From: Thiohalocapsa sp.
Lineage (GTDB): Bacteria; Pseudomonadota; Gammaproteobacteria; Chromatiales; Chromatiaceae
NCBI GenBank assembly: GCA_021736785.1
Contig: JAIPFF010000037.1
Location: 1 to 54,467 of the forward strand
Reading direction: 5' to 3'
Length of the DNA: 54,467 nt
Made by a program: the position numbers and the translations under genes. The notes beneath the pieces are model-generated. The model did no database searches. It had not been told where the DNA came from and was given only the letters and a program-made list of their open reading frames with translations. This document shows positions 1 to 54,467 of this stretch, in pieces (position 1 is the first letter of the stretch; each line of letters begins with the position of its first letter).

Positions 1-3000
1 TGATCCAGAAGCCGTCGGCATCGAAATCCGCCGCCAGACCGCCGGACCAGCCCGCAACGCCGCCCGCGCCGGCATTCCAGGTCGTCAACCGAGTCCAGGC
101 CCCGTCGGCGCGCCGCCAGAGACCGTTGGCGCCGAAGTCGGCGACTAGCGCATAGCCGTCCTGCGAAGCGCTGACGGACAGGGTCTGCGAAAGACTCGAG
201 ACGGCACCGTCGTCATCCGTGACCGTCAGAAGGACGTCGAAATCACCGGAGCTCGAAAAGGTGTGGGTCGGGTTTGTCTGCGACGAAGAGCCCTCGTCTC
301 CGAACGTCCATTCCCACGACACGACCGATCCGTCGAGGTCGGTGCTGCTGTCGGTAAAGCTGCAGGTCAATCCCGAGCAAGCGACGCTGAATGCCGCCGT
401 CGGGGCCAGATTACCGGGCGGCTCCGGCGACTGACTGGTGACCTCCCAATAGAAGGCGTTCGACCAACTCACCAAACTGCTCGCCGACTTGAAGCCCGAG
501 ACTCTTGCGCGTAACTCGCCGTCGGCGGACACGAAGTCCTCGATGTTGTCGACGACAACCGCGGTGACCGGTACATCGCTCTCATTGCCCACCGTACTGC
601 TGTCGACGAGCTCGTAGGCAGCACTCGCGAAATTGTAAAGATAGAAGTTCTGGGTGACCCCGACGCGGCTGTAGTGTCCGCTATGGGTCACTTGAATGCG
701 CGCGATTTCTTCGGGCGATTCGGAGATGGTTGTCGACGCAGACCAGTCGGTCGCCCGCCCGCCGGAAACAGCCGCCGAACGGATGTCGTAGGTATCGTCG
801 TCCAGCGCGACAAAGCTCGCCAGTGATCCGAAGTCGTAGACTCCGGTTGTAATGTCCACGGTCAGCGGGTAGTAGACCGACGTCGGTGGAGCAACCGTGA
901 TCGCGACGCGACCGATGTCGATCCCGCCGCGACCGTCGGACAGGGTGTAGGCGAGAAAATCGGTACCGACAAAGCCAGCCGGCGGCGTATAGGTATAGAC
1001 GCCGGCACCCGTCTCGACGATTGAGCCGCCCGCGTCGGCGTCGCTCACTTGCACGATGCTCGGCAGATCGCCGTCGAGATCCCCGTCATTGGCCAGCAAA
1101 TCCGCCTCCGAGAAAGCGACCGGCGTGTCGACGTCGGTCGCGATGAAATCTTTGCCGGCAACGGGCTCGGTATTGGCGATGGGTATTGCAGCCCCATCGA
1201 ACGACACCAGCACCATCGCGTACTGGTTCATCGACACATCGAAGGAGACTCGACCGTCGTCGACACTGTAATCGAGCGGTTGCGGTGCTGCCGCCGCCGT
1301 GGCGTCGGGAGCGGTCAATGCCACACCTGTCACGGAGCGCCCGGCAGGAATGTCCATCGAGACGGAAAAGCTCGTCGGCACGCTGGATACGCTGCCATCG
1401 GCACCGATAAAATTGACGAACTGCAGAATGGATTGGTCCTCGAGCCGCGAGAGCTCCAGATGCACGCGGCGGTCGGCGTTGGTCGTCACGCGCGCGGTAT
1501 GCACTGCATTCAGCGCAGAGAGCAGGGTCTGCGCGGCGCCTGCGTCGCCGTCGGAGAAGTACGCCTTGCCCAAACGGGTCGAAAAGAACCGCACGCTGCC
1601 CGCACCATAGGGGTTAACTTGCTCGGCGGGCAGCGGCGACGCCGTGCTGAAGCCAAGCACGTCGGACAGCGCATAGTCGGCGCGGCTGTTGCCGTACTCA
1701 TCCAGGCCGCTCGGATTGGGTCCGGTCCAGATCAAATGGCCGCCGCGGTCCACGTACTCTCTGAGCATCGCCGCCTCGGCGTTCGATAATGCCTGCAGGT
1801 CCGGCACGAACAACGTGTCGAAACGCGCCAGTTCCGCAATGGCGTTAGGCGCGACAACAGTCTCGAACGGTACGTGCGCATGCACCAACACCTTGAGGAT
1901 ACCGCGGAACTCGGCAAGATAGCGCCTCGCATAGGCGCTATCGGCGGCATCGGCAGCCCACCAGAGATCGTCGCCGCCCGCCTCCCAAGTAGCAAACATG
2001 CCTAGGCCTTCGAACTTGTCGACGTAATCTCTGCTGGCCGATGAATACAACAAACCGACATCGGCATCGGACTCCGCGTCGAACAAAGGGACTGCATACT
2101 CCTCTGCCCAACTGAACATGCGCGATCGGTAGGCCGCACCGACCGTCGTCGTCATTTCCGGCACCTGCAGTTCGTAGGGATTGTTTCCGGTAGCCATTGC
2201 TTGCGCCATGACCAGCTCCGCATCATCCTCTTCCTTGCCGTAGGAAAAGACCCAAGAAGGCTTCTTCCCGGATGCGGCGCGTGTGAACTTCAGTGCGGAG
2301 ATAAAGGAGATCCAATCGTCTTCGCGGGCATTACGCATACCCACGTTGTTACTCATCGTATCCACCTCCCAAATATGCGTAAGGCCTTCGACATGCTTTA
2401 GGTAGCTACCGTCGAGACCGTATAGCGTCGCGCCGTTATAATCAGTCGGCAGAGTTTCCGCAAAGACCGGGAACTCGGAATCCACGGAGCGGGCCGCTTC
2501 GGTCACATCCTGCATGAACCGGGCGAGCTCCTCGTGTCGCCAAGTAATCCACCGGCGCCAAGAAGGATCGTCCCAATCCTCTGCCGTCGGTATCGAAAAT
2601 CCGGTGTCGCCTTCGAATCTTGCGATTGCGTCCGGATTGAAGTCGCTCCACTTTGTCGGCCCGAAATCTGCATAGATGGGAACATCCACCCAAAGGCCGT
2701 CGATGCCTGTGGCCGCGATTTTCCGAACGCGCTCCAAAAAATAGGCGCGATATCCCGGAGAACTGGGCGACATCCATGCACTTTCATCGTTGGGCTCTAC
2801 CCAAAAGACTTGACCACTGCCGCCGTAGAACACATTCGCAGCGCCATCCAGGCCGTATTGCAACCAATCCGGATGCTCCTTGGCCATGGTTTGGTCGATA
2901 TTGACCCCGTTCGGCGTCACGACTTCGAGCCCGGGGTAGTACCAGACAACGCGCAATCCTCGCGCATGGGCTGCATCCGCAAACCGTCGCATCAGCGCAA

Positions 3001-3319
3001 GTTCCTGATCGAACTGCGCGTCGGTGAGATAGTTCGACAATTCGGAATCGGCTTCGATGACGGAGACACGCTGGCCCACCAGATCCGTCAGCAGTTGATC
3101 CATTTCCGCGGTAGACATCCCGATCCAAACCGCAGCACCGCCCAACTTGGCGGTTTTCGCCCAACCACCGAAGGCATTCGGCTCGGCGGCAGACACCGGT
3201 GATCCGGGCAGTGCCAGAAGCAGCATGCATACCAAGATAGAGAGTCGAGCAATTCGCCGACAAGCATGAATGCACGGAGTCGTAGCCTGCGCATGAAGCG
3301 GTGAGGCTGACTGACTCAT
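1..3319 (-). CDS. Large secreted multidomain glycoside hydrolase-like protein (3' end outside window)
   Basis: One minus-strand frame is open from about 3379 through the left edge, giving about 1106 visible residues and no stop codon in view. The N-terminus has a basic stretch (HACRRIARLS) and a hydrophobic signal peptide ending in PVSAAE. About residues 50-450 look like a TIM-barrel glycosidase of the GHL6/GH42-like kind (GIDGLWVDVPIYADFGPTKW, then a W-rich segment). About 490-560 resemble the glutamine-amidotransferase-like trimerisation domain of beta-galactosidases (DTLFVPDLQALSNAEAAML). A cadherin-like/tandem repeat follows near 730-820 (LLANDGDLDGD) and a PKD domain near 970-1045 (WEWTFGDEG, PTHTF). 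ATG 3319 is a conservative start; ATG 3379 (MTKYYLDRNG) is also possible and no ribosome site decides. The substrate is unknown. The neighbouring GH114 genes and Pel-like operon suggest an exopolysaccharide. Confidence 0.72.
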   Translation of the reverse strand, partial: MSQSASPLHAQATTPCIHACRRIARLSILVCMLLLALPGSPVSAAEPNAFGGWAKTAKLGGAAVWIGMSTAEMDQLLTDLVGQRVSVIEADSELSNYLTDAQFDQELALMRRFADAAHARGLRVVWYYPGLEVVTPNGVNIDQTMAKEHPDWLQYGLDGAANVFYGGSGQVFWVEPNDESAWMSPSSPGYRAYFLERVRKIAATGIDGLWVDVPIYADFGPTKWSDFNPDAIARFEGDTGFSIPTAEDWDDPSWRRWITWRHEELARFMQDVTEAARSVDSEFPVFAETLPTDYNGATLYGLDGSYLKHVEGLTHIWEVDTMSNNVGMRNAREDDWISFISALKFTRAASGKKPSWVFSYGKEEDDAELVMAQAMATGNNPYELQVPEMTTTVGAAYRSRMFSWAEEYAVPLFDAESDADVGLLYSSASRDYVDKFEGLGMFATWEAGGDDLWWAADAADSAYARRYLAEFRGILKVLVHAHVPFETVVAPNAIAELARFDTLFVPDLQALSNAEAAMLREYVDRGGHLIWTGPNPSGLDEYGNSRADYALSDVLGFSTASPLPAEQVNPYGAGSVRFFSTRLGKAYFSDGDAGAAQTLLSALNAVHTARVTTNADRRVHLELSRLEDQSILQFVNFIGADGSVSSVPTSFSVSMDIPAGRSVTGVALTAPDATAAAAPQPLDYSVDDGRVSFDVSMNQYAMVLVSFDGAAIPIANTEPVAGKDFIATDVDTPVAFSEADLLANDGDLDGDLPSIVQVSDADAGGSIVETGAGVYTYTPPAGFVGTDFLAYTLSDGRGGIDIGRVAITVAPPTSVYYPLTVDITTGVYDFGSLASFVALDDDTYDIRSAAVSGGRATDWSASTTISESPEEIARIQVTHSGHYSRVGVTQNFYLYNFASAAYELVDSSTVGNESDVPVTAVVVDNIEDFVSADGELRARVSGFKSASSLVSWSNAFYWEVTSQSPEPPGNLAPTAAFSVACSGLTCSFTDSSTDLDGSVVSWEWTFGDEGSSSQTNPTHTFSSSGDFDVLLTVTDDDGAVSSLSQTLSVSASQDGYALVADFGANGLWRRADGAWTRLTTWNAGAGGVAGWSGGLAADFDADGFWI

Positions 3320-3379
3320 CGGCTGTAACTTGCCGACAAGCGGTATTAGTCCATTGCGGTCCAAGTAGTATTTGGTCAT

Positions 3380-3864
3380 CAGGTATTCCCGGAAAGAACG
3401 ATTTTCGCCCGGCGGCTCCTTCTCTCGTCATCGATGACAAAGCGACGGGCGCGAAAAAGCAATCCATCGATCCCTTCATTCACATAGGTCGTATGGATTG
3501 GCGGTTTGGGTTCCGAATGGCCACCCAAGGGGATGCGGGCGGATGTGGAGCGTGCCGATCGGCGGTGGCATGCACTTCGTTCGGAACGGAATCAAGGCAA
3601 GCGGGATGGCGGAAGGGCCAAATTAGACTTGGCGATAGGGAGTGACTATCGGGTGCATTACCGGCCGAACAGTCGGGAAAAGCGGTAGACCTGCCCCGAT
3701 GCCGGCCATCGGGAATGGCCGGATGGGCGGACATCTAACCGGGTAGGTGCGGGTGCGGGAAGATTTCGATCGAGGGGCTGGTAAGGTGCCGAACCGGAGC
3801 GGTCCGTCGCCAAAACAGGGATGCGGCGTCGGAGCGGCGGCCGAAGCCGCCGCGAATCGCCGGT
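3380..3864. other. Intergenic stretch, no gene seen
   Basis: About 485 bases lie between the upstream gene on the minus strand and the GH114 gene that ends at 3865. Short open frames on both strands read as arginine-, proline- and serine-rich strings without family resemblance, so I call no gene. The stretch should hold the promoter of the large secreted protein, but I see no convincing -35/-10 pair. Confidence 0.5.
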
Positions 3865-5220
3865 TTAGTACGCGTCCCGACAGCTCAGCCGTTTCGGCCC
3901 GAGGTCCATATCCTTGACCAGCCAATCCATGTCCATTGCATTCGCTTTCGGGCAGAATTTCGCCGGATCACCCGAGTATTCGACACCGAATACGGCTTTG
4001 CCGGCCCGAATGAAGACCTCCAGCAGGCCGCACTCGTTGTACTGGAAGCACTGCTCGTTCAGCGCCCAGTCGAACCAGGGTTCGAGCTCCGCGGCCTGCT
4101 CGACGTTGTTCTTCAGGCCAACCGACAGCGCGCGGGCGTGGGCCGCTTCGGCGAGCCAGCGATTGTAGGCAAGCTGATGCTCGGCGCGCAGGGGAAAGCC
4201 CGTGTTGTTGCTGTAGCCATCGACGTTGTCGGGCTCGACACCGTCGCAGCCTTTCGAGCGGGCCAAGTCGAGACGCGCCTCCATGATCGGCCCGAGTAGA
4301 TCGATACGGCGAATATCGAGCCACTGCTCTCCGGGCCAACCGTTGCTGCGGCCCTTGACGGCGGCCGGGAAGCGGTCCGCGTCGGGACGCCAATTCTCCC
4401 AGCTTCCCGCGCTGAAATAGCAGACGACGACGCGGCCCGCGGCATGCAAGTCGGCGATGGTGGCCGCGGAGACGTCGTTCAGATCGATATTGTACATATC
4501 GACGTCGAAGCCGGTGTCGATGCGGCCGGTCAACTGCCATTGCCAGGAAGTGCCGGGTGCCGGCTGCCAGACCTGCCCGGGTACGACGGGCGGTTCGGTC
4601 GGTGGATTGTCCGGCTGGTTATTCGGCGGATCGGTCGGCGGATCGGTCGGCGGCTGAGGCACTCGCGGCGAACCGTCACCGTCCATGGAGGCAACCAGCT
4701 TCAGGTAGTCCATTTGGCTGGCATCGTAGCTGCTGTCGGTGACATAACGCAGGTGCAGCTTGCGGGCGCCGTCCACGTAGTCGCGCGGATCGCCGGGAAC
4801 GAAGAAACGCGGCGCCGCCCAGACCCAACTGTCGGCGATACGGTTGTCGCCGAGCGTCACCCAACGGTTGTCGGCCACGTTGCGCAAGCGCCAACGCCAG
4901 CGCTGCTGGTCCCGCTCGGGTCCGCGATAGTTGACGACGAGAGTCAGCGCGTCGATCGCGTCGGCATTCAGCCCATCGGGCAACCGGAACGAAAAATCGC
5001 CGCGATATCCGCCGTCGTCGGGATAAAGCTCGAGATATTTGTACCAGTTGTCATCGGACCCGGACTGATCCTTGGTTGCCAAGACAGACAGCGATTGCCC
5101 GCCGTTTCTTCCGTCGCGCTCTGCGAGCGCTACCGGATGGAGATCCAGCGCCTGCACGGGCAGCGCAATAAGTGCCGGCAGCGCATAAGCCGCCAGCCGG
5201 ACATGTCGAACATAAGACAT
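3865..5220 (-). CDS. Secreted GH114 endo-alpha-1,4-polygalactosaminidase with N-terminal accessory domain
   Basis: The product is 451 residues. ATG 5220 is preferred over the longer frame from 5310 because it opens directly on a signal peptide (MSYVRHVRLAAYALPALIAL, cleavage near VQA-LD). Residues about 25-195 form a beta-rich accessory region with many Trp and Tyr, possibly carbohydrate binding. A Pro/Thr/Asn-rich linker (PPTDPPTDPPNNQPDNPP) follows. The C-terminal half is a GH114 barrel with the family signatures VVCYFSAGSWENWRPD, GCDGVEPDNVDGY (acidic catalytic region), SVGLKNN and ALNEQCFQYNECG. GH114 enzymes cleave alpha-1,4-linked galactosamine polymers, which matches the GalNAc/GalN-rich Pel polymer. 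The gene is divergent from a second GH114-like gene and sits beside the Pel-like operon, so it probably acts on that polymer outside the cell. The family call is firm; the substrate is inferred. Confidence 0.88.
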   Translation of the reverse strand: MSYVRHVRLAAYALPALIALPVQALDLHPVALAERDGRNGGQSLSVLATKDQSGSDDNWYKYLELYPDDGGYRGDFSFRLPDGLNADAIDALTLVVNYRGPERDQQRWRWRLRNVADNRWVTLGDNRIADSWVWAAPRFFVPGDPRDYVDGARKLHLRYVTDSSYDASQMDYLKLVASMDGDGSPRVPQPPTDPPTDPPNNQPDNPPTEPPVVPGQVWQPAPGTSWQWQLTGRIDTGFDVDMYNIDLNDVSAATIADLHAAGRVVVCYFSAGSWENWRPDADRFPAAVKGRSNGWPGEQWLDIRRIDLLGPIMEARLDLARSKGCDGVEPDNVDGYSNNTGFPLRAEHQLAYNRWLAEAAHARALSVGLKNNVEQAAELEPWFDWALNEQCFQYNECGLLEVFIRAGKAVFGVEYSGDPAKFCPKANAMDMDWLVKDMDLGPKRLSCRDAY

Positions 5221-5800
5221 GGAGTACCCCCGGTACTTTGTACGATGCTTCCTCGCATGGTGAAGGTCGGCCGGCGCTCGCCCCGGACTGCGGCGGATGC
5301 GGCGCCCCACTGCTCGTGGCCAGGCCGCTTATCTGCCGCGCCGGCGCCCGGCGCCGATCATCTCGCCGAGCGCGCGAAAGAGCGCAGTCGGCCGACGCAG
5401 TATACGGGAAATCCCTTATTAGGGAATACCCGTACAGCTACTTTCGCGGAAGCACTGCATCCGGGCGTGACACGCGCGCGGCATCGCATCATCGCTTCAG
5501 ATGCTCGAAGCCCGCTGGCGCCGGACGCCGGAACCATCGCCGCAGCCCGTGTCAGTCGCTCGCCGACGGGCCGCGAGAAGCCGGCTCCCTTGTTTGCTTC
5601 CGTTGTAGCGCCCCCGAGACCAGCGAAACGTGCCGATCGTCACACTCCCGAACGCGGTTATCGGGAGACACTCAATCGCATCCATCGGTGTTATGGTGCG
5701 GCGTTATCGTGTCGATGAAGCTTCGCCGGCGGTCCCTGTGCCGCGCGCACTGTCCGCGCGCCCCCGCCGGCGCATCGTTTCGCGTTTTGGTTGGTTAGGC
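5221..5800. other. Divergent intergenic region between two GH114-type genes
   Basis: About 580 bases separate the two divergently transcribed hydrolase genes. The region should contain both promoters. It holds the inverted repeat annotated at 5403-5434. In-frame codons continue upstream of 5801 (ATG at 5692, another possible start at 5630), but the encoded residues look non-coding and precede an obvious signal peptide. Confidence 0.5.
5403..5434. promoter_or_regulatory. Imperfect palindrome, candidate operator
   Basis: Two 13-base arms, TACGGGAAATCCC and GGGAATACCCGTA, are separated by TTATTA. The reverse complement of the right arm is TACGGGTATTCCC, so 11 of 13 positions pair. The local sequence is AT-richer than its surroundings, lies between divergent promoters and has no T-tract, so an operator for a dimeric regulator fits better than a terminator. 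No regulator is assigned. Confidence 0.45.
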
Positions 5801-7075
5801 GTGAAAATTTCCGAACGGACCGCCCTCGGGGCGATTTGGGTAGCGGTCATGCTGGCAGGCGTTGCAGACTCATCGGCGCAGAGCAAGCCGGAGGATGCGC
5901 CGGCAAGCGTGAACGTACAGCACACCGAGGCGTCGGGCTCCTACAGCCCATCGCCGCGATCCGGCGATCCCGTGGGAGCCCCCGCGGAGAAAGAGAACGG
6001 CGAGCTGCCGGCGACGGCGGCTTGGCGCGGCTTCGGCGTGCAGTACTGGGGTGATACCTATACACCTGCGGAACTGGCCAAAGCGCCCCATTCGCGGCTG
6101 ATCATCGAGCCTTCGCGGCTCGGCGCCGACATCTCGCGCACATGCCGCGAGGAGCAGTTCACCCGCGACGAGATCCGCCTGATAAGCCGCGACGGCACGC
6201 GGCCGGTTGTCGGCTATCTGAACGTCGGAGAGCTGGCGCGGTACCGCGATTATTGGCGCTCGGAAACCGGCGGCGCGTGCGGCAAAGGCGCGCTACCCGC
6301 TTGGAACAAGAGCGGGCAAGGCGAGCCGGGCGCCCCCGAGACGGCCGCTTGGTATGGCGCGCCATACGGCGCGGAGGAGCTGTTGTCCGCCTTCTGGACG
6401 GACGAATGGCAACAGATTCTGCGCGGGCGTGTCGACGACCTGCTGCGAAACGGCTTCGACGGCGTCTTTCTCGACGACATCCTGCACTATTACCATTGGG
6501 GCACGGACGCGCGTCTGCGTGAAGCGTCCGCCAAGCTCGACGGACCGGCGGACATAGGCGCTATGGCACGCGCCATGATGCGTGTTGTCATCGATATCGC
6601 CGGCTACGCGCGTGGCGGGGCGCCGAGCGCCGACCCGGACTTCCAAGTCATCGTCAACGGCGCACCCTATATCGGTTGGGACGCATCGGCCGGCAAGGCG
6701 TCGCGAGACACCGAAATCGAAGCGCTCTACGGCGACTACCTCGACAGTATCGACGCCATCCTCGTCGAAAATGCGCTGAGTCGAGAGAACATTGCAAGCA
6801 TCGCGGAAGTGCTGCGCAAGGAATACCTGCGGCGCGGCAAGCCGGTGCTGAGCGTCGACTATTGGTCCGCCGCCGAGGCGCCGGCGGATTTCGACCGTTT
6901 CCGTGAGCGGATCGCCGCGGCGGCGAGGGAAAACAGGTTCGCCGCCTATGTAGCCGCGGACGGTCTGTTCGACCGGCTCTACCCTCCGCTGGAACCATCG
7001 CCGACCGAAACCGGCGCCGACCGCGACGACGAAGGTGCCGCCGACACCGGGTCCGCTAGCAACAGCTCGCGCTAG
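5801..7075 (+). CDS. Secreted GH114/TM1410-like glycoside hydrolase, counterpart of the PelA N-terminal hydrolase
   Basis: The product is 424 residues from GTG 5801, chosen because it gives a compact signal peptide (VKISERTALGAIWVAVMLAG, cleavage near SSAQS). A low-complexity linker of about 45 residues precedes the catalytic barrel. Barrel motifs seen are WRGFGVQYWGD, RPVVGYLNVGELARYRDYW, SAFWTDEWQQIL, GFDGVFLDDILHYY, FQVIVNG and AILVENALS. The Asp in VFLDD, the Asn in VIVNG and the Glu in ILVEN fall where GH114/TM1410 proteins carry active-site residues. In Pseudomonas PelA a related hydrolase domain is fused to the deacetylase. Here the PelA-like protein at 8553-10976 lacks it, so this gene may supply that function separately, although it faces the opposite way. 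Exact family (GH114 or GH166) and substrate are not settled. Confidence 0.78.
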   Translation: MKISERTALGAIWVAVMLAGVADSSAQSKPEDAPASVNVQHTEASGSYSPSPRSGDPVGAPAEKENGELPATAAWRGFGVQYWGDTYTPAELAKAPHSRLIIEPSRLGADISRTCREEQFTRDEIRLISRDGTRPVVGYLNVGELARYRDYWRSETGGACGKGALPAWNKSGQGEPGAPETAAWYGAPYGAEELLSAFWTDEWQQILRGRVDDLLRNGFDGVFLDDILHYYHWGTDARLREASAKLDGPADIGAMARAMMRVVIDIAGYARGGAPSADPDFQVIVNGAPYIGWDASAGKASRDTEIEALYGDYLDSIDAILVENALSRENIASIAEVLRKEYLRRGKPVLSVDYWSAAEAPADFDRFRERIAAAARENRFAAYVAADGLFDRLYPPLEPSPTETGADRDDEGAADTGSASNSSR

Positions 7076-7112
7076 GAAAGCACGTCAAAACGAAGCAAAG
7101 CGGCACGCGCGT

Positions 7113-7147
7113 TTTCGCCTTTCGCCTTTCGCCTTTCGCCTTTCGCG
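7113..7147. repeat. Heptamer tandem repeat TTTCGCC
   Basis: TTTCGCC occurs four times in direct succession from 7113, followed by a fifth copy with one mismatch. It lies between the convergent hydrolase gene (ends 7075) and TPR gene (ends 7272). A seven-base unit here cannot affect a reading frame. It is a potential slippage site or marker of strain variation. Confidence 0.8.
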
Positions 7148-7271
7148 CCGATTTGCGGCTGGCAAGGCCAGCAATACGGTTGCTGCCCAGCCGATCGCCC
7201 CGCGCGAGCGCCGCGGGGTCTGCGGCAATCGCCGGCGCCCTTCGCGACGAGTGCAAAGACTTTTTTTCAGG

Positions 7272-8540
7272 TCAGGCGTTCGATTCCCGAAGTAAGGATT
7301 TTGCGATCTGCAGACGCAGTGCGGGTGGCTGCAGGCGGCTCGTAAGCTCGGCGATGCGGGCCCTCTGCCACGGCTCCAAACCGATGCGGGCGCTGGCGAT
7401 GAGCAGGTAGCGGGCGGCGATGCTGTGCCGGCTCAGATCCAGGGCCAGTTCGGCAGCGAACAGGGGATCACTCGCGAGCACCCGGGGCGTCGCATGCGCC
7501 AAAACGCCGCCGAGGGCTGCCCGACCGAAGCGCCGGTAGGACCCTTTGATGACGCCGAGAATGAAGTCCGGTGTGAAAGTCTCGTCCCCGTTAAGCCGCA
7601 TCAGCGCCAAGGGGACAGCGTAGTCGTTCAGCTGCCGGGCATAGGACAGCAGCGCCGCTTGAGCGTCCGCATCGATGCGGTGACGCTCTCCGAGCCACTC
7701 GGCCAGCAGCGATCGCGCCCGCGCCCCGTAGCCTGCACCTGCGAAGGCACCGATGACGACATGGGCCTTGTCGCGATCGGCCTCGAGGCAGACCACGGAC
7801 AGCGCCTCGGCGGCGTTCACCTCGCCGCGGCGCAGGAGTGCCTCGGTCACCGTCCTCAGGCTGCCGGCATCGCCTTCGGCGATGAACCAGGCAGCGGCCG
7901 TAGCGGCAGCCTCGGCAGAGCGCCCGCTGCCGATCAGCAGCTCGGCCAACTGTCCGCGCTCATGCGTCCGGCGCGCGGCGGGCAGCTCCGAGCGCGCGCG
8001 CAGCAGCACCTCCATCGCGGCCGGCTCGCCGCGCGTTCGCAGCAGTTCCAACAGCCGCTGCGCCAGCCGCGGCGGGAGCGCGAAGGGCTCGACCGAGTCG
8101 AGCAGCCGCCGCTCGTCTTCGACGCGCCCGAGCAGGCGATAGGCAGCGGCGAGCTCACCCATGCGCCGCGGTGTCGGGTCGAGGGCGTAGGCCTGCGCCA
8201 AATGGCCGACCGCGGTCGGCAGATCCCCGAGCTCGCGGGCGACCGTCGCCAAGCGCTCCTGTGCCAAAACGGCATGCGGTTGCAATTCGGCAAGGCTCAG
8301 AAGGCTTTCGCGCGCCGCGGCGATGTCCGCGTTTTCCAAAGACAGCTCCGCACGCTTCATCAGCAGGTTGGGGTTGCGATCACCGGCGGCATAGACACGG
8401 TCGAGCTCGGCCAGCGCCTCCTGCGCCGGCATGGTGCTCAGCGCGAGCTCCAATTTTTCCGCTGGCGGCGGCGACAGCATGACCACCGCGACCAGCGACA
8501 GCAAACAGAGGATGATGACCTGCAGCAGATAGCGCGACAT
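7272..8540 (-). CDS. Membrane-anchored TPR protein resembling the N-terminal half of PelB
   Basis: The product is 422 residues with a clear ribosome site (GGAGAG) before ATG 8540. One N-terminal membrane segment (YLLQVIILCLLSLVAVVML) is followed by an all-helical, Ala/Leu/Arg-rich region of TPR-like repeats (for example LPTAVGHLAQAYALDP). PelB of Pseudomonas has an inner-membrane anchor, a TPR scaffold and a C-terminal outer-membrane beta-barrel of several hundred residues, about 1190 in total. This protein stops after the TPR part and shows no beta-barrel pattern. It is the last gene of the operon, 12 bases after the PelA-like gene. A periplasmic scaffold role binding the PelA-like protein is inferred. 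Confidence 0.68.
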   Translation of the reverse strand: MSRYLLQVIILCLLSLVAVVMLSPPPAEKLELALSTMPAQEALAELDRVYAAGDRNPNLLMKRAELSLENADIAAARESLLSLAELQPHAVLAQERLATVARELGDLPTAVGHLAQAYALDPTPRRMGELAAAYRLLGRVEDERRLLDSVEPFALPPRLAQRLLELLRTRGEPAAMEVLLRARSELPAARRTHERGQLAELLIGSGRSAEAAATAAAWFIAEGDAGSLRTVTEALLRRGEVNAAEALSVVCLEADRDKAHVVIGAFAGAGYGARARSLLAEWLGERHRIDADAQAALLSYARQLNDYAVPLALMRLNGDETFTPDFILGVIKGSYRRFGRAALGGVLAHATPRVLASDPLFAAELALDLSRHSIAARYLLIASARIGLEPWQRARIAELTSRLQPPALRLQIAKSLLRESNA

Positions 8541-8552
8541 GAGCCTCTCCCT

Positions 8553-10976
8553 TTATCGGCACGCGGACAGTTGAACGCGGACTGCGCGGCGGTCGAGCGC
8601 CGGTAGCGCCAGCGACAGCCGATGATCCTCACCGGCGAGCGCGTCATCCCAGTAGAACCGCTTGTCCGCGCCTTCGGCGGCATCACCGAACATTTCCACG
8701 CGATAGCTACCGGGCGCGGGTACCTGCCACAGCATCTCGCCGACTCCGTGCCCATGGACCTCGAAGCGCGCGCTGCAGGCGTCCGCCTCGAGCCCGCTGA
8801 TGTGCCAGCGTGCATGATCGAGCAGAAATCCCGCGAGGTGCTGCTCGGCGCCTTCCGCGTCACTCGCCGCCCGCAGCGCGACAACCGGGCTTTCCGCCGC
8901 CGGATCCAGCGCCACGTAGAGCGAACCGTTCGCCGAGCGCCGGCCCAGGACACCGCTGCAGCGGCCCGGGTCGAGGTCGAGTCGGCCCGCGGCCGTGTCG
9001 AAGCGCAATGTCTGCAGCGCGCCGCGGTTGTCGACACGCCATTGCAGGGGACCGATGCGAAACAGGCGCACGCTGAAGAACCCTTCGACGGTTCGCGCGT
9101 AATCCGCGGCGGGCACGGGGGCCAACTCCGCCGATCGGGCCTCCTCCAACTGGGTGCGCACCGCGTTCAAGGAGCCATAGCGCAGGGCGGAATAGGCGGT
9201 GAAGCCGATTTGCAGAGGCTTGAGCCGGCGCGGACGCTCAGTGGCCTCGGCCACTTGCCCGAGCCGCAGCAGGCCGTGGATCGGCGCCGTCCAGTAGTTG
9301 GTGAACGCCGCATCACCCTGCAATGCATCGTAGATTTGTCGCTGCTCGCCCACCTGCGCGGACAGCGCGCTCAGATTCGTCACCGACGGCGCGGCCGAGT
9401 CGTACACCCCGCCCTGCCCGCCCAACGCGGTCGCGCCCGACGCCCGGGCTTGCGCCAGCGCCGCTTCGAACACCTGCGCATCGCCGCCCCAAGAGATGAG
9501 CTCCACGGGCTCATCGTTACCGGCCAGCGCCGCCACCTCCCGCAGCGAACCGGCGATTTCGGATTCCAGAGCGAAGGGCTCGCCGACATAGCGGCGCAGC
9601 GCCGTCCCTCGCTCCTTGTTCAGCCGCCCTTTGTCCTTCAGGAAGACCTCGGAGAGGTTGGAGAAGGCGGCCGGCACCAAGCCGCGCTCGCGGATGGGCG
9701 CCGGATTGACGAAGCGCTCCATGGCAGCCATTTCCTCTGCGCGGCTGTAGCGCTCGAAGAAGCTCCAGCGCAGGGGCATGGTCCGGGTGCGCGACGCGGG
9801 ACTCACGTGCGGCAGTCTCAACGCGGCCGCCGCAATGTCGCGCCCCTCGCGGGCGAAAAGTCCGCCCAGTACCGGATCGAAATCCCCGGTGACGAGCGAG
9901 AGTGTCAACGGCAGGTCCGGGAAGGGCTCGAGCAGATGTTCCAGCACAACGCTGCCGGCAAGACGCACCGCGTCGCCCGGGCGGTCCGTCGGCACCGGCG
10001 TTGTCCACCCCTCGCCATTGACAACGGCAAAAAAGAGCCTTCGCCCGTTGCGCGTCGTGGTGTCTGGGATCGGTCTGGCGCCGCCGCCGAGCGTGCGCTC
10101 GAAAAATGCGAACGGATTCAGTATCCACAGCGACGTTCGGGCATCGGCATCGTAGCGAAGCAGTGCCGATTCGTGCACAAAGGCGCCGGTCGACGACGTC
10201 ACGACCAAGTCGGTCCCGGTGCCGCCCGCTCCCTCCGGCTCGCTCAGGCGCAAATGGGTCACCGCATCCGCCCTGGCTTGGACCAACGGAAAGCGGGCGT
10301 CGGCGATCGCGAAGTCTTGCTCGAAGCCAAGCAGCGCCGGATCGCTCGCGCCAACACGTCCCCAGACACCGAAGTGGTGCGGCTGGGGCTGCATCGTGAC
10401 TCCGAGGCGCGCGAGAAACGCGTTTGCGGCCGGCCGCTTGAAGTCCACGCGGGCAAGCCCCGACTCGCCCAGCACCAGGAACCGCAGAGGCGGGTCTGTC
10501 GCCGACTGCCTCTCTACCGTCGCCGCCCATTCCACATAAGATCCGGAGTCCCTCACGGGGGCGTCGAACCAAGTCAATACCGCGGCATAGTCCGGTTCCA
10601 GCAACTGCGGCGGCAGGCCGCCGGACAGATCGTGGTAAACGACATGAAAACCCAAGTGATTCAGCACCATTTCGGCAAACCGGTGCAGACGTGTCCAGCG
10701 CACCTTGGCCTCGCGGGAGCCATCGAAAAGCGCCAGTACCAGCCGCGGCTCGGGCACGCCATCGGCGGAGGGCGAGCCATCGGCGGAGGGCCCCGAGGCC
10801 TCCGCCGTTCCGGCCACCGCCAGCATGAGCAAGAGCATCAGCGCTTGCACGACGGAGCGCCCGGCGGACCGACGCCGGGCGGGCGCACATCCGCGGCCGC
10901 GCCGGCGCGTGCCGTCATGCCGCTTTGGGTGGACGTCAGCCGAGGTTCTTAAGCGTGTAGGCGGGTCGCTGCTCAT
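8553..10976 (-). CDS. pelA: PelA-like protein lacking the hydrolase domain, with degenerate deacetylase motifs
   Basis: The product is 807 residues from ATG 10976, overlapping the end of pelG by 41 bases. A basic n-region and signal segment (SVVQALMLLLMLAVAGTAEA) send it to the periplasm. Order: Rossmann/amidotransferase-like domain (about 55-300), deacetylase-like domain (about 300-520), PelA-type region with NYWTAPIHG and RPRRLKPLQIGFTAYSA, and a C-terminal beta-rich domain. The N-terminal GH166-type hydrolase of Pseudomonas PelA is absent. In PelA the metal site uses HIDGDG and ASHTYSHPF; the aligned segments here read AVVNGEGW and ASRTRTMPLRW, so both Asp and both His ligands are replaced. 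Deacetylase activity is therefore unlikely. Homology to PelA is clear from the C-terminal motifs and operon position. The motif comparison is from memory of the family, not a computed alignment. Confidence 0.75.
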   Translation of the reverse strand: MSSDPPTRLRTSADVHPKRHDGTRRRGRGCAPARRRSAGRSVVQALMLLLMLAVAGTAEASGPSADGSPSADGVPEPRLVLALFDGSREAKVRWTRLHRFAEMVLNHLGFHVVYHDLSGGLPPQLLEPDYAAVLTWFDAPVRDSGSYVEWAATVERQSATDPPLRFLVLGESGLARVDFKRPAANAFLARLGVTMQPQPHHFGVWGRVGASDPALLGFEQDFAIADARFPLVQARADAVTHLRLSEPEGAGGTGTDLVVTSSTGAFVHESALLRYDADARTSLWILNPFAFFERTLGGGARPIPDTTTRNGRRLFFAVVNGEGWTTPVPTDRPGDAVRLAGSVVLEHLLEPFPDLPLTLSLVTGDFDPVLGGLFAREGRDIAAAALRLPHVSPASRTRTMPLRWSFFERYSRAEEMAAMERFVNPAPIRERGLVPAAFSNLSEVFLKDKGRLNKERGTALRRYVGEPFALESEIAGSLREVAALAGNDEPVELISWGGDAQVFEAALAQARASGATALGGQGGVYDSAAPSVTNLSALSAQVGEQRQIYDALQGDAAFTNYWTAPIHGLLRLGQVAEATERPRRLKPLQIGFTAYSALRYGSLNAVRTQLEEARSAELAPVPAADYARTVEGFFSVRLFRIGPLQWRVDNRGALQTLRFDTAAGRLDLDPGRCSGVLGRRSANGSLYVALDPAAESPVVALRAASDAEGAEQHLAGFLLDHARWHISGLEADACSARFEVHGHGVGEMLWQVPAPGSYRVEMFGDAAEGADKRFYWDDALAGEDHRLSLALPALDRRAVRVQLSACR

Positions 10977-12405
10977 AGAGTGCGGCGTTCTCCCTGATAA
11001 ACACGATGAACAGAAAACTGCGCAGCGAACCGTAGGCGAAGACGAAGGACACCAGGCACGAGACCAGCGACGCGACGAAGACCCCGTAGGCGGATACACC
11101 GGTCCACCAATAGGCCAAGATGCCGGCGACCAAGTTGCTGGCGCCGAAGATCACCTGCAGCTGAAAGAACCTGCGCGCGCGGTTGCAAAGCATGATGACG
11201 AAGCAGTTGGCGAAGAAGAACGACTGCAGCAGCGCGGCGACCAATCCGATCCGCATCCATGCGAGCTGGCGCATCTCCATGGACAGCAGCATCACGATGT
11301 GCGCGGACAGCTCGACGAATAGCGCCGAGAACGCCGCCTGAACGAACAGGATCCGGAAGATCGCCGTCAGGATGTCGTCGAACAGCCTGTCCGCTTCGGT
11401 CGCCATCGCGCGATAAGTCGGGCGGGCGCGAAGCAGCTGCCAGAAGGCATCGATACGAGGCTCGGCCAGGCGCTCGTTGAGCAGGAAGATGGCCGCAAAG
11501 GTCGGTATGATCGATAGGTGGGCGATGAACATGGCGCTGTCGTAGGGCGCAAAATGGGGAAACCCGGACGCCGAGCGCATACCCACGGGGCCGAACCAGA
11601 ACACCAGTTTATCCACCCACACCGCGCACACCGCCAAGACGATGCCGGCGAACAACAGCACCTGCTCGCGAATCTCGGCGACGATCATCCCCGCGGCCTC
11701 GAGCAGGCGGGCGAGATCGAGCTCGGAGCTGCGGATCAGGTGCGAGCTCATCAAGAAATGGGCGAACAGCAGGCCAACCGAGAAAGACCAGAGCACCGGC
11801 TCGACACCGCTGTTGCCGCGGGCGACGAAAACGGCGCCGCCGATCGCGATCAACATGCCGAGCACGAAGGAGCGGATCAGGCGCCAGAAATCGCGCAACG
11901 CCGACATCACCGCAAAATCGGTCCACAGCAGCGATGCGGAGACCGACAAAACGACGAACGCTACCCCCAACTGGAGCGAAAGCCCGCCGAGCAGCACCGC
12001 GACCGTGGCCGTCAACAACTGGGTCGCACCGGCGCCCAGCATCAACGACACCGCATAGAGCTCGGCCACGCGCCGGCCGCCGTGCTCGTTGACGGAATTG
12101 CGGATCAACCGGGCCGTCAGCGTGCCGATCGGCGCGGTTGTCAGCAGCGACAGTCCAAAGGCATAGATCACCGCCAGGCGCAGGTCTTCGATGGCGCGAT
12201 GCCCGAGCACGGGTGTCAGCGCGGCCGAGATCACCGCCAGCGCGATGACCGACACGACCCAGGGACCGACAGCGACGATGGCTCCGGCCAGGAACGAGAT
12301 CACCGGCGACAGTACGGGGCCGGCCGTCAACCAGCGCAAGGCACGCGCGGAGCCGCGCAGCGCGGCCTCGGCGTCGGGCCATTTCAGCTCGCCGCTCGCG
12401 CTCAT
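10936..12405 (-). CDS. pelG: PelG, polytopic membrane component of Pel polymerisation/export
   Basis: The product is 489 residues with about a dozen hydrophobic segments spread over its length, for example VLSPVISFLAGAIVAVGPWV and FVASLVSCLVSFVFAYGSL. Family features include PWVVSVIALAVIS near the N-terminus, the charged turn ARLIRNSVNEHGGRR, and the Phe-rich LLQSFFFANCFVIML. PelG is a MOP/Wzx-type flippase relative that works with the PelF glycosyltransferase and the PelD/PelE scaffold to make and move the polymer across the inner membrane. The start overlaps the pelF stop as ATGA, so the two are translationally coupled. Length is normal for the family. Confidence 0.93.
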   Translation of the reverse strand: MSASGELKWPDAEAALRGSARALRWLTAGPVLSPVISFLAGAIVAVGPWVVSVIALAVISAALTPVLGHRAIEDLRLAVIYAFGLSLLTTAPIGTLTARLIRNSVNEHGGRRVAELYAVSLMLGAGATQLLTATVAVLLGGLSLQLGVAFVVLSVSASLLWTDFAVMSALRDFWRLIRSFVLGMLIAIGGAVFVARGNSGVEPVLWSFSVGLLFAHFLMSSHLIRSSELDLARLLEAAGMIVAEIREQVLLFAGIVLAVCAVWVDKLVFWFGPVGMRSASGFPHFAPYDSAMFIAHLSIIPTFAAIFLLNERLAEPRIDAFWQLLRARPTYRAMATEADRLFDDILTAIFRILFVQAAFSALFVELSAHIVMLLSMEMRQLAWMRIGLVAALLQSFFFANCFVIMLCNRARRFFQLQVIFGASNLVAGILAYWWTGVSAYGVFVASLVSCLVSFVFAYGSLRSFLFIVFIRENAALYEQRPAYTLKNLG

Positions 12406-13940
12406 GCCGCCGTCAACATATCGTAGAGGGCCGAATAGCGCGCCGCCGACGCCTCGGAAGTGAAGTAGACCTGCACCCTGCGGCGCAGCGTCTCGCCGCA
12501 GCTTCGGCGCAGCACCTCGTCCGTGAGCAACGCGGCGACGGCCTCGGCCGTCGCCTCCGGCGCCATCAGCGGGACGATGCGCCCGCCCGGGCCCAGAGTC
12601 GGCGACTCATCGGGCAGCCCCTCGATGATCTCCCGGCAGGAGCCGACGTCGGTCGCGACACAGGGGATACCGGCCGCGCCGGCCTCCAGCAGCACCAGCG
12701 GCTGCGCCTCGCTGATGCTCGTGAGCAGCATCACGTCGACCCGCGGCAGATACTCGATCACGTTGACCTTGCCGGCGAATTCCACGGTACCGCCCAGCCC
12801 GAGCTGATCGACGAGCTGCACGCACTCGGCGTAATAGCCGGGATCCTCGTCGGTGGGTCCCAGCAGCAGCGCACGCAAATCCGGGATCGAGCGGCGCAGA
12901 TGTCCCGCCGCCGCGATAAAGGTCTTGATGTCCTTGATCGGCACGATGCGCCCGATCAACGCCACGGTGGGCGGGTGATCCGGGTCGGGCTCGATTGCCG
13001 CGTAGCGGTCGAAATGAATGCCGTTGGGGATGACCTCAAGTCGCTCTCGGGGGGCACCGAGCGCGGTCTGAAAGGCCTGATTGCGGCCGTAAAGCGTCGT
13101 GATTCGACTGCAACTGCGATAACAGACCTTCGCGTAGGACTCGAACGCAGTGATCCAGAAGTCGCGGATATCCAGCCGCTCGTCGCGCCGGGAGAGACTG
13201 GCGCCGATGGTATCGGTGATCCATTCGGCCATGAGCAAGTCGATACGGCGCTCGTTGGTATAGATCCCGTGCTCGGTCACCGCGGCGGGCCTTCCGGTTT
13301 CGATGGATGCGCGCGCGGCAAGCAGGCCGGCATAGCCGGTCGAGATCGTGTGATAGGCGCCGGCCACGGGCAAGGGTGCAGTCAAAATGCTGAAAAGCCC
13401 GCCGACCAGCGTTCGCCATGCCCAGAAAAAATCCGGGAACGAGGCCTGCGGCGTCAGCCTGTGGTAGCAGGCCACCATCACATTCCAGGCGAAGCGGCTG
13501 CTGAGCAACTGATCGAGGGAGACGGGCGCGGCCGCTGTCCGGTCCGGCTCCGAAAAGGCCGTTGCCGACGCACCCGGGTCACCATGCAGCAACACGCCGA
13601 GCGCCCCGAGGGCTTGCGGATCTCCTTCCGTCAAAATACGGCAGATGAGATCACTGACTTCGCTCGAGGAGAGATCCGGCTCGAGCAGGCGGCGGGGGCG
13701 GCGCAGGCTCGGACTCAGCACGAGGTTGCGAAACAGCACCACCGCCGGCGGCAGCGTGTAGACCGGCGCCGGCGGGTTGTCGTTGGCGACGATGGCGACA
13801 ACACCGAAGCGGCGCTCGGGTTGCTGCTTGATCAGCCAATCGAGCCAGGAGGACACTCCCCCGGCGACATAGGGATAGCAGCCTTCGACGATCAGACACA
13901 CATCCACGGCCTGCTCGTCATCGTGCACATCAACCGACAT
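12402..13940 (-). CDS. pelF: PelF, GT4-family glycosyltransferase of Pel synthesis
   Basis: The product is 512 residues, normal length, with GAGGAG before ATG 13940. The N-terminus has the PelF signature DVCLIVEGCYPYVAGGVSSW. The C-terminal nucleotide-sugar domain has VALIGRIVPIKDIKTFI, VMLLTSISEAQPLVLLEAG with the EX7E catalytic pattern, and GIPCVATDVGSCREIIEG. PelF is a cytosolic transferase that polymerises UDP-N-acetylhexosamine (UDP-GalNAc/GlcNAc) on the PelDEG membrane complex. It overlaps pelE upstream by 11 bases and pelG downstream by four. No changed catalytic motif is visible, so the synthase looks intact although other parts of the system are altered. Confidence 0.95.
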   Translation of the reverse strand: MSVDVHDDEQAVDVCLIVEGCYPYVAGGVSSWLDWLIKQQPERRFGVVAIVANDNPPAPVYTLPPAVVLFRNLVLSPSLRRPRRLLEPDLSSSEVSDLICRILTEGDPQALGALGVLLHGDPGASATAFSEPDRTAAAPVSLDQLLSSRFAWNVMVACYHRLTPQASFPDFFWAWRTLVGGLFSILTAPLPVAGAYHTISTGYAGLLAARASIETGRPAAVTEHGIYTNERRIDLLMAEWITDTIGASLSRRDERLDIRDFWITAFESYAKVCYRSCSRITTLYGRNQAFQTALGAPRERLEVIPNGIHFDRYAAIEPDPDHPPTVALIGRIVPIKDIKTFIAAAGHLRRSIPDLRALLLGPTDEDPGYYAECVQLVDQLGLGGTVEFAGKVNVIEYLPRVDVMLLTSISEAQPLVLLEAGAAGIPCVATDVGSCREIIEGLPDESPTLGPGGRIVPLMAPEATAEAVAALLTDEVLRRSCGETLRRRVQVYFTSEASAARYSALYDMLTAA

Positions 13941-14913
13941 GGCATTCTCCTCGGGTCGACGACCTCGGCGGCAGCGCGCGCCCGGCCGCCCCCTTGCGCC
14001 ACGACCGGCTCGGCATCAATGGGACGGCCGAGCCTCTGTCGCGCGTTGCAAGCGCCGGCGCGCCGGCCGACGGCACCGCAGAAGCCGCCGCCGCACTAGC
14101 GCGGTGCGTATCGAGGCTGTCCGCGACCCGCCGCAGCTCGCTCGCCGTGTCGTCGTCGAGGAAGCCGGACGCCGCAAGTCGACGGCAGCGCTCGGAGAGG
14201 TCGCGGGAACCGACTGTCGTCGATTCGCCGCGCCGCGCCGCCGCGAGGATCCGCTGCGCGTCTGCCGCCGAGCGCTCGCGCAGCTTCGCGAACACGGCCG
14301 CGGCCTGAACACGCACCGCGGGCGTGGGCGAGCGCAGTGCCGCGGCCAGGGCCGATAGCATTTCCGGCTCGTAGCGCTGCGAGATCATCGCAATGGCAAA
14401 CTGTTGATCCGCAAGCTCGTCGCTGTCGATCGCATCCCGAAGCGTACGGCGGTTGGAGGTATCGCGTCTGGGCCGTCGATCGGCGAGGATCTGTGCATAG
14501 AGGGCATCGGCGGCGCTGGTATCGGCAATCGGCGCATCTCCGGCGCCGCTCGGGCCAGCGCCCGCACCGGCGACGGCCCGTGCCGCCGCCGCGGTGGCAG
14601 GCATCAGCAGACGGATAAAGGCGAATGGACCCAGCAGGCACATCATCGCCGCACGAAACACGACCGCGCCGCTGAGGCCGGCACCGATACCCCGCAAAGC
14701 GAACAGGTAGAACGCCACGATCGCGAAATGCGCGATGAGCAAAAGCCCCGGTGCGGCCGCCTGCGTCACCCACCCATAGCCAAGCAGCAATTCGCTGAAC
14801 AGAGCCAGCGCTTCGACCGAGCGCGTCAGCCCCTGGCGAAGCAGGCCCGGCACCAGGACCGGCAGGGCCGTTGCCCGCCTGTCGAAGCTTCGCGCCAGTG
14901 ACGAGGCGATCAT
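13930..14913 (-). CDS. pelE: PelE-like membrane protein with HEAT-like helical domain
   Basis: The product is 327 residues. ATG 14913 overlaps the pelD stop as ATGA and is preferred over ATG 14934. After a short basic start, hydrophobic segments (APGLLLIAHFAIVAFYLFAL and AVVFRAAMMCLLGPFAFIRL) anchor it in the inner membrane. A flexible Ala/Gly-rich stretch then leads to a cytosolic helical domain with HEAT/TPR-like repeats (AIAMISQRYEPEMLSALAAA, then TPAVRVQAAAVFAKLRERS). The last 55 residues are low-complexity and basic. PelE links PelD to the PelF/PelG machinery. Sequence identity in this family is low, so the call depends on gene order and topology as much as on motifs. Confidence 0.82.
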   Translation of the reverse strand: MIASSLARSFDRRATALPVLVPGLLRQGLTRSVEALALFSELLLGYGWVTQAAAPGLLLIAHFAIVAFYLFALRGIGAGLSGAVVFRAAMMCLLGPFAFIRLLMPATAAAARAVAGAGAGPSGAGDAPIADTSAADALYAQILADRRPRRDTSNRRTLRDAIDSDELADQQFAIAMISQRYEPEMLSALAAALRSPTPAVRVQAAAVFAKLRERSAADAQRILAAARRGESTTVGSRDLSERCRRLAASGFLDDDTASELRRVADSLDTHRASAAAASAVPSAGAPALATRDRGSAVPLMPSRSWRKGAAGRALPPRSSTRGECHVG

Positions 14914-15947
14914 CGCCCGCCGTCCCCGCTGCATCGCGCCAGCGTAGCCACATCGTCTTGCTTCATGCCGGCGAGTGCCGCCGCGAGCGCATCCGTCAGC
15001 ACGCCGACGGCACCGTCGCCGATTTGCTCGCGGCGCCCGAAGGGAATGGCAAGGATGCCGATCGGCGCCTCTTCGTCGGGCCCGCGCACGGCAATCGCGG
15101 CCACGCCATCGGCGAACTCCGGCGCACGCTTGACCGTGACCGGGCCTACCTCGGCCGCGGCCCGACGCACGATGGGGTGATCCCCGGGCAGCACTTCGCC
15201 GGACGCACCGGCGGCGCGGATATCGCCGACCTCGCGATAATCGCCGCGTGGGCAGCGCAGGAAGAGGCGCACGGTGACCGGTCCGAGCAGATCTCGAGCG
15301 CAGCGCTGCAGTTCCTCCGCCAGCCTTGCGGCTGTCGCTTCGCGTAGCGCGGTGGTCGGCATCTCCGGTGCGCCACCGAGATCGCTTGGCGGCGGCCTGT
15401 CGGCCTGCCGTGCCGGCGCGGGAGCTTCGGTCGCGATCGCCACCTCCAATTGCCATAGCTCCTCGTCGAGCCGGCGGATTTCGTCGGCGAAAGCGGTATT
15501 CATCCGGCGCAGTCGCTCGATCTCCCGCGCGCGCTCGATCTCGGTCCGGCGCTGGTTCTGGCGGAATAGGCCGATCAGTACGGCCGCCAACAGCCACTGG
15601 ATCGGCAAGCGCACCATCTCCAGGTAATAGGCCGAAATGTCCAGGCCCGGCGGGCGCAGTGGCCAATCCATGAACAGCGAGGCCAGGATCGCGGTGACGA
15701 CGCCCCCGTAGACTCCGTACTGCAGCGACACCAGCATCACCGGCAGCCAGAATGGATGCAGGTCGAGCGCGGCATAGGTTCCGCGCCCCAGAAACAGCGT
15801 TTCGATCGCCATCAGGCCGACCAGCAACGCCATGCCCTCGGTCACCGCGCGAATAAAGGAAAGAAACGAGGAGTCGCTGCCCGTATCCGTCCCGCCCCCG
15901 GCCGGCAGCGCCGCCTCCCGGGTGGGGTTCGCCAATGATCGATGCAT
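14910..15947 (-). CDS. pelD: PelD lacking the GGDEF (c-di-GMP-binding) domain
   Basis: The product is 345 residues, against about 455 for Pseudomonas PelD. The N-terminal membrane region is typical, with about four segments (IRAVTEGMALLVGLMAIETL, FWLPVMLVSLQYGVYGGVV, IQWLLAAVLIGLF). A coiled coil follows (RRTEIERAREIERLRRMN), then a GAF-like domain from about residue 200 (LGPVTVRLFLRCPRGDYREV to APIGILAIPFGRREQIGD). The protein ends about 30 residues later, so the degenerate GGDEF domain with the RxxD inhibitory site that binds c-di-GMP is missing. Its stop overlaps the pelE start and no GGDEF-like sequence follows in another frame, so this does not look like a local frameshift. Control by c-di-GMP through PelD is unlikely here. 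Confidence 0.87.
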   Translation of the reverse strand: MHRSLANPTREAALPAGGGTDTGSDSSFLSFIRAVTEGMALLVGLMAIETLFLGRGTYAALDLHPFWLPVMLVSLQYGVYGGVVTAILASLFMDWPLRPPGLDISAYYLEMVRLPIQWLLAAVLIGLFRQNQRRTEIERAREIERLRRMNTAFADEIRRLDEELWQLEVAIATEAPAPARQADRPPPSDLGGAPEMPTTALREATAARLAEELQRCARDLLGPVTVRLFLRCPRGDYREVGDIRAAGASGEVLPGDHPIVRRAAAEVGPVTVKRAPEFADGVAAIAVRGPDEEAPIGILAIPFGRREQIGDGAVGVLTDALAAALAGMKQDDVATLARCSGDGGR

Positions 15948-15950
15948 CGT

Positions 15951-17474
15951 CTAGCGCCCCCCGCGGGAGTCGATGGACGCATCGGCGAGCTGATCCCGCG
16001 TTCGTGCGCGGGCGCCCACTTCGAGAATGTCTCCCGGCAGTAGCGTCGTATCCAGGCTCGCGTCGATATCGATCAAGCCTTCGGCGGACTTGCGCACCAC
16101 GACCAATTCCAGCGGCACCTCGGCGTCGGCAGTCGGGCGTTTCGTCAGCGCGTCGATCTGCATGGCGACGGCGCCAAGCTGGCCTTCGATTGCGTTCAGC
16201 TCCGTGACGCGGTCCCGAAGCTCTCCGGCCAGGGTGCTGCGATCCGCCGATGCCTGCGCGGGCAGGTCGCGCCGGGCAGCGTCGAGGGCGTCTTCGGCGG
16301 TAGCCAGGTCGAGGCTGACCTGGAACTGGGCGCGCTCGAGATTCATCTGGCTCAGCTCTTCAGCGTGCAGGCGATAGAGCGGCGCCAGCCCCTGCGCATT
16401 CAGGGCCTGAAGCTCGTCGAGGCGCCGGCGCTTCTGCTTGATCTGGTCTTGCGTAACCGCTTGCTGGTTCTTCAGCAGTTCCACCCGCGACGACAGCTCC
16501 TCGAGGTGGGAGCTTGCGTTGGCGCGTGCCAACCCGCGCGCGTCGACCGCGGCCCGCAGCGCGGCCAGCTCGCTGTCGACTCGCCGCTGGCCGAGTACCG
16601 ATATCATTGTCCGCAGCCGTTCGCGGTCGATGCCGATCTCGGTTTTGCCGGCCATCACCGCCTCGATACGCCGAATCTCCAACTCCAGGCTGAGCACGAG
16701 CCGGTCGAGCTCGGCGCGGCGCGCCGCCAGGTTGGTCAGTGTCTGGGCGCTGGCCGCGGCACCGGCGGCCTCGGCACCGGCCAGCGCCAGGGCATGGCGG
16801 ACAGTCATGTCGGGCAGCGTGGCGTAAGCCCCCGGCGAGCGCACCGCTCCGCTGACCAGCACGGGATGGCGCGTCTCGAAACCGGCCGTGACCGACGCCG
16901 GCGTGCCGAGCGCCTCGCGGTAGCGGTTTGCTACCTGTCTCTCGACGCAGGCGAGCGACTGCCCGCGCACCGGCACCCGGGCCAACAGCGGGATGGATAC
17001 TTCACCCGCATCATCCACCTCGTAGGTTCCCGACAGGTCCAGGCGCTCGAACACCAGGGCACTGAGATCCAGGCCCCGGTCCGTGCCTTTGGCGCCGTCG
17101 GCCGGCTGCTCGAAGAAGCGCAGGCGAAGCTTGTCCCCGGCCACGACCGACGCCGCACTCGCGGGCTCCCCCGGGGCACAATCGCCGCCGGACGCCTTCG
17201 CTACCGAGCGGCGCGTCGGCGATAAGTCCGCGATTTCCGCCAGCACACGCCGGCCGGCGCCGTCGCCGTCCTGGCCCCCGAACCTGCGCTCTTCGAAGGG
17301 CAGGATCTTCAATGTCTGCTTGAGCTCGCTCCACCAAGTCTCACCCGAGCCGGCCTCCGCGAACCGCGACTCCGCAAGGGAGCCGCCGGTAGCCACGCGG
17401 TCGTCGCTGACTTTCCAAGCGAGAATCGAAACGAGTGCTGCAAGAAAGACTGCAATAGCAAAGAGGATACGCAT
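15951..17474 (-). CDS. ExoF-like polysaccharide export protein with long coiled coil
   Basis: The product is 507 residues and sits three bases upstream of pelD. A single N-terminal hydrophobic segment (ILFAIAVFLAALVSILAW) is a signal or anchor; there is no lipobox Cys. Residues about 110-240 match a polysaccharide-export (Wza/PES) domain followed by an SLBB-like segment (GDKLRLRFFEQ, GEVSIPLLARVPVRGQSL, HPVLVSGAVRSPGAYATLPD). About 245-430 form a long coiled coil rich in Glu, Arg and Leu. A last beta segment (IDASLDTTLLPGDILEVGAR) resembles the second export motif. The layout is that of ExoF-type periplasmic export proteins of Wzx/Wzy or synthase systems. It is not part of the Pseudomonas pel operon. 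Inferred role: periplasmic or outer-membrane passage of the polymer. Confidence 0.8.
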   Translation of the reverse strand: MRILFAIAVFLAALVSILAWKVSDDRVATGGSLAESRFAEAGSGETWWSELKQTLKILPFEERRFGGQDGDGAGRRVLAEIADLSPTRRSVAKASGGDCAPGEPASAASVVAGDKLRLRFFEQPADGAKGTDRGLDLSALVFERLDLSGTYEVDDAGEVSIPLLARVPVRGQSLACVERQVANRYREALGTPASVTAGFETRHPVLVSGAVRSPGAYATLPDMTVRHALALAGAEAAGAAASAQTLTNLAARRAELDRLVLSLELEIRRIEAVMAGKTEIGIDRERLRTMISVLGQRRVDSELAALRAAVDARGLARANASSHLEELSSRVELLKNQQAVTQDQIKQKRRRLDELQALNAQGLAPLYRLHAEELSQMNLERAQFQVSLDLATAEDALDAARRDLPAQASADRSTLAGELRDRVTELNAIEGQLGAVAMQIDALTKRPTADAEVPLELVVVRKSAEGLIDIDASLDTTLLPGDILEVGARARTRDQLADASIDSRGGR

Positions 17475-17749
17475 TGGATTGGTCCTTCCTTTCGGGGCGC
17501 GCCGACGAGCACAATCACGGCGATGTCGCTGCGCTCCCGGTCCACGGATCGTCGGCGCTGGGCTCGTCGGCCTCCGGATGGATTAAACGCTCCGCAGGCA
17601 GACTCGGGTCGCCGGCTGCAGCGATGCGCGCACCCGCACCAAGCAGCGATGGGCGGTCGATGTCTTGCCGCCGCGTCTCGTGGGTCGAGCCGGTCGCCGT
17701 CGGGCGCTCGGCCTCGATGTCTCGGGCGCAATACCGACGACAAGGAGCC
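17475..17749. other. Gap between epimerase-like gene and ExoF-like gene, no gene seen
   Basis: These 275 bases interrupt an otherwise tightly packed operon. I looked for a displaced C-terminal half of the epimerase in the other minus-strand frames and saw no HRREN or DSGG-type motif. Minus-strand frames here are Arg/Pro-rich and resemble nothing I recognise. Confidence 0.5.
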
Positions 17750-18592
17750 CTATTTCCAAACCATCCCACGCCGCTCCGCCACGCTCGACGCGCCGTCCGA
17801 GGCCGCCGCGCGGACATCGTGCCCGGGCTCGGCATCCGCACCGGCGGCGGGCTCGTCGAGTGCCGGCCATTCGCCCGCCAGCCATCGCCGGACGGCCTCG
17901 ACGATCCGCGCCGAAGCGCCTCCGCGGTCGAGTGGATCCGCGGACATCGCCAGCACCGAGATCAGTTCCCGGTCCGCCAGCGTCGCGGCCTCCGAGTCGG
18001 CATCGTGGATTGCTTGACTCGGCGGCGGCGGCTTGCGCGCCAAAAACGCCAGCGCATCGACGATGGTGTCTCCCGTCACCGCGATGCGCTCTGCGGGTAC
18101 GCCTTCGGACATCAGCGCGCGGCGTGCACGCTCGGTCGGCGCGAAGTGCGCGTGCGCAACGGCCGATGACAGGCAGTGGTTGATCCTTTCCGGATAACGG
18201 CCACCGGTGGCCTCCGCCTCCACGTCCGCATGGAGGCGGCCGACCGGTATCCCCGCGCGAAACGCGCTCAGCGCGGCACTCGAGACCGCCGGCGTCTCGC
18301 CCGAGTACAACAACATATCGGGCGAAAAACGCTGCAACGCTCCGTCTATGACCTCCATGACGGCGCCGGTGGAGCACACGGAGGCGTTCGCGCCTTGCTC
18401 CGGGTCCAATGTCATGTCGGGTTTGATGCCGAATAGCGACAGCACCGAATCGAGTTGCTCGGGCGTCCGCCCCATCGCGATCAGTGCCGTGTCGAAGCCG
18501 GAGGCGGCTTCGCCGAAACGCAGATATACCGGTGCTAGTTTGATGGCCTCGGCCCGCGTGTTGATGACAACCGCGATACGCTGATTTGCCAT
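17750..18592 (-). CDS. Truncated, degenerate WecB-like UDP-GlcNAc 2-epimerase homologue
   Basis: The product is 280 residues against about 370 for WecB. AGGAG sits six bases before ATG 18592, so it is probably translated. The N-terminal Rossmann half is recognisable but altered: NTRAEAIKLAPV for GTRPEAIKMAPV, YSGETPAVSS where the family has HGDTTT, and HADVEAEATGGRYPERINH where it has HVEAGLR followed by PEE.NR. FAPTERARRALMSEG and VTGDTIVDAL are conserved. The C-terminal half with the HRREN, HLNP and DSGGIQEE motifs is missing; only RELISVLAMSADPLDRGG may be a remnant. Both halves form the active site in WecB, so epimerase activity is unlikely. It is the first gene of the Pel-like operon and may now bind a nucleotide sugar or another Pel component, or be decaying. 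Confidence 0.72.
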   Translation of the reverse strand: MANQRIAVVINTRAEAIKLAPVYLRFGEAASGFDTALIAMGRTPEQLDSVLSLFGIKPDMTLDPEQGANASVCSTGAVMEVIDGALQRFSPDMLLYSGETPAVSSAALSAFRAGIPVGRLHADVEAEATGGRYPERINHCLSSAVAHAHFAPTERARRALMSEGVPAERIAVTGDTIVDALAFLARKPPPPSQAIHDADSEAATLADRELISVLAMSADPLDRGGASARIVEAVRRWLAGEWPALDEPAAGADAEPGHDVRAAASDGASSVAERRGMVWK

Positions 18593-19182
18593 GAGTTGCT
18601 CCTGCCATGCGTCGTCGAGCTATCGTTTGTGCCCGCATACGACCGGCGGCGCACGACGAACGGATCGCGGTCGGCCATCCACTCTGCGCGGCGTCACCGG
18701 GGCGATGCGGCTTTTCTTCAATGTGCCGTGCGCCTAGTTGTCGCTCTCGAAACCGGCGAGTCAGTCTTGGCGCGGCCGCATGCACAAGGCTGCTTGGCGC
18801 ACGTCGGCTCGCTCGGCGCCATCGACCATGCCCGGCGTCATCGAAAAACGTCGAAGACATTGATTCTCGAGCGTCCTCGCCAAGCCGGCGAGACGGTCGA
18901 AACCTCGATCGTCAGCGAACGCATTCACTATCGAATAGGGCCGGCGCGTACACCATCAGGGAGTTCCCGTCAGCTGGATCGGGTGAATCCGCGAGGACGG
19001 ATCAAGGCGCTCGCAGCACGTCGATGCGTGTGCGAAGCACGGCGCCTTCTTCACTGCGGCAAGCACCGCGCGCAGAGGAGAAAATCGCCGCCGGTTTACA
19101 GGCAGGAGGTTGCGTCGGGCAAGTGACGCGTGCGCAGAGGGCGTGGCAAGCGCCGGCGACCGGAGGCTCGGCCGAGCGAATT
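18593..19182. other. Intergenic stretch upstream of the Pel-like operon, no gene seen
   Basis: These 590 bases lie between the first gene of the Pel-like operon and the 3' end of the next minus-strand gene. The operon promoter is expected here. Open frames on the plus strand (one of 176 residues from 18596) have no recognisable motif. I find no convincing promoter consensus or palindrome by eye. Confidence 0.5.
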
Positions 19183-20232
19183 CTAGAGGTGGCTGTGCTC
19201 TACCAACTCGCGGATCGCCGCCGCGGCTGCGGCGGGATCGGCCCTGTGCAGGGTAAGCATCTGCTCGCCGAGCTGCTGCCAATGGCGCCTGCCCGTGTCG
19301 GCAATGTCGCGCAGCTCGAGCGTGTCGCCGCTTGCCCGCCAACTGTCGTAGGCGTTGGCCAGGGATGGAAACAGGGACTTGCGCATATTGGTCAGGTTGC
19401 CGAGATAGAAGTGCAATGCGGGTGCATCGTCGGCTTCGGCGATCCGCGGCAAGGTCACAAGGCAGTCGGCAAAGTGATCGCGCACGGCCCGGGCCATGAG
19501 CTCGGCCGGGGTCTGGGCGACATCGAGCAGCATGGCATTCCACTCGTCGTCACCGAGACGGCGCCCGGCCTGATATTCGCCTTGCTCGTGCAGCAGCGCG
19601 TTGTCGATCTCGCGGTCCGTCATCGCATCCAGAGAGCTCTCCAGATCACCGTCGAAGTCGTAGCAGGCGAAGGCGCGACCCAGCGCATTGTCGGGGCGGT
19701 TCCAGCGCCAGCTCTCCAGTTTCTCCCACAGCATGCGCCGCAGCGACTCGCGGCGCAGGAAGATGGTGTTGCCGCGCGTCATCGCCGGCGGCGCGGTCAA
19801 ATCGCGGGCATACTCGCTCGCGGCGACATAGACGGAGTAGCCTCCGTTGCGGGCATGCTGCTCGAGCTCGCCGAGAAAGAAGTGGGGCTTGGCGTGGTTG
19901 CCGAGCCCGCCGGAATAGACGAGACCGTGCGGCTCCAGCGACGCGTTGATGGCCTCGGCGTCGAACGGATCGAATTCGCGCCCGGCGATGGTCAGCGGGC
20001 GCAGGTCGGCCTGCTCGAGCTCTTCCCACAGTTGCTCGCGCGCCTGCAGCCAGTCGCCGACCGCGTCTTTCTCCAAGACGGCACCGTAAGGCAGGCGCTG
20101 CTCCCATCGGTAGTACTCGCGCATTTTCATCAGGTAGATGCACAGCGAGTAGTCGCCGCCATGGCGAGCGTCGGAAATGTGGCAGTTGTGCTGCACGGTG
20201 CTGGCCAGAATATTCAGTTGCTGCGGGCTCAT
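19183..20232 (-). CDS. Conserved hypothetical protein (Sfum_1244-like family)
   Basis: The product is 349 residues. ATG 20232 has GAGGA seven bases upstream and is preferred to the longer frame from 20304. It has no signal peptide or membrane segment, so it is probably cytosolic. Notable strings are NCHISDARHGGDYSLCIYLM, KMREYYRWEQ, VYSGGLGNHAKPHFFLGEL and GNTIFLRRESLRRMLWEKLE. This pattern matches a conserved uncharacterised family often annotated Sfum_1244 and seen in sulfur-metabolising proteobacteria. The name is from recollection, and no biochemical function is known to me. It is divergent from another conserved hypothetical gene at 20439, which suggests a shared control region. Confidence 0.7.
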   Translation of the reverse strand: MSPQQLNILASTVQHNCHISDARHGGDYSLCIYLMKMREYYRWEQRLPYGAVLEKDAVGDWLQAREQLWEELEQADLRPLTIAGREFDPFDAEAINASLEPHGLVYSGGLGNHAKPHFFLGELEQHARNGGYSVYVAASEYARDLTAPPAMTRGNTIFLRRESLRRMLWEKLESWRWNRPDNALGRAFACYDFDGDLESSLDAMTDREIDNALLHEQGEYQAGRRLGDDEWNAMLLDVAQTPAELMARAVRDHFADCLVTLPRIAEADDAPALHFYLGNLTNMRKSLFPSLANAYDSWRASGDTLELRDIADTGRRHWQQLGEQMLTLHRADPAAAAAAIRELVEHSHL

Positions 20233-20438
20233 CGCTACATCCTCGATGGCTGACGGGCCTGGACAAGATCGGGTGCGGTGCGGATTCGCCGCCGTACCCG
20301 CCAATTTCCCGAGTAGTTTAGTCGGGCATAACGCTAGCAGCTCAGGGGCTGCGGCGGCAACTCGCGCACATCGGGCGACGGCCCCGCGGGGCGGGTCGCC
20401 AACGCAAGATCACGACAGGCACCGGAGTGTAGAGAACT

Positions 20439-20993
20439 ATGGCCTTACGCATCAAAAGTCATTGGTGGAACGACGAAAACGAGCGCTCGCTGAGCGAAGT
20501 CGGCAGCGCGCTGGCCTTTATTGCCTGGCGTATCTCGGTCGATAAGGCCATCACGCTGCACTGCGAGCGTTTTGTCTACCGCGACGACGAGCAGCGGCTG
20601 CTGGTGATCCAGGAGTACTTGATCTTTCTGATCCAGATCGCCGACCGGCTGTCTCACGAGATGCTCGAAGAGGAGCAGCGCCGCGAGCTGGTCACCAGCT
20701 TCGCGAAGCACTGCGTCGGCCACCTGCAGGACAACAGCCAAGACCTACTCGGCGCCGGCGACTACGGCAGCCCGTTCCTGGCGCGGCTGAACGAGCGCTC
20801 GGAGGAATATGCGGAATTCCGGCTCGACGACGACGGCCCCACCTACCCGTTCCTGCGCCATCTGGGCTACGAGATCCAGACGTTGATGGGGCTGGAGGAG
20901 GAAAACCGCTGGGTCATCGATCAGGTCATGGACAAGGACGGCTGGGACGCCTACAAGCGTTTCGCTAAGGCGTTTCGGGATCTGTTCGAGTGA
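20439..20993 (+). CDS. Conserved hypothetical cytosolic protein
   Basis: The product is 184 residues from ATG 20439. It is rich in Glu, Asp, Arg and Leu and is predicted to be all-helical and soluble (LSEVGSALAFIAWRISVDKA, EYLIFLIQIADRLSHEML, GLEEENRWVIDQVMDKDGWD). No catalytic motif, signal peptide or membrane helix stands out. It is divergent from the Sfum_1244-like gene with a 206-base gap. Its 3' end overlaps the convergent EamA gene by 29 bases. I do not recognise a function. Confidence 0.72.
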   Translation: MALRIKSHWWNDENERSLSEVGSALAFIAWRISVDKAITLHCERFVYRDDEQRLLVIQEYLIFLIQIADRLSHEMLEEEQRRELVTSFAKHCVGHLQDNSQDLLGAGDYGSPFLARLNERSEEYAEFRLDDDGPTYPFLRHLGYEIQTLMGLEEENRWVIDQVMDKDGWDAYKRFAKAFRDLFE

Positions 20994-21960
20994 CGGCTGC
21001 CGGGTCCGCACCGCGCGCGCGCTCTCCGGCGGGGGCGGGCGCACGGGCATCATCCGCGGGCGACGGCCGCCTTCTTCCCGGCTCGCGCCGCGCCAAAAGG
21101 ATTCCGCTCAGAATGAGCCCCAGCCCGCCGAGGTGGCCGAGTGTCGGCTGCTCGCCGAGGAAAAGGACGCCGATGAATACCGCCCAAAGCGGAATCAGGT
21201 AATTGAGCTGTGACGTAAACGCCGGCCCCGCAGTCTGGATCAGACGGAAATAGACGATCAGGGCCACGGCCGTGGACAGCAGCCCCAGAAACGCCACGGC
21301 ACCGATCACGGCGCCGTCGAGCCGAGCCGTATCGATACCGCCCACTTCGCCCATCATCGGCACCGACATCAAGGCCGCCAACAGCGTCACCGAAGCGGCG
21401 GTGGTGACCGCATCGCTCTTCGGGCGCAGCCGCGCGAGCACGGCCGAGACGCCATAGCACAAGGCTCCGGCGAGCACCGCCAGCATCGGTACCAGGGGCC
21501 CCTGCTCGCCGCCGATCGCGAGCAGGGCTTCGGGTCCGATCAGCGTAACGACGCCGACGAAACCGAGCATAAAGCCGCCGACGCGGTGGCGTGTCAGCCG
21601 CTCGCCCGGGATAAAGACGTGCGCCAAGGCCAATGTCGCAAGCGGCATGACCGCCATCAAGATCGCGGCGAGCCCGCTGTCGATGCCGCGCTGCCCCCAA
21701 GTGATCAAAGAGAATGGCAGCAGGTTGCCGACGAAGGCGATCAGGCCGAAGAACAGCCACAGCCGAGCACCCCGAGGCGCCGAGGAGGTCAACGCGAACG
21801 CCAGCGGCAACAGCACCAACGCGGCGATGGCGAGGCGCGCGGTGACGATCACGGTGGGGGGCAACGCGCCGACCGCGATCTTCGTGAACAAGAACGACGA
21901 TCCCCACATCAGCGTCAGCGCGAACAGGCTCAGCCAGTCGGCCCACTCGCGGCGATCCAT
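20965..21960 (-). CDS. EamA/DMT-family membrane transporter
   Basis: The product is 331 residues from ATG 21960 (MDRREWADWLSLFALTLMWG). Ten hydrophobic segments form two EamA repeats. The first has LMWGSSFLFTKIAVGALPP and RLAIAALVLLPLAFALT; the second has LCYGVSAVLARLRPKSDAVT and LTSQLNYLIPLWAVFIGVLF-type features (SQLNYLIPLWAVFIGVLFLG). Members of this drug/metabolite transporter family move small metabolites or amino acids across the inner membrane. The substrate cannot be read from the sequence. The Arg/Ala-rich C-terminal tail is cytosolic. Its 3' end overlaps the convergent gene at 20439. Confidence 0.9.
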   Translation of the reverse strand: MDRREWADWLSLFALTLMWGSSFLFTKIAVGALPPTVIVTARLAIAALVLLPLAFALTSSAPRGARLWLFFGLIAFVGNLLPFSLITWGQRGIDSGLAAILMAVMPLATLALAHVFIPGERLTRHRVGGFMLGFVGVVTLIGPEALLAIGGEQGPLVPMLAVLAGALCYGVSAVLARLRPKSDAVTTAASVTLLAALMSVPMMGEVGGIDTARLDGAVIGAVAFLGLLSTAVALIVYFRLIQTAGPAFTSQLNYLIPLWAVFIGVLFLGEQPTLGHLGGLGLILSGILLARREPGRRRPSPADDARAPAPAGERARGADPAAVTRTDPETP

Positions 21961-22430
21961 CGCGCTGCGCCCGGCAATCACGACGCGGTCACCGGCGCCG
22001 CCGCGCGCGCAGAGCGGCAAGTGACCGCGCCCGAGCCGAGCGCCGGCGCACATCTACGGGGGCCGGGACTGCACTGCGCCGCGCTCGCCATGCTCATGTC
22101 TGCTTGCCTCCGTGCACGGCAGTTGCGCCGCCGATACCCGAACCGGACATCAGGAACCGGCCATTTGGGCGCGCCGAGCCCGAATGGGCGGCATCTCGGA
22201 CGATCGGTTCATATTCAGCGCACCTTTTCACTTCCATTTGCTCCGCGCCTCGCCATGACCGATGCCGACCCGCGTATGAAGACGGCGCTCGAATTGTTTC
22301 ACGGCGGGCGGTTCTCGCAAAGGTGCCGGCTTTGCGAAGCACTCGAGGACGACGGCGAGCGCAATGTCGGCTCGGACTTGCCGCCCTGCGCGTCGCAACG
22401 GGAACCCGGATCCGCCGCCCGGGGCAACCA
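21961..22430. other. Intergenic stretch, no gene seen
   Basis: About 470 bases between the EamA gene start and the end of the Nei-type glycosylase gene. Open frames here are Arg/Pro-rich and show no family resemblance. The promoter of the transporter gene is expected near 21970-22100, but no consensus is obvious. Confidence 0.45.
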
Positions 22431-23222
22431 TCAGGACCGCGGCTGGCACCGCGGACACCAGTAGGTGGAGCGCGGGCGGGCGCCCAACAGCGCGCGCTGC
22501 ACGCTGTCGCCGCAGCGCAGACAGGGCAGCCCACCGCGGCCGTAGACCCAGAGATTGCCCCGGCGATCGAGATTGTTCCGGGTTGCCCGCGGCCCGCCGC
22601 CGAGATTGTCCGCCAGTAGCGCGGCCGCGCGGCGGTATAGCGCCGGCAGCCGCGTACCGGCGATATCCCCGACACCGAGAAAAGGCGACAGCCCTTCCAG
22701 GAACAGAACCTCGGACTTGTAGACATTGCCGATGCCGGCTGCAATGCGCTGATCAAGCAGCAAGTCGATCAGCAGCGTCGCCGGCCCCGCGTGCCGGTGC
22801 ACGCCGGCGGCGACCATCTCCTCGTCGACGCCGTCGCGAATCAGGTCCGGACCGACACGGGCCCGGTGACCGACGCCCCCAGGTCCCTGCAAGCGCAGCC
22901 ACTGCACCTCCTTGGCATTGAAGCAGACATAGTCGGAGTCGTCCGTGGCGATGACGATCGATGCTTGCCGGGCTGGTTTGCGCCAGGCCACGCCGGGACG
23001 ATAGCGATGCCAAGACCCGTAAAGCCCCAGATGGCTGCGCAGCCGCAACCCGCCATCGAAGGTGATGAACAGGTGCTTACCTTCGCCCGCAACGCCCAGC
23101 ACCCGGCGCGGCCCGCATGAGTCGCCGAAGCGCGGCATCAGGTCGACGCCGCGCACCCGCGCGCCACGCAATGCGGCATCGAGGTACGCCGCGACCTTAT
23201 AAACGGTATCGCCCTCGGGCAT
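22431..23222 (-). CDS. Fpg/Nei-family DNA glycosylase/AP lyase (endonuclease VIII type)
   Basis: The product is 263 residues and begins MPEGDT, the endonuclease VIII-type N-terminus in which Pro2 is the Schiff-base nucleophile and Glu3 the catalytic acid. Other family features are GEGKHLFITFDGGLRLRSHL (catalytic Lys region), the helix-two-turn-helix part LLLDQRIAAGIGNVYKSEVL with the conserved Asn, and a C-terminal zinc finger with CLRC and CPRC pairs. It should excise oxidised pyrimidines and nick the abasic site during base-excision repair. The sequence resembles actinobacterial Nei1/Nei2-like proteins more than E. coli Nei, so I give no gene symbol. Confidence 0.92.
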   Translation of the reverse strand: MPEGDTVYKVAAYLDAALRGARVRGVDLMPRFGDSCGPRRVLGVAGEGKHLFITFDGGLRLRSHLGLYGSWHRYRPGVAWRKPARQASIVIATDDSDYVCFNAKEVQWLRLQGPGGVGHRARVGPDLIRDGVDEEMVAAGVHRHAGPATLLIDLLLDQRIAAGIGNVYKSEVLFLEGLSPFLGVGDIAGTRLPALYRRAAALLADNLGGGPRATRNNLDRRGNLWVYGRGGLPCLRCGDSVQRALLGARPRSTYWCPRCQPRS

Positions 23223-23358
23223 CGTGCCAATGGCCTCCCACGCCTATGTCCGGCGCCGCAGCGCGCCCGAGCACCCCCGGCCGGTCAGAATCAGAGCTCC
23301 GGCCATATCTTCGCCGAAAAGCGGCCGTTCTCAGTAAAAAAGGCCAAAAAAACCCGCC

Positions 23359-23383
23359 AAAAAAAACCCCGCCAGAGGCGGGG
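23359..23383 (-). terminator. Rho-independent terminator (minus strand)
   Basis: Read on the minus strand, CCCCGCC-TCT-GGCGGGG forms a perfect seven-pair GC stem and is followed by eight T residues. This is a textbook intrinsic terminator. No confident gene ends just upstream of it on that strand. Confidence 0.85.
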
Positions 23384-23632
23384 AACACGACAAGGAGTCA
23401 GAGAGCTTCACTGAAGCTCGAAGTCTTTGAAAAGCCGCATCGGGGAAAGTTCGCTCCGAAACGCCGCCAATAACCGCTCGAAAAAAGCGTGTTCAAAGTC
23501 CGCCGCGGCACCCGGGCAGGTGCCGACGAAAAAACATCGGCGGCGGCAAGAAAACCAAGTAGCCCGAACACACAACGCAACGGACGCCACGGATGGAAAG
23601 CGTTGTACTGCAACCGGTTTCACATTAGTCAA
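23384..23632 (-). ncRNA. Candidate small transcript ending at an intrinsic terminator (small RNA or short ORF)
   Basis: A strong minus-strand terminator lies at 23359-23383, and the AT-rich sequence about 250 bases upstream could hold a promoter (TTGACT near 23632 with TACAAC about 19 bases on is a weak candidate). Two overlapping minus frames, ending at 23398 and 23408, encode 71 and 74 residues but start at TTG, lack clear ribosome sites and look like no known family. It does not resemble 6S, tmRNA, SRP or RNase P RNA. Either an sRNA or a small unannotated protein gene is possible. Confidence 0.3.
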
Positions 23633-24285
23633 TTATGATTTTCCACGACTCGGCAAATTCTGTGTTAGAGTTTGGACATAGAAAGTCCCGCGCGCTGCCA
23701 AGCGCGAGAACAATGCGGGGACTGGATCTCGTCTTCAAAGACCTGCATCCACAGTAGTTTCGTTCCGATTTCCCGTCCGGTCAGCGCCCTCGTTGCCTTC
23801 GCCCAGGTGCCGTTTCGTGTGTGGGTACCCGCACCGGACACATCAACGAATCCGCCTCGTTTGCTGTTTGGAGGTGTCATGTCGAAGCGTCTCGGAAGGC
23901 GTGCGCGAATGTCGTCGAGCGGACCGCGCAGTGTTCGCGCGCCCGCGAGTTGCGCCACTTCCCTCGGCGGGGCTTCACGACATTGACAAAGCGCCGCGGC
24001 GCAACGATTTCGAGCCCAGCGTGCATTCGCGCGGCCCCCTTCCATGCCGCCGGCCGGACCTCGGCACCCGAGCGCGACGACTTGATGTCCAGCAGCGAGC
24101 CTGCCGGCGGCGCCCGAGCGCCGGCGCGGCGATGGCGCGTGTATCGAGATTTACCCGCCGCGGCCCGTCGGGCCGCATCGGTTTCACGGCAAACGCAGCC
24201 CGAGCGCCGGAAGACGGCCAACGAGGGCAGCGCTAATAACACCGGTCGCTTCGGACCGGCAATAACCACAATGATGAGGTAGCGA

Positions 24286-24630
24286 ATGAGCGTACGCGTG
24301 ACTGGAGATACGCTTGCATTGGATCGGAAGATTGTCGGCAGAATCAAACGCCAGGCCGAGACGCTGGCACAGGGATTCCCCAGCCAGGAGCTCGACATTC
24401 AAGCCCGCATCGCCGAAGAGTTCGACGAGCTACGGGGACACCGGGTCCGCTGCGAACTGGTCACCAACTCCGCCGATCGCCAGCAGGTGGTCGTACGTGA
24501 GGCAAGCAAGACACCGGAAGAGGCGATCGACGCGGCTTTCTCCGGACTCAAAACGAAGCTCCGGCGACTGCGCACACGCGGCCTGACGAAGCAAGCTAAG
24601 GAAACGGCCTTTCGCCCGACGGGCACCTGA
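24286..24630 (+). CDS. HPF/RaiA-like (S30AE) ribosome-associated protein
   Basis: The product is 114 residues with GAGGT before ATG 24286. The core fits the S30AE/sigma-54-modulation fold: an early helix, a strand segment HRVRCELVTNSADRQQVVVR, then the second helix TPEEAIDAAFSGLKTKLRRL, followed by a basic tail. Hibernation-promoting factors bind the 30S decoding region and stabilise inactive ribosomes in stationary phase. This is a short-type, divergent member; the first strand is weakly conserved, so a different role is possible. It is transcribed alone. Confidence 0.65.
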   Translation: MSVRVTGDTLALDRKIVGRIKRQAETLAQGFPSQELDIQARIAEEFDELRGHRVRCELVTNSADRQQVVVREASKTPEEAIDAAFSGLKTKLRRLRTRGLTKQAKETAFRPTGT

Positions 24631-24904
24631 TCACCGCCCATCCCTCTTCCAAACCGGTCTGCGCGCCGGCGCCGGCTCGCCATCAAGCGTACGGATCTCC
24701 CGACAAGGCACACGCCTTCGGTGCATCGGGTGACGACGGCCGGCCTGCCGATGTCGCCCTATCGTCTCCGATCGCACGACGAGCCACGGGCACGGCACTG
24801 CCTGATGCCGGCAGCGCGGTGCCCGGGCGCAGCAGCGCGCGCCGGTGAGACCGGTCCATGGCGACCGCTTTGACCTTCACATCGACCGCCGGCTCAGCGC
24901 TGGC

Positions 24905-25606
24905 TTACATCAGCCGCAGGCGCGCCAAGCCGGCGTCGGCGGTAATCACTTGCCCGGTCACCGAGCGGGCATCGCGTAATAACCAGGCCGCAGTCTGCGC
25001 CATCTCGGAGGCGTCCGCGATGCGCCCCAGCGGGTGGCGCGCGGCTGCCGCGGCGCGCTTTTCCTCGGAGCTCAGCAACCGCCGCGCCAGTGGCGTATCC
25101 GTCAGCGTCGGCGCGATGGCGTTCACCCGCACTGCCGGCGCCAATTCGGCCGCGAGGGCGCGGGTCAAGCCTTCCACCGCGCCTTTGGCCGCCGCAACGC
25201 TGGCGTGGTAAGGCATCCCGAGCTGGACGGCGACGGTGCTGAACAACACGATGGCACCGTTCTCGCTTCGCTTCAGCGGGCTCAATGCGCCGCGAATCGC
25301 CCTGACAGCCCCCAGTAAATTCAGCTGCAGGTCTTCGAGAAATTCATCGTCGCCGAGGCGGTGAAACGGCTTCAGCCTGATGCTGCCCGGACAATAGGCA
25401 AGCCCGTCGATGCGCTCCGGCAACGCATCGGCGGGAAACGGCTCCGCCACCGCATCCCAGCGCACACCGCGCACACCGGGACGATCCGCGGCCGCGTCCG
25501 GATTGCGCGACATGTGCAGGACTTCGTCGCCGCGCTCCGCGAGAGCGCTCAACAATTCGGCACCGATACCTGAGCCGGCACCGATGATCAGAAACTGTTT
25601 TGCCAT
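24905..25606 (-). CDS. Short-chain dehydrogenase/reductase without the canonical YxxxK Tyr
   Basis: The product is 233 residues. ATG 25606 has GGAG seven bases upstream and is preferred over TTG 25612. The N-terminal Rossmann motif LIIGAGSGIGAELL binds NAD(P). The conserved segment LNLLGAVRAIRGAL and a Ser in VLFSTVAVQ are present. Where classical SDRs have YxxxK, this protein reads HASVAAAKGAVEGLTRALAA; the Lys is in register but the Tyr position is Val. A Tyr six residues further upstream (GMPYHAS) is out of register. This variant defines a subfamily with unknown substrate. The C-terminal VRVNAIAPTLTDTPLA and SVTGQVITADAG are typical. It is a single-gene unit. Confidence 0.87.
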   Translation of the reverse strand: MAKQFLIIGAGSGIGAELLSALAERGDEVLHMSRNPDAAADRPGVRGVRWDAVAEPFPADALPERIDGLAYCPGSIRLKPFHRLGDDEFLEDLQLNLLGAVRAIRGALSPLKRSENGAIVLFSTVAVQLGMPYHASVAAAKGAVEGLTRALAAELAPAVRVNAIAPTLTDTPLARRLLSSEEKRAAAAARHPLGRIADASEMAQTAAWLLRDARSVTGQVITADAGLARLRLM

Positions 25607-25612
25607 AGCCAA

Positions 25613-26198
25613 TCTCCACTGATGCGTTGCTTCTTTGGCGCAAAGGTTGAGCCAGACAAAACTTAAACAAGGAGGACTTTTAAGAGATCAAAGACTGGAC
25701 GAAACAGAAGCGCGCCCGCACGGCACAGGGCATCGACAGTTTGCCGCAAGCGTTTTCGCGACAGCACGGCACCGAGCAACCGACGTCTCGCCACGACAAT
25801 CTCGCGATGCCCGAGGACCGCCGATACTGTCGTCAGAGCGGCACCGGGGCCGGCACCGTCCCGGCGCCGAGCGAATGCCCTCCGGTGGCACGTTCGCGGC
25901 GCAGGGCCGGGCAGCACGATCACCGCTTGGGGCCGCCAAAGCAGCGCAAAAAGTAGACAAACCACCTGGAAATCCAGCGCGAAAACCTCAATTCCTGCTG
26001 CAGGAGGCGGCGCAAGGGGCGTGCCGGCGCGCCCGGTCCGGCGGCCATCGAGTGCCGGCCCCGACGCCCGCGGCCACCAGCCGGCCCGGCCGGTTTCGGT
26101 GGCGAATGTCACCGGCCGCCGCGCCGGGGCAACCAGTCACCGGCGTCGCGCACACTCGGCGCCGAGCAGGGCAATCAACGCAAGCAGAGGTCAGAACC
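25613..26198. other. Intergenic stretch between divergent SDR and NDUFA9-like genes
   Basis: About 586 bases. A strong Shine-Dalgarno-like AAGGAGGA at 25668-25675 is not followed by a usable start codon. A 71-residue plus frame (25741-25956) and a 149-residue minus frame have no family resemblance. I call no gene. Confidence 0.45.
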
Positions 26199-27125
26199 AT
26201 GAAGATCGGCATCATCGGAGGCACCGGCTTTGTCGGCAGCCATATAGTGGACAAACTCTGTTCAGATGGCCATGAAGTGCGTTTGCTCACCCGGCCCGGC
26301 AGCGAGCACAAGGCGCCCACCCACACCGCGGTGACCATGGTGTCCGGCAACGTTGCCGACGAGACATCCATACAAGCTTGCTTCGAAGGCTGCGAGGCCG
26401 CGATTTATCTGATCGGTATTCTGCGCGAAGACCCGAAAGCCGGCATCACCTTCGACGCGCTGCAGCGCCGGGGCGCGGAGCGTGCGATCACGGTGGCGCA
26501 GGAAGCCGGCGTACGGCGTTTCCTATTGATGAGCGCGAACGGAGTGGACGAGGCCAAGACCCCGTACCAGACCACCAAGCTCGACGCGGAGAGCGCATTG
26601 AAGGCGACGAGCCTGGAGTGGACCATCTTTCGGCCGTCCGTCATCTTCGGCGACCCGCAGGGGCGTATGGAATTCTGCACCCAGCTGAAGTCGGACCTGA
26701 TCGAGAGCCCGATGCCCGCGCCGTTGTTCTATAAGGGGCTGCTTCCAACCGATGCGGGCGGCTTCGCACTGGCCCCGGTGCACGTGGACGATGTAGCGGC
26801 CGCCTTCGCCGCGGCACTGGTGAATCCACAGGCGGTCGGCCAGACCTACGAGCTCTGCGGACCCGACGCATTGACCTGGAAGCAGATCCTGCAGACCATT
26901 GCCGGCGCCACGGGAAAGCGCAAGCTGATGCTGCCGGCACCGGCAGACCTGATTGCGCCGGTGGCCGGACTGCTGGACGGATTCAGCTGGTTTCCGGTGA
27001 CCCGCGACCAGTTAGTGATGCTGCTGTCGGGCAACACCTGCAGCGATGACGGCTTCGCGCGACTGGGGCTGACGCCGCGCGCTTTCACCCCGAGCGCGCT
27101 CGGCTACCTGTCCGGCAACGGCTAG
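26199..27125 (+). CDS. NDUFA9-like NAD(P)-binding protein (atypical SDR)
   Basis: The product is 308 residues. AGAGGT lies eight bases before ATG 26199; the frame is open further upstream, but that extension looks non-coding. The N-terminus KIGIIGGTGFVGSHIVDKL carries the atypical-SDR glycine motif. VRRFLLMSANGVD, TPYQTTKLDAE and WTIFRPSVIFG are characteristic of the complex I NDUFA9 subunit family of NAD(P)-binding proteins. In bacteria these are stand-alone enzymes or chaperone-like proteins of unknown substrate, sometimes linked to quinone or carotenoid metabolism. YQTTK supplies the Tyr-Lys pair. It converges with the rhodanese gene. Confidence 0.9.
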   Translation: MKIGIIGGTGFVGSHIVDKLCSDGHEVRLLTRPGSEHKAPTHTAVTMVSGNVADETSIQACFEGCEAAIYLIGILREDPKAGITFDALQRRGAERAITVAQEAGVRRFLLMSANGVDEAKTPYQTTKLDAESALKATSLEWTIFRPSVIFGDPQGRMEFCTQLKSDLIESPMPAPLFYKGLLPTDAGGFALAPVHVDDVAAAFAAALVNPQAVGQTYELCGPDALTWKQILQTIAGATGKRKLMLPAPADLIAPVAGLLDGFSWFPVTRDQLVMLLSGNTCSDDGFARLGLTPRAFTPSALGYLSGNG

Positions 27126-27243
27126 CGCAAACACGGGGCTGCACCGAGGAGGCCGGTCGCTTGCCGGCGCGACGCCGCGGGGCGGCGGCCCCGCCGGCAG
27201 CGGTTTTGCATCGGGCTCTCCACCGCGCGGCGCAGCGGCCGTA

Positions 27244-27714
27244 TCAGACCGAGGTCGGGCGCTGCTGATCGGGCCGCAGCTTCGGCGTGAAGTAGACATC
27301 GGCGTCGTCGAGATCGACATCGTTGCCCTGCCCGTCTTCGAGGGGCTGTTCGTAGTCCTTCCATCCGCGCAGCCCGGTTTGCAGCGAGGCCACGTTGGTA
27401 TAGCCCAGCACTTGCATCGAATGCGCGGCCAGCACGCTGCGATAGCCGGAGCGGCAGACGACCACGACCTCGCGCTCGCGCGCCTGCACCAGTTCCGGCA
27501 CGGTTTCTTCGTAATCCCATTCGCAGGCGGACTCCAGAATGCCGCGCGGGATGTTGAGCGAGCCCCGGATATGCATCGCGGCAAACTCATCGGGCTCGCG
27601 CACGTCGACGATCAGCAGATCCTTGTTCTCGTCGAGACGCTCTTCCAGATCCCAGGGCATGATCTCGCGTACATCGGTCAGACAGCTACGGATCAGCTCC
27701 AAGAAATTCTTCAT
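27244..27714 (-). CDS. Single-domain rhodanese-like protein
   Basis: The product is 156 residues from ATG 27714. The rhodanese fold is shown by MPWDLEERLDENKDLLIVDV, REPDEFAAMHIRGSLNIPRG and the active-site loop VVVCRSGYRSVLAA, where Cys is the persulfide-carrying residue. LGYTNVASLQTGLRGWKDYE is the usual C-terminal helix. An acidic tail (DVDLDDADVYFTP) follows. There is no signal peptide, so it is cytosolic. Sulfur-relay or thiosulfate-linked roles are plausible in a sulfur oxidiser, but the substrate is not shown. Confidence 0.93.
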   Translation of the reverse strand: MKNFLELIRSCLTDVREIMPWDLEERLDENKDLLIVDVREPDEFAAMHIRGSLNIPRGILESACEWDYEETVPELVQAREREVVVVCRSGYRSVLAAHSMQVLGYTNVASLQTGLRGWKDYEQPLEDGQGNDVDLDDADVYFTPKLRPDQQRPTSV

Positions 27715-28114
27715 GATTCAGCCTCTTCGGGTTTGATCCGGGGTTGCGCCCCGGGCGCCGCCGCCTGGACCCGAAATGGTCCGCCCCCGGGTGATGATCA
27801 ATGGCAGTGGATGTGCGCCGGCGGCGTGCCTCGAGCCTCGAAAGCGGGAACCGCAGAGGCGCAAGCACAAGCCGAATCGAAAATCGATCTTGGCCGGCCG
27901 CCGGGCGGGGCGACGCGCGGGACTGCGCAAAGTGGGTTGTTATATCAGCGAATGCCGATGTACCGCCAAGAGTATCCGCAATCGAGCGGACGCTTGCCGC
28001 CGTCGAGTCGGGACCGACATTCACAGGCGGCCACTCGCGAAGGAAAGGCCGGGAATGCGATGATGCGCGACAGTGCGGTCCTCGCCATCATCGGGGCAAC
28101 GGCCGGATACCCGA
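27715..28114. other. Intergenic stretch, no gene seen
   Basis: About 400 bases between the rhodanese gene and the end of the response regulator gene, both on the minus strand. The rhodanese promoter is expected here. Short frames on both strands are Arg/Ser-rich without recognisable motifs. Confidence 0.45.
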
Positions 28115-28759
28115 TCACTCCCGCGCGCAGAGTCCCCGCTCGACGGCCATCACCGCGGCCTCGACCCGCGAGTGGACCTCCAGTTTGCGCAGAATGGCCT
28201 TCACATGCAGCTTGACGGTGCCATCCGAGATGCCGAGCTCACGGGCAATGGCCTTGTTGCTCTGCCCGGCCGCGAGATGGCAGAGAATCTCCATCTCGCG
28301 GGGCGTCAGGTCGGAGAAGGCCGGATCGCGCTCGGGCGTTGCCCGATCCTGCTGCACGGCGCGTGCCAGCACGCCGGTCAGCTCCGTTGCGACAACCGTC
28401 TTACCGGCGACGATGTCGTCGAGTGCCGCCACCAAGTCGTCGGGCTCCATATCCTTGAGCAGGTAACCGTTGGCGCCGGCCTGCAGCGATGCGATCACGT
28501 CCTGCTCTTCGGTACTGGTGGTCAGCATCGCGATGCGCCGATCGATACCCTCGGCTCGCATCCGCTTCAAGACTTCGATACCGCTGTTGACCGGCATCCG
28601 CAGATCGAGCAACACCACATCGGGACCGCAGTCGCGGGCAAGCTGCAGGCCCACGTCGCAGTCGCCGACGGCGTCGACCACCTCGATACCGCGGCGCTCC
28701 AACAGCTCCAGCAGACCGACACGAAACAGCGCGTGGTCGTCGATCAGCAGCACGCGCAT
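28115..28759 (-). CDS. NarL/FixJ-family response regulator
   Basis: The product is 214 residues. The receiver domain has the acidic pair at residues 7-8 (IDDHALFRVGL), the phospho-acceptor Asp52 in VVLLDLRMP, Thr in AMLTTST and Lys in GYLLKDMEPDD. A LuxR-type helix-turn-helix follows (LTPREMEILCHLAAGQSNKA, then DGTVKLHVKAILRKLEVHSR). Its start overlaps the sensor kinase stop by one base (TGATG), so the pair is one operon. The overall sequence resembles NarL. No nitrate-respiration gene is in the window, so the target genes are unknown. Confidence 0.94.
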   Translation of the reverse strand: MRVLLIDDHALFRVGLLELLERRGIEVVDAVGDCDVGLQLARDCGPDVVLLDLRMPVNSGIEVLKRMRAEGIDRRIAMLTTSTEEQDVIASLQAGANGYLLKDMEPDDLVAALDDIVAGKTVVATELTGVLARAVQQDRATPERDPAFSDLTPREMEILCHLAAGQSNKAIARELGISDGTVKLHVKAILRKLEVHSRVEAAVMAVERGLCARE

Positions 28760-30366
28760 CAGGCTGCCTGCTCCGTACCGAGCCCGCGCGGTCCGGAGCG
28801 GCTGGGCTCGAACACCAGTTCCACCCGCGTACCCTCGCCGGGCTCGCTATCGATGTCGATGCGCGCGCCGATGCGCCGGGCGCGCTCTTCCAGAATCGAC
28901 AGGCCGATGTGCTCCCCGGGCCGGCCGCCGCTCGGCGGCGTGCCGAAGCCGATGCCGTCGTCCTCGATCAGCAGCACGTACTCACCCGTGCGCTCTCGGG
29001 TGAGCAGCACGCGGACCGTCTGGGCTTTGGCATGCTTGCGCACGTTGGTCAGTGTCTCCTGCACGATGCGCACGAGCTGCATCTCCTCCACCGCGGAGAC
29101 CTCGAACGGGCGGCAGTTCATCTGAAAGACACAGTGCACGCCGGTCTGCTGGCCGAAACGCCGGGTCAGTTCCTCGAGTGTCGGCACCAGACCGCGGCCG
29201 TCCATGGGCGCACGAAAGCTCGACATCAGCTCGCGCAGTTCTCCGTGTGCCTCGTCGATACCGTTGCGGATACGGCTCAGGTCCGCCCGCGCCTCGGCCG
29301 GCACGGCGCTGTCGCGCAACGCGTCGGCCAGCATGCGGACCTGCAGGCGCAGGCTCGCCAGCGTCTGCGCCAGAGAGTCGTGCAGCTCGTGGGCGAGGGA
29401 TGCGCGCTCTTCGATGATGGACAGACGTCGCGCCTCGTTGTCGGAACGATACTTGGCCACGGCGACGCCGATATGCTGGCCGATGGTCGAGAGCAGGTCC
29501 AGGATGTCCTCGCGACTGCCGATGCCGGGGCGCTCGACGAAGATAGAGAACGCCCCGAGCAGCTCGTCGTGATGCTTCAGCGGCACCGTGACAACCTCCA
29601 GCGCATCGCTGTCGAACATCCGCCGGCCATAAATGCGCGAGCAATAGCGCAGGTCGTTGTCGCAGACGATCTCCCCCGGACACAGCACCGTACCGCACAG
29701 ACAGAGATCCACCGGCGCCATGTCCTGCTCGTGCACGACATCGTCGTCGAGCCCGATGGAACCGATCAGCCGCGGCGTGCCGTCGACGGCGACCAGGCGC
29801 ACGGTCGCGGCCCGCCCGTTGACCATTTCCTTGAGGATGCGCAGGAAGTGCAGCAGCAATTCGTCCAGCGTGTCGGCGCGGGTAATCTCGGCGGCCACGT
29901 CATAGAGGATCTTCAGCGACGCGGTCTTTTGGGCGAGGCGCATGGTCTGGCGCGCGACGCGGCTGTCCATGTCCTCGTACAGATCGGTCAGCTCGGCATT
30001 CAGCGATCCGATACCGCGCGCCATGGTCTCCAGCACGCCGACGTTGCTGAGCGAGCGGCTCGCGCCGGGCTCGCCCTGGCAGACGCGCGCGACCGAGTCC
30101 TCCAGATTCACCAGCGGCTGCAGCAGTTGACTCTTCAGCCGCAGTGTCACGACGCCCGCCGCGGCGATGCCCGAGATCAGCAGAGCGAGACAGACCAGCT
30201 TCGGCCAGGCGTGGCCCGGCAGGACGAGATTGACACACAGCAGCGCGAGGGCGGCCACCAGCGTCACGGCAACCATGACCAGCGGTCCCAACAAACGCGC
30301 CGCACGCAGGATCTCGATAATGCGCCGGGAGCCGCCGCCCTGCTGTTGAAGATCGATCGCCGTCAT
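28759..30366 (-). CDS. NarX-like sensor histidine kinase with Cys-rich GAF domain and no periplasmic sensor
   Basis: The product is 535 residues. Two N-terminal membrane helices (LLGPLVMVAVTLVAALALLC and LVCLALLISGIAAAGVVTL) are joined by only about ten residues, so the ligand-binding periplasmic domain of NarX is absent. A HAMP-like segment (LLQPLVNLEDSVARVCQGEP) and a GAF domain follow. Near residues 218-245 the GAF has five Cys spaced C-x-C-x4-C-x5-C-x6-C (LCLCGTVLCPGEIVC onwards), suggesting an Fe-S cluster, a metal or a thiol redox switch. The HisKA_3 box is RASLAHELHDSLAQTLASLR with the phospho-His, and ATP-binding motifs include ETLTNVRKHAKA, EDDGIGFG and GLSILEERARRIGA. It probably senses redox state or oxygen inside the cell and phosphorylates the NarL-like partner. 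Confidence 0.9.
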   Translation of the reverse strand: MTAIDLQQQGGGSRRIIEILRAARLLGPLVMVAVTLVAALALLCVNLVLPGHAWPKLVCLALLISGIAAAGVVTLRLKSQLLQPLVNLEDSVARVCQGEPGASRSLSNVGVLETMARGIGSLNAELTDLYEDMDSRVARQTMRLAQKTASLKILYDVAAEITRADTLDELLLHFLRILKEMVNGRAATVRLVAVDGTPRLIGSIGLDDDVVHEQDMAPVDLCLCGTVLCPGEIVCDNDLRYCSRIYGRRMFDSDALEVVTVPLKHHDELLGAFSIFVERPGIGSREDILDLLSTIGQHIGVAVAKYRSDNEARRLSIIEERASLAHELHDSLAQTLASLRLQVRMLADALRDSAVPAEARADLSRIRNGIDEAHGELRELMSSFRAPMDGRGLVPTLEELTRRFGQQTGVHCVFQMNCRPFEVSAVEEMQLVRIVQETLTNVRKHAKAQTVRVLLTRERTGEYVLLIEDDGIGFGTPPSGGRPGEHIGLSILEERARRIGARIDIDSEPGEGTRVELVFEPSRSGPRGLGTEQAA

Positions 30367-30536
30367 TGTCCCTACCAGCGGGCCGCGCCCGCATCAGTCG
30401 TCGGCCGATTATAGGGCCGGATGCGGGGCCGGGCCCCGCGCTTTTCGGCACCTTCGCGCCTGCCCGCATTGCTCGGTGGCCATGCACCCGGCCGGGCGCC
30501 GGCCGGGCCCGCAGTGGGCAGCGCGCCGCGGCGCCG

Positions 30537-32363
<1,827 letters not shown>

Positions 32364-32493
32364 GGTTTGATATTGACTGCTCGAGGACCGGTCCCAACCT
32401 GAGGCCGGTAAGTAAACACGCGGTGCGGGCCGCGGCGACGGTCCCGGTCGGCCGGCGGCGCCGACCGGACTCGCATAGAGATGAGGCCGAATC

Positions 32494-32895
32494 ATGACAG
32501 AACCCATGCTCGAAGGCACAGGCTGCGCGATGCAGGAGCCGTTCGCGCTGCAGGTGCTCGGTCCGGACATGGAGCCCGAGTTCCCGGATCGGTGCATCGT
32601 GATCATCGAGCCGACGGAATTCTGCCGCAGCGGCATGTATGTTTTCGCCGAGGTCGAGGGCGTTCGCTGGTTCCGGCAGTACAAGCGTGACGAGCGCGGA
32701 CGCGAATGGCTGTTGGCGCTTCATGAAGAGTTCCCGGACATCGAGTTGACCGGACTCGAATGGAAGGTGCTCGGCGTCATCATCCAGCGCAATATCCGGC
32801 GTCGGATCAAACACTACGACTACGCCGACGCCGGCGAGCCGGCAGGTGCGCGCGGGGGCAGCATCGACGCCGTCGACATCACCGGCAGCGCGTGA
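32494..32895 (+). CDS. S24 (LexA/UmuD-like) peptidase homologue with the catalytic Ser replaced
   Basis: The product is 133 residues with no helix-turn-helix. It matches the C-terminal S24 domain: ALQVLGPDMEPEFPDRCIVI aligns with the usual VxGDSMEPxFxDGD, and VRWFRQYKRD aligns with the strand bearing the catalytic Lys. The nucleophile Ser is replaced (GPDMEP for GDSMEP), so self-cleavage or proteolysis is unlikely although the Lys appears kept. It could act as a binding module. The stop overlaps the next gene's GTG start (GTGA), so it is co-translated with an RND-type adaptor lipoprotein. Confidence 0.8.
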   Translation: MTEPMLEGTGCAMQEPFALQVLGPDMEPEFPDRCIVIIEPTEFCRSGMYVFAEVEGVRWFRQYKRDERGREWLLALHEEFPDIELTGLEWKVLGVIIQRNIRRRIKHYDYADAGEPAGARGGSIDAVDITGSA

Positions 32896-33992
32896 CGCCG
32901 CCGCGACGATTGCCGCGGGCCGCGCGGGCGCCCGCGGCGCTGCCGCGCGCGGCCCTCCTGCTGGCGGGTCTGTTGTCGCTGACCGGCTGCGGCGTTGCGC
33001 AGGACGACGGCGCCGCGAAGGAGCAGCCCGCGCGCCGGCCCGCGGCCCACCTGGTCACCGTGGTTGCCACCGAGCGCGCCCCGGTCTCGCTGCAGCACGA
33101 GCGGCCGGGATCGCTGATTCTTCGGCGCCTGGTTCGCCTCTATAGCCAGGAAGAGGGTCGAATCACCGAGCTCGAGGTATTCGAGGGCGACCCGGTGCGC
33201 CGCGGCCGCATCCTGGTCCGGCTCGAGGACGACCTGCTGCGGGCCGAGCTCGACAAGGCGCGAGCGACGCGGGCCCAAGAGCAGATCGACGTGGAGCGAC
33301 TCGAGGACTTGGTCAAGCGCCGCGCCGCGTCGGAGGACGAGGTGGCCCAGGCGCGCACCGCGCTCGCGGTCGCCGAGGCCGAGCTGCGGCTGCTGCAGAC
33401 GCGGCTCGACTACACCCGTATCGAAGCCCCGTTCGACGGCGTGATCACCGAGCGATTGGTCGAGCCAGGCGACTTCGTCACCAAGAACACCCATTTGCTG
33501 ACGCTGGCGGACCCGCAATCGCTGGTCGCCGAGCTCTTCGTCTCGGAACTGGTTCTGCCGCATATCGCCGTCGGCGACCCTGTCGTCGTCCGCATCGATG
33601 CGCTCGGCGCGCAGCGCTTCGTTGGCGAGATCCTGCGCATTCATCCGACGCTGTCGGCAACCAGCCGACAGGCCAAGGTGGAGGTGCGCTTCGAGAACAT
33701 CCCTCCCGGTGCCCGGGCAGGCCAATTCGTGCGCGCGGAGCTCGCGACCGCGGCCGTGCCGCGGCTGCTGGTGCCGTTCCGGGCGCTGCGCAACGATCGC
33801 GGGGGACAGTTCGTCTGGGTCGTCGACGAGCAGGGCCAGGCGGCCAGGCGGCCGGTCCGAAGCGGGCTGCGCGTCGCCGACGCGATCGAAATCCTCGACG
33901 GTCTGGAGGCCGGCGAGCAGGTCATCACCCGCGGCTTTCTCGGGCTCGCCGAGGGCAAGGACGTGGAGGCCGTCGACGACGCGCAAGGCTGA
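32892..33992 (+). CDS. Orphan RND-type periplasmic adaptor lipoprotein (HlyD/MFP family)
   Basis: The product is 366 residues from GTG 32892, which overlaps the upstream stop as GTGA. A basic start and hydrophobic segment end in a lipobox (LLSLTGCG), so it is a lipoprotein. The barrel-sandwich half-motifs are EEGRITELEVFEGDPVRRGR and RIEAPFDGVITERLVEPGDF; the helical hairpin between them is coiled coil (QIDVERLEDLVKRRAASEDE). The beta-barrel and membrane-proximal parts follow (SLVAELFVSELVLPHIAVGD, and RPVRSGLRVADAIEILDGLE). Adaptors of this type link an RND pump to TolC, but no pump or TolC gene lies next to it. It must use a pump encoded elsewhere or have another partner. Confidence 0.9.
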   Translation: MTPPRRLPRAARAPAALPRAALLLAGLLSLTGCGVAQDDGAAKEQPARRPAAHLVTVVATERAPVSLQHERPGSLILRRLVRLYSQEEGRITELEVFEGDPVRRGRILVRLEDDLLRAELDKARATRAQEQIDVERLEDLVKRRAASEDEVAQARTALAVAEAELRLLQTRLDYTRIEAPFDGVITERLVEPGDFVTKNTHLLTLADPQSLVAELFVSELVLPHIAVGDPVVVRIDALGAQRFVGEILRIHPTLSATSRQAKVEVRFENIPPGARAGQFVRAELATAAVPRLLVPFRALRNDRGGQFVWVVDEQGQAARRPVRSGLRVADAIEILDGLEAGEQVITRGFLGLAEGKDVEAVDDAQG

Positions 33993-34385
33993 GAGCGGCG
34001 CGGTGCTTGCGTCCGAGCCAGGCCGATATCGGATTGACGAAAAGGGCTTCCCGGCGACGTCCCCTGCGCCGAGTCACTTGGTCGAAAGGACTTCGAGCCG
34101 CCTGCGCCGGGCGTTTCAATGAGACGGACTCACCCGAAAACTCCTCCGAAAGCGCAATGTGCAAGCATTCGCTGCCGCCGTCCGTGCATTGCCGAATCCA
34201 CGTGTCCCGCTCTAGCGAATCTGCCGAAGAGGTACCAAAGCGGCGGAAAAACGGGTAACGTCCGCATGTTTTTGAAATTGTCGACGCAGGGGTGTGGCCA
34301 CGCGCCGTGACAATAGCCGGCCGCCCGATGCGCCGCGGCGGCCCCGAGCCCCGCGCCCGTTTGGTTCCATCCCACGAGCCCTCCC
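33993..34385. other. Intergenic region upstream of the mrp operon
   Basis: About 390 bases, AT-richer from 34130 to 34300. The mrp promoter is expected here. No strong consensus, riboswitch or long palindrome is apparent. Short open frames are not credible genes. Confidence 0.45.
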
Positions 34386-37187
<2,802 letters not shown>

Positions 37188-37192
37188 CGCTG

Positions 37193-37519
37193 ATGGAAGG
37201 CCTGATATCGATCGCGGTCGGCGTCATGACCGCCTGCGGCGTCTACTTGCTTTTGCGCGCACGGACGTTTCCCGTCGTGCTCGGGCTAACGCTGCTGTCT
37301 TATGCCGTCAACCTGTTCTTGTTCGCAATGGGGCGGCTGACCATCGGCGCCCCCGCGATTATCGATCCGGAGCGAGACATCTATACCGACCCGCTGCCGC
37401 AAGCCCTGGTGCTGACGGCGATCGTCATCGGCTTCGGCATGACCGCTTTTGCCGTCGTGCTGGCGCTGCGCGCCAAGGCCGATCTGGGCAATGATCACGT
37501 AGACGGCAAAAAGCGATGA
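37193..37519 (+). CDS. mrpC: MrpC/MnhC antiporter subunit
   Basis: The product is 108 residues, with GGGGAGGAG just upstream of ATG 37193. Three membrane helices are NuoK-like: EGLISIAVGVMTACGVYLLL, TFPVVLGLTLLSYAVNLFLF and PLPQALVLTAIVIGFGMTAF. The motif DPLPQALVLTAIVI is characteristic of MrpC. It is a small structural subunit of the Mrp antiporter. Its stop overlaps the mrpD start as ATGA. Confidence 0.96.
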   Translation: MEGLISIAVGVMTACGVYLLLRARTFPVVLGLTLLSYAVNLFLFAMGRLTIGAPAIIDPERDIYTDPLPQALVLTAIVIGFGMTAFAVVLALRAKADLGNDHVDGKKR

Positions 37520-39045
37520 GCCTGCTTCTGCAACATGCGGTCATCTTGCCGCTACTGGTGCCGCTGCTCGGCGGCATTTTCCTGGTGCTGCTCGGCGGCA
37601 GCGCCACGCCGCTGCGGCGCACTGTCAGCATGGTCGCGATCCAGGCCCTGTTCGCCGCCTCGCTGTTGCTTCTGCTGACGAGCTGGGACGGCGACATCCA
37701 GGTCTACCAGGTGGGAAATTGGCCGGCGCCGTTCGGCATCGTCCTGGTGGCGGACCGGCTGTCGGCGGCGATGGTGTTCCTGACATCGTTGCTTGCGCTG
37801 TTCGCAATGATGCACGCCATTCAGGGCAGCGACCGCAGCGGACGGCAGTTCCATGTTTTGTTCCAGTTCCAGTTGCTGGGTCTAAACGGCGCCTTCCTGA
37901 CCGGTGACCTGTTCAATCTGTTCGTCTTCTTCGAGGTGCTGCTGATCGCCTCCTACGGTCTGCTGCTGCATGGCTGCGGCGCGGCCCGCAGCCGCGCCGG
38001 CCTGCACTACGTGATCATCAATCTGGCGGGCTCGAGTCTGTTTTTGTTCGCGGTCGGCACGCTGTACGGAGTGCTGGGCACGTTGAACATGGCCGACATG
38101 GCGGTGCGCGTCGCCGAGTTGCCGGCCGAAGATCGGGAGCTCGTTCGCGCGGCCGCGCTGCTGCTGTGCGTGGTATTCGCGCTGAAGGCGGCGCTGGCGC
38201 CGCTGCACTTATGGCTGCCGGGCGCCTACTCGGCGGCCGGACCGGCAGCGGCGGCGATTTTCGCGATCATGACGAAAGTGGGCGCCTACGCCATCGTGCG
38301 CGTCTACGGCCTCATCTTCGGGGCCTCGGCGGGTGAGCTTTCGGGACTGGTCGAACCGTGGCTGCTGACGCTGGGACTGCTCACGGTCGTTGTCGGCACC
38401 ATCGGCGTGCTCGCCAGCCAGCACTTGGCGCTGCTGGTCTCCCACTTGGTGGTGGTGTCCTCCGGAACCCTGCTGACCGCATTCGGCATCGGCGGCACCG
38501 CGGCGGTGACAGCGGGGCTCTACTACATGCTGCACTCCACGTTCATCGCGGCGGCGCTCTTCCTGCTCAGCGACAATTTGTCCAACACGCGCGGCATCTA
38601 TGGCGATCGGCTCGTCGCCGGGCCGCTGCTGCCGGCGGCCAATCTGCTGGGCGGCCTGTTTCTTCTGCTCGCGGTTTCCGTGGCCGGCCTGCCGCCGCTA
38701 TCGGGCTTCATGGGCAAGCTGATGATCCTGCAATCCAGCGTCGAGAGCGCCTGGATGCCCTGGATCTTTGCCGTCATCCTGACCACCAGCCTGCTGACCG
38801 TCATCGCGCTGGCGCGCGCCGGCAGTACACTGTTCTTCAAGACCGACCTGCGCTCGGGAAGCGCGACAATGCCGAATATGGCCAATCTGGTGCCGGCTAT
38901 TGCGCTGGCCGGGGCAAGTCTCGTGCTGGTGGTCTATGCAGGGCCGATTTACGCGTTCACCGATGCCATGGCAACGCAGCTGTCTGATTCCACAGCCTAT
39001 ATCGGCGCGGTGCTCGGGACGGAGCCGCAGGTATCGATGCCATGA
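37516..39045 (+). CDS. mrpD: MrpD/MnhD antiporter subunit
   Basis: The product is 509 residues with about 14 membrane segments and is related to NuoM/NuoN. Signature segments are LTGDLFNLFVFFEVLLIASY, with the proton-path Glu, FALKAALAPLHLWLPGAYSA with conserved Lys, and AIFAIMTKVGAYAIVRVYG. With MrpA it forms the two NADH-dehydrogenase-like ion-moving modules of the antiporter. Overlaps of four bases link it to both mrpC and mrpE. Confidence 0.96.
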   Translation: MSLLLQHAVILPLLVPLLGGIFLVLLGGSATPLRRTVSMVAIQALFAASLLLLLTSWDGDIQVYQVGNWPAPFGIVLVADRLSAAMVFLTSLLALFAMMHAIQGSDRSGRQFHVLFQFQLLGLNGAFLTGDLFNLFVFFEVLLIASYGLLLHGCGAARSRAGLHYVIINLAGSSLFLFAVGTLYGVLGTLNMADMAVRVAELPAEDRELVRAAALLLCVVFALKAALAPLHLWLPGAYSAAGPAAAAIFAIMTKVGAYAIVRVYGLIFGASAGELSGLVEPWLLTLGLLTVVVGTIGVLASQHLALLVSHLVVVSSGTLLTAFGIGGTAAVTAGLYYMLHSTFIAAALFLLSDNLSNTRGIYGDRLVAGPLLPAANLLGGLFLLLAVSVAGLPPLSGFMGKLMILQSSVESAWMPWIFAVILTTSLLTVIALARAGSTLFFKTDLRSGSATMPNMANLVPAIALAGASLVLVVYAGPIYAFTDAMATQLSDSTAYIGAVLGTEPQVSMP

Positions 39046-39533
39046 AAAAGGTACTGCCCCACCCGATCCTGTCGTTGATGCTGCTCGGCCTTTGGCTGTT
39101 GCTGGTCAACTCGGTGAGCCCGGGCCACCTGTTGCTGGGGACACTGCTGGCCTGGCTGATCCCGCTCTACACCGCCCGCTTCTGGGAAGCGCAGATGCAC
39201 ATCCGCAAGCCGTTGCTGCTGATGCGCTTCTTCGCGATCGTGCTGTTCGACATCGTGGTGGCGAATATCGCCGTCGCGCGGTTGCTGATCGGGCCGATGG
39301 CGGAGATCCGCCCCGGCTTCATCCGCATGCCGTTGCGGCTTCAAGGCGATGTGGCCATCAGCCTGCTGGCCAACATCATCTCGCTGACGCCGGGCACGCT
39401 CTCGGCATTCCTGAGCGCGGACCGCACGGCGCTGATCATCCACGGTCTGCAGACCGATGATCCGGACGCCATCATCGCCGAGATCCGCCAACGCTACGAA
39501 CAGCCTCTGCTCGAGGCACTGGAGCCACAGTGA
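39042..39533 (+). CDS. mrpE: MrpE/MnhE antiporter subunit
   Basis: The product is 163 residues. Two or three N-terminal membrane segments (LSLMLLGLWLLLVNSVSPGH, LLLGTLLAWLIPLYTARFW) are followed by a cytosolic domain typical of MrpE: LFDIVVANIAVARLLIGPM, GFIRMPLRLQGDVAISLLA, LTPGTLSAFLSADRTALIIH. MrpE is needed for assembly and activity but has no complex I counterpart. Start and stop overlap the neighbours (ATGA before, GTGA after). Confidence 0.95.
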   Translation: MKKVLPHPILSLMLLGLWLLLVNSVSPGHLLLGTLLAWLIPLYTARFWEAQMHIRKPLLLMRFFAIVLFDIVVANIAVARLLIGPMAEIRPGFIRMPLRLQGDVAISLLANIISLTPGTLSAFLSADRTALIIHGLQTDDPDAIIAEIRQRYEQPLLEALEPQ

Positions 39534-39826
39534 ACGATATGACCGTCTCCGGTTTCCTGCTGCCCGCCGCTCTGGCCATCGCCTTCTTGTTGGTCAGCGC
39601 CGCCTTGCTCATGTCCCTGGCCCGTCTGGTGCTGGGCCCGGACGAGCCGGACCGCATCCTGGCCTTGGATACCCTGTACGTCAATACGGTGGCGTTGCTG
39701 GTGCTGCTCGGCATGCAGTTGGGCAGCAACCTGTACTTCGAAGCGGCGCTGCTGATCGCCCTGTTCGGCTTCGTCGGCACGGTCGCGCTGGCGAAGTTCC
39801 TGACCCGCGGAGACATTATCGAATGA
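39530..39826 (+). CDS. mrpF: MrpF/MnhF antiporter subunit
   Basis: The product is 98 residues starting at GTG 39530. Three membrane helices are visible (LLPAALAIAFLLVSAALLMS, TLYVNTVALLVLLGMQLG, FEAALLIALFGFVGTVALAK). The conserved GPDEPDRILALDTLYVN loop identifies MrpF. Its stop overlaps the mrpG start as ATGA. Confidence 0.95.
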   Translation: MNDMTVSGFLLPAALAIAFLLVSAALLMSLARLVLGPDEPDRILALDTLYVNTVALLVLLGMQLGSNLYFEAALLIALFGFVGTVALAKFLTRGDIIE

Positions 39827-40227
39827 GCCCCGCCGTGCCCGACCTGATCATCGAAATCCTGCTGTCCGCACTGATCGTGATCGGCGCGGCCTTTACTTGC
39901 CTGGGCTCCTTCGGGTTACTGCGCCTGCGCGACTTCTACAGCCGCCTGCACACGCCCACCAAAGCGACAACCCTCGGCGTCGGAAGCCTGCTGATCGCAT
40001 CGGCGATATTCTTCAGCTGGCAGGAGCCGGGGCTGTCTCTGCACGAGATCCTGGTCGCGATCTTCCTGTTCATCACCGCACCCGTCGGCGCCCATTTGAT
40101 GGCCAAGGCCGCGCTTCACTTGCGGGTGCGCGGGCAGAGCGGTCTGCCGCCGGACGAAATCCTCGACGGCCGCGACAACGGCAGCCCCTCGGAATCCGGC
40201 ACGGGCGCGCCCGAAGCGCGTTGGTGA
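39823..40227 (+). CDS. mrpG: MrpG/MnhG antiporter subunit
   Basis: The product is 134 residues. Three membrane helices and the family motif LGSFGLLRLRDFYSRLHTPT, followed by KATTLGVGSLLIAS, identify MrpG. The last 35 residues form a hydrophilic tail (DEILDGRDNGSPSESGTG). It ends the mrp operon. Confidence 0.95.
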   Translation: MSPAVPDLIIEILLSALIVIGAAFTCLGSFGLLRLRDFYSRLHTPTKATTLGVGSLLIASAIFFSWQEPGLSLHEILVAIFLFITAPVGAHLMAKAALHLRVRGQSGLPPDEILDGRDNGSPSESGTGAPEARW

Positions 40228-40440
40228 AGGTTCCGACAGGATGCACTCCTGTTGCCGAGCGCCCGAGCGACCTGAAGAGTCGGCGCCGCGCAGCGCAACC
40301 GACAATTCCGACCGAGTCGCCGAACGGGCCGATTGTTCATCGGCATTGCAAATCGACCGTTATGTTCCCGGCGTAGGCGCGCCGCGGTCCAACGGCAGCG
40401 GAGCCGTCAGAGCCGACTCATCGGCGGAGCAACTCATCCA

Positions 40441-40767
40441 ATGGCCTGGATCTATCTGATTTTCGCCGGCCTGTTCGAGTGGGGCTGGCCCGTCGGACTG
40501 AAGCTCGGCATGAGCGAGGCCGGCCTGCGCTGGGGCTGGATCTTCTTCGCGGTCCTGTGCATCGGCGCCAGCGGCACGCTGCTGCTGATCGCGCAGAAGA
40601 CCATCCCAATGGGCACGGCCTACGCGGTCTGGACCGGCATCGGCGCCGCCGGCACCTTCCTGATCGGCGTCTTCTTCTTCCATGAGCCGGCGACCTTTGC
40701 CCGGTTCTTCTTCGTCGGACTGATCATCGTCGGCATCATCGGGCTCAAGCTCTCGACCGCTGCCTAA
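40441..40767 (+). CDS. SMR-family transporter (SugE/Gdx-like)
   Basis: The product is 108 residues with four membrane helices. AWIYLIFAGLFEWGWPVGLK carries the essential Glu13 in the SugE/Gdx context (Trp-Pro-Val-Gly-Leu-Lys) rather than the EmrE one. GTAYAVWTGIGAAGTFLIGV is the dimer signature. SugE-type members export guanidinium or quaternary ammonium compounds in exchange for protons. I looked upstream for a guanidine riboswitch and did not find one. There is a 213-base gap after mrpG and a convergent neighbour downstream. Confidence 0.92.
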   Translation: MAWIYLIFAGLFEWGWPVGLKLGMSEAGLRWGWIFFAVLCIGASGTLLLIAQKTIPMGTAYAVWTGIGAAGTFLIGVFFFHEPATFARFFFVGLIIVGIIGLKLSTAA

Positions 40768-40818
40768 GCGCTGCCTGAGCCCCCCGCGGGGCGCCGCATC
40801 GCTGTCGACCAACCGATC

Positions 40819-41928
40819 CTAGCCGGGCATTGTCGGGAAGCCGGCGCGCGGACCCATTTCGTAGCGGTCGCGGGCGTAGATGGGCGGGCTCTGCATGTAG
40901 ATCGCGACCAACTCGGCGATGGACTCGAGGGCTTCCAAGTGGATGCGCTCGTAGCCGTGGGAGGCATCGATGCCGAAGGTGACCAGCGCGGTGCGGACAT
41001 CGTTGCCGGCCTCCAGAGCCGCGGCGCTGTCGGAACGGTAGTACTTGAAGATGTCGCGCTGGTGGCGAATCCGGAATTCCTGACAGATGTGGATGATCCG
41101 GTGGGTCAGGTGGTAGTCGAACGGCCCCCCCATATCGGCCATGCAGATGGTGGCGCCGAACTCGCTTGAGTTCTGCCCAGGGGCGGTGGTGCCGTTGTCG
41201 ATGGTCAGCATCTCCGAGACATCCTGATGCAGCGCCGCGGACGCGCCGGAGCCGACTTCCTCCGAAATCGTGAACAGCGGATGGCAGTCCACCGGCAGCT
41301 TGACCCCGCCCTGCTTGATGGCCTTCGTTGCGGCCAGCAGCAGCGCTGCGCCCGCCTTGTCGTCGAGATGGCGGGAATTGATGAAGCCGGTGGGCGTAAT
41401 TTCGGGGTTGGTGTCTATCGCAATGAAGTCACCGACGTGCACACCGAGCTTCAGCAGGCCGTCCAAGTCGGACACACGCTCGTCGATACGGAATTCCACG
41501 TGATCCCAGCCGCCCGGCTGATTGTCGATCTCGGGCCCGAAGGTATGGCCCGAGGCCTTCATCGGCAGGATGGTGCCGCGGTGCTGGCCGATATCCGTGA
41601 ACAGCGTGCAGCGTGCACCTTCGGCGAAGCGGGAGTTCCAGTGGCCGACCGGGACGAGTTGCAGACGCCCGTTCGGCTTCAGCGCCTTGACCATGGCGCC
41701 GAGGGTATCGATGTGGGCGACGATCGCCTTGTTCGGCCGCTCGGCCTCACCCTTCAGCGTCGCGCGGATTGCACCGCGGCGGGTCAGCTCGAAGGGCACG
41801 TCGAGGCGCTCGAGCTCCTCGCACACCAGATGAACGACGCGGTCGGTATACCCGGACGGACTCGGCGTGAAGAGCAGCTTCAGCAGGACGTCGAGCAAGT
41901 ATTCGGTATCGATGGGGATCGACTTCAA
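40819..41928 (-). CDS. M42-family aminopeptidase of the NAGGN osmolyte cluster
   Basis: The product is 369 residues. The start is TTG 41928, which overlaps the synthetase stop as TTGA. Metal and catalytic motifs of M42/M28-type peptidases are present: IVAHIDTLGAMVKAL, HLDDKAGAALLLAATKAIK, FTISEEVGSGASAAL with the catalytic Glu-Glu, and TFGIDASHGYERIHLEALES near the C-terminus. This family member is regularly found beside N-acetylglutaminylglutamine amide synthesis genes and is thought to process or recycle the dipeptide; the exact role is not shown. It is the third gene of the cluster. Confidence 0.92.
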   Translation of the reverse strand: MKSIPIDTEYLLDVLLKLLFTPSPSGYTDRVVHLVCEELERLDVPFELTRRGAIRATLKGEAERPNKAIVAHIDTLGAMVKALKPNGRLQLVPVGHWNSRFAEGARCTLFTDIGQHRGTILPMKASGHTFGPEIDNQPGGWDHVEFRIDERVSDLDGLLKLGVHVGDFIAIDTNPEITPTGFINSRHLDDKAGAALLLAATKAIKQGGVKLPVDCHPLFTISEEVGSGASAALHQDVSEMLTIDNGTTAPGQNSSEFGATICMADMGGPFDYHLTHRIIHICQEFRIRHQRDIFKYYRSDSAAALEAGNDVRTALVTFGIDASHGYERIHLEALESIAELVAIYMQSPPIYARDRYEMGPRAGFPTMPG

Positions 41929-43673
41929 GCACGGTTCTCCCGGGTGGCAGTCTGCGGAAACAACAGGTCGACGAAGCGCTCGGCGGTCGGCTGCGGCTCG
42001 TGGTTTGCCAAGCCCGGACGCTCGTTCGCTTCGATGATCACATACTCGGAGCCTTTGACATCCGGCACCAGAAAATCAAGCCCGGTCACGGGGATATCAA
42101 GTGCCCGCGCGGCCTGCCTGGCGGCCTCGGCCAATTCGGGACTCAGATCCGCGGTGACGTCGTGGATGGTGCCGCCGGTATGCAGATTCGCCGTCTTGCG
42201 CACGATCAGCGTGTCGCCCTCGGGCAGCATGTCCTCCATGCCGTAGCCGGCCAGGCGCACGCAGCGCTCGGTCTCGTCGTCCATCGGGATGGACGACTCG
42301 CCGCCGGTCGCCGCTCGCCGGCGACGGCTCTGGATTTGGATGAGCTCGTTGATTGTATGACGGCCCGTGCCGACGACATGGGCGGGCTTGCGAATGGCCG
42401 CCGCGACAACGTTGAAGTCGATGACGATCACGCGCAGGTCATCGCCGGTGCAGAACTGCTCCAGGATCACGGTCTCGCAGATGCGCTGCGCGTTCTTGAC
42501 CGCCTTCTCCAAGTCTTTCGGGTCGCGGATGTCGACGCTGATGCCCGCGCCTTGCTCGCCGCGCGCCGGCTTGACGACGATACGCTTGTGATTGGTCAGG
42601 AAGGCCTCGGCCTGGTCGAGCGCCTGGTATTGGGCTTGGTCCGGCACGCACAGCCCGGCTCGGCGGATCAAGCGCTGGGTGACGACCTTGTCGTCGCAGC
42701 GGCTCATTGCGACAGCCGTCGTGAGCTCGCTCAGCGATTCGCGGCAGACAATGCGGCGCCCGCCGAGGCTGAGCGCGAAATAGCCACCCTCGGCGTCGAT
42801 GACCTCGACACCGATGCCGCGCCGACGCGCCTCGTTGACGATGATGGTCGCGTACGGATTGAGATTGGCCTCCGGCGTCTTGCCGATAAACAAGGGCTCG
42901 TTGAACGCGTTTTTGTTCTTCAGCGCAAACACGGGAACGCGCTCGAAGCCGAGCTTCTCGTACAGACGGATCGCGTTCCGGTTGTCGTGCATGACCGAGA
43001 GGTCGAGGAAAGCGCGCCCGCGCGCCTGGTAGAACTCGCAAACTTGCCGCACCAGCGCCTCGCCGATACCGGGATAGGGCGCCTGGGCGTCGACCGCGAG
43101 CGCCCATAGGCTGGCGCCTCCCTCGCTGTCGCCGAAGGCTTCGACGTGATCGACACCGTTGACGGCACCCAGGATGGCGCCGTCCTGCTCGTCCTCGGCG
43201 ACCCAGCACTGCACCACGCGCGAGGCGCGGTGCTCCCAGATAAATTCCGCGCTCGGCGGCACCATGCGCCGCGAGGCATAGAGCCGGTGCACCGCGTCGG
43301 CATCGGCTTGGCTGTTCAGCATGCGGACCAGGAACCCCTTGGGCCGGCGGTGAGAGTACTGGTAACGCTCGAGCCACAGGCGAAAGGTGTGGGACGGATC
43401 GAGAAACAGATCCTGCGGTGCGTACGACAGCACCACGTGCGGGTCGCGCAGATAAAGCGCCACATCGCGCTTGCCGGGCCGCTCGTCTTGGAGACAGCGC
43501 GCAAGCTTCTCCAGGTCATGGAAGGTCTGACCGAAGATCAGGCGTCCCCAGCCGCAGTCGACCACGGTCTCCGGCTGGCCGTCATCGCGGTGACGGACCG
43601 CCGGATCCCAGTTCGTCAGCGACGCTCCGCGCCGGCGCTTGAGCCTGTGCTGGATGCGGTCTTTTATCGACAT
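41925..43673 (-). CDS. ngg: N-acetylglutaminylglutamine synthetase (GNAT plus ATP-grasp)
   Basis: The product is 582 residues from ATG 43673. About residues 110-280 are a GNAT acetyltransferase (ASLWALAVDAQAPYPGIGEA, then AFLDLSVMHDNRNAIRLYEKL). The C-terminal half is an ATP-grasp ligase (TNHKRIVVKPARGEQGAGIS, VILEQFCTGDDLRVIVIDFN, GLDFLVPDVKGSEYVIIEAN). The fusion acetylates glutamine and joins a second one to give N-acetylglutaminylglutamine. The amidotransferase encoded upstream then forms NAGGN, an osmoprotectant of halotolerant proteobacteria. Three GGAGC repeats sit just before the start codon. Confidence 0.95.
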   Translation of the reverse strand: MSIKDRIQHRLKRRRGASLTNWDPAVRHRDDGQPETVVDCGWGRLIFGQTFHDLEKLARCLQDERPGKRDVALYLRDPHVVLSYAPQDLFLDPSHTFRLWLERYQYSHRRPKGFLVRMLNSQADADAVHRLYASRRMVPPSAEFIWEHRASRVVQCWVAEDEQDGAILGAVNGVDHVEAFGDSEGGASLWALAVDAQAPYPGIGEALVRQVCEFYQARGRAFLDLSVMHDNRNAIRLYEKLGFERVPVFALKNKNAFNEPLFIGKTPEANLNPYATIIVNEARRRGIGVEVIDAEGGYFALSLGGRRIVCRESLSELTTAVAMSRCDDKVVTQRLIRRAGLCVPDQAQYQALDQAEAFLTNHKRIVVKPARGEQGAGISVDIRDPKDLEKAVKNAQRICETVILEQFCTGDDLRVIVIDFNVVAAAIRKPAHVVGTGRHTINELIQIQSRRRRAATGGESSIPMDDETERCVRLAGYGMEDMLPEGDTLIVRKTANLHTGGTIHDVTADLSPELAEAARQAARALDIPVTGLDFLVPDVKGSEYVIIEANERPGLANHEPQPTAERFVDLLFPQTATRENRA

Positions 43674-43684
43674 GCCTCGGTCTC

Positions 43685-43723
43685 CTGCTCCGATTCCTGC
43701 TCCGATTTCAGCTCCGATTTCGA
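43685..43723. repeat. Short direct repeats (about 12 bases) upstream of ngg
   Basis: Read on the minus strand, three near-identical units, GAAATCGGAGCT, GAAATCGGAGCA and GGAATCGGAGCA, run directly into GGAGACCGAGGC before ATG 43673. Each carries a Shine-Dalgarno-like GGAG. The repeat could tune translation of ngg by copy number. It also keeps a frame open upstream of the ATG (EIGAEIGAGIGAG). Confidence 0.75.
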
Positions 43724-43750
43724 CAATCCGGCCGTCAACTCGCTGCTGAC

Positions 43751-45526
43751 TCAGACGCCATGGTTCTGCAGCCACAGCTCCAGCAGCGCCACCTGCCACA
43801 GCTTCGAGCCGCGCAGCGGCGTAATGTGCTCGTCCGGCGCCGCGAGGAGCTCGTCCAGGTAACCACGCTGGAATAGTTCGCGCTCGCGCGCTTTCCGCGA
43901 GCCCACCGTCTCGCGCACCATGTCGAGCACGTCGCCGCGCAGGTACTTCAGCGCCGGCACCGGGAAGTAGCCCTTGGGCCGATCGATGACCTCCTTCGGA
44001 ATGACACGCCGGCCTACGGCCTTCAGCACGCATTTGCCCTCGTCGCAGAGCTTGTGCTGATCAGGAATGCGGGCGGCGAGCTCGACCAGCTCGTGATCGA
44101 GGAAGGGCACGCGGGCCTCCAGCCCCCAGGCCATGGTCATGTTGTCGACGCGCTTGACCGGGTCGTCCACCAGCATGATCAACTGATCGATGCGCAGCGC
44201 CTTGTCGACGGCCGCCTCGGCCCCCGGCAGCGCGAAATGCGAGCGAATGAAGTCACGGCTGTAATCGTCGCCGTGCAGGCGCGGATGCACGGCGCGCAGG
44301 TATTCCGGGTGGTCCCGGTCGCAGAACACGCGCGCATAGTCGGCGGCGGGGTCCCGGCTGTTCGCCATCGGCGGATACCAGTGATAACCGCCGAATACCT
44401 CGTCGGCGCCCTGGCCGCTCTGCACCACCTTGACGTGCTTGGAGACCTCCTGGGAGAGGAGGTAGAAGCCGATCACGTCGTGACTGACCATGGGCTCCGC
44501 CATCGCGCCGATGCAGCCGGGCAGGCTCGGTAGTAGCTTGGCGCGCGAGTCGACGTGGATCTTGTGATGCGTCGTACCGTAGTGCTTGGCGATGATGTCG
44601 GAGTACTGGAATTCGTCGCCGGCCTCGTCGCCGACACTCTCGAAGCCAACCGAGAAGGTGTTCAGCCCGCGCTGGCCCTGCTCGGCCAGCAAGCCGACGA
44701 TCAGACTGGAGTCGAGCCCGCCCGAGAGCAGCACGCCGACATCGACGTCGGCCACCAGGCGCCGGTCGACGGCAGTGCGCAGCGCATCGAGAACCCGATC
44801 CTGCCAATCGTCGAAACCGAGACCGCGCTCTTCGGGCGGCGTCTCGAAGACCGGCGCCCAATAGACGTGATCGCGGCTCTGGCCATCGCGCTCGATAACC
44901 CGGATCGTTGCCGGCGGCAGCTTGCGGACCCCGCGTAGAATGGTAAACGGAGCCGGAACGACGGCATGAAAATGCATGTAATGATGCAGCGCGATCGGAT
45001 CCAAATCGGTGTCGATGCCGCCGCCCGCCAACAGTGCCGGCAGCGTCGACGCGAAGCGCAGGCCGCCGGACAGCTCGGCATAGTAGAAGGGTTTGATTCC
45101 GAGGCGATCGCGGGCCAGCGTCAGCCGACCGGTGTCGCGTTCGGCGACGGCGAACGCGAACATGCCGTGGAAATGCTGGACGCAGTCCGTCCCCCAGGCG
45201 TGAAAGGCCTTCAGTACGACCTCCGTATCGCCGTGGGAGAAGAAGCGATAGCCCATGGCGGCGAGCTCTTCGCGAAGCTGCTTGTAGTTGTAAATGCAGC
45301 CGTTGAACGCAACCGTAAGACCCAGATCGCTGTCGACCATGGGCTGCGCGGCGTGGGTGCTCAGATCGATGATGCTGAGTCGGCGGTGACCGAGCGCGAT
45401 CCGCCCCTGCATGGCCATGCCGCGCCCATCCGGACCGCGCGGCTGCATCGACTCGTTGACGGCACCCAATGCGCCGAGATCGATGGGACGGTCGTCGAAG
45501 CGGATTTCACCGCAGAATCCACACAT
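43751..45526 (-). CDS. Asparagine synthase-like amidotransferase of NAGGN synthesis
   Basis: The product is 591 residues. ATG 45526 is required because Cys2 (MCGFCGE) is the glutaminase nucleophile after Met removal. The glutaminase domain has [35 protein letters not shown] and [14 protein letters not shown]. The synthetase domain has the PPi loop [16 protein letters not shown] and [18 protein letters not shown]. In this operon it amidates N-acetylglutaminylglutamine to NAGGN rather than making asparagine. It is first in the order asnB-like, ngg, M42 peptidase, with a 77-base gap to ngg. Confidence 0.94.
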
Positions 45527-46278
45527 CAGCAGGTCCTCCGAGGAAGGGGTGGCGGGCACGCGGCGCGGCGCATCGGCGGCGGCACGCGGCGTGCGGAATG
45601 CGCGCCGATACCGGCAACGGCAGGCGGCGCGGAGAATGCGGCAACCGACTCGGGCAAGCCGCCGCCCGCATCACGCTGCATCGGGCAGGCGGAACGGAAC
45701 CGGCATTGACCGCGGCGGCCGGCGGAAACCGCGGCACGGGAGCGCGCTTCGACGCCCGGTTGGATTCGCAACAACAGGTAGCCGTCGGGGCCGAAGGCAA
45801 GCGACGGCCGCTCGCAGGGATCGGCCGCGGTGCACGCCGGGCGGATTGCGGCGTCGCATCGGGTCACGCCGCCGGGGGTCCAGTGCCCCTGCGGGTTGCC
45901 GGATCGCTGGCAGCAGCCCGGCGCGCCTCGGCGCTCGGCGCTGTCTGGGCATGCGCGGTTTTGGATGGCGCCCTCCGGTCAGATCGGTCTCGCGAGCGCG
46001 CTGATCCGGCGGCGAATGGCTCGGATACGGGCGGTCGCGGCATGGGCGGCCCGCACTGGCTGCGGTTTCCGCCCCGCGAACGGTCGACGCTTTCTGGCCG
46101 CGCCGCTCGGCGATGCATTAGTCTACCGAATAGCCGTCATTGCTTCCAGGCGGCCGCCAAGTGCACTTGTGCGGCCCGGGCATTAGGAATTCCGCCGGGC
46201 GCCCCTACCTTGGCTTCTGGAAGCTTAGACAAAGCATGGACGGCGCCCTTACGCGCCGCGACAGAACAGGTTAATGAC
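45527..46278. other. Divergent intergenic region between NAGGN cluster and folE
   Basis: About 750 bases without a credible gene. Several Arg/Ala/Pro-rich frames run on the minus strand (for example 45671-45952) but show no family features. This region should contain the promoter of the osmolyte cluster, probably salt-responsive, and that of folE. No clear consensus is visible. Confidence 0.5.
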
Positions 46279-46917
46279 ATGGTCCCCAAATCGAATCTTA
46301 CCCGCGTCGGCAGCGACGGGCATTATGCAGACAGCTTCGAGGCGACCTCCGAGAGCGAGGTCTACGACGCCGCCAAGGAGCAGTTGGTGCGACAGATGCT
46401 CGGCGAAATCGGCGAGGACCCACAGCGCGAGGGACTGCGGCGCACGCCGCTGCGTGTCGCCAAGGCGATGGATTTCCTCACCAGCGGCTATCAAATGTCG
46501 GCCGAGGAGATCATCAAGAAGGCCGTCTTCGAGGAAGACGTGAAAGAAATGGTGATCGTCCGCGATATCGAGTTCTACTCGATGTGCGAGCATCACATGC
46601 TGCCGTTTTTCGGTCATGCCCATGTCGGCTACCTGCCGAATGGCCGTGTGGTGGGCCTGAGCAAGGTCGCCCGGGTCGTCGACGTCTTCGCCCGCAGGCT
46701 GCAGGTGCAGGAGCGCCTCACCAATCAAGTGGCCGACGCGCTGATGGAGCATCTGGGCGCCCACGGCGTCGCCGTCGTCATGGAGGCGAGCCACACCTGC
46801 ATGATGATGCGCGGCGTTCAGAAGCAGAACAGCACGACGGTATCGAGCGCCATGCGCGGCTCCTTCGAGGCCGACGCACGCACCCGCTCGGAATTCATGA
46901 GTTTCCTGCACCGCTGA
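46279..46917 (+). CDS. folE: GTP cyclohydrolase I (FolE type)
   Basis: The product is 212 residues from ATG 46279. Family motifs are complete: [20 protein letters not shown], the zinc and active-site region [40 protein letters not shown], and [20 protein letters not shown] with the second zinc Cys. It converts GTP to 7,8-dihydroneopterin triphosphate, the first step of tetrahydrofolate synthesis and, in many bacteria, of queuosine synthesis. It is a zinc-dependent type IA enzyme and stands alone here. Confidence 0.97.
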
Positions 46918-47098
46918 GCACCGGCCGCGCGCGGGCGGCTTGCCCCCGTCCAGGCGCCGAGTGCGGGGCCGCGGCCGCCGCCGGTGCGCCCGCGATAAGG
47001 AGAGTTGCCGGCGGGCGGCGCCCGCCAGTCAGTCGGGCGGCGCCGCGACGATATGCGCGGAGTCCTCCGCGTCGACCCGGCGTTGATTGCACCGCCGA

Positions 47099-47329
47099 TC
47101 ATGCCGTGAGCATCATGTCCGCCCCGGCGTTGCGATCGGTGTCCTGCCCTGCCTCGCGGTTGCGCCGAATCCGCTCCCAAACCTTCTCGTGAAAGAAGTA
47201 GGCCACGGTATTCACCGCGGGCTCGACCAGCGCCACGGCACCGCCGATCACGAGATCCCCGGTCAGCGCGTAAGCTACGCCGAAAGCGACCGTGAAATGC
47301 ATGACAGCGAAAGTAATGGTCTTGCTCAT
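47099..47329 (-). CDS. DUF2061 small membrane protein
   Basis: The product is 76 residues with GGAGG seven bases before ATG 47329. The sequence MSKTITFAVMHFTVAFGVAY, then LVIGGAVALVEPAVNTVAYF and HEKVWERIR, is typical of DUF2061, a two-helix inner-membrane family. Function is unknown. The Gln/Asp/Asn-rich tail is soluble. It converges with folE and is divergent from tmcA. Confidence 0.9.
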   Translation of the reverse strand: MSKTITFAVMHFTVAFGVAYALTGDLVIGGAVALVEPAVNTVAYFFHEKVWERIRRNREAGQDTDRNAGADMMLTA

Positions 47330-47489
47330 GTTCCTGCCTCCCGGGTCCGGTGTCCGACGGAGCATGCCGCCGCGCTGATGCAAATGATAACCCTTCCCAA
47401 TTAAAGTCAAAAGTGATTGTTCGGATCGCAACCATCGTCGCCACCGATCAAACGAACGGCGCCGGCTCCCGGCGCCCGCGGCGGCAGGC

Positions 47490-49640
47490 TTGACGACGGC
47501 GGTACGGACAATGGCAAGCGCGCTCGCGGCCGCCGCCGCGGCGACCGGGCAGCGCCGGCTGCTGCTGCTCGACGGCGGCCCCGAATGGACACTGCAGGCG
47601 CTGCGCGAGGCGTTGACGGCGCTGAACAACCCCGACGCCACTCGGCAGCCGACCTGGGTCAGCGCCCGCATCGGCGACCCGAGGCTGCCGCCGCACCGCG
47701 CCTGCGAGCTGCTCGGCGGCGAGTCGTCGCTGCTGATTTACGACGCCCACAGCGGGCTCGACGCGGATGGGCTCGCGGCCGCCGCCGGGACGCTGCGCGG
47801 CGGTGGCCTGATGATCCTGCTGACGCCGCCGCTGGCGACTTGGTCGAGCGCGGACGACCCCGCCGCGGAGCGCATCGCAGTCCACCCCTACCGCGGCGCC
47901 GATGTCGGTTCGCGCTTCATCGCCCGGCTGGCCCGATTGCTGCGGCACTGCGGCGCGGTCGGGCGTTGTTCCGAGTATCCAACCCCGCCGACGGATGCGA
48001 CGCGCCACGCAGCCCCGGCGGCCGGCCCGGCGAATGCTCCCCCGTGCGGCGCCGACGAGGCAGCCGCGGCAACGCCGGATCAGGCCCTCGCCGTCTCGGC
48101 AGTGCTCGAGCTGGCGGGCGGGCGCGCGCGCCGCGCCTTGGTACTGACGGCCGACCGCGGCCGCGGCAAGTCGGCGGCGCTCGGCATCGCCGCCGGACAA
48201 CTGCTTGCGCAAGGCGTCGCGCAGATCCTGGTAACGGCGCCGCGCCGGGAGGCCGCCGACGCGGTGTTCCGCCACGCCGGTGCCGTGGCGGGATCGCGGC
48301 ACGGACTGCGTTTCATCGCCCCGGACGCGCTGCTGGCCGAGCGCCCGCCCGCCGTGCTGCTGCTGGTGGACGAGGCAGCGGGCATTCCCGCGCCGCTGCT
48401 CGAACGAATGCTGACGCACTACGGGCGGATCGCTTTCTCGACCACGGTGCACGGCTACGAGGGCGCCGGGCGCGGCTTCGAGGTGCGCTTTCGCGGGGTG
48501 CTCGACAGCCGGGCACCCGGTTGGCGGGAGCTGCAACTGAAGACGCCGGTTCGCTGGGCGCCGGACGACCCGCTCGAGCGCCTGATCAACGAGGCCCTGC
48601 TCCTGGACGCCGAGCCGGCGGGCGATACCCGGGCGGCGAGCGCTTGCGCGTCGGAGCCCGAATTCGCGCTGCTGAACAGGGACGCGCTCGCCGGGGACGA
48701 GCCTCTGTTGCGCCAAGTCTTCGGTCTACTGGTCCTGGGCCACTATCAGACGCGCCCGGCAGACCTGCGGCACCTCCTGGACGGGCCGAACCTCTCGGTC
48801 GCCGTGCTGCGCGCCGGCGAGACGGTGCTTGCGACCGCACTGACGGCGCGCGAGGGTGCACTGGAACAGGCACTGCTTGCGCCGATCTTCGAAGGACGCC
48901 GACGCCCGCGCGGGCATTTGCTGCCGCAAACCTTGTCCGCCCACGGCGGCCTGCACGAGGCACCTGCGCTGACCTACGCCCGCGTGGTGCGTATCGCCGT
49001 GCACCCCGCGGCGCGGCGGCGCGGCCTGGGCACGGTATTGGTGCAATCGCTGGCGGACGCGGCTCGGACGCAAGGCCTCGACCTGATCGGCGCGAGCTTC
49101 GGCGCCACGCCGCCACTGCTGCGCTTCTGGCGCCGATGCGGGCTGCACGCCGTGCAGTTGGGCACGCACCGCAATGCCGCCAGCGGCGCACACGCGGCCG
49201 TGGTGCTCGGCCCGTTGGGCGAGTCCGGGCGCGCACTCTGCGAGACTGCCGGCCGACGCCTATCGATGCAATTGCCGGTGCTGCTCACCGGACCGCTGCG
49301 CATGCTGGCACCGGAGATCGTGGCTGAAGTACTGCGCGACATGCCCGCGCCGGTGCATGCGGCGCAGGAAACGGATCGACGCGAGTTGCATGCCTTCGCC
49401 GCTGCCGCGCGCACGCTGGAAGCCGCGCTGCCGGCGCTGCACCGCTTTCTGTGCAGCAGGCTGGGACCCGCGCTCGCGGCCGGCGCACTCGGCGACGGTG
49501 AATCGATCGTGCTCATCGTCTTGGTGCTGCAACAGCATGAGGCGGCAGCCGCGGCGCCGGCACTCGGGCTCGCCGGACGGAGGGCGGCCACGGACGCATT
49601 GCGCCGGGCCGTCCGCCGGCTGCTCGATACGAGTAGCTGA
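47490..49640 (+). CDS. tmcA: tRNA(Met) cytidine acetyltransferase TmcA
   Basis: The product is about 716 residues from TTG 47490, or 709 from ATG 47511; neither ribosome site decides. Domains in order: an N-terminal DUF1726 region (residues 1-170), a RecD-type helicase module with Walker A ALVLTADRGRGKSAALGIAA and LLLVDEAAGIPAPLLERML, a GNAT domain with RVVRIAVHPAARRRGLGTVL, and a C-terminal tRNA-binding domain. TmcA uses acetyl-CoA and ATP to form N4-acetylcytidine at the wobble position of elongator tRNA-Met. Strong Ala/Arg enrichment reflects the high GC content. Confidence 0.95.
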   Translation: MTTAVRTMASALAAAAAATGQRRLLLLDGGPEWTLQALREALTALNNPDATRQPTWVSARIGDPRLPPHRACELLGGESSLLIYDAHSGLDADGLAAAAGTLRGGGLMILLTPPLATWSSADDPAAERIAVHPYRGADVGSRFIARLARLLRHCGAVGRCSEYPTPPTDATRHAAPAAGPANAPPCGADEAAAATPDQALAVSAVLELAGGRARRALVLTADRGRGKSAALGIAAGQLLAQGVAQILVTAPRREAADAVFRHAGAVAGSRHGLRFIAPDALLAERPPAVLLLVDEAAGIPAPLLERMLTHYGRIAFSTTVHGYEGAGRGFEVRFRGVLDSRAPGWRELQLKTPVRWAPDDPLERLINEALLLDAEPAGDTRAASACASEPEFALLNRDALAGDEPLLRQVFGLLVLGHYQTRPADLRHLLDGPNLSVAVLRAGETVLATALTAREGALEQALLAPIFEGRRRPRGHLLPQTLSAHGGLHEAPALTYARVVRIAVHPAARRRGLGTVLVQSLADAARTQGLDLIGASFGATPPLLRFWRRCGLHAVQLGTHRNAASGAHAAVVLGPLGESGRALCETAGRRLSMQLPVLLTGPLRMLAPEIVAEVLRDMPAPVHAAQETDRRELHAFAAAARTLEAALPALHRFLCSRLGPALAAGALGDGESIVLIVLVLQQHEAAAAAPALGLAGRRAATDALRRAVRRLLDTSS

Positions 49641-49760
49641 CCACCTTCTCCGCGCGCCGGCGCCGCCCGGCGCGAACAGAGTAAAAATTACCATTGATAC
49701 CGGCCGGCGATCGCGCATCATTGGAGCGCCCGGGACGCCATCGATTCGGAGAGGAGCCCG

Positions 49761-51077
49761 ATGACTAGCCGAACGACGCTGATTTGCTTCCTGCTAGGCG
49801 CGGCAACGGCATTGTCTGGCGCCGGCGCTGCCGCCGATGGCGGCTTCGACGTGACATTGCGCATGGCCGACCTGTTCGGCGAACAGTCCGACGCCGCCGA
49901 ATGGACGGAGATTCGAGTGCCGCCATCCTTCGAGGATGCACTCGGCGAAACGCGCAGCCCGGGTTGCTCGGGCGCACCCGTGCCGGCCGCCGGCGATGCC
50001 GGGCCGGCCTTCGAGGCCGCCGACCGCGCCTACGCCTTTTTCCTGCGGCCCGGCGACCCGAAGCGCCTTGCGATCACCTGGGACGGCGGCGGCGCCTGCT
50101 GGGATTCGACGACCTGTATCGATTCCGTCCTCGCCGACGACCCTCTCTATGAGGCCACGGTCGACGAAACGCCGGCGGCCCTGAGCGCAATCGGGGGTAT
50201 CGACGCGGAGAACGGCGACAACCCGCTCGCCGGCTTCACCCGCGTCTTCATCCCCTATTGCACGGCCGACCTATTCTTCGGCGCAAAGGAGACGACCTAT
50301 ACGCTACCCGACGGCTCTGCTTGGACGATCCACCACCGAGGCCACGACAATGTCTTGGCCGTACTCGATCGACTTACCGAGCTTTATGCGGATATCGGCC
50401 AACCGCCGGAGCAGATCGTCTTGCTCGGCTCCAGCGCCGGCGGCTATGGCGCGCTCTACAGCATGCCGGCCGTCGCACGCAGCTTTCCCCTGACCCCGGA
50501 TCTACGCCTTGTATCCGATTCGGCAAACGGCATCGTCGGCCGCGACCTCTACGACCAGGCCCTGACGCCGGGCGGCGTCTGGGGCGCCTGGCTGAATCTC
50601 GCGCCGGAGCTCGAGGAAGCCTTCCTGTCGGAGCCGAACGACATCGTCGCCAACAGCTTCCGGGATCTGGGTTGGAGTTATCCTTCCGCCCGGCTCGGCC
50701 AGTACACCCGCGCCTACGATGCCGCGCAGATCTTCTTCTATAACGTCTCCAAGCATATCGACCACCCGGCGTTGTGGACCGACCCGACGCAGCTGTTCAT
50801 CGCTGCCCTGGAATGGAGTCTGCAGGCGCGGGGCGCGATGTGGCAAACTGCCTGGATGACTTGGAATTACCGCTTCTACCTCGGCCGCGGCACCGAGCAC
50901 ACGATCCTCGGGCTCGACGAGCTCTACCGGGAACGCTCGGCACGCGGCGTGCGGTTCTCGGCATGGCTCGCGGATATGTTGAGCGCGGAGCACCCTTACC
51001 GCAGCCAGTGGCGAAACCTGAGCTGTGCGCCTTACTGTCTGCCGAGCGACCTCGGCGAGCTGCTGCCCACGCCATGA
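49761..51077 (+). CDS. Secreted pectinacetylesterase-like hydrolase
   Basis: The product is 438 residues with GGAGAGGAG before ATG 49761. A signal peptide (TTLICFLLGAATALSGAGAA) is followed by the pectinacetylesterase/Notum fold. AITWDGGGACWDSTTC is the oxyanion region, and VLLGSSAGGYGALYSM contains the nucleophile Ser. Candidate Asp and His partners lie in VSDSANGIVG and in the C-terminal LSAEHPYRSQW. Paired Cys suggest disulfides in the periplasm or outside. Related enzymes remove acetyl or acyl esters from polysaccharides or proteins; the bacterial members are mostly uncharacterised. Its stop overlaps the next gene as ATGA. Whether it acts on the Pel-like polymer is speculation. Confidence 0.85.
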   Translation: MTSRTTLICFLLGAATALSGAGAAADGGFDVTLRMADLFGEQSDAAEWTEIRVPPSFEDALGETRSPGCSGAPVPAAGDAGPAFEAADRAYAFFLRPGDPKRLAITWDGGGACWDSTTCIDSVLADDPLYEATVDETPAALSAIGGIDAENGDNPLAGFTRVFIPYCTADLFFGAKETTYTLPDGSAWTIHHRGHDNVLAVLDRLTELYADIGQPPEQIVLLGSSAGGYGALYSMPAVARSFPLTPDLRLVSDSANGIVGRDLYDQALTPGGVWGAWLNLAPELEEAFLSEPNDIVANSFRDLGWSYPSARLGQYTRAYDAAQIFFYNVSKHIDHPALWTDPTQLFIAALEWSLQARGAMWQTAWMTWNYRFYLGRGTEHTILGLDELYRERSARGVRFSAWLADMLSAEHPYRSQWRNLSCAPYCLPSDLGELLPTP

Positions 51078-52270
51078 AATCCACATTACTGCGTCTGAAA
51101 AAAGATCAGGAACGGCGCCTGTTGGCCGGTCATTGCTGGGTCTACAGCAACGAGATCGACACGGACGAAACGCCGCTGAAAGGCCTGGAGCCTGGCCAGC
51201 CGGTGGAAATCGTTTCGCGCAGCGGACGCTGGATCGGTCACGGTTACGCCAATCCGCATTCGCTGATCTGCGCCCGCTTGGTCAGCCGCAGGCGCGGACA
51301 TCCGCTCAGTGCGGCCTTGCTGCTCGAGCGCATCCGCGCAGCGCTGGTGCTGCGCGAACGGCTCTATGCGACGCCCTACTACCGGCTGCTGCACGGTGAA
51401 GGCGACGCCCTACCCGGTCTGATCGTCGACCGCTACGGCGACCTGTTGGCGGTTCAGATCACGACCGCGGGCATGGAGCGCGAGCGCGGCGATATCATCG
51501 CGGCGCTGGAACAGATTCTACGGCCGCGCCGGATCGTGCTGCGCAACGACACCGCCGTGCGCGAGCAGGAAGGGCTGACGCAAGGCATCGAATGGGTGCT
51601 CGGCGAACCTTCCGAGGAGATCGACCTCGTCGAGGGCGGCGTGTCCTACCGCATCGCCGCCGAGGCCGGCCAGAAGACCGGCTGGTTCTTCGACCAGGCC
51701 GACAACCGGCTGCAGCTACAGCGCTTCGGCGGCTTCCGGCGCGCGCTGGATGTCTGCTGTTATCTCGGCGCCTGGGGATTGCAGGCGGCTCGAGCCGGTG
51801 CACGTTCCGTGACCTGTGTCGACAGTTCTGCCGCGGCGCTGGCGCAAGCGGACGCCAACGCCGCGCGCAACGGCTTCGGCGACGTCGTCGACTGCATGCA
51901 GGGGGATGCCTTCGATACACTGCGCGCCCTGCGCGAGCAGGAGGCACGGTTCGATTTGGTCGTGCTCGACCCGCCCGCCTTCATCAAGCGCCGTAAGGAC
52001 GAAAAAGAAGGCACCGGCGCCTATCAGCGCCTCAACGAGCTTGGTTTGTCGCTGCTCGAGCCCGGCGGCGTGCTGGTCACCTCGTCGTGCTCCTTCCATA
52101 TGGGAAGGGATGCGTTCCTGCACACCGTGCAGCGCGCGGCACGCAAGAGCGGGTGCGCGCTGCAACTGCTCGTCGACGGCGGACAGGGACCCGACCACCC
52201 GGTGCATCCGGCGATCGCCGAGACCGACTACCTGAAAACCTTTTTCCTGCGGGCGCTGCCGGCCGCTTGA
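51074..52270 (+). CDS. RlmI-like 23S rRNA (cytosine-5) methyltransferase
   Basis: The product is 398 residues from ATG 51074. The N-terminal PUA domain includes RRLLAGHCWVYSNEIDTDET and GRWIGHGYANPHSLICARL. A middle domain carries LLHGEGDALPGLIVDRYGDL, a hallmark of RlmI. The SAM-binding domain shows ALDVCCYLGAWGLQAARAGA, LVVLDPPAFIKRRKDEKEG and the catalytic Cys in VTSSCSFHMG. RlmI methylates C1962 of 23S rRNA in E. coli; this close relative probably does the same. It is translationally coupled to the esterase upstream. Confidence 0.92.
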   Translation: MKSTLLRLKKDQERRLLAGHCWVYSNEIDTDETPLKGLEPGQPVEIVSRSGRWIGHGYANPHSLICARLVSRRRGHPLSAALLLERIRAALVLRERLYATPYYRLLHGEGDALPGLIVDRYGDLLAVQITTAGMERERGDIIAALEQILRPRRIVLRNDTAVREQEGLTQGIEWVLGEPSEEIDLVEGGVSYRIAAEAGQKTGWFFDQADNRLQLQRFGGFRRALDVCCYLGAWGLQAARAGARSVTCVDSSAAALAQADANAARNGFGDVVDCMQGDAFDTLRALREQEARFDLVVLDPPAFIKRRKDEKEGTGAYQRLNELGLSLLEPGGVLVTSSCSFHMGRDAFLHTVQRAARKSGCALQLLVDGGQGPDHPVHPAIAETDYLKTFFLRALPAA

Positions 52271-52330
52271 GAAGCGGCGTCGGCAGCGGGCTGTCCGACC
52301 GGACAGCCCGCCATCCCCCACGCAGGGGGG
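52261..52330. terminator. Cluster of three hairpins between convergent rlmI-like and sat genes
   Basis: Hairpin one, GCCGCTT-GAG-AAGCGGC at 52261-52277, overlaps the stop codon. Hairpin two, GCGGGCTGTCC-GACC-GGACAGCCCGC at 52285-52310, has an 11-pair stem. Hairpin three pairs CCCCC at 52314 with the G-run at 52324. There is no T-tract, so these may stall polymerase or protect 3' ends rather than act as canonical terminators. Confidence 0.6.
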
Positions 52331-52400
52331 CGGCGAATACTCGCGGAGCCGAGGCGGAGCGCGTCGGTCCACCGACCGGCACGCTCCTCCGGCGGGGCGG

Positions 52401-53588
52401 CTACTTCAGGGACCGGTAGTAATCCATCAGAATCTGCGCCACCTCGGGCCGCGAGAATTCGGGCGGCGGCGCGGTGCCCTCGGAGAGCATCTCCCGCACC
52501 TTGGTGCCGGACAGCAGCACGAAGTCTTCTTTCGAGTGATCCGGCGCCTCGCGCATCATCACGACCTTGTTCAGCTTCTTCGAGTAGGCCGTGTGGTCGG
52601 CCTTGAAGATCTCGATGTCCAGCGCACCCTCGGGCACCTGCTCGTCGAAGATGGTCTGCGCGTCGAAGGCGCCATAGTAGTCGCCGACACCGGCATGATC
52701 GCGGCCGATGATGAAATGGGTCGCACCCATGTTCTGGCGAAAATACGCATGCAAGACGGCCTCGCGCGGGCCCGCGTAGAGCATATCGAAGCCATAGCCC
52801 GTGACCATGGCGCTGTTGGGCGGGAAGTACAGCTCCACCATCTTGCGGATGGCCGCATCGCGCACCGGCGCGGGGATGTCGCCTGGCTTGAGCTTGCCGA
52901 GCAGCATGTGGATCACCAGGCCATCGCACTCCAGGCGTTCCATTGCCATGTGGCACAGTTCTTCGTGGGCCAAATGCATCGGGTTGCGCGTCTGGAAGGC
53001 GACGACGCGCTTCCAGCCCCGCTCGGCGATCTCGTTGCGGATCTCGACGGCCGTGCGGAAAGTATCCGGAAAGTCGTCTTGGAAATAGGAGAAATGCAGG
53101 ACCTGGATCGGCCCGGAGATGGCGACCCGACCTTGGGAATTGAAAGCGGCGACGCCGGGATGCTCCATGTCGAGCGTGCCGTAGACGCGCTCGGTCATTT
53201 GCGCCATCTGCTCGTCGGAGACACGCTCGACGGCCTCGACATCCATAATGGCCAGCACCGGGTTGCCTTCCATATTGGGGTCGCGCAGGGCCACCCGCTT
53301 GGCGTCGCCGAGCGCGGCGGCGTCCTCGATGAGGCAAAGGATCGGCACCGGGAAGAAGAGCCCGTCGGTGGTGCGCATGCTGCCCGCCACGCTGAGCGCA
53401 TCGGCGACGGTCATGAAGCCGGTGAGGGGCGTGAAGTAGCCGCCGCCCATCATGACGGCATTACCCGCGGCCTGCGAGCTGATGGTCAGCGACGGCAGCG
53501 TCTGCGCCTCGCGCATCAGTTCGTGGTGCCGATCGGGGTCGTAGACGAACAGGGGCTTGAGATCGTCGGAGCCAACGGGTCTGATCAT
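52401..53588 (-). CDS. sat: ATP sulfurylase (homo-oligomeric sulfate adenylyltransferase)
   Basis: The product is 395 residues from ATG 53588. Active-site motifs are VVAFQTRNPMHLAHEELCHM (QxRNPxHxxH), FIIGRDHAGVGDYYGAFDAQ and the C-terminal FVLLSGTKVREML. This is the single-subunit Sat, not CysDN. In sulfur oxidisers it runs in reverse, making ATP and sulfate from APS and pyrophosphate in the oxidation of sulfite; in assimilation it runs forward. No aprBA or aprM gene is adjacent, so the direction is inferred from the kind of organism. It is divergent from the small gene at 53898. Confidence 0.97.
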   Translation of the reverse strand: MIRPVGSDDLKPLFVYDPDRHHELMREAQTLPSLTISSQAAGNAVMMGGGYFTPLTGFMTVADALSVAGSMRTTDGLFFPVPILCLIEDAAALGDAKRVALRDPNMEGNPVLAIMDVEAVERVSDEQMAQMTERVYGTLDMEHPGVAAFNSQGRVAISGPIQVLHFSYFQDDFPDTFRTAVEIRNEIAERGWKRVVAFQTRNPMHLAHEELCHMAMERLECDGLVIHMLLGKLKPGDIPAPVRDAAIRKMVELYFPPNSAMVTGYGFDMLYAGPREAVLHAYFRQNMGATHFIIGRDHAGVGDYYGAFDAQTIFDEQVPEGALDIEIFKADHTAYSKKLNKVVMMREAPDHSKEDFVLLSGTKVREMLSEGTAPPPEFSRPEVAQILMDYYRSLK

Positions 53589-53897
53589 GGCGTGCCTCTT
53601 CAGTGTGCTCGCGGGCGCCCCGACCTCCCGGAACAATCGCCGGGCCATGGCGCACCGGACGCCGCCGCGAACCGCATACTCGAAATCTGGATTCGGCGGC
53701 TTGCCGGCCGCACCTTATCGCCACCCGGAGAGCCGGGCCGCGACGGCTGAAGACGATACCATAGCCTCGCAGGTGGAATTCCAAGGTTCTGTTTATGGCC
53801 GGGGCGAATCCTTTTGATCATCTAGGCGCCCGCAAGCACGGGAGCGGCGCCGGCCACAACCGCACGAGACAAGACAACGATTCCGGAGTCAGAAGCC
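53589..53897. other. Divergent intergenic region between sat and a small conserved gene
   Basis: These 309 bases should contain the sat promoter and that of the plus-strand pair. An AT-richer patch lies near 53755-53825. No palindrome or clear consensus is seen. Confidence 0.45.
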
Positions 53898-54116
53898 ATG
53901 CCGTACTACGTTTATAAAGTGTCGCCGAAGCTGCAATTGACCTACATCGACAGCAAGGATCGCTACCAAGACGCCCGCGCCATCGTTCGCAGCCTGCGCG
54001 AGCAGCGCGCCGAAGGCGACGACTCGGACTACCGGCTGATTTTCGCAAAGCAGCAGGGCGAGGCCGAGAAGCTGCTCTCGACTCCCCGGGACGAGCGCGT
54101 GATCGGCGAGGATTGA
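53898..54116 (+). CDS. Small conserved protein of unknown function
   Basis: The product is 72 residues with GGAG upstream of ATG 53898. The sequence (MPYYVYKVSPKLQLTYIDSK, then QDARAIVRSLREQ and YRLIFAKQQGEAEKLL) looks like a compact alpha/beta protein with an amphipathic helix. Similar short proteins are common in gammaproteobacterial sulfur oxidisers, from recollection. Its stop overlaps the TTG start of the glycosyltransferase, which suggests coupling. I do not know its function. Confidence 0.8.
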   Translation: MPYYVYKVSPKLQLTYIDSKDRYQDARAIVRSLREQRAEGDDSDYRLIFAKQQGEAEKLLSTPRDERVIGED

Positions 54117-54467
54117 CCAAGCCGCCGAGCGCGGCCGTCGCGCCCGCGCATCCGGCGTCGCCGCGCGTCAGCATCGTGCTGCCTTTTCGCGACGCGGCGG
54201 ACACCCTGCCGGGCTGTATCGGATCGATACAGGCGCAGACGCTCACCGATTTCGAGCTGCTGTGCATCGATGACGGATCGACGGATGGCGGCAGCGCCGC
54301 AGTGGCGAGGCTGGCGGCGTCGGATGCACGCATCCGACTACTCGCATCACCGGGCAAGGGCCTGGTCGACGCATTGAACTTCGGGCTGGACGCGGCCCGC
54401 GCGCCGCTCGTGGCGCGCATGGACGCGGACGACCTGATGCACCCCCGGCGTCTTGCGCTCCAGGCGG
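54113..54467 (+). CDS. Family 2 glycosyltransferase, N-terminal part (runs off the window)
   Basis: About 118 residues are visible from TTG 54113, which overlaps the upstream stop as TTGA. The GT2 fold is shown by RVSIVLPFRDAADTLPGCIG, SIQAQTLTDFELLCIDDGST (first Asp motif) and APLVARMDADDLMHPRRLAL (the DxD nucleotide-sugar/metal site). The sugar acceptor cannot be told from this part. Extracellular polysaccharide or glycolipid synthesis is typical for the family. Confidence 0.88.
   Translation, partial: MTKPPSAAVAPAHPASPRVSIVLPFRDAADTLPGCIGSIQAQTLTDFELLCIDDGSTDGGSAAVARLAASDARIRLLASPGKGLVDALNFGLDAARAPLVARMDADDLMHPRRLALQA

Follow-up and report, generated by a model that had tools for sequence, protein, structure and literature searches.

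In Pseudomonas aeruginosa, whose Pel polysaccharide is encoded by pelABCDEFG, deacetylation of the polymer is reported to be necessary (PMC12022489), and the negatively charged interior of the PelB barrel is described as the route taken by cationic Pel (PMC12141448). Alanine substitution of D517, D519, H589 or H593 left PtPelA with undetectable esterase activity in each case, and the active sites of PelA are reported to be conserved among full-length homologues (PMC12022489). Because that survey demanded more than 85% coverage of a hydrolase-bearing protein, split PelAs such as the one described here would fall outside it. In bacilli, the hydrolase and galE are separate flanking genes (PMC7112168), and the pelDEADAFG locus of Bacillus cereus encodes a PelA without a hydrolase domain (PelADA) that is catalytically active and whose deacetylation activity is reported to be required (PMC13254593), together with a PelD that binds c-di-GMP (PMC7112168). 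Streptococcal loci encode a PelD that lacks the GGDEF part (PMC7112168). A 2020 survey of Gram-negative pel operons reported rearrangement of pelA and pelB, fission of pelB and gene loss; its accessible text describes neither an outer-membrane polysaccharide export (OPX) gene nor loss of the PelA active site (PMC7112194). OPX proteins have been described for Wzx/Wzy and ABC pathways, and the introduction to a 2022 survey states that no crossover between OPX and synthase-dependent systems had been identified; the same survey goes on to describe OPX proteins that are paired with PgaA-like barrels (PMC9603273).

The locus analysed here lies in a 54,467-nucleotide stretch of a Thiohalocapsa sp. 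contig (JAIPFF010000037.1; hereafter the window) (Table 1). It has PelF, PelG, the membrane parts of PelD and PelE, the PelA fold and a GH114-type hydrolase in common with P. aeruginosa. Unlike that operon, it lacks a PelB barrel and the GGDEF part of PelD and has no visible PelC, its PelA has lost the deacetylase site, the hydrolase occupies its own gene and an OPX-like protein has been added. It resembles the B. cereus locus in having a PelA without a hydrolase domain, the bacilli in having the hydrolase as a separate gene and the streptococci in its PelD, but B. cereus lacks an outer membrane and neither B. cereus nor the Gram-positive streptococcal loci have an OPX protein.

Table 1. Features of the Pel-like cluster and its flanks (window coordinates)
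Feature	Coordinates	Strand	Basis
Second GH114 enzyme with N-terminal GH114-associated domain	3865..5310	-	PF03537 288.5 bits, PF14741 133.6 bits
Separate GH114 hydrolase, counterpart of PelA hydrolase domain	5630..7075	+	PF03537 38.5 bits (cut-off 27); convergent to TPR gene
TPR protein, 422 aa, hydrophobic N terminus, related to PelB TPR part	7272..8540	-	PelB-TPR profile match; TPR_16 and TPR_2 below Pfam cut-off
PelA-like pseudo-deacetylase	8553..11099	-	9cgy sequence match, catalytic columns, AF2 and Foldseek
PelG, inner-membrane Pel transporter, 489 aa	10936..12405	-	PF16933 176.7 bits (cut-off 29)
PelF glycosyltransferase, 512 aa	12402..13940	-	NF038011 419 bits, positions 1-489 of 489 (cut-off 100)
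PelE-like membrane protein, 327 aa, ATG at 14913	13930..14913	-	PelE profile match; Pfam, weak HEAT matches only
PelD-like, 345 aa	14910..15947	-	Profile built here and alignment; membrane part, tail possibly GAF-like
ExoF-like OPX protein, 507 aa	15951..17474	-	N-terminal helix, Poly_export and SLBB-like head, long alpha-hairpin, terminal strands
WecB-like N-terminal domain, truncated	17750..18592	-	TIGR00236 122 bits (cut-off 210), positions 2-212 of 366

A preliminary description of this DNA had listed eight open reading frames between 7272 and 18592 as a rewired Pel-like locus, and all eight lie where it placed them. It was also correct on the order and tight coupling of pelDEFG, in which neighbours overlap by 4 bp (pelD/pelE), 11 bp (pelE/pelF) and 4 bp (pelF/pelG), and on the ExoF-like gene, which sits immediately upstream of pelD across a gap of 3 bp. 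The pelA-like and TPR genes are 12 bp apart. The main reading frames are open, and the spacing suggests that the cluster is co-transcribed. Family profile searches identified PelF and PelG clearly, and PelF contains the EAQPLVLLE (E-x7-E) stretch. PelD is short, as had been described: its match to the 411 positions of a PelD profile is confined to positions 5-150, and it is missing the C-terminal part of the canonical protein, a degenerate GGDEF domain that serves as c-di-GMP receptor. The RxxD motif, presumed to be the c-di-GMP site, is present in 51/96 PelD rows and falls in a gap in the window PelD.

The most telling departure from standard Pel, absent from the preliminary description, concerns the PelA-like protein. 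Its open reading frame has no Pfam match at E ≤ 0.1 and matches the sequence of the PelA crystal structure 9cgy (E 2e-36). Judged by its AF2 model (pLDDT 83.5, pTM 0.87), which Foldseek aligns with 9cgy (TM 0.70, E 3e-42), the CE21/PelA deacetylase fold is kept. Read from the GTG codon at 11099, the frame overlaps pelG by 164 bp; translation may instead begin further in, at the ATG at 10976 or 10838. In the alignment, the deacetylase columns H-D-D-H-H-H read V-N-E-R-M-T; D528, D530, H600, H604 and H761 of PaPelA (catalytic base, metal triad and acid) correspond to N, E, R, M and T. As read from these columns, the deacetylase site is destroyed.

Similar changes are found in related loci. Both metal-binding histidines are gone in 14/16 readable loci with an OPX gene, and D-D-H-H is intact in 36/37 readable loci without one, counts that leave out 11 further rows that are cut or unreadable and two OPX loci without a PelA match (L011 and L035). 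L013, L023 and L024 lack the region surrounding the HxxxH motif. The association is not strict, because the PelA site is intact in L037 and L083 despite their OPX gene, and L081 lacks the motif although it has no OPX gene. At least four changes are needed on the PelF tree, and a paired test on that tree, with only two informative pairs, showed no significance. An omega of 0.31 for PelA in the Methylobacterium pair L020/L029 (PelF, 0.25; ExoF, 0.32) suggests that the protein is still under selection. Further PelA values are 0.39 (L020/L025), 0.34 (L015/L016), 0.19 (L023/L024) and 0.48 (L033/L037); pairs from Sulfitobacter and Marivita are near or at saturation and their values are weak. For L033/L037, the ExoF omega of 0.98 is probably too high, because the stop-to-stop frames compared carry out-of-frame 5' extensions.

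The OPX-like protein, for which we assume the name ExoF, matches Poly_export (PF02563, 33.9 bits; cut-off 28) and, below the cut-off of 27, SLBB (PF10531, 23 bits), with matching strands in its AF2 model (pLDDT 79.2, pTM 0.56). Profile matches include 9n9a (1e-15), LipC 5nen (2.8e-13) and Wza 2j58 (1.9e-11), Foldseek retrieved Wza (8.5e-6), WzaB (9.4e-6) and LipC (TMt 0.78), and Rhizobium matches have approximately 25-27% identity. There is no C-terminal outer-membrane helix in the model. The protein is predicted to be an OPX/adaptor chimera that joins a Wza-type head to a HlyD/LipC-type hairpin. Class 3 OPX proteins (Myxococcus WzaX, WzaS and WzaB) and rhizobial export proteins share the Poly_export and SLBB-like head and likewise lack the Wza-type C-terminal helix; the window protein differs from them in its long hairpin and in being coupled to a Pel synthase core. 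The beta-barrel partner expected to be encoded near a class 3 OPX protein was not found in the window frames scanned, nor were a barrel family or an outer-membrane pore. A second 'OPX' match in L048 looks HlyD-like and was rejected.

The TPR protein likewise has no barrel match in Pfam and only sub-threshold TPR matches, in keeping with its earlier characterization as a PelB-like protein without a barrel. PelC was not found in the first 30 kb of the window or in the other 17 OPX loci; its absence from these 18 sources is a weak sign, because only 30/87 sources without an OPX gene, many of them cut, have PelC. The earlier statement that there is no PelC holds for the cluster, but a single Azospirillum PelC query gave one weak match elsewhere in the genome (E 8e-5).

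The PelA-like frame lacks a hydrolase domain, as previously noted, but we reject loss of the hydrolase, which is encoded by its own gene outside the span covered by that description and likewise in several other mapped loci. Its convergent arrangement with the TPR gene also occurs in Rhodobacterales loci, and two GH114 acidic columns are invariant in 51/51 hits. Across the genome, GH114 matches were confined to the window, in which the second GH114 enzyme is a neighbour and an unproven candidate for membership of the system. SDR epimerase genes adjoin GH114 in five Rhodobacterales loci (annotated as galE in L012), which fits with a GalNAc polymer; no galE is in view in the cluster of the window itself. 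The epimerase homologue previously counted as part of the system is a half-length WecB-like fragment, 275 bp from exoF, that scores below the family cut-off. It is the sole TIGR00236 match in the genome, and none of the 104 other mapped sources contains a relative. We reject it as a precursor enzyme, and it probably plays no working role.

The locus is real, and it recurs: a search for the same gene order in other genomes recovered the gene set, in two arrangements, from Rhodobacterales as well as from Methylobacterium, Aureimonas and Bosea. In ten loci exoF is just upstream of pelD, and in 8/10 a GH114-TPR-pelA block or an equivalent is linked to them (none is in view in L011, which is cut short); the window has this order, with pelA-TPR-GH114 after pelG. 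In seven loci the order is pelA-TPR-pelDEFG-exoF, with GH114 downstream. What stands of the 'rewired' locus is this recurring set of ExoF-like, PelDEFG, PelA-like, TPR and GH114 genes; the epimerase as a working part and the missing hydrolase do not. Within one PelF clade, 17 loci have the OPX gene next to pelD or pelG. An OPX-like gene also occurs outside the clade, in L035, where PelD is full-length, there is a PelB-TPR match and no PelA was detected. Pseudovibrio and Hyphomicrobium members of the clade show no OPX gene and, in the flanking frames scanned, no exporter.

The cluster was probably acquired, with an alphaproteobacterial affinity, because the window PelF is sister to ten Rhodobacterales rows (support 100/100), PelF was found at E ≤ 1e-60 in 0/34 other genomes of the family, and synteny within the genus ends near 19.2 kb, beside a conserved host gene. 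Comparison of the left part of the window with genus relatives by tblastx gave scattered short matches only. A complete second pel, which would have undercut the idea of a rewired system, was rejected, since genome-wide searches gave a single PelF over the cut-off and a single PelA-like protein. No 16S rRNA was found in this genome. In 48 genomes of the class of another source genome (G060), the PelF matches listed were all in genomes already known; two members of that class carry PelFs identical to those in named Magnetococcales records, which makes Magnetococcia its probable identity.

The explanation that we consider best, and to which we give even chances, is an acquired Pel variant whose polymer escapes PelA deacetylation and is exported via the OPX/adaptor chimera. 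Pel proper is partially deacetylated alpha-1,4-GalNAc. Here, PelF with PelG, PelE and PelD would synthesize and translocate an alpha-GalNAc-type polymer, presumably without c-di-GMP control through PelD. PelA may act as a non-enzymatic scaffold for binding and hand-over, and a ring of the chimera, together with the TPR protein, would carry the polymer, still acetylated and roughly neutral, across the periplasm to a putative outer-membrane pore. GH114 could trim or release it. The PelBC exporter suits a cationic polymer; on this reading, the losses of deacetylation and of PelBC belong together. Alternatively, PelA may have lost its site because deacetylation is performed by another enzyme, secreted or encoded elsewhere, with a product that is still Pel-like and cationic. 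In L033, which has a dead PelA, the neighbour of exoF encodes an RTX protein that weakly matches Polysacc_deac_1 (E 7.6e-5), but Pfam detected no N-deacetylase family among 35 window frames scanned or, L033 aside, in the 20/60 flanking frames scanned in 12 OPX relatives, and we regard this alternative as unlikely. The deacetylase search of the genome itself used canonical PelA as its only query. Separately, a pectinacetylesterase-like protein is encoded at 49.8 kb of the window.

The dead deacetylase, short PelD, truncated wecB and lack of an exporter pore in view, in a cluster probably acquired beside a conserved host gene, could also mark a non-functional relic of transfer. Decay of this kind seems improbable given open main frames, genes that overlap or almost touch, and retention of the PelF E-x7-E stretch and the GH114 residues; a similar change of the PelA site also recurs in several lineages, with a PelA omega of about 0.3 in Methylobacterium. 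We are equally sceptical that the ExoF-like gene is a mere neighbour from another polysaccharide pathway, with export left to a cryptic PelB/PelC-like pore elsewhere. The pathways for which OPX proteins have been described (PMC9603273) and the weak PelC-like match would accommodate this, but the 3-bp gap to pelD and the recurrence of the OPX gene beside pelD or pelG in two gene orders argue against it. In its more specific form, to which we give slightly less than an even chance, the preferred reading holds that a Pel-like lineage dropped PelA deacetylation, most simply on four independent occasions, and that its neutral GalNAc polymer is exported via the OPX/HlyD-hairpin chimera.

We found no description of this Pel variant in the open PubMed Central literature, and no account in the searchable literature of an OPX protein that serves a synthase-dependent polymer. 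If the proposal is true, an OPX protein working with a synthase core would be the converse of the pairing of PgaA-like barrels with OPX proteins. Natural Pel loci without a deacetylase site would provide a test of whether that site is needed in synthesis, and of its role in export and matrix charge.

The window is an entire contig (54,467 bp) from a 5.2-Mb draft genome. Its minus strand carries a truncated wecB-like frame, exoF-like, pelD, pelE, pelF, pelG, pelA-like and TPR genes in series, with successive gaps from exoF to the TPR gene of +3, −4, −11, −4, −164 and +12 bp; the −164 bp at pelG/pelA-like presumes that pelA starts at the first GTG. PelF and PelG are firmly assigned by family profile searches. 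The preliminary description, a rewired Pel locus, holds in outline: the Pel core is joined by an OPX/ExoF-like gene, and the set recurs in other loci. Its upstream epimerase is in fact a truncated frame, 275 bp from the exoF-to-TPR series, and the hydrolase that it reported missing is a separate GH114 gene (Table). The dead deacetylase described below is a feature that it overlooked. Some Gram-positive PelDs bear an epimerase-like domain thought to be inactive (available text of PMC7112168); by this likeness the truncated wecB may have a non-catalytic role, although no finding speaks in its favour. The only PF03537 matches in the whole genome are the two GH114 genes in the window.

Table. Coordinates of GH114 genes and other features in the window and in related Pel loci (L handles)
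Feature	Source	Position	Strand	Remark
GH114 gene	Window	5630–7075	+	Convergent to TPR gene; Pfam search
Second GH114 enzyme	Window	3865–5310	−	N-terminal GH114-associated domain PF14741; strong match, 288.5 bits; adjoins Pel GH114
Mrp/Mnh-type Na+/H+ antiporter genes	Window	34386–40227	+	Right of island
Pectinacetylesterase-like protein	Window	49761–51077	+	PF03283, 44 bits; >30 kb from Pel genes
OPX-like gene	L035, Microvirga	6214–7524	+	Outside main clade; between PelB-TPR match and full-length pelD; no PelA detected
RTX/serralysin-C protein, 1099 aa	L033, Aureimonas endophytica	14579–17875	+	Between exoF and GH114; weak Polysacc_deac_1 match (E 7.6e-5); PelA site dead
Three successive GH114 genes	L030, L031, Hyphomicrobium	about 12.9–16.8 kb
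LuxR-type regulator	L015	13233–14093		Adjoins OPX-type Pel locus
LuxR-type regulator	L018	13168–14049		As above
LuxR-type regulator	L029	15251–16027		As above

PelF relatives were drawn from plasmids and from one genome per species (for the latter, the best 80 loci among the matches listed, from which frequencies are not readable), and 105 sources (the first 30 kb of the window, L011–L094 and L125–L144) were mapped with profiles built for this analysis. An OPX/ExoF-like protein is encoded by 18 of these sources. Eight Rhodobacterales loci (L012, L013, L015–L018, L023 and L024) have GH114 on the plus strand, TPR and pelA on the minus strand, and then exoF, pelD, pelE, pelF and pelG on the plus strand; in the window, GH114 and TPR are likewise convergent, but exoF–pelG and pelA–TPR run in the same direction. 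The records of L011 and L019 begin mid-cluster, at exoF and pelF, respectively, where the record ends. In seven further loci (L020, L025, L029, L033, L037, L048 and L083), from Methylobacterium, Aureimonas, a Hyphomicrobiaceae bin and Bosea, the order is pelA, TPR, pelD–G and exoF, with GH114 downstream. The L011–L013 clusters lie on replicons of 255–307 kb that are non-mobilizable according to PLSDB. The PelC profile had no match in the 18 OPX-bearing sources and matches in 30 of the other 87, a set that includes many cut records. The L035 gene is perhaps a separate OPX acquisition. In L041, L043, L052, L056 and L080, a PelB match directly follows GH114 and no PelA was detected, for which contig ends and profile sensitivity may account.

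A PelF tree of 51 rows groups the window with ten Rhodobacterales rows as their sister (support 100/100). Both belong to a clade of 28 rows, which comprises 17 of the 18 OPX loci, 5 loci judged to lack OPX and 6 unjudgeable ones. PelF at E ≤ 1e-60 was found in 0 of 34 other genomes of the host's family and in 1 of 21 genomes of the same class. A phylum sample yielded PelF in 31 of 398 genomes, and its 13 other same-class PelFs score 653–857 bits versus 418 for the window. Eight genus relatives were compared with the window (the anchor gene matched nothing in a ninth). All eight match it to the right of about 19.24 kb and none to the left; beside the same anchor gene, five share a block of 1–3.8 kb (84–90% identical) that is absent from the window. 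The plain reading of these sequence comparisons would be an island, 19 kb or more in length, with alphaproteobacterial affinity, its left edge lying beyond the contig. The host itself would be of a different class, probably Gammaproteobacteria.

The available text of PMC12022489 gives the site of Pseudomonas aeruginosa PelA as H526, D528, D530, H600, H604 and H761, and reports that alanine mutants of the homologue PtPelA equivalent to D528, D530, H600 and H604 lost esterase activity. Carried onto our PelA alignment through L058, these columns read H-D-D-H-H-H in canonical loci versus V-N-E-R-M-T in the window, and alignment to the crystal sequence 9cgy gives the same substitutions. Among 64 rows with a PelA match (11 cut or unreadable rows were left out), both metal-binding histidines are lost in 14 of 16 readable OPX-bearing rows; L037 and L083 are intact, L013, L023 and L024 lack the motif region altogether, and L020, L025, L033 and L048 retain H761 despite the loss. 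D-D-H-H is kept in 36 of 37 readable rows without OPX (Q replaces H526 in five), the exception being L081. Parsimony on the PelF tree requires at least four changes of site state. The simplest history would have one loss shared by the window and Rhodobacterales, and one each in Methylobacterium, L048 and L033 (whose sister L037 is intact). An independent-pairs test of OPX against site state, with two pairs only, was not significant.

PelA is retained despite the lost site: its omega in the Methylobacterium pair L020/L029 (0.31) is near those of PelF (0.25) and ExoF (0.32). The AF2 model of the window PelA (pLDDT 83.5, pTM 0.87) matches 9cgy with a TM of 0.70 across 745 columns. In contrast to the lost PelA site, two acidic GH114 columns, presumably the catalytic pair, are invariant in 51 of 51 matches covering at least 70% of the profile. 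A possible remaining role comes from Bacillus cereus PelADA, whose N-terminal domain is described as a carbohydrate-binding module for acetylated and partly deacetylated oligomers (available text of PMC13254593); this analogy suggests that the dead PelA may still bind polymer. The L033 RTX protein is a possible candidate for a secreted replacement deacetylase.

A profile of the ExoF-like protein matches the class-3 OPX WzaB (9n9a, 1e-15), the membrane fusion protein LipC (5nen, 2.8e-13) and Wza (2j58, 1.9e-11); Rhizobium export proteins match at about 25–27% identity. The model of the window protein (pLDDT 79.2, pTM 0.56) has a Wza-like head and terminal strands, lacks the Wza-type C-terminal helix, and includes a long hairpin (about residues 243–444) that resembles LipC (TMt 0.78) and HlyD. 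Inspection by eye found neither a lipobox nor a clear signal cleavage site in the window protein, and signal peptides in some relatives. Class 3 OPX proteins pair with a separate barrel, according to an OPX class survey. No outer-membrane barrel appeared among 35 window frames scanned with Pfam; an OprB-type porin flanking L020 was one of 20 frames scanned, from 60 flanking frames of twelve OPX-bearing relatives.

Matches extend to the end of the PelD profile in 1 of 18 OPX-bearing loci (L035), in 0 of 10 same-clade loci without OPX or unjudged, and in 59 of 68 others; a short PelD is thus typical of this group without being confined to it. The LuxR-type regulators perhaps stand in for c-di-GMP control via PelD in OPX-type loci.

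Upstream of GH114 lie SDR epimerase genes in L012 (annotated galE) and L015–L018; L012 and L015 also carry a glmS or SIS-domain gene. This gene content fits a supply of UDP-GalNAc. None of these was found among the scanned island genes of the window, whose polymer would need precursor enzymes encoded elsewhere. We infer a GalNAc-type polymer that would not be deacetylated by PelA. The available text of a 2020 survey of Gram-negative pel operons (PMC7112194) already describes gene losses, fission of pelB and rearranged pelA and pelB. Rearrangement by itself is therefore no novelty; that text mentions neither an OPX gene nor loss of the PelA site. We rate the window locus as a variant of the Pel system with these two features beyond the rearrangements described there.
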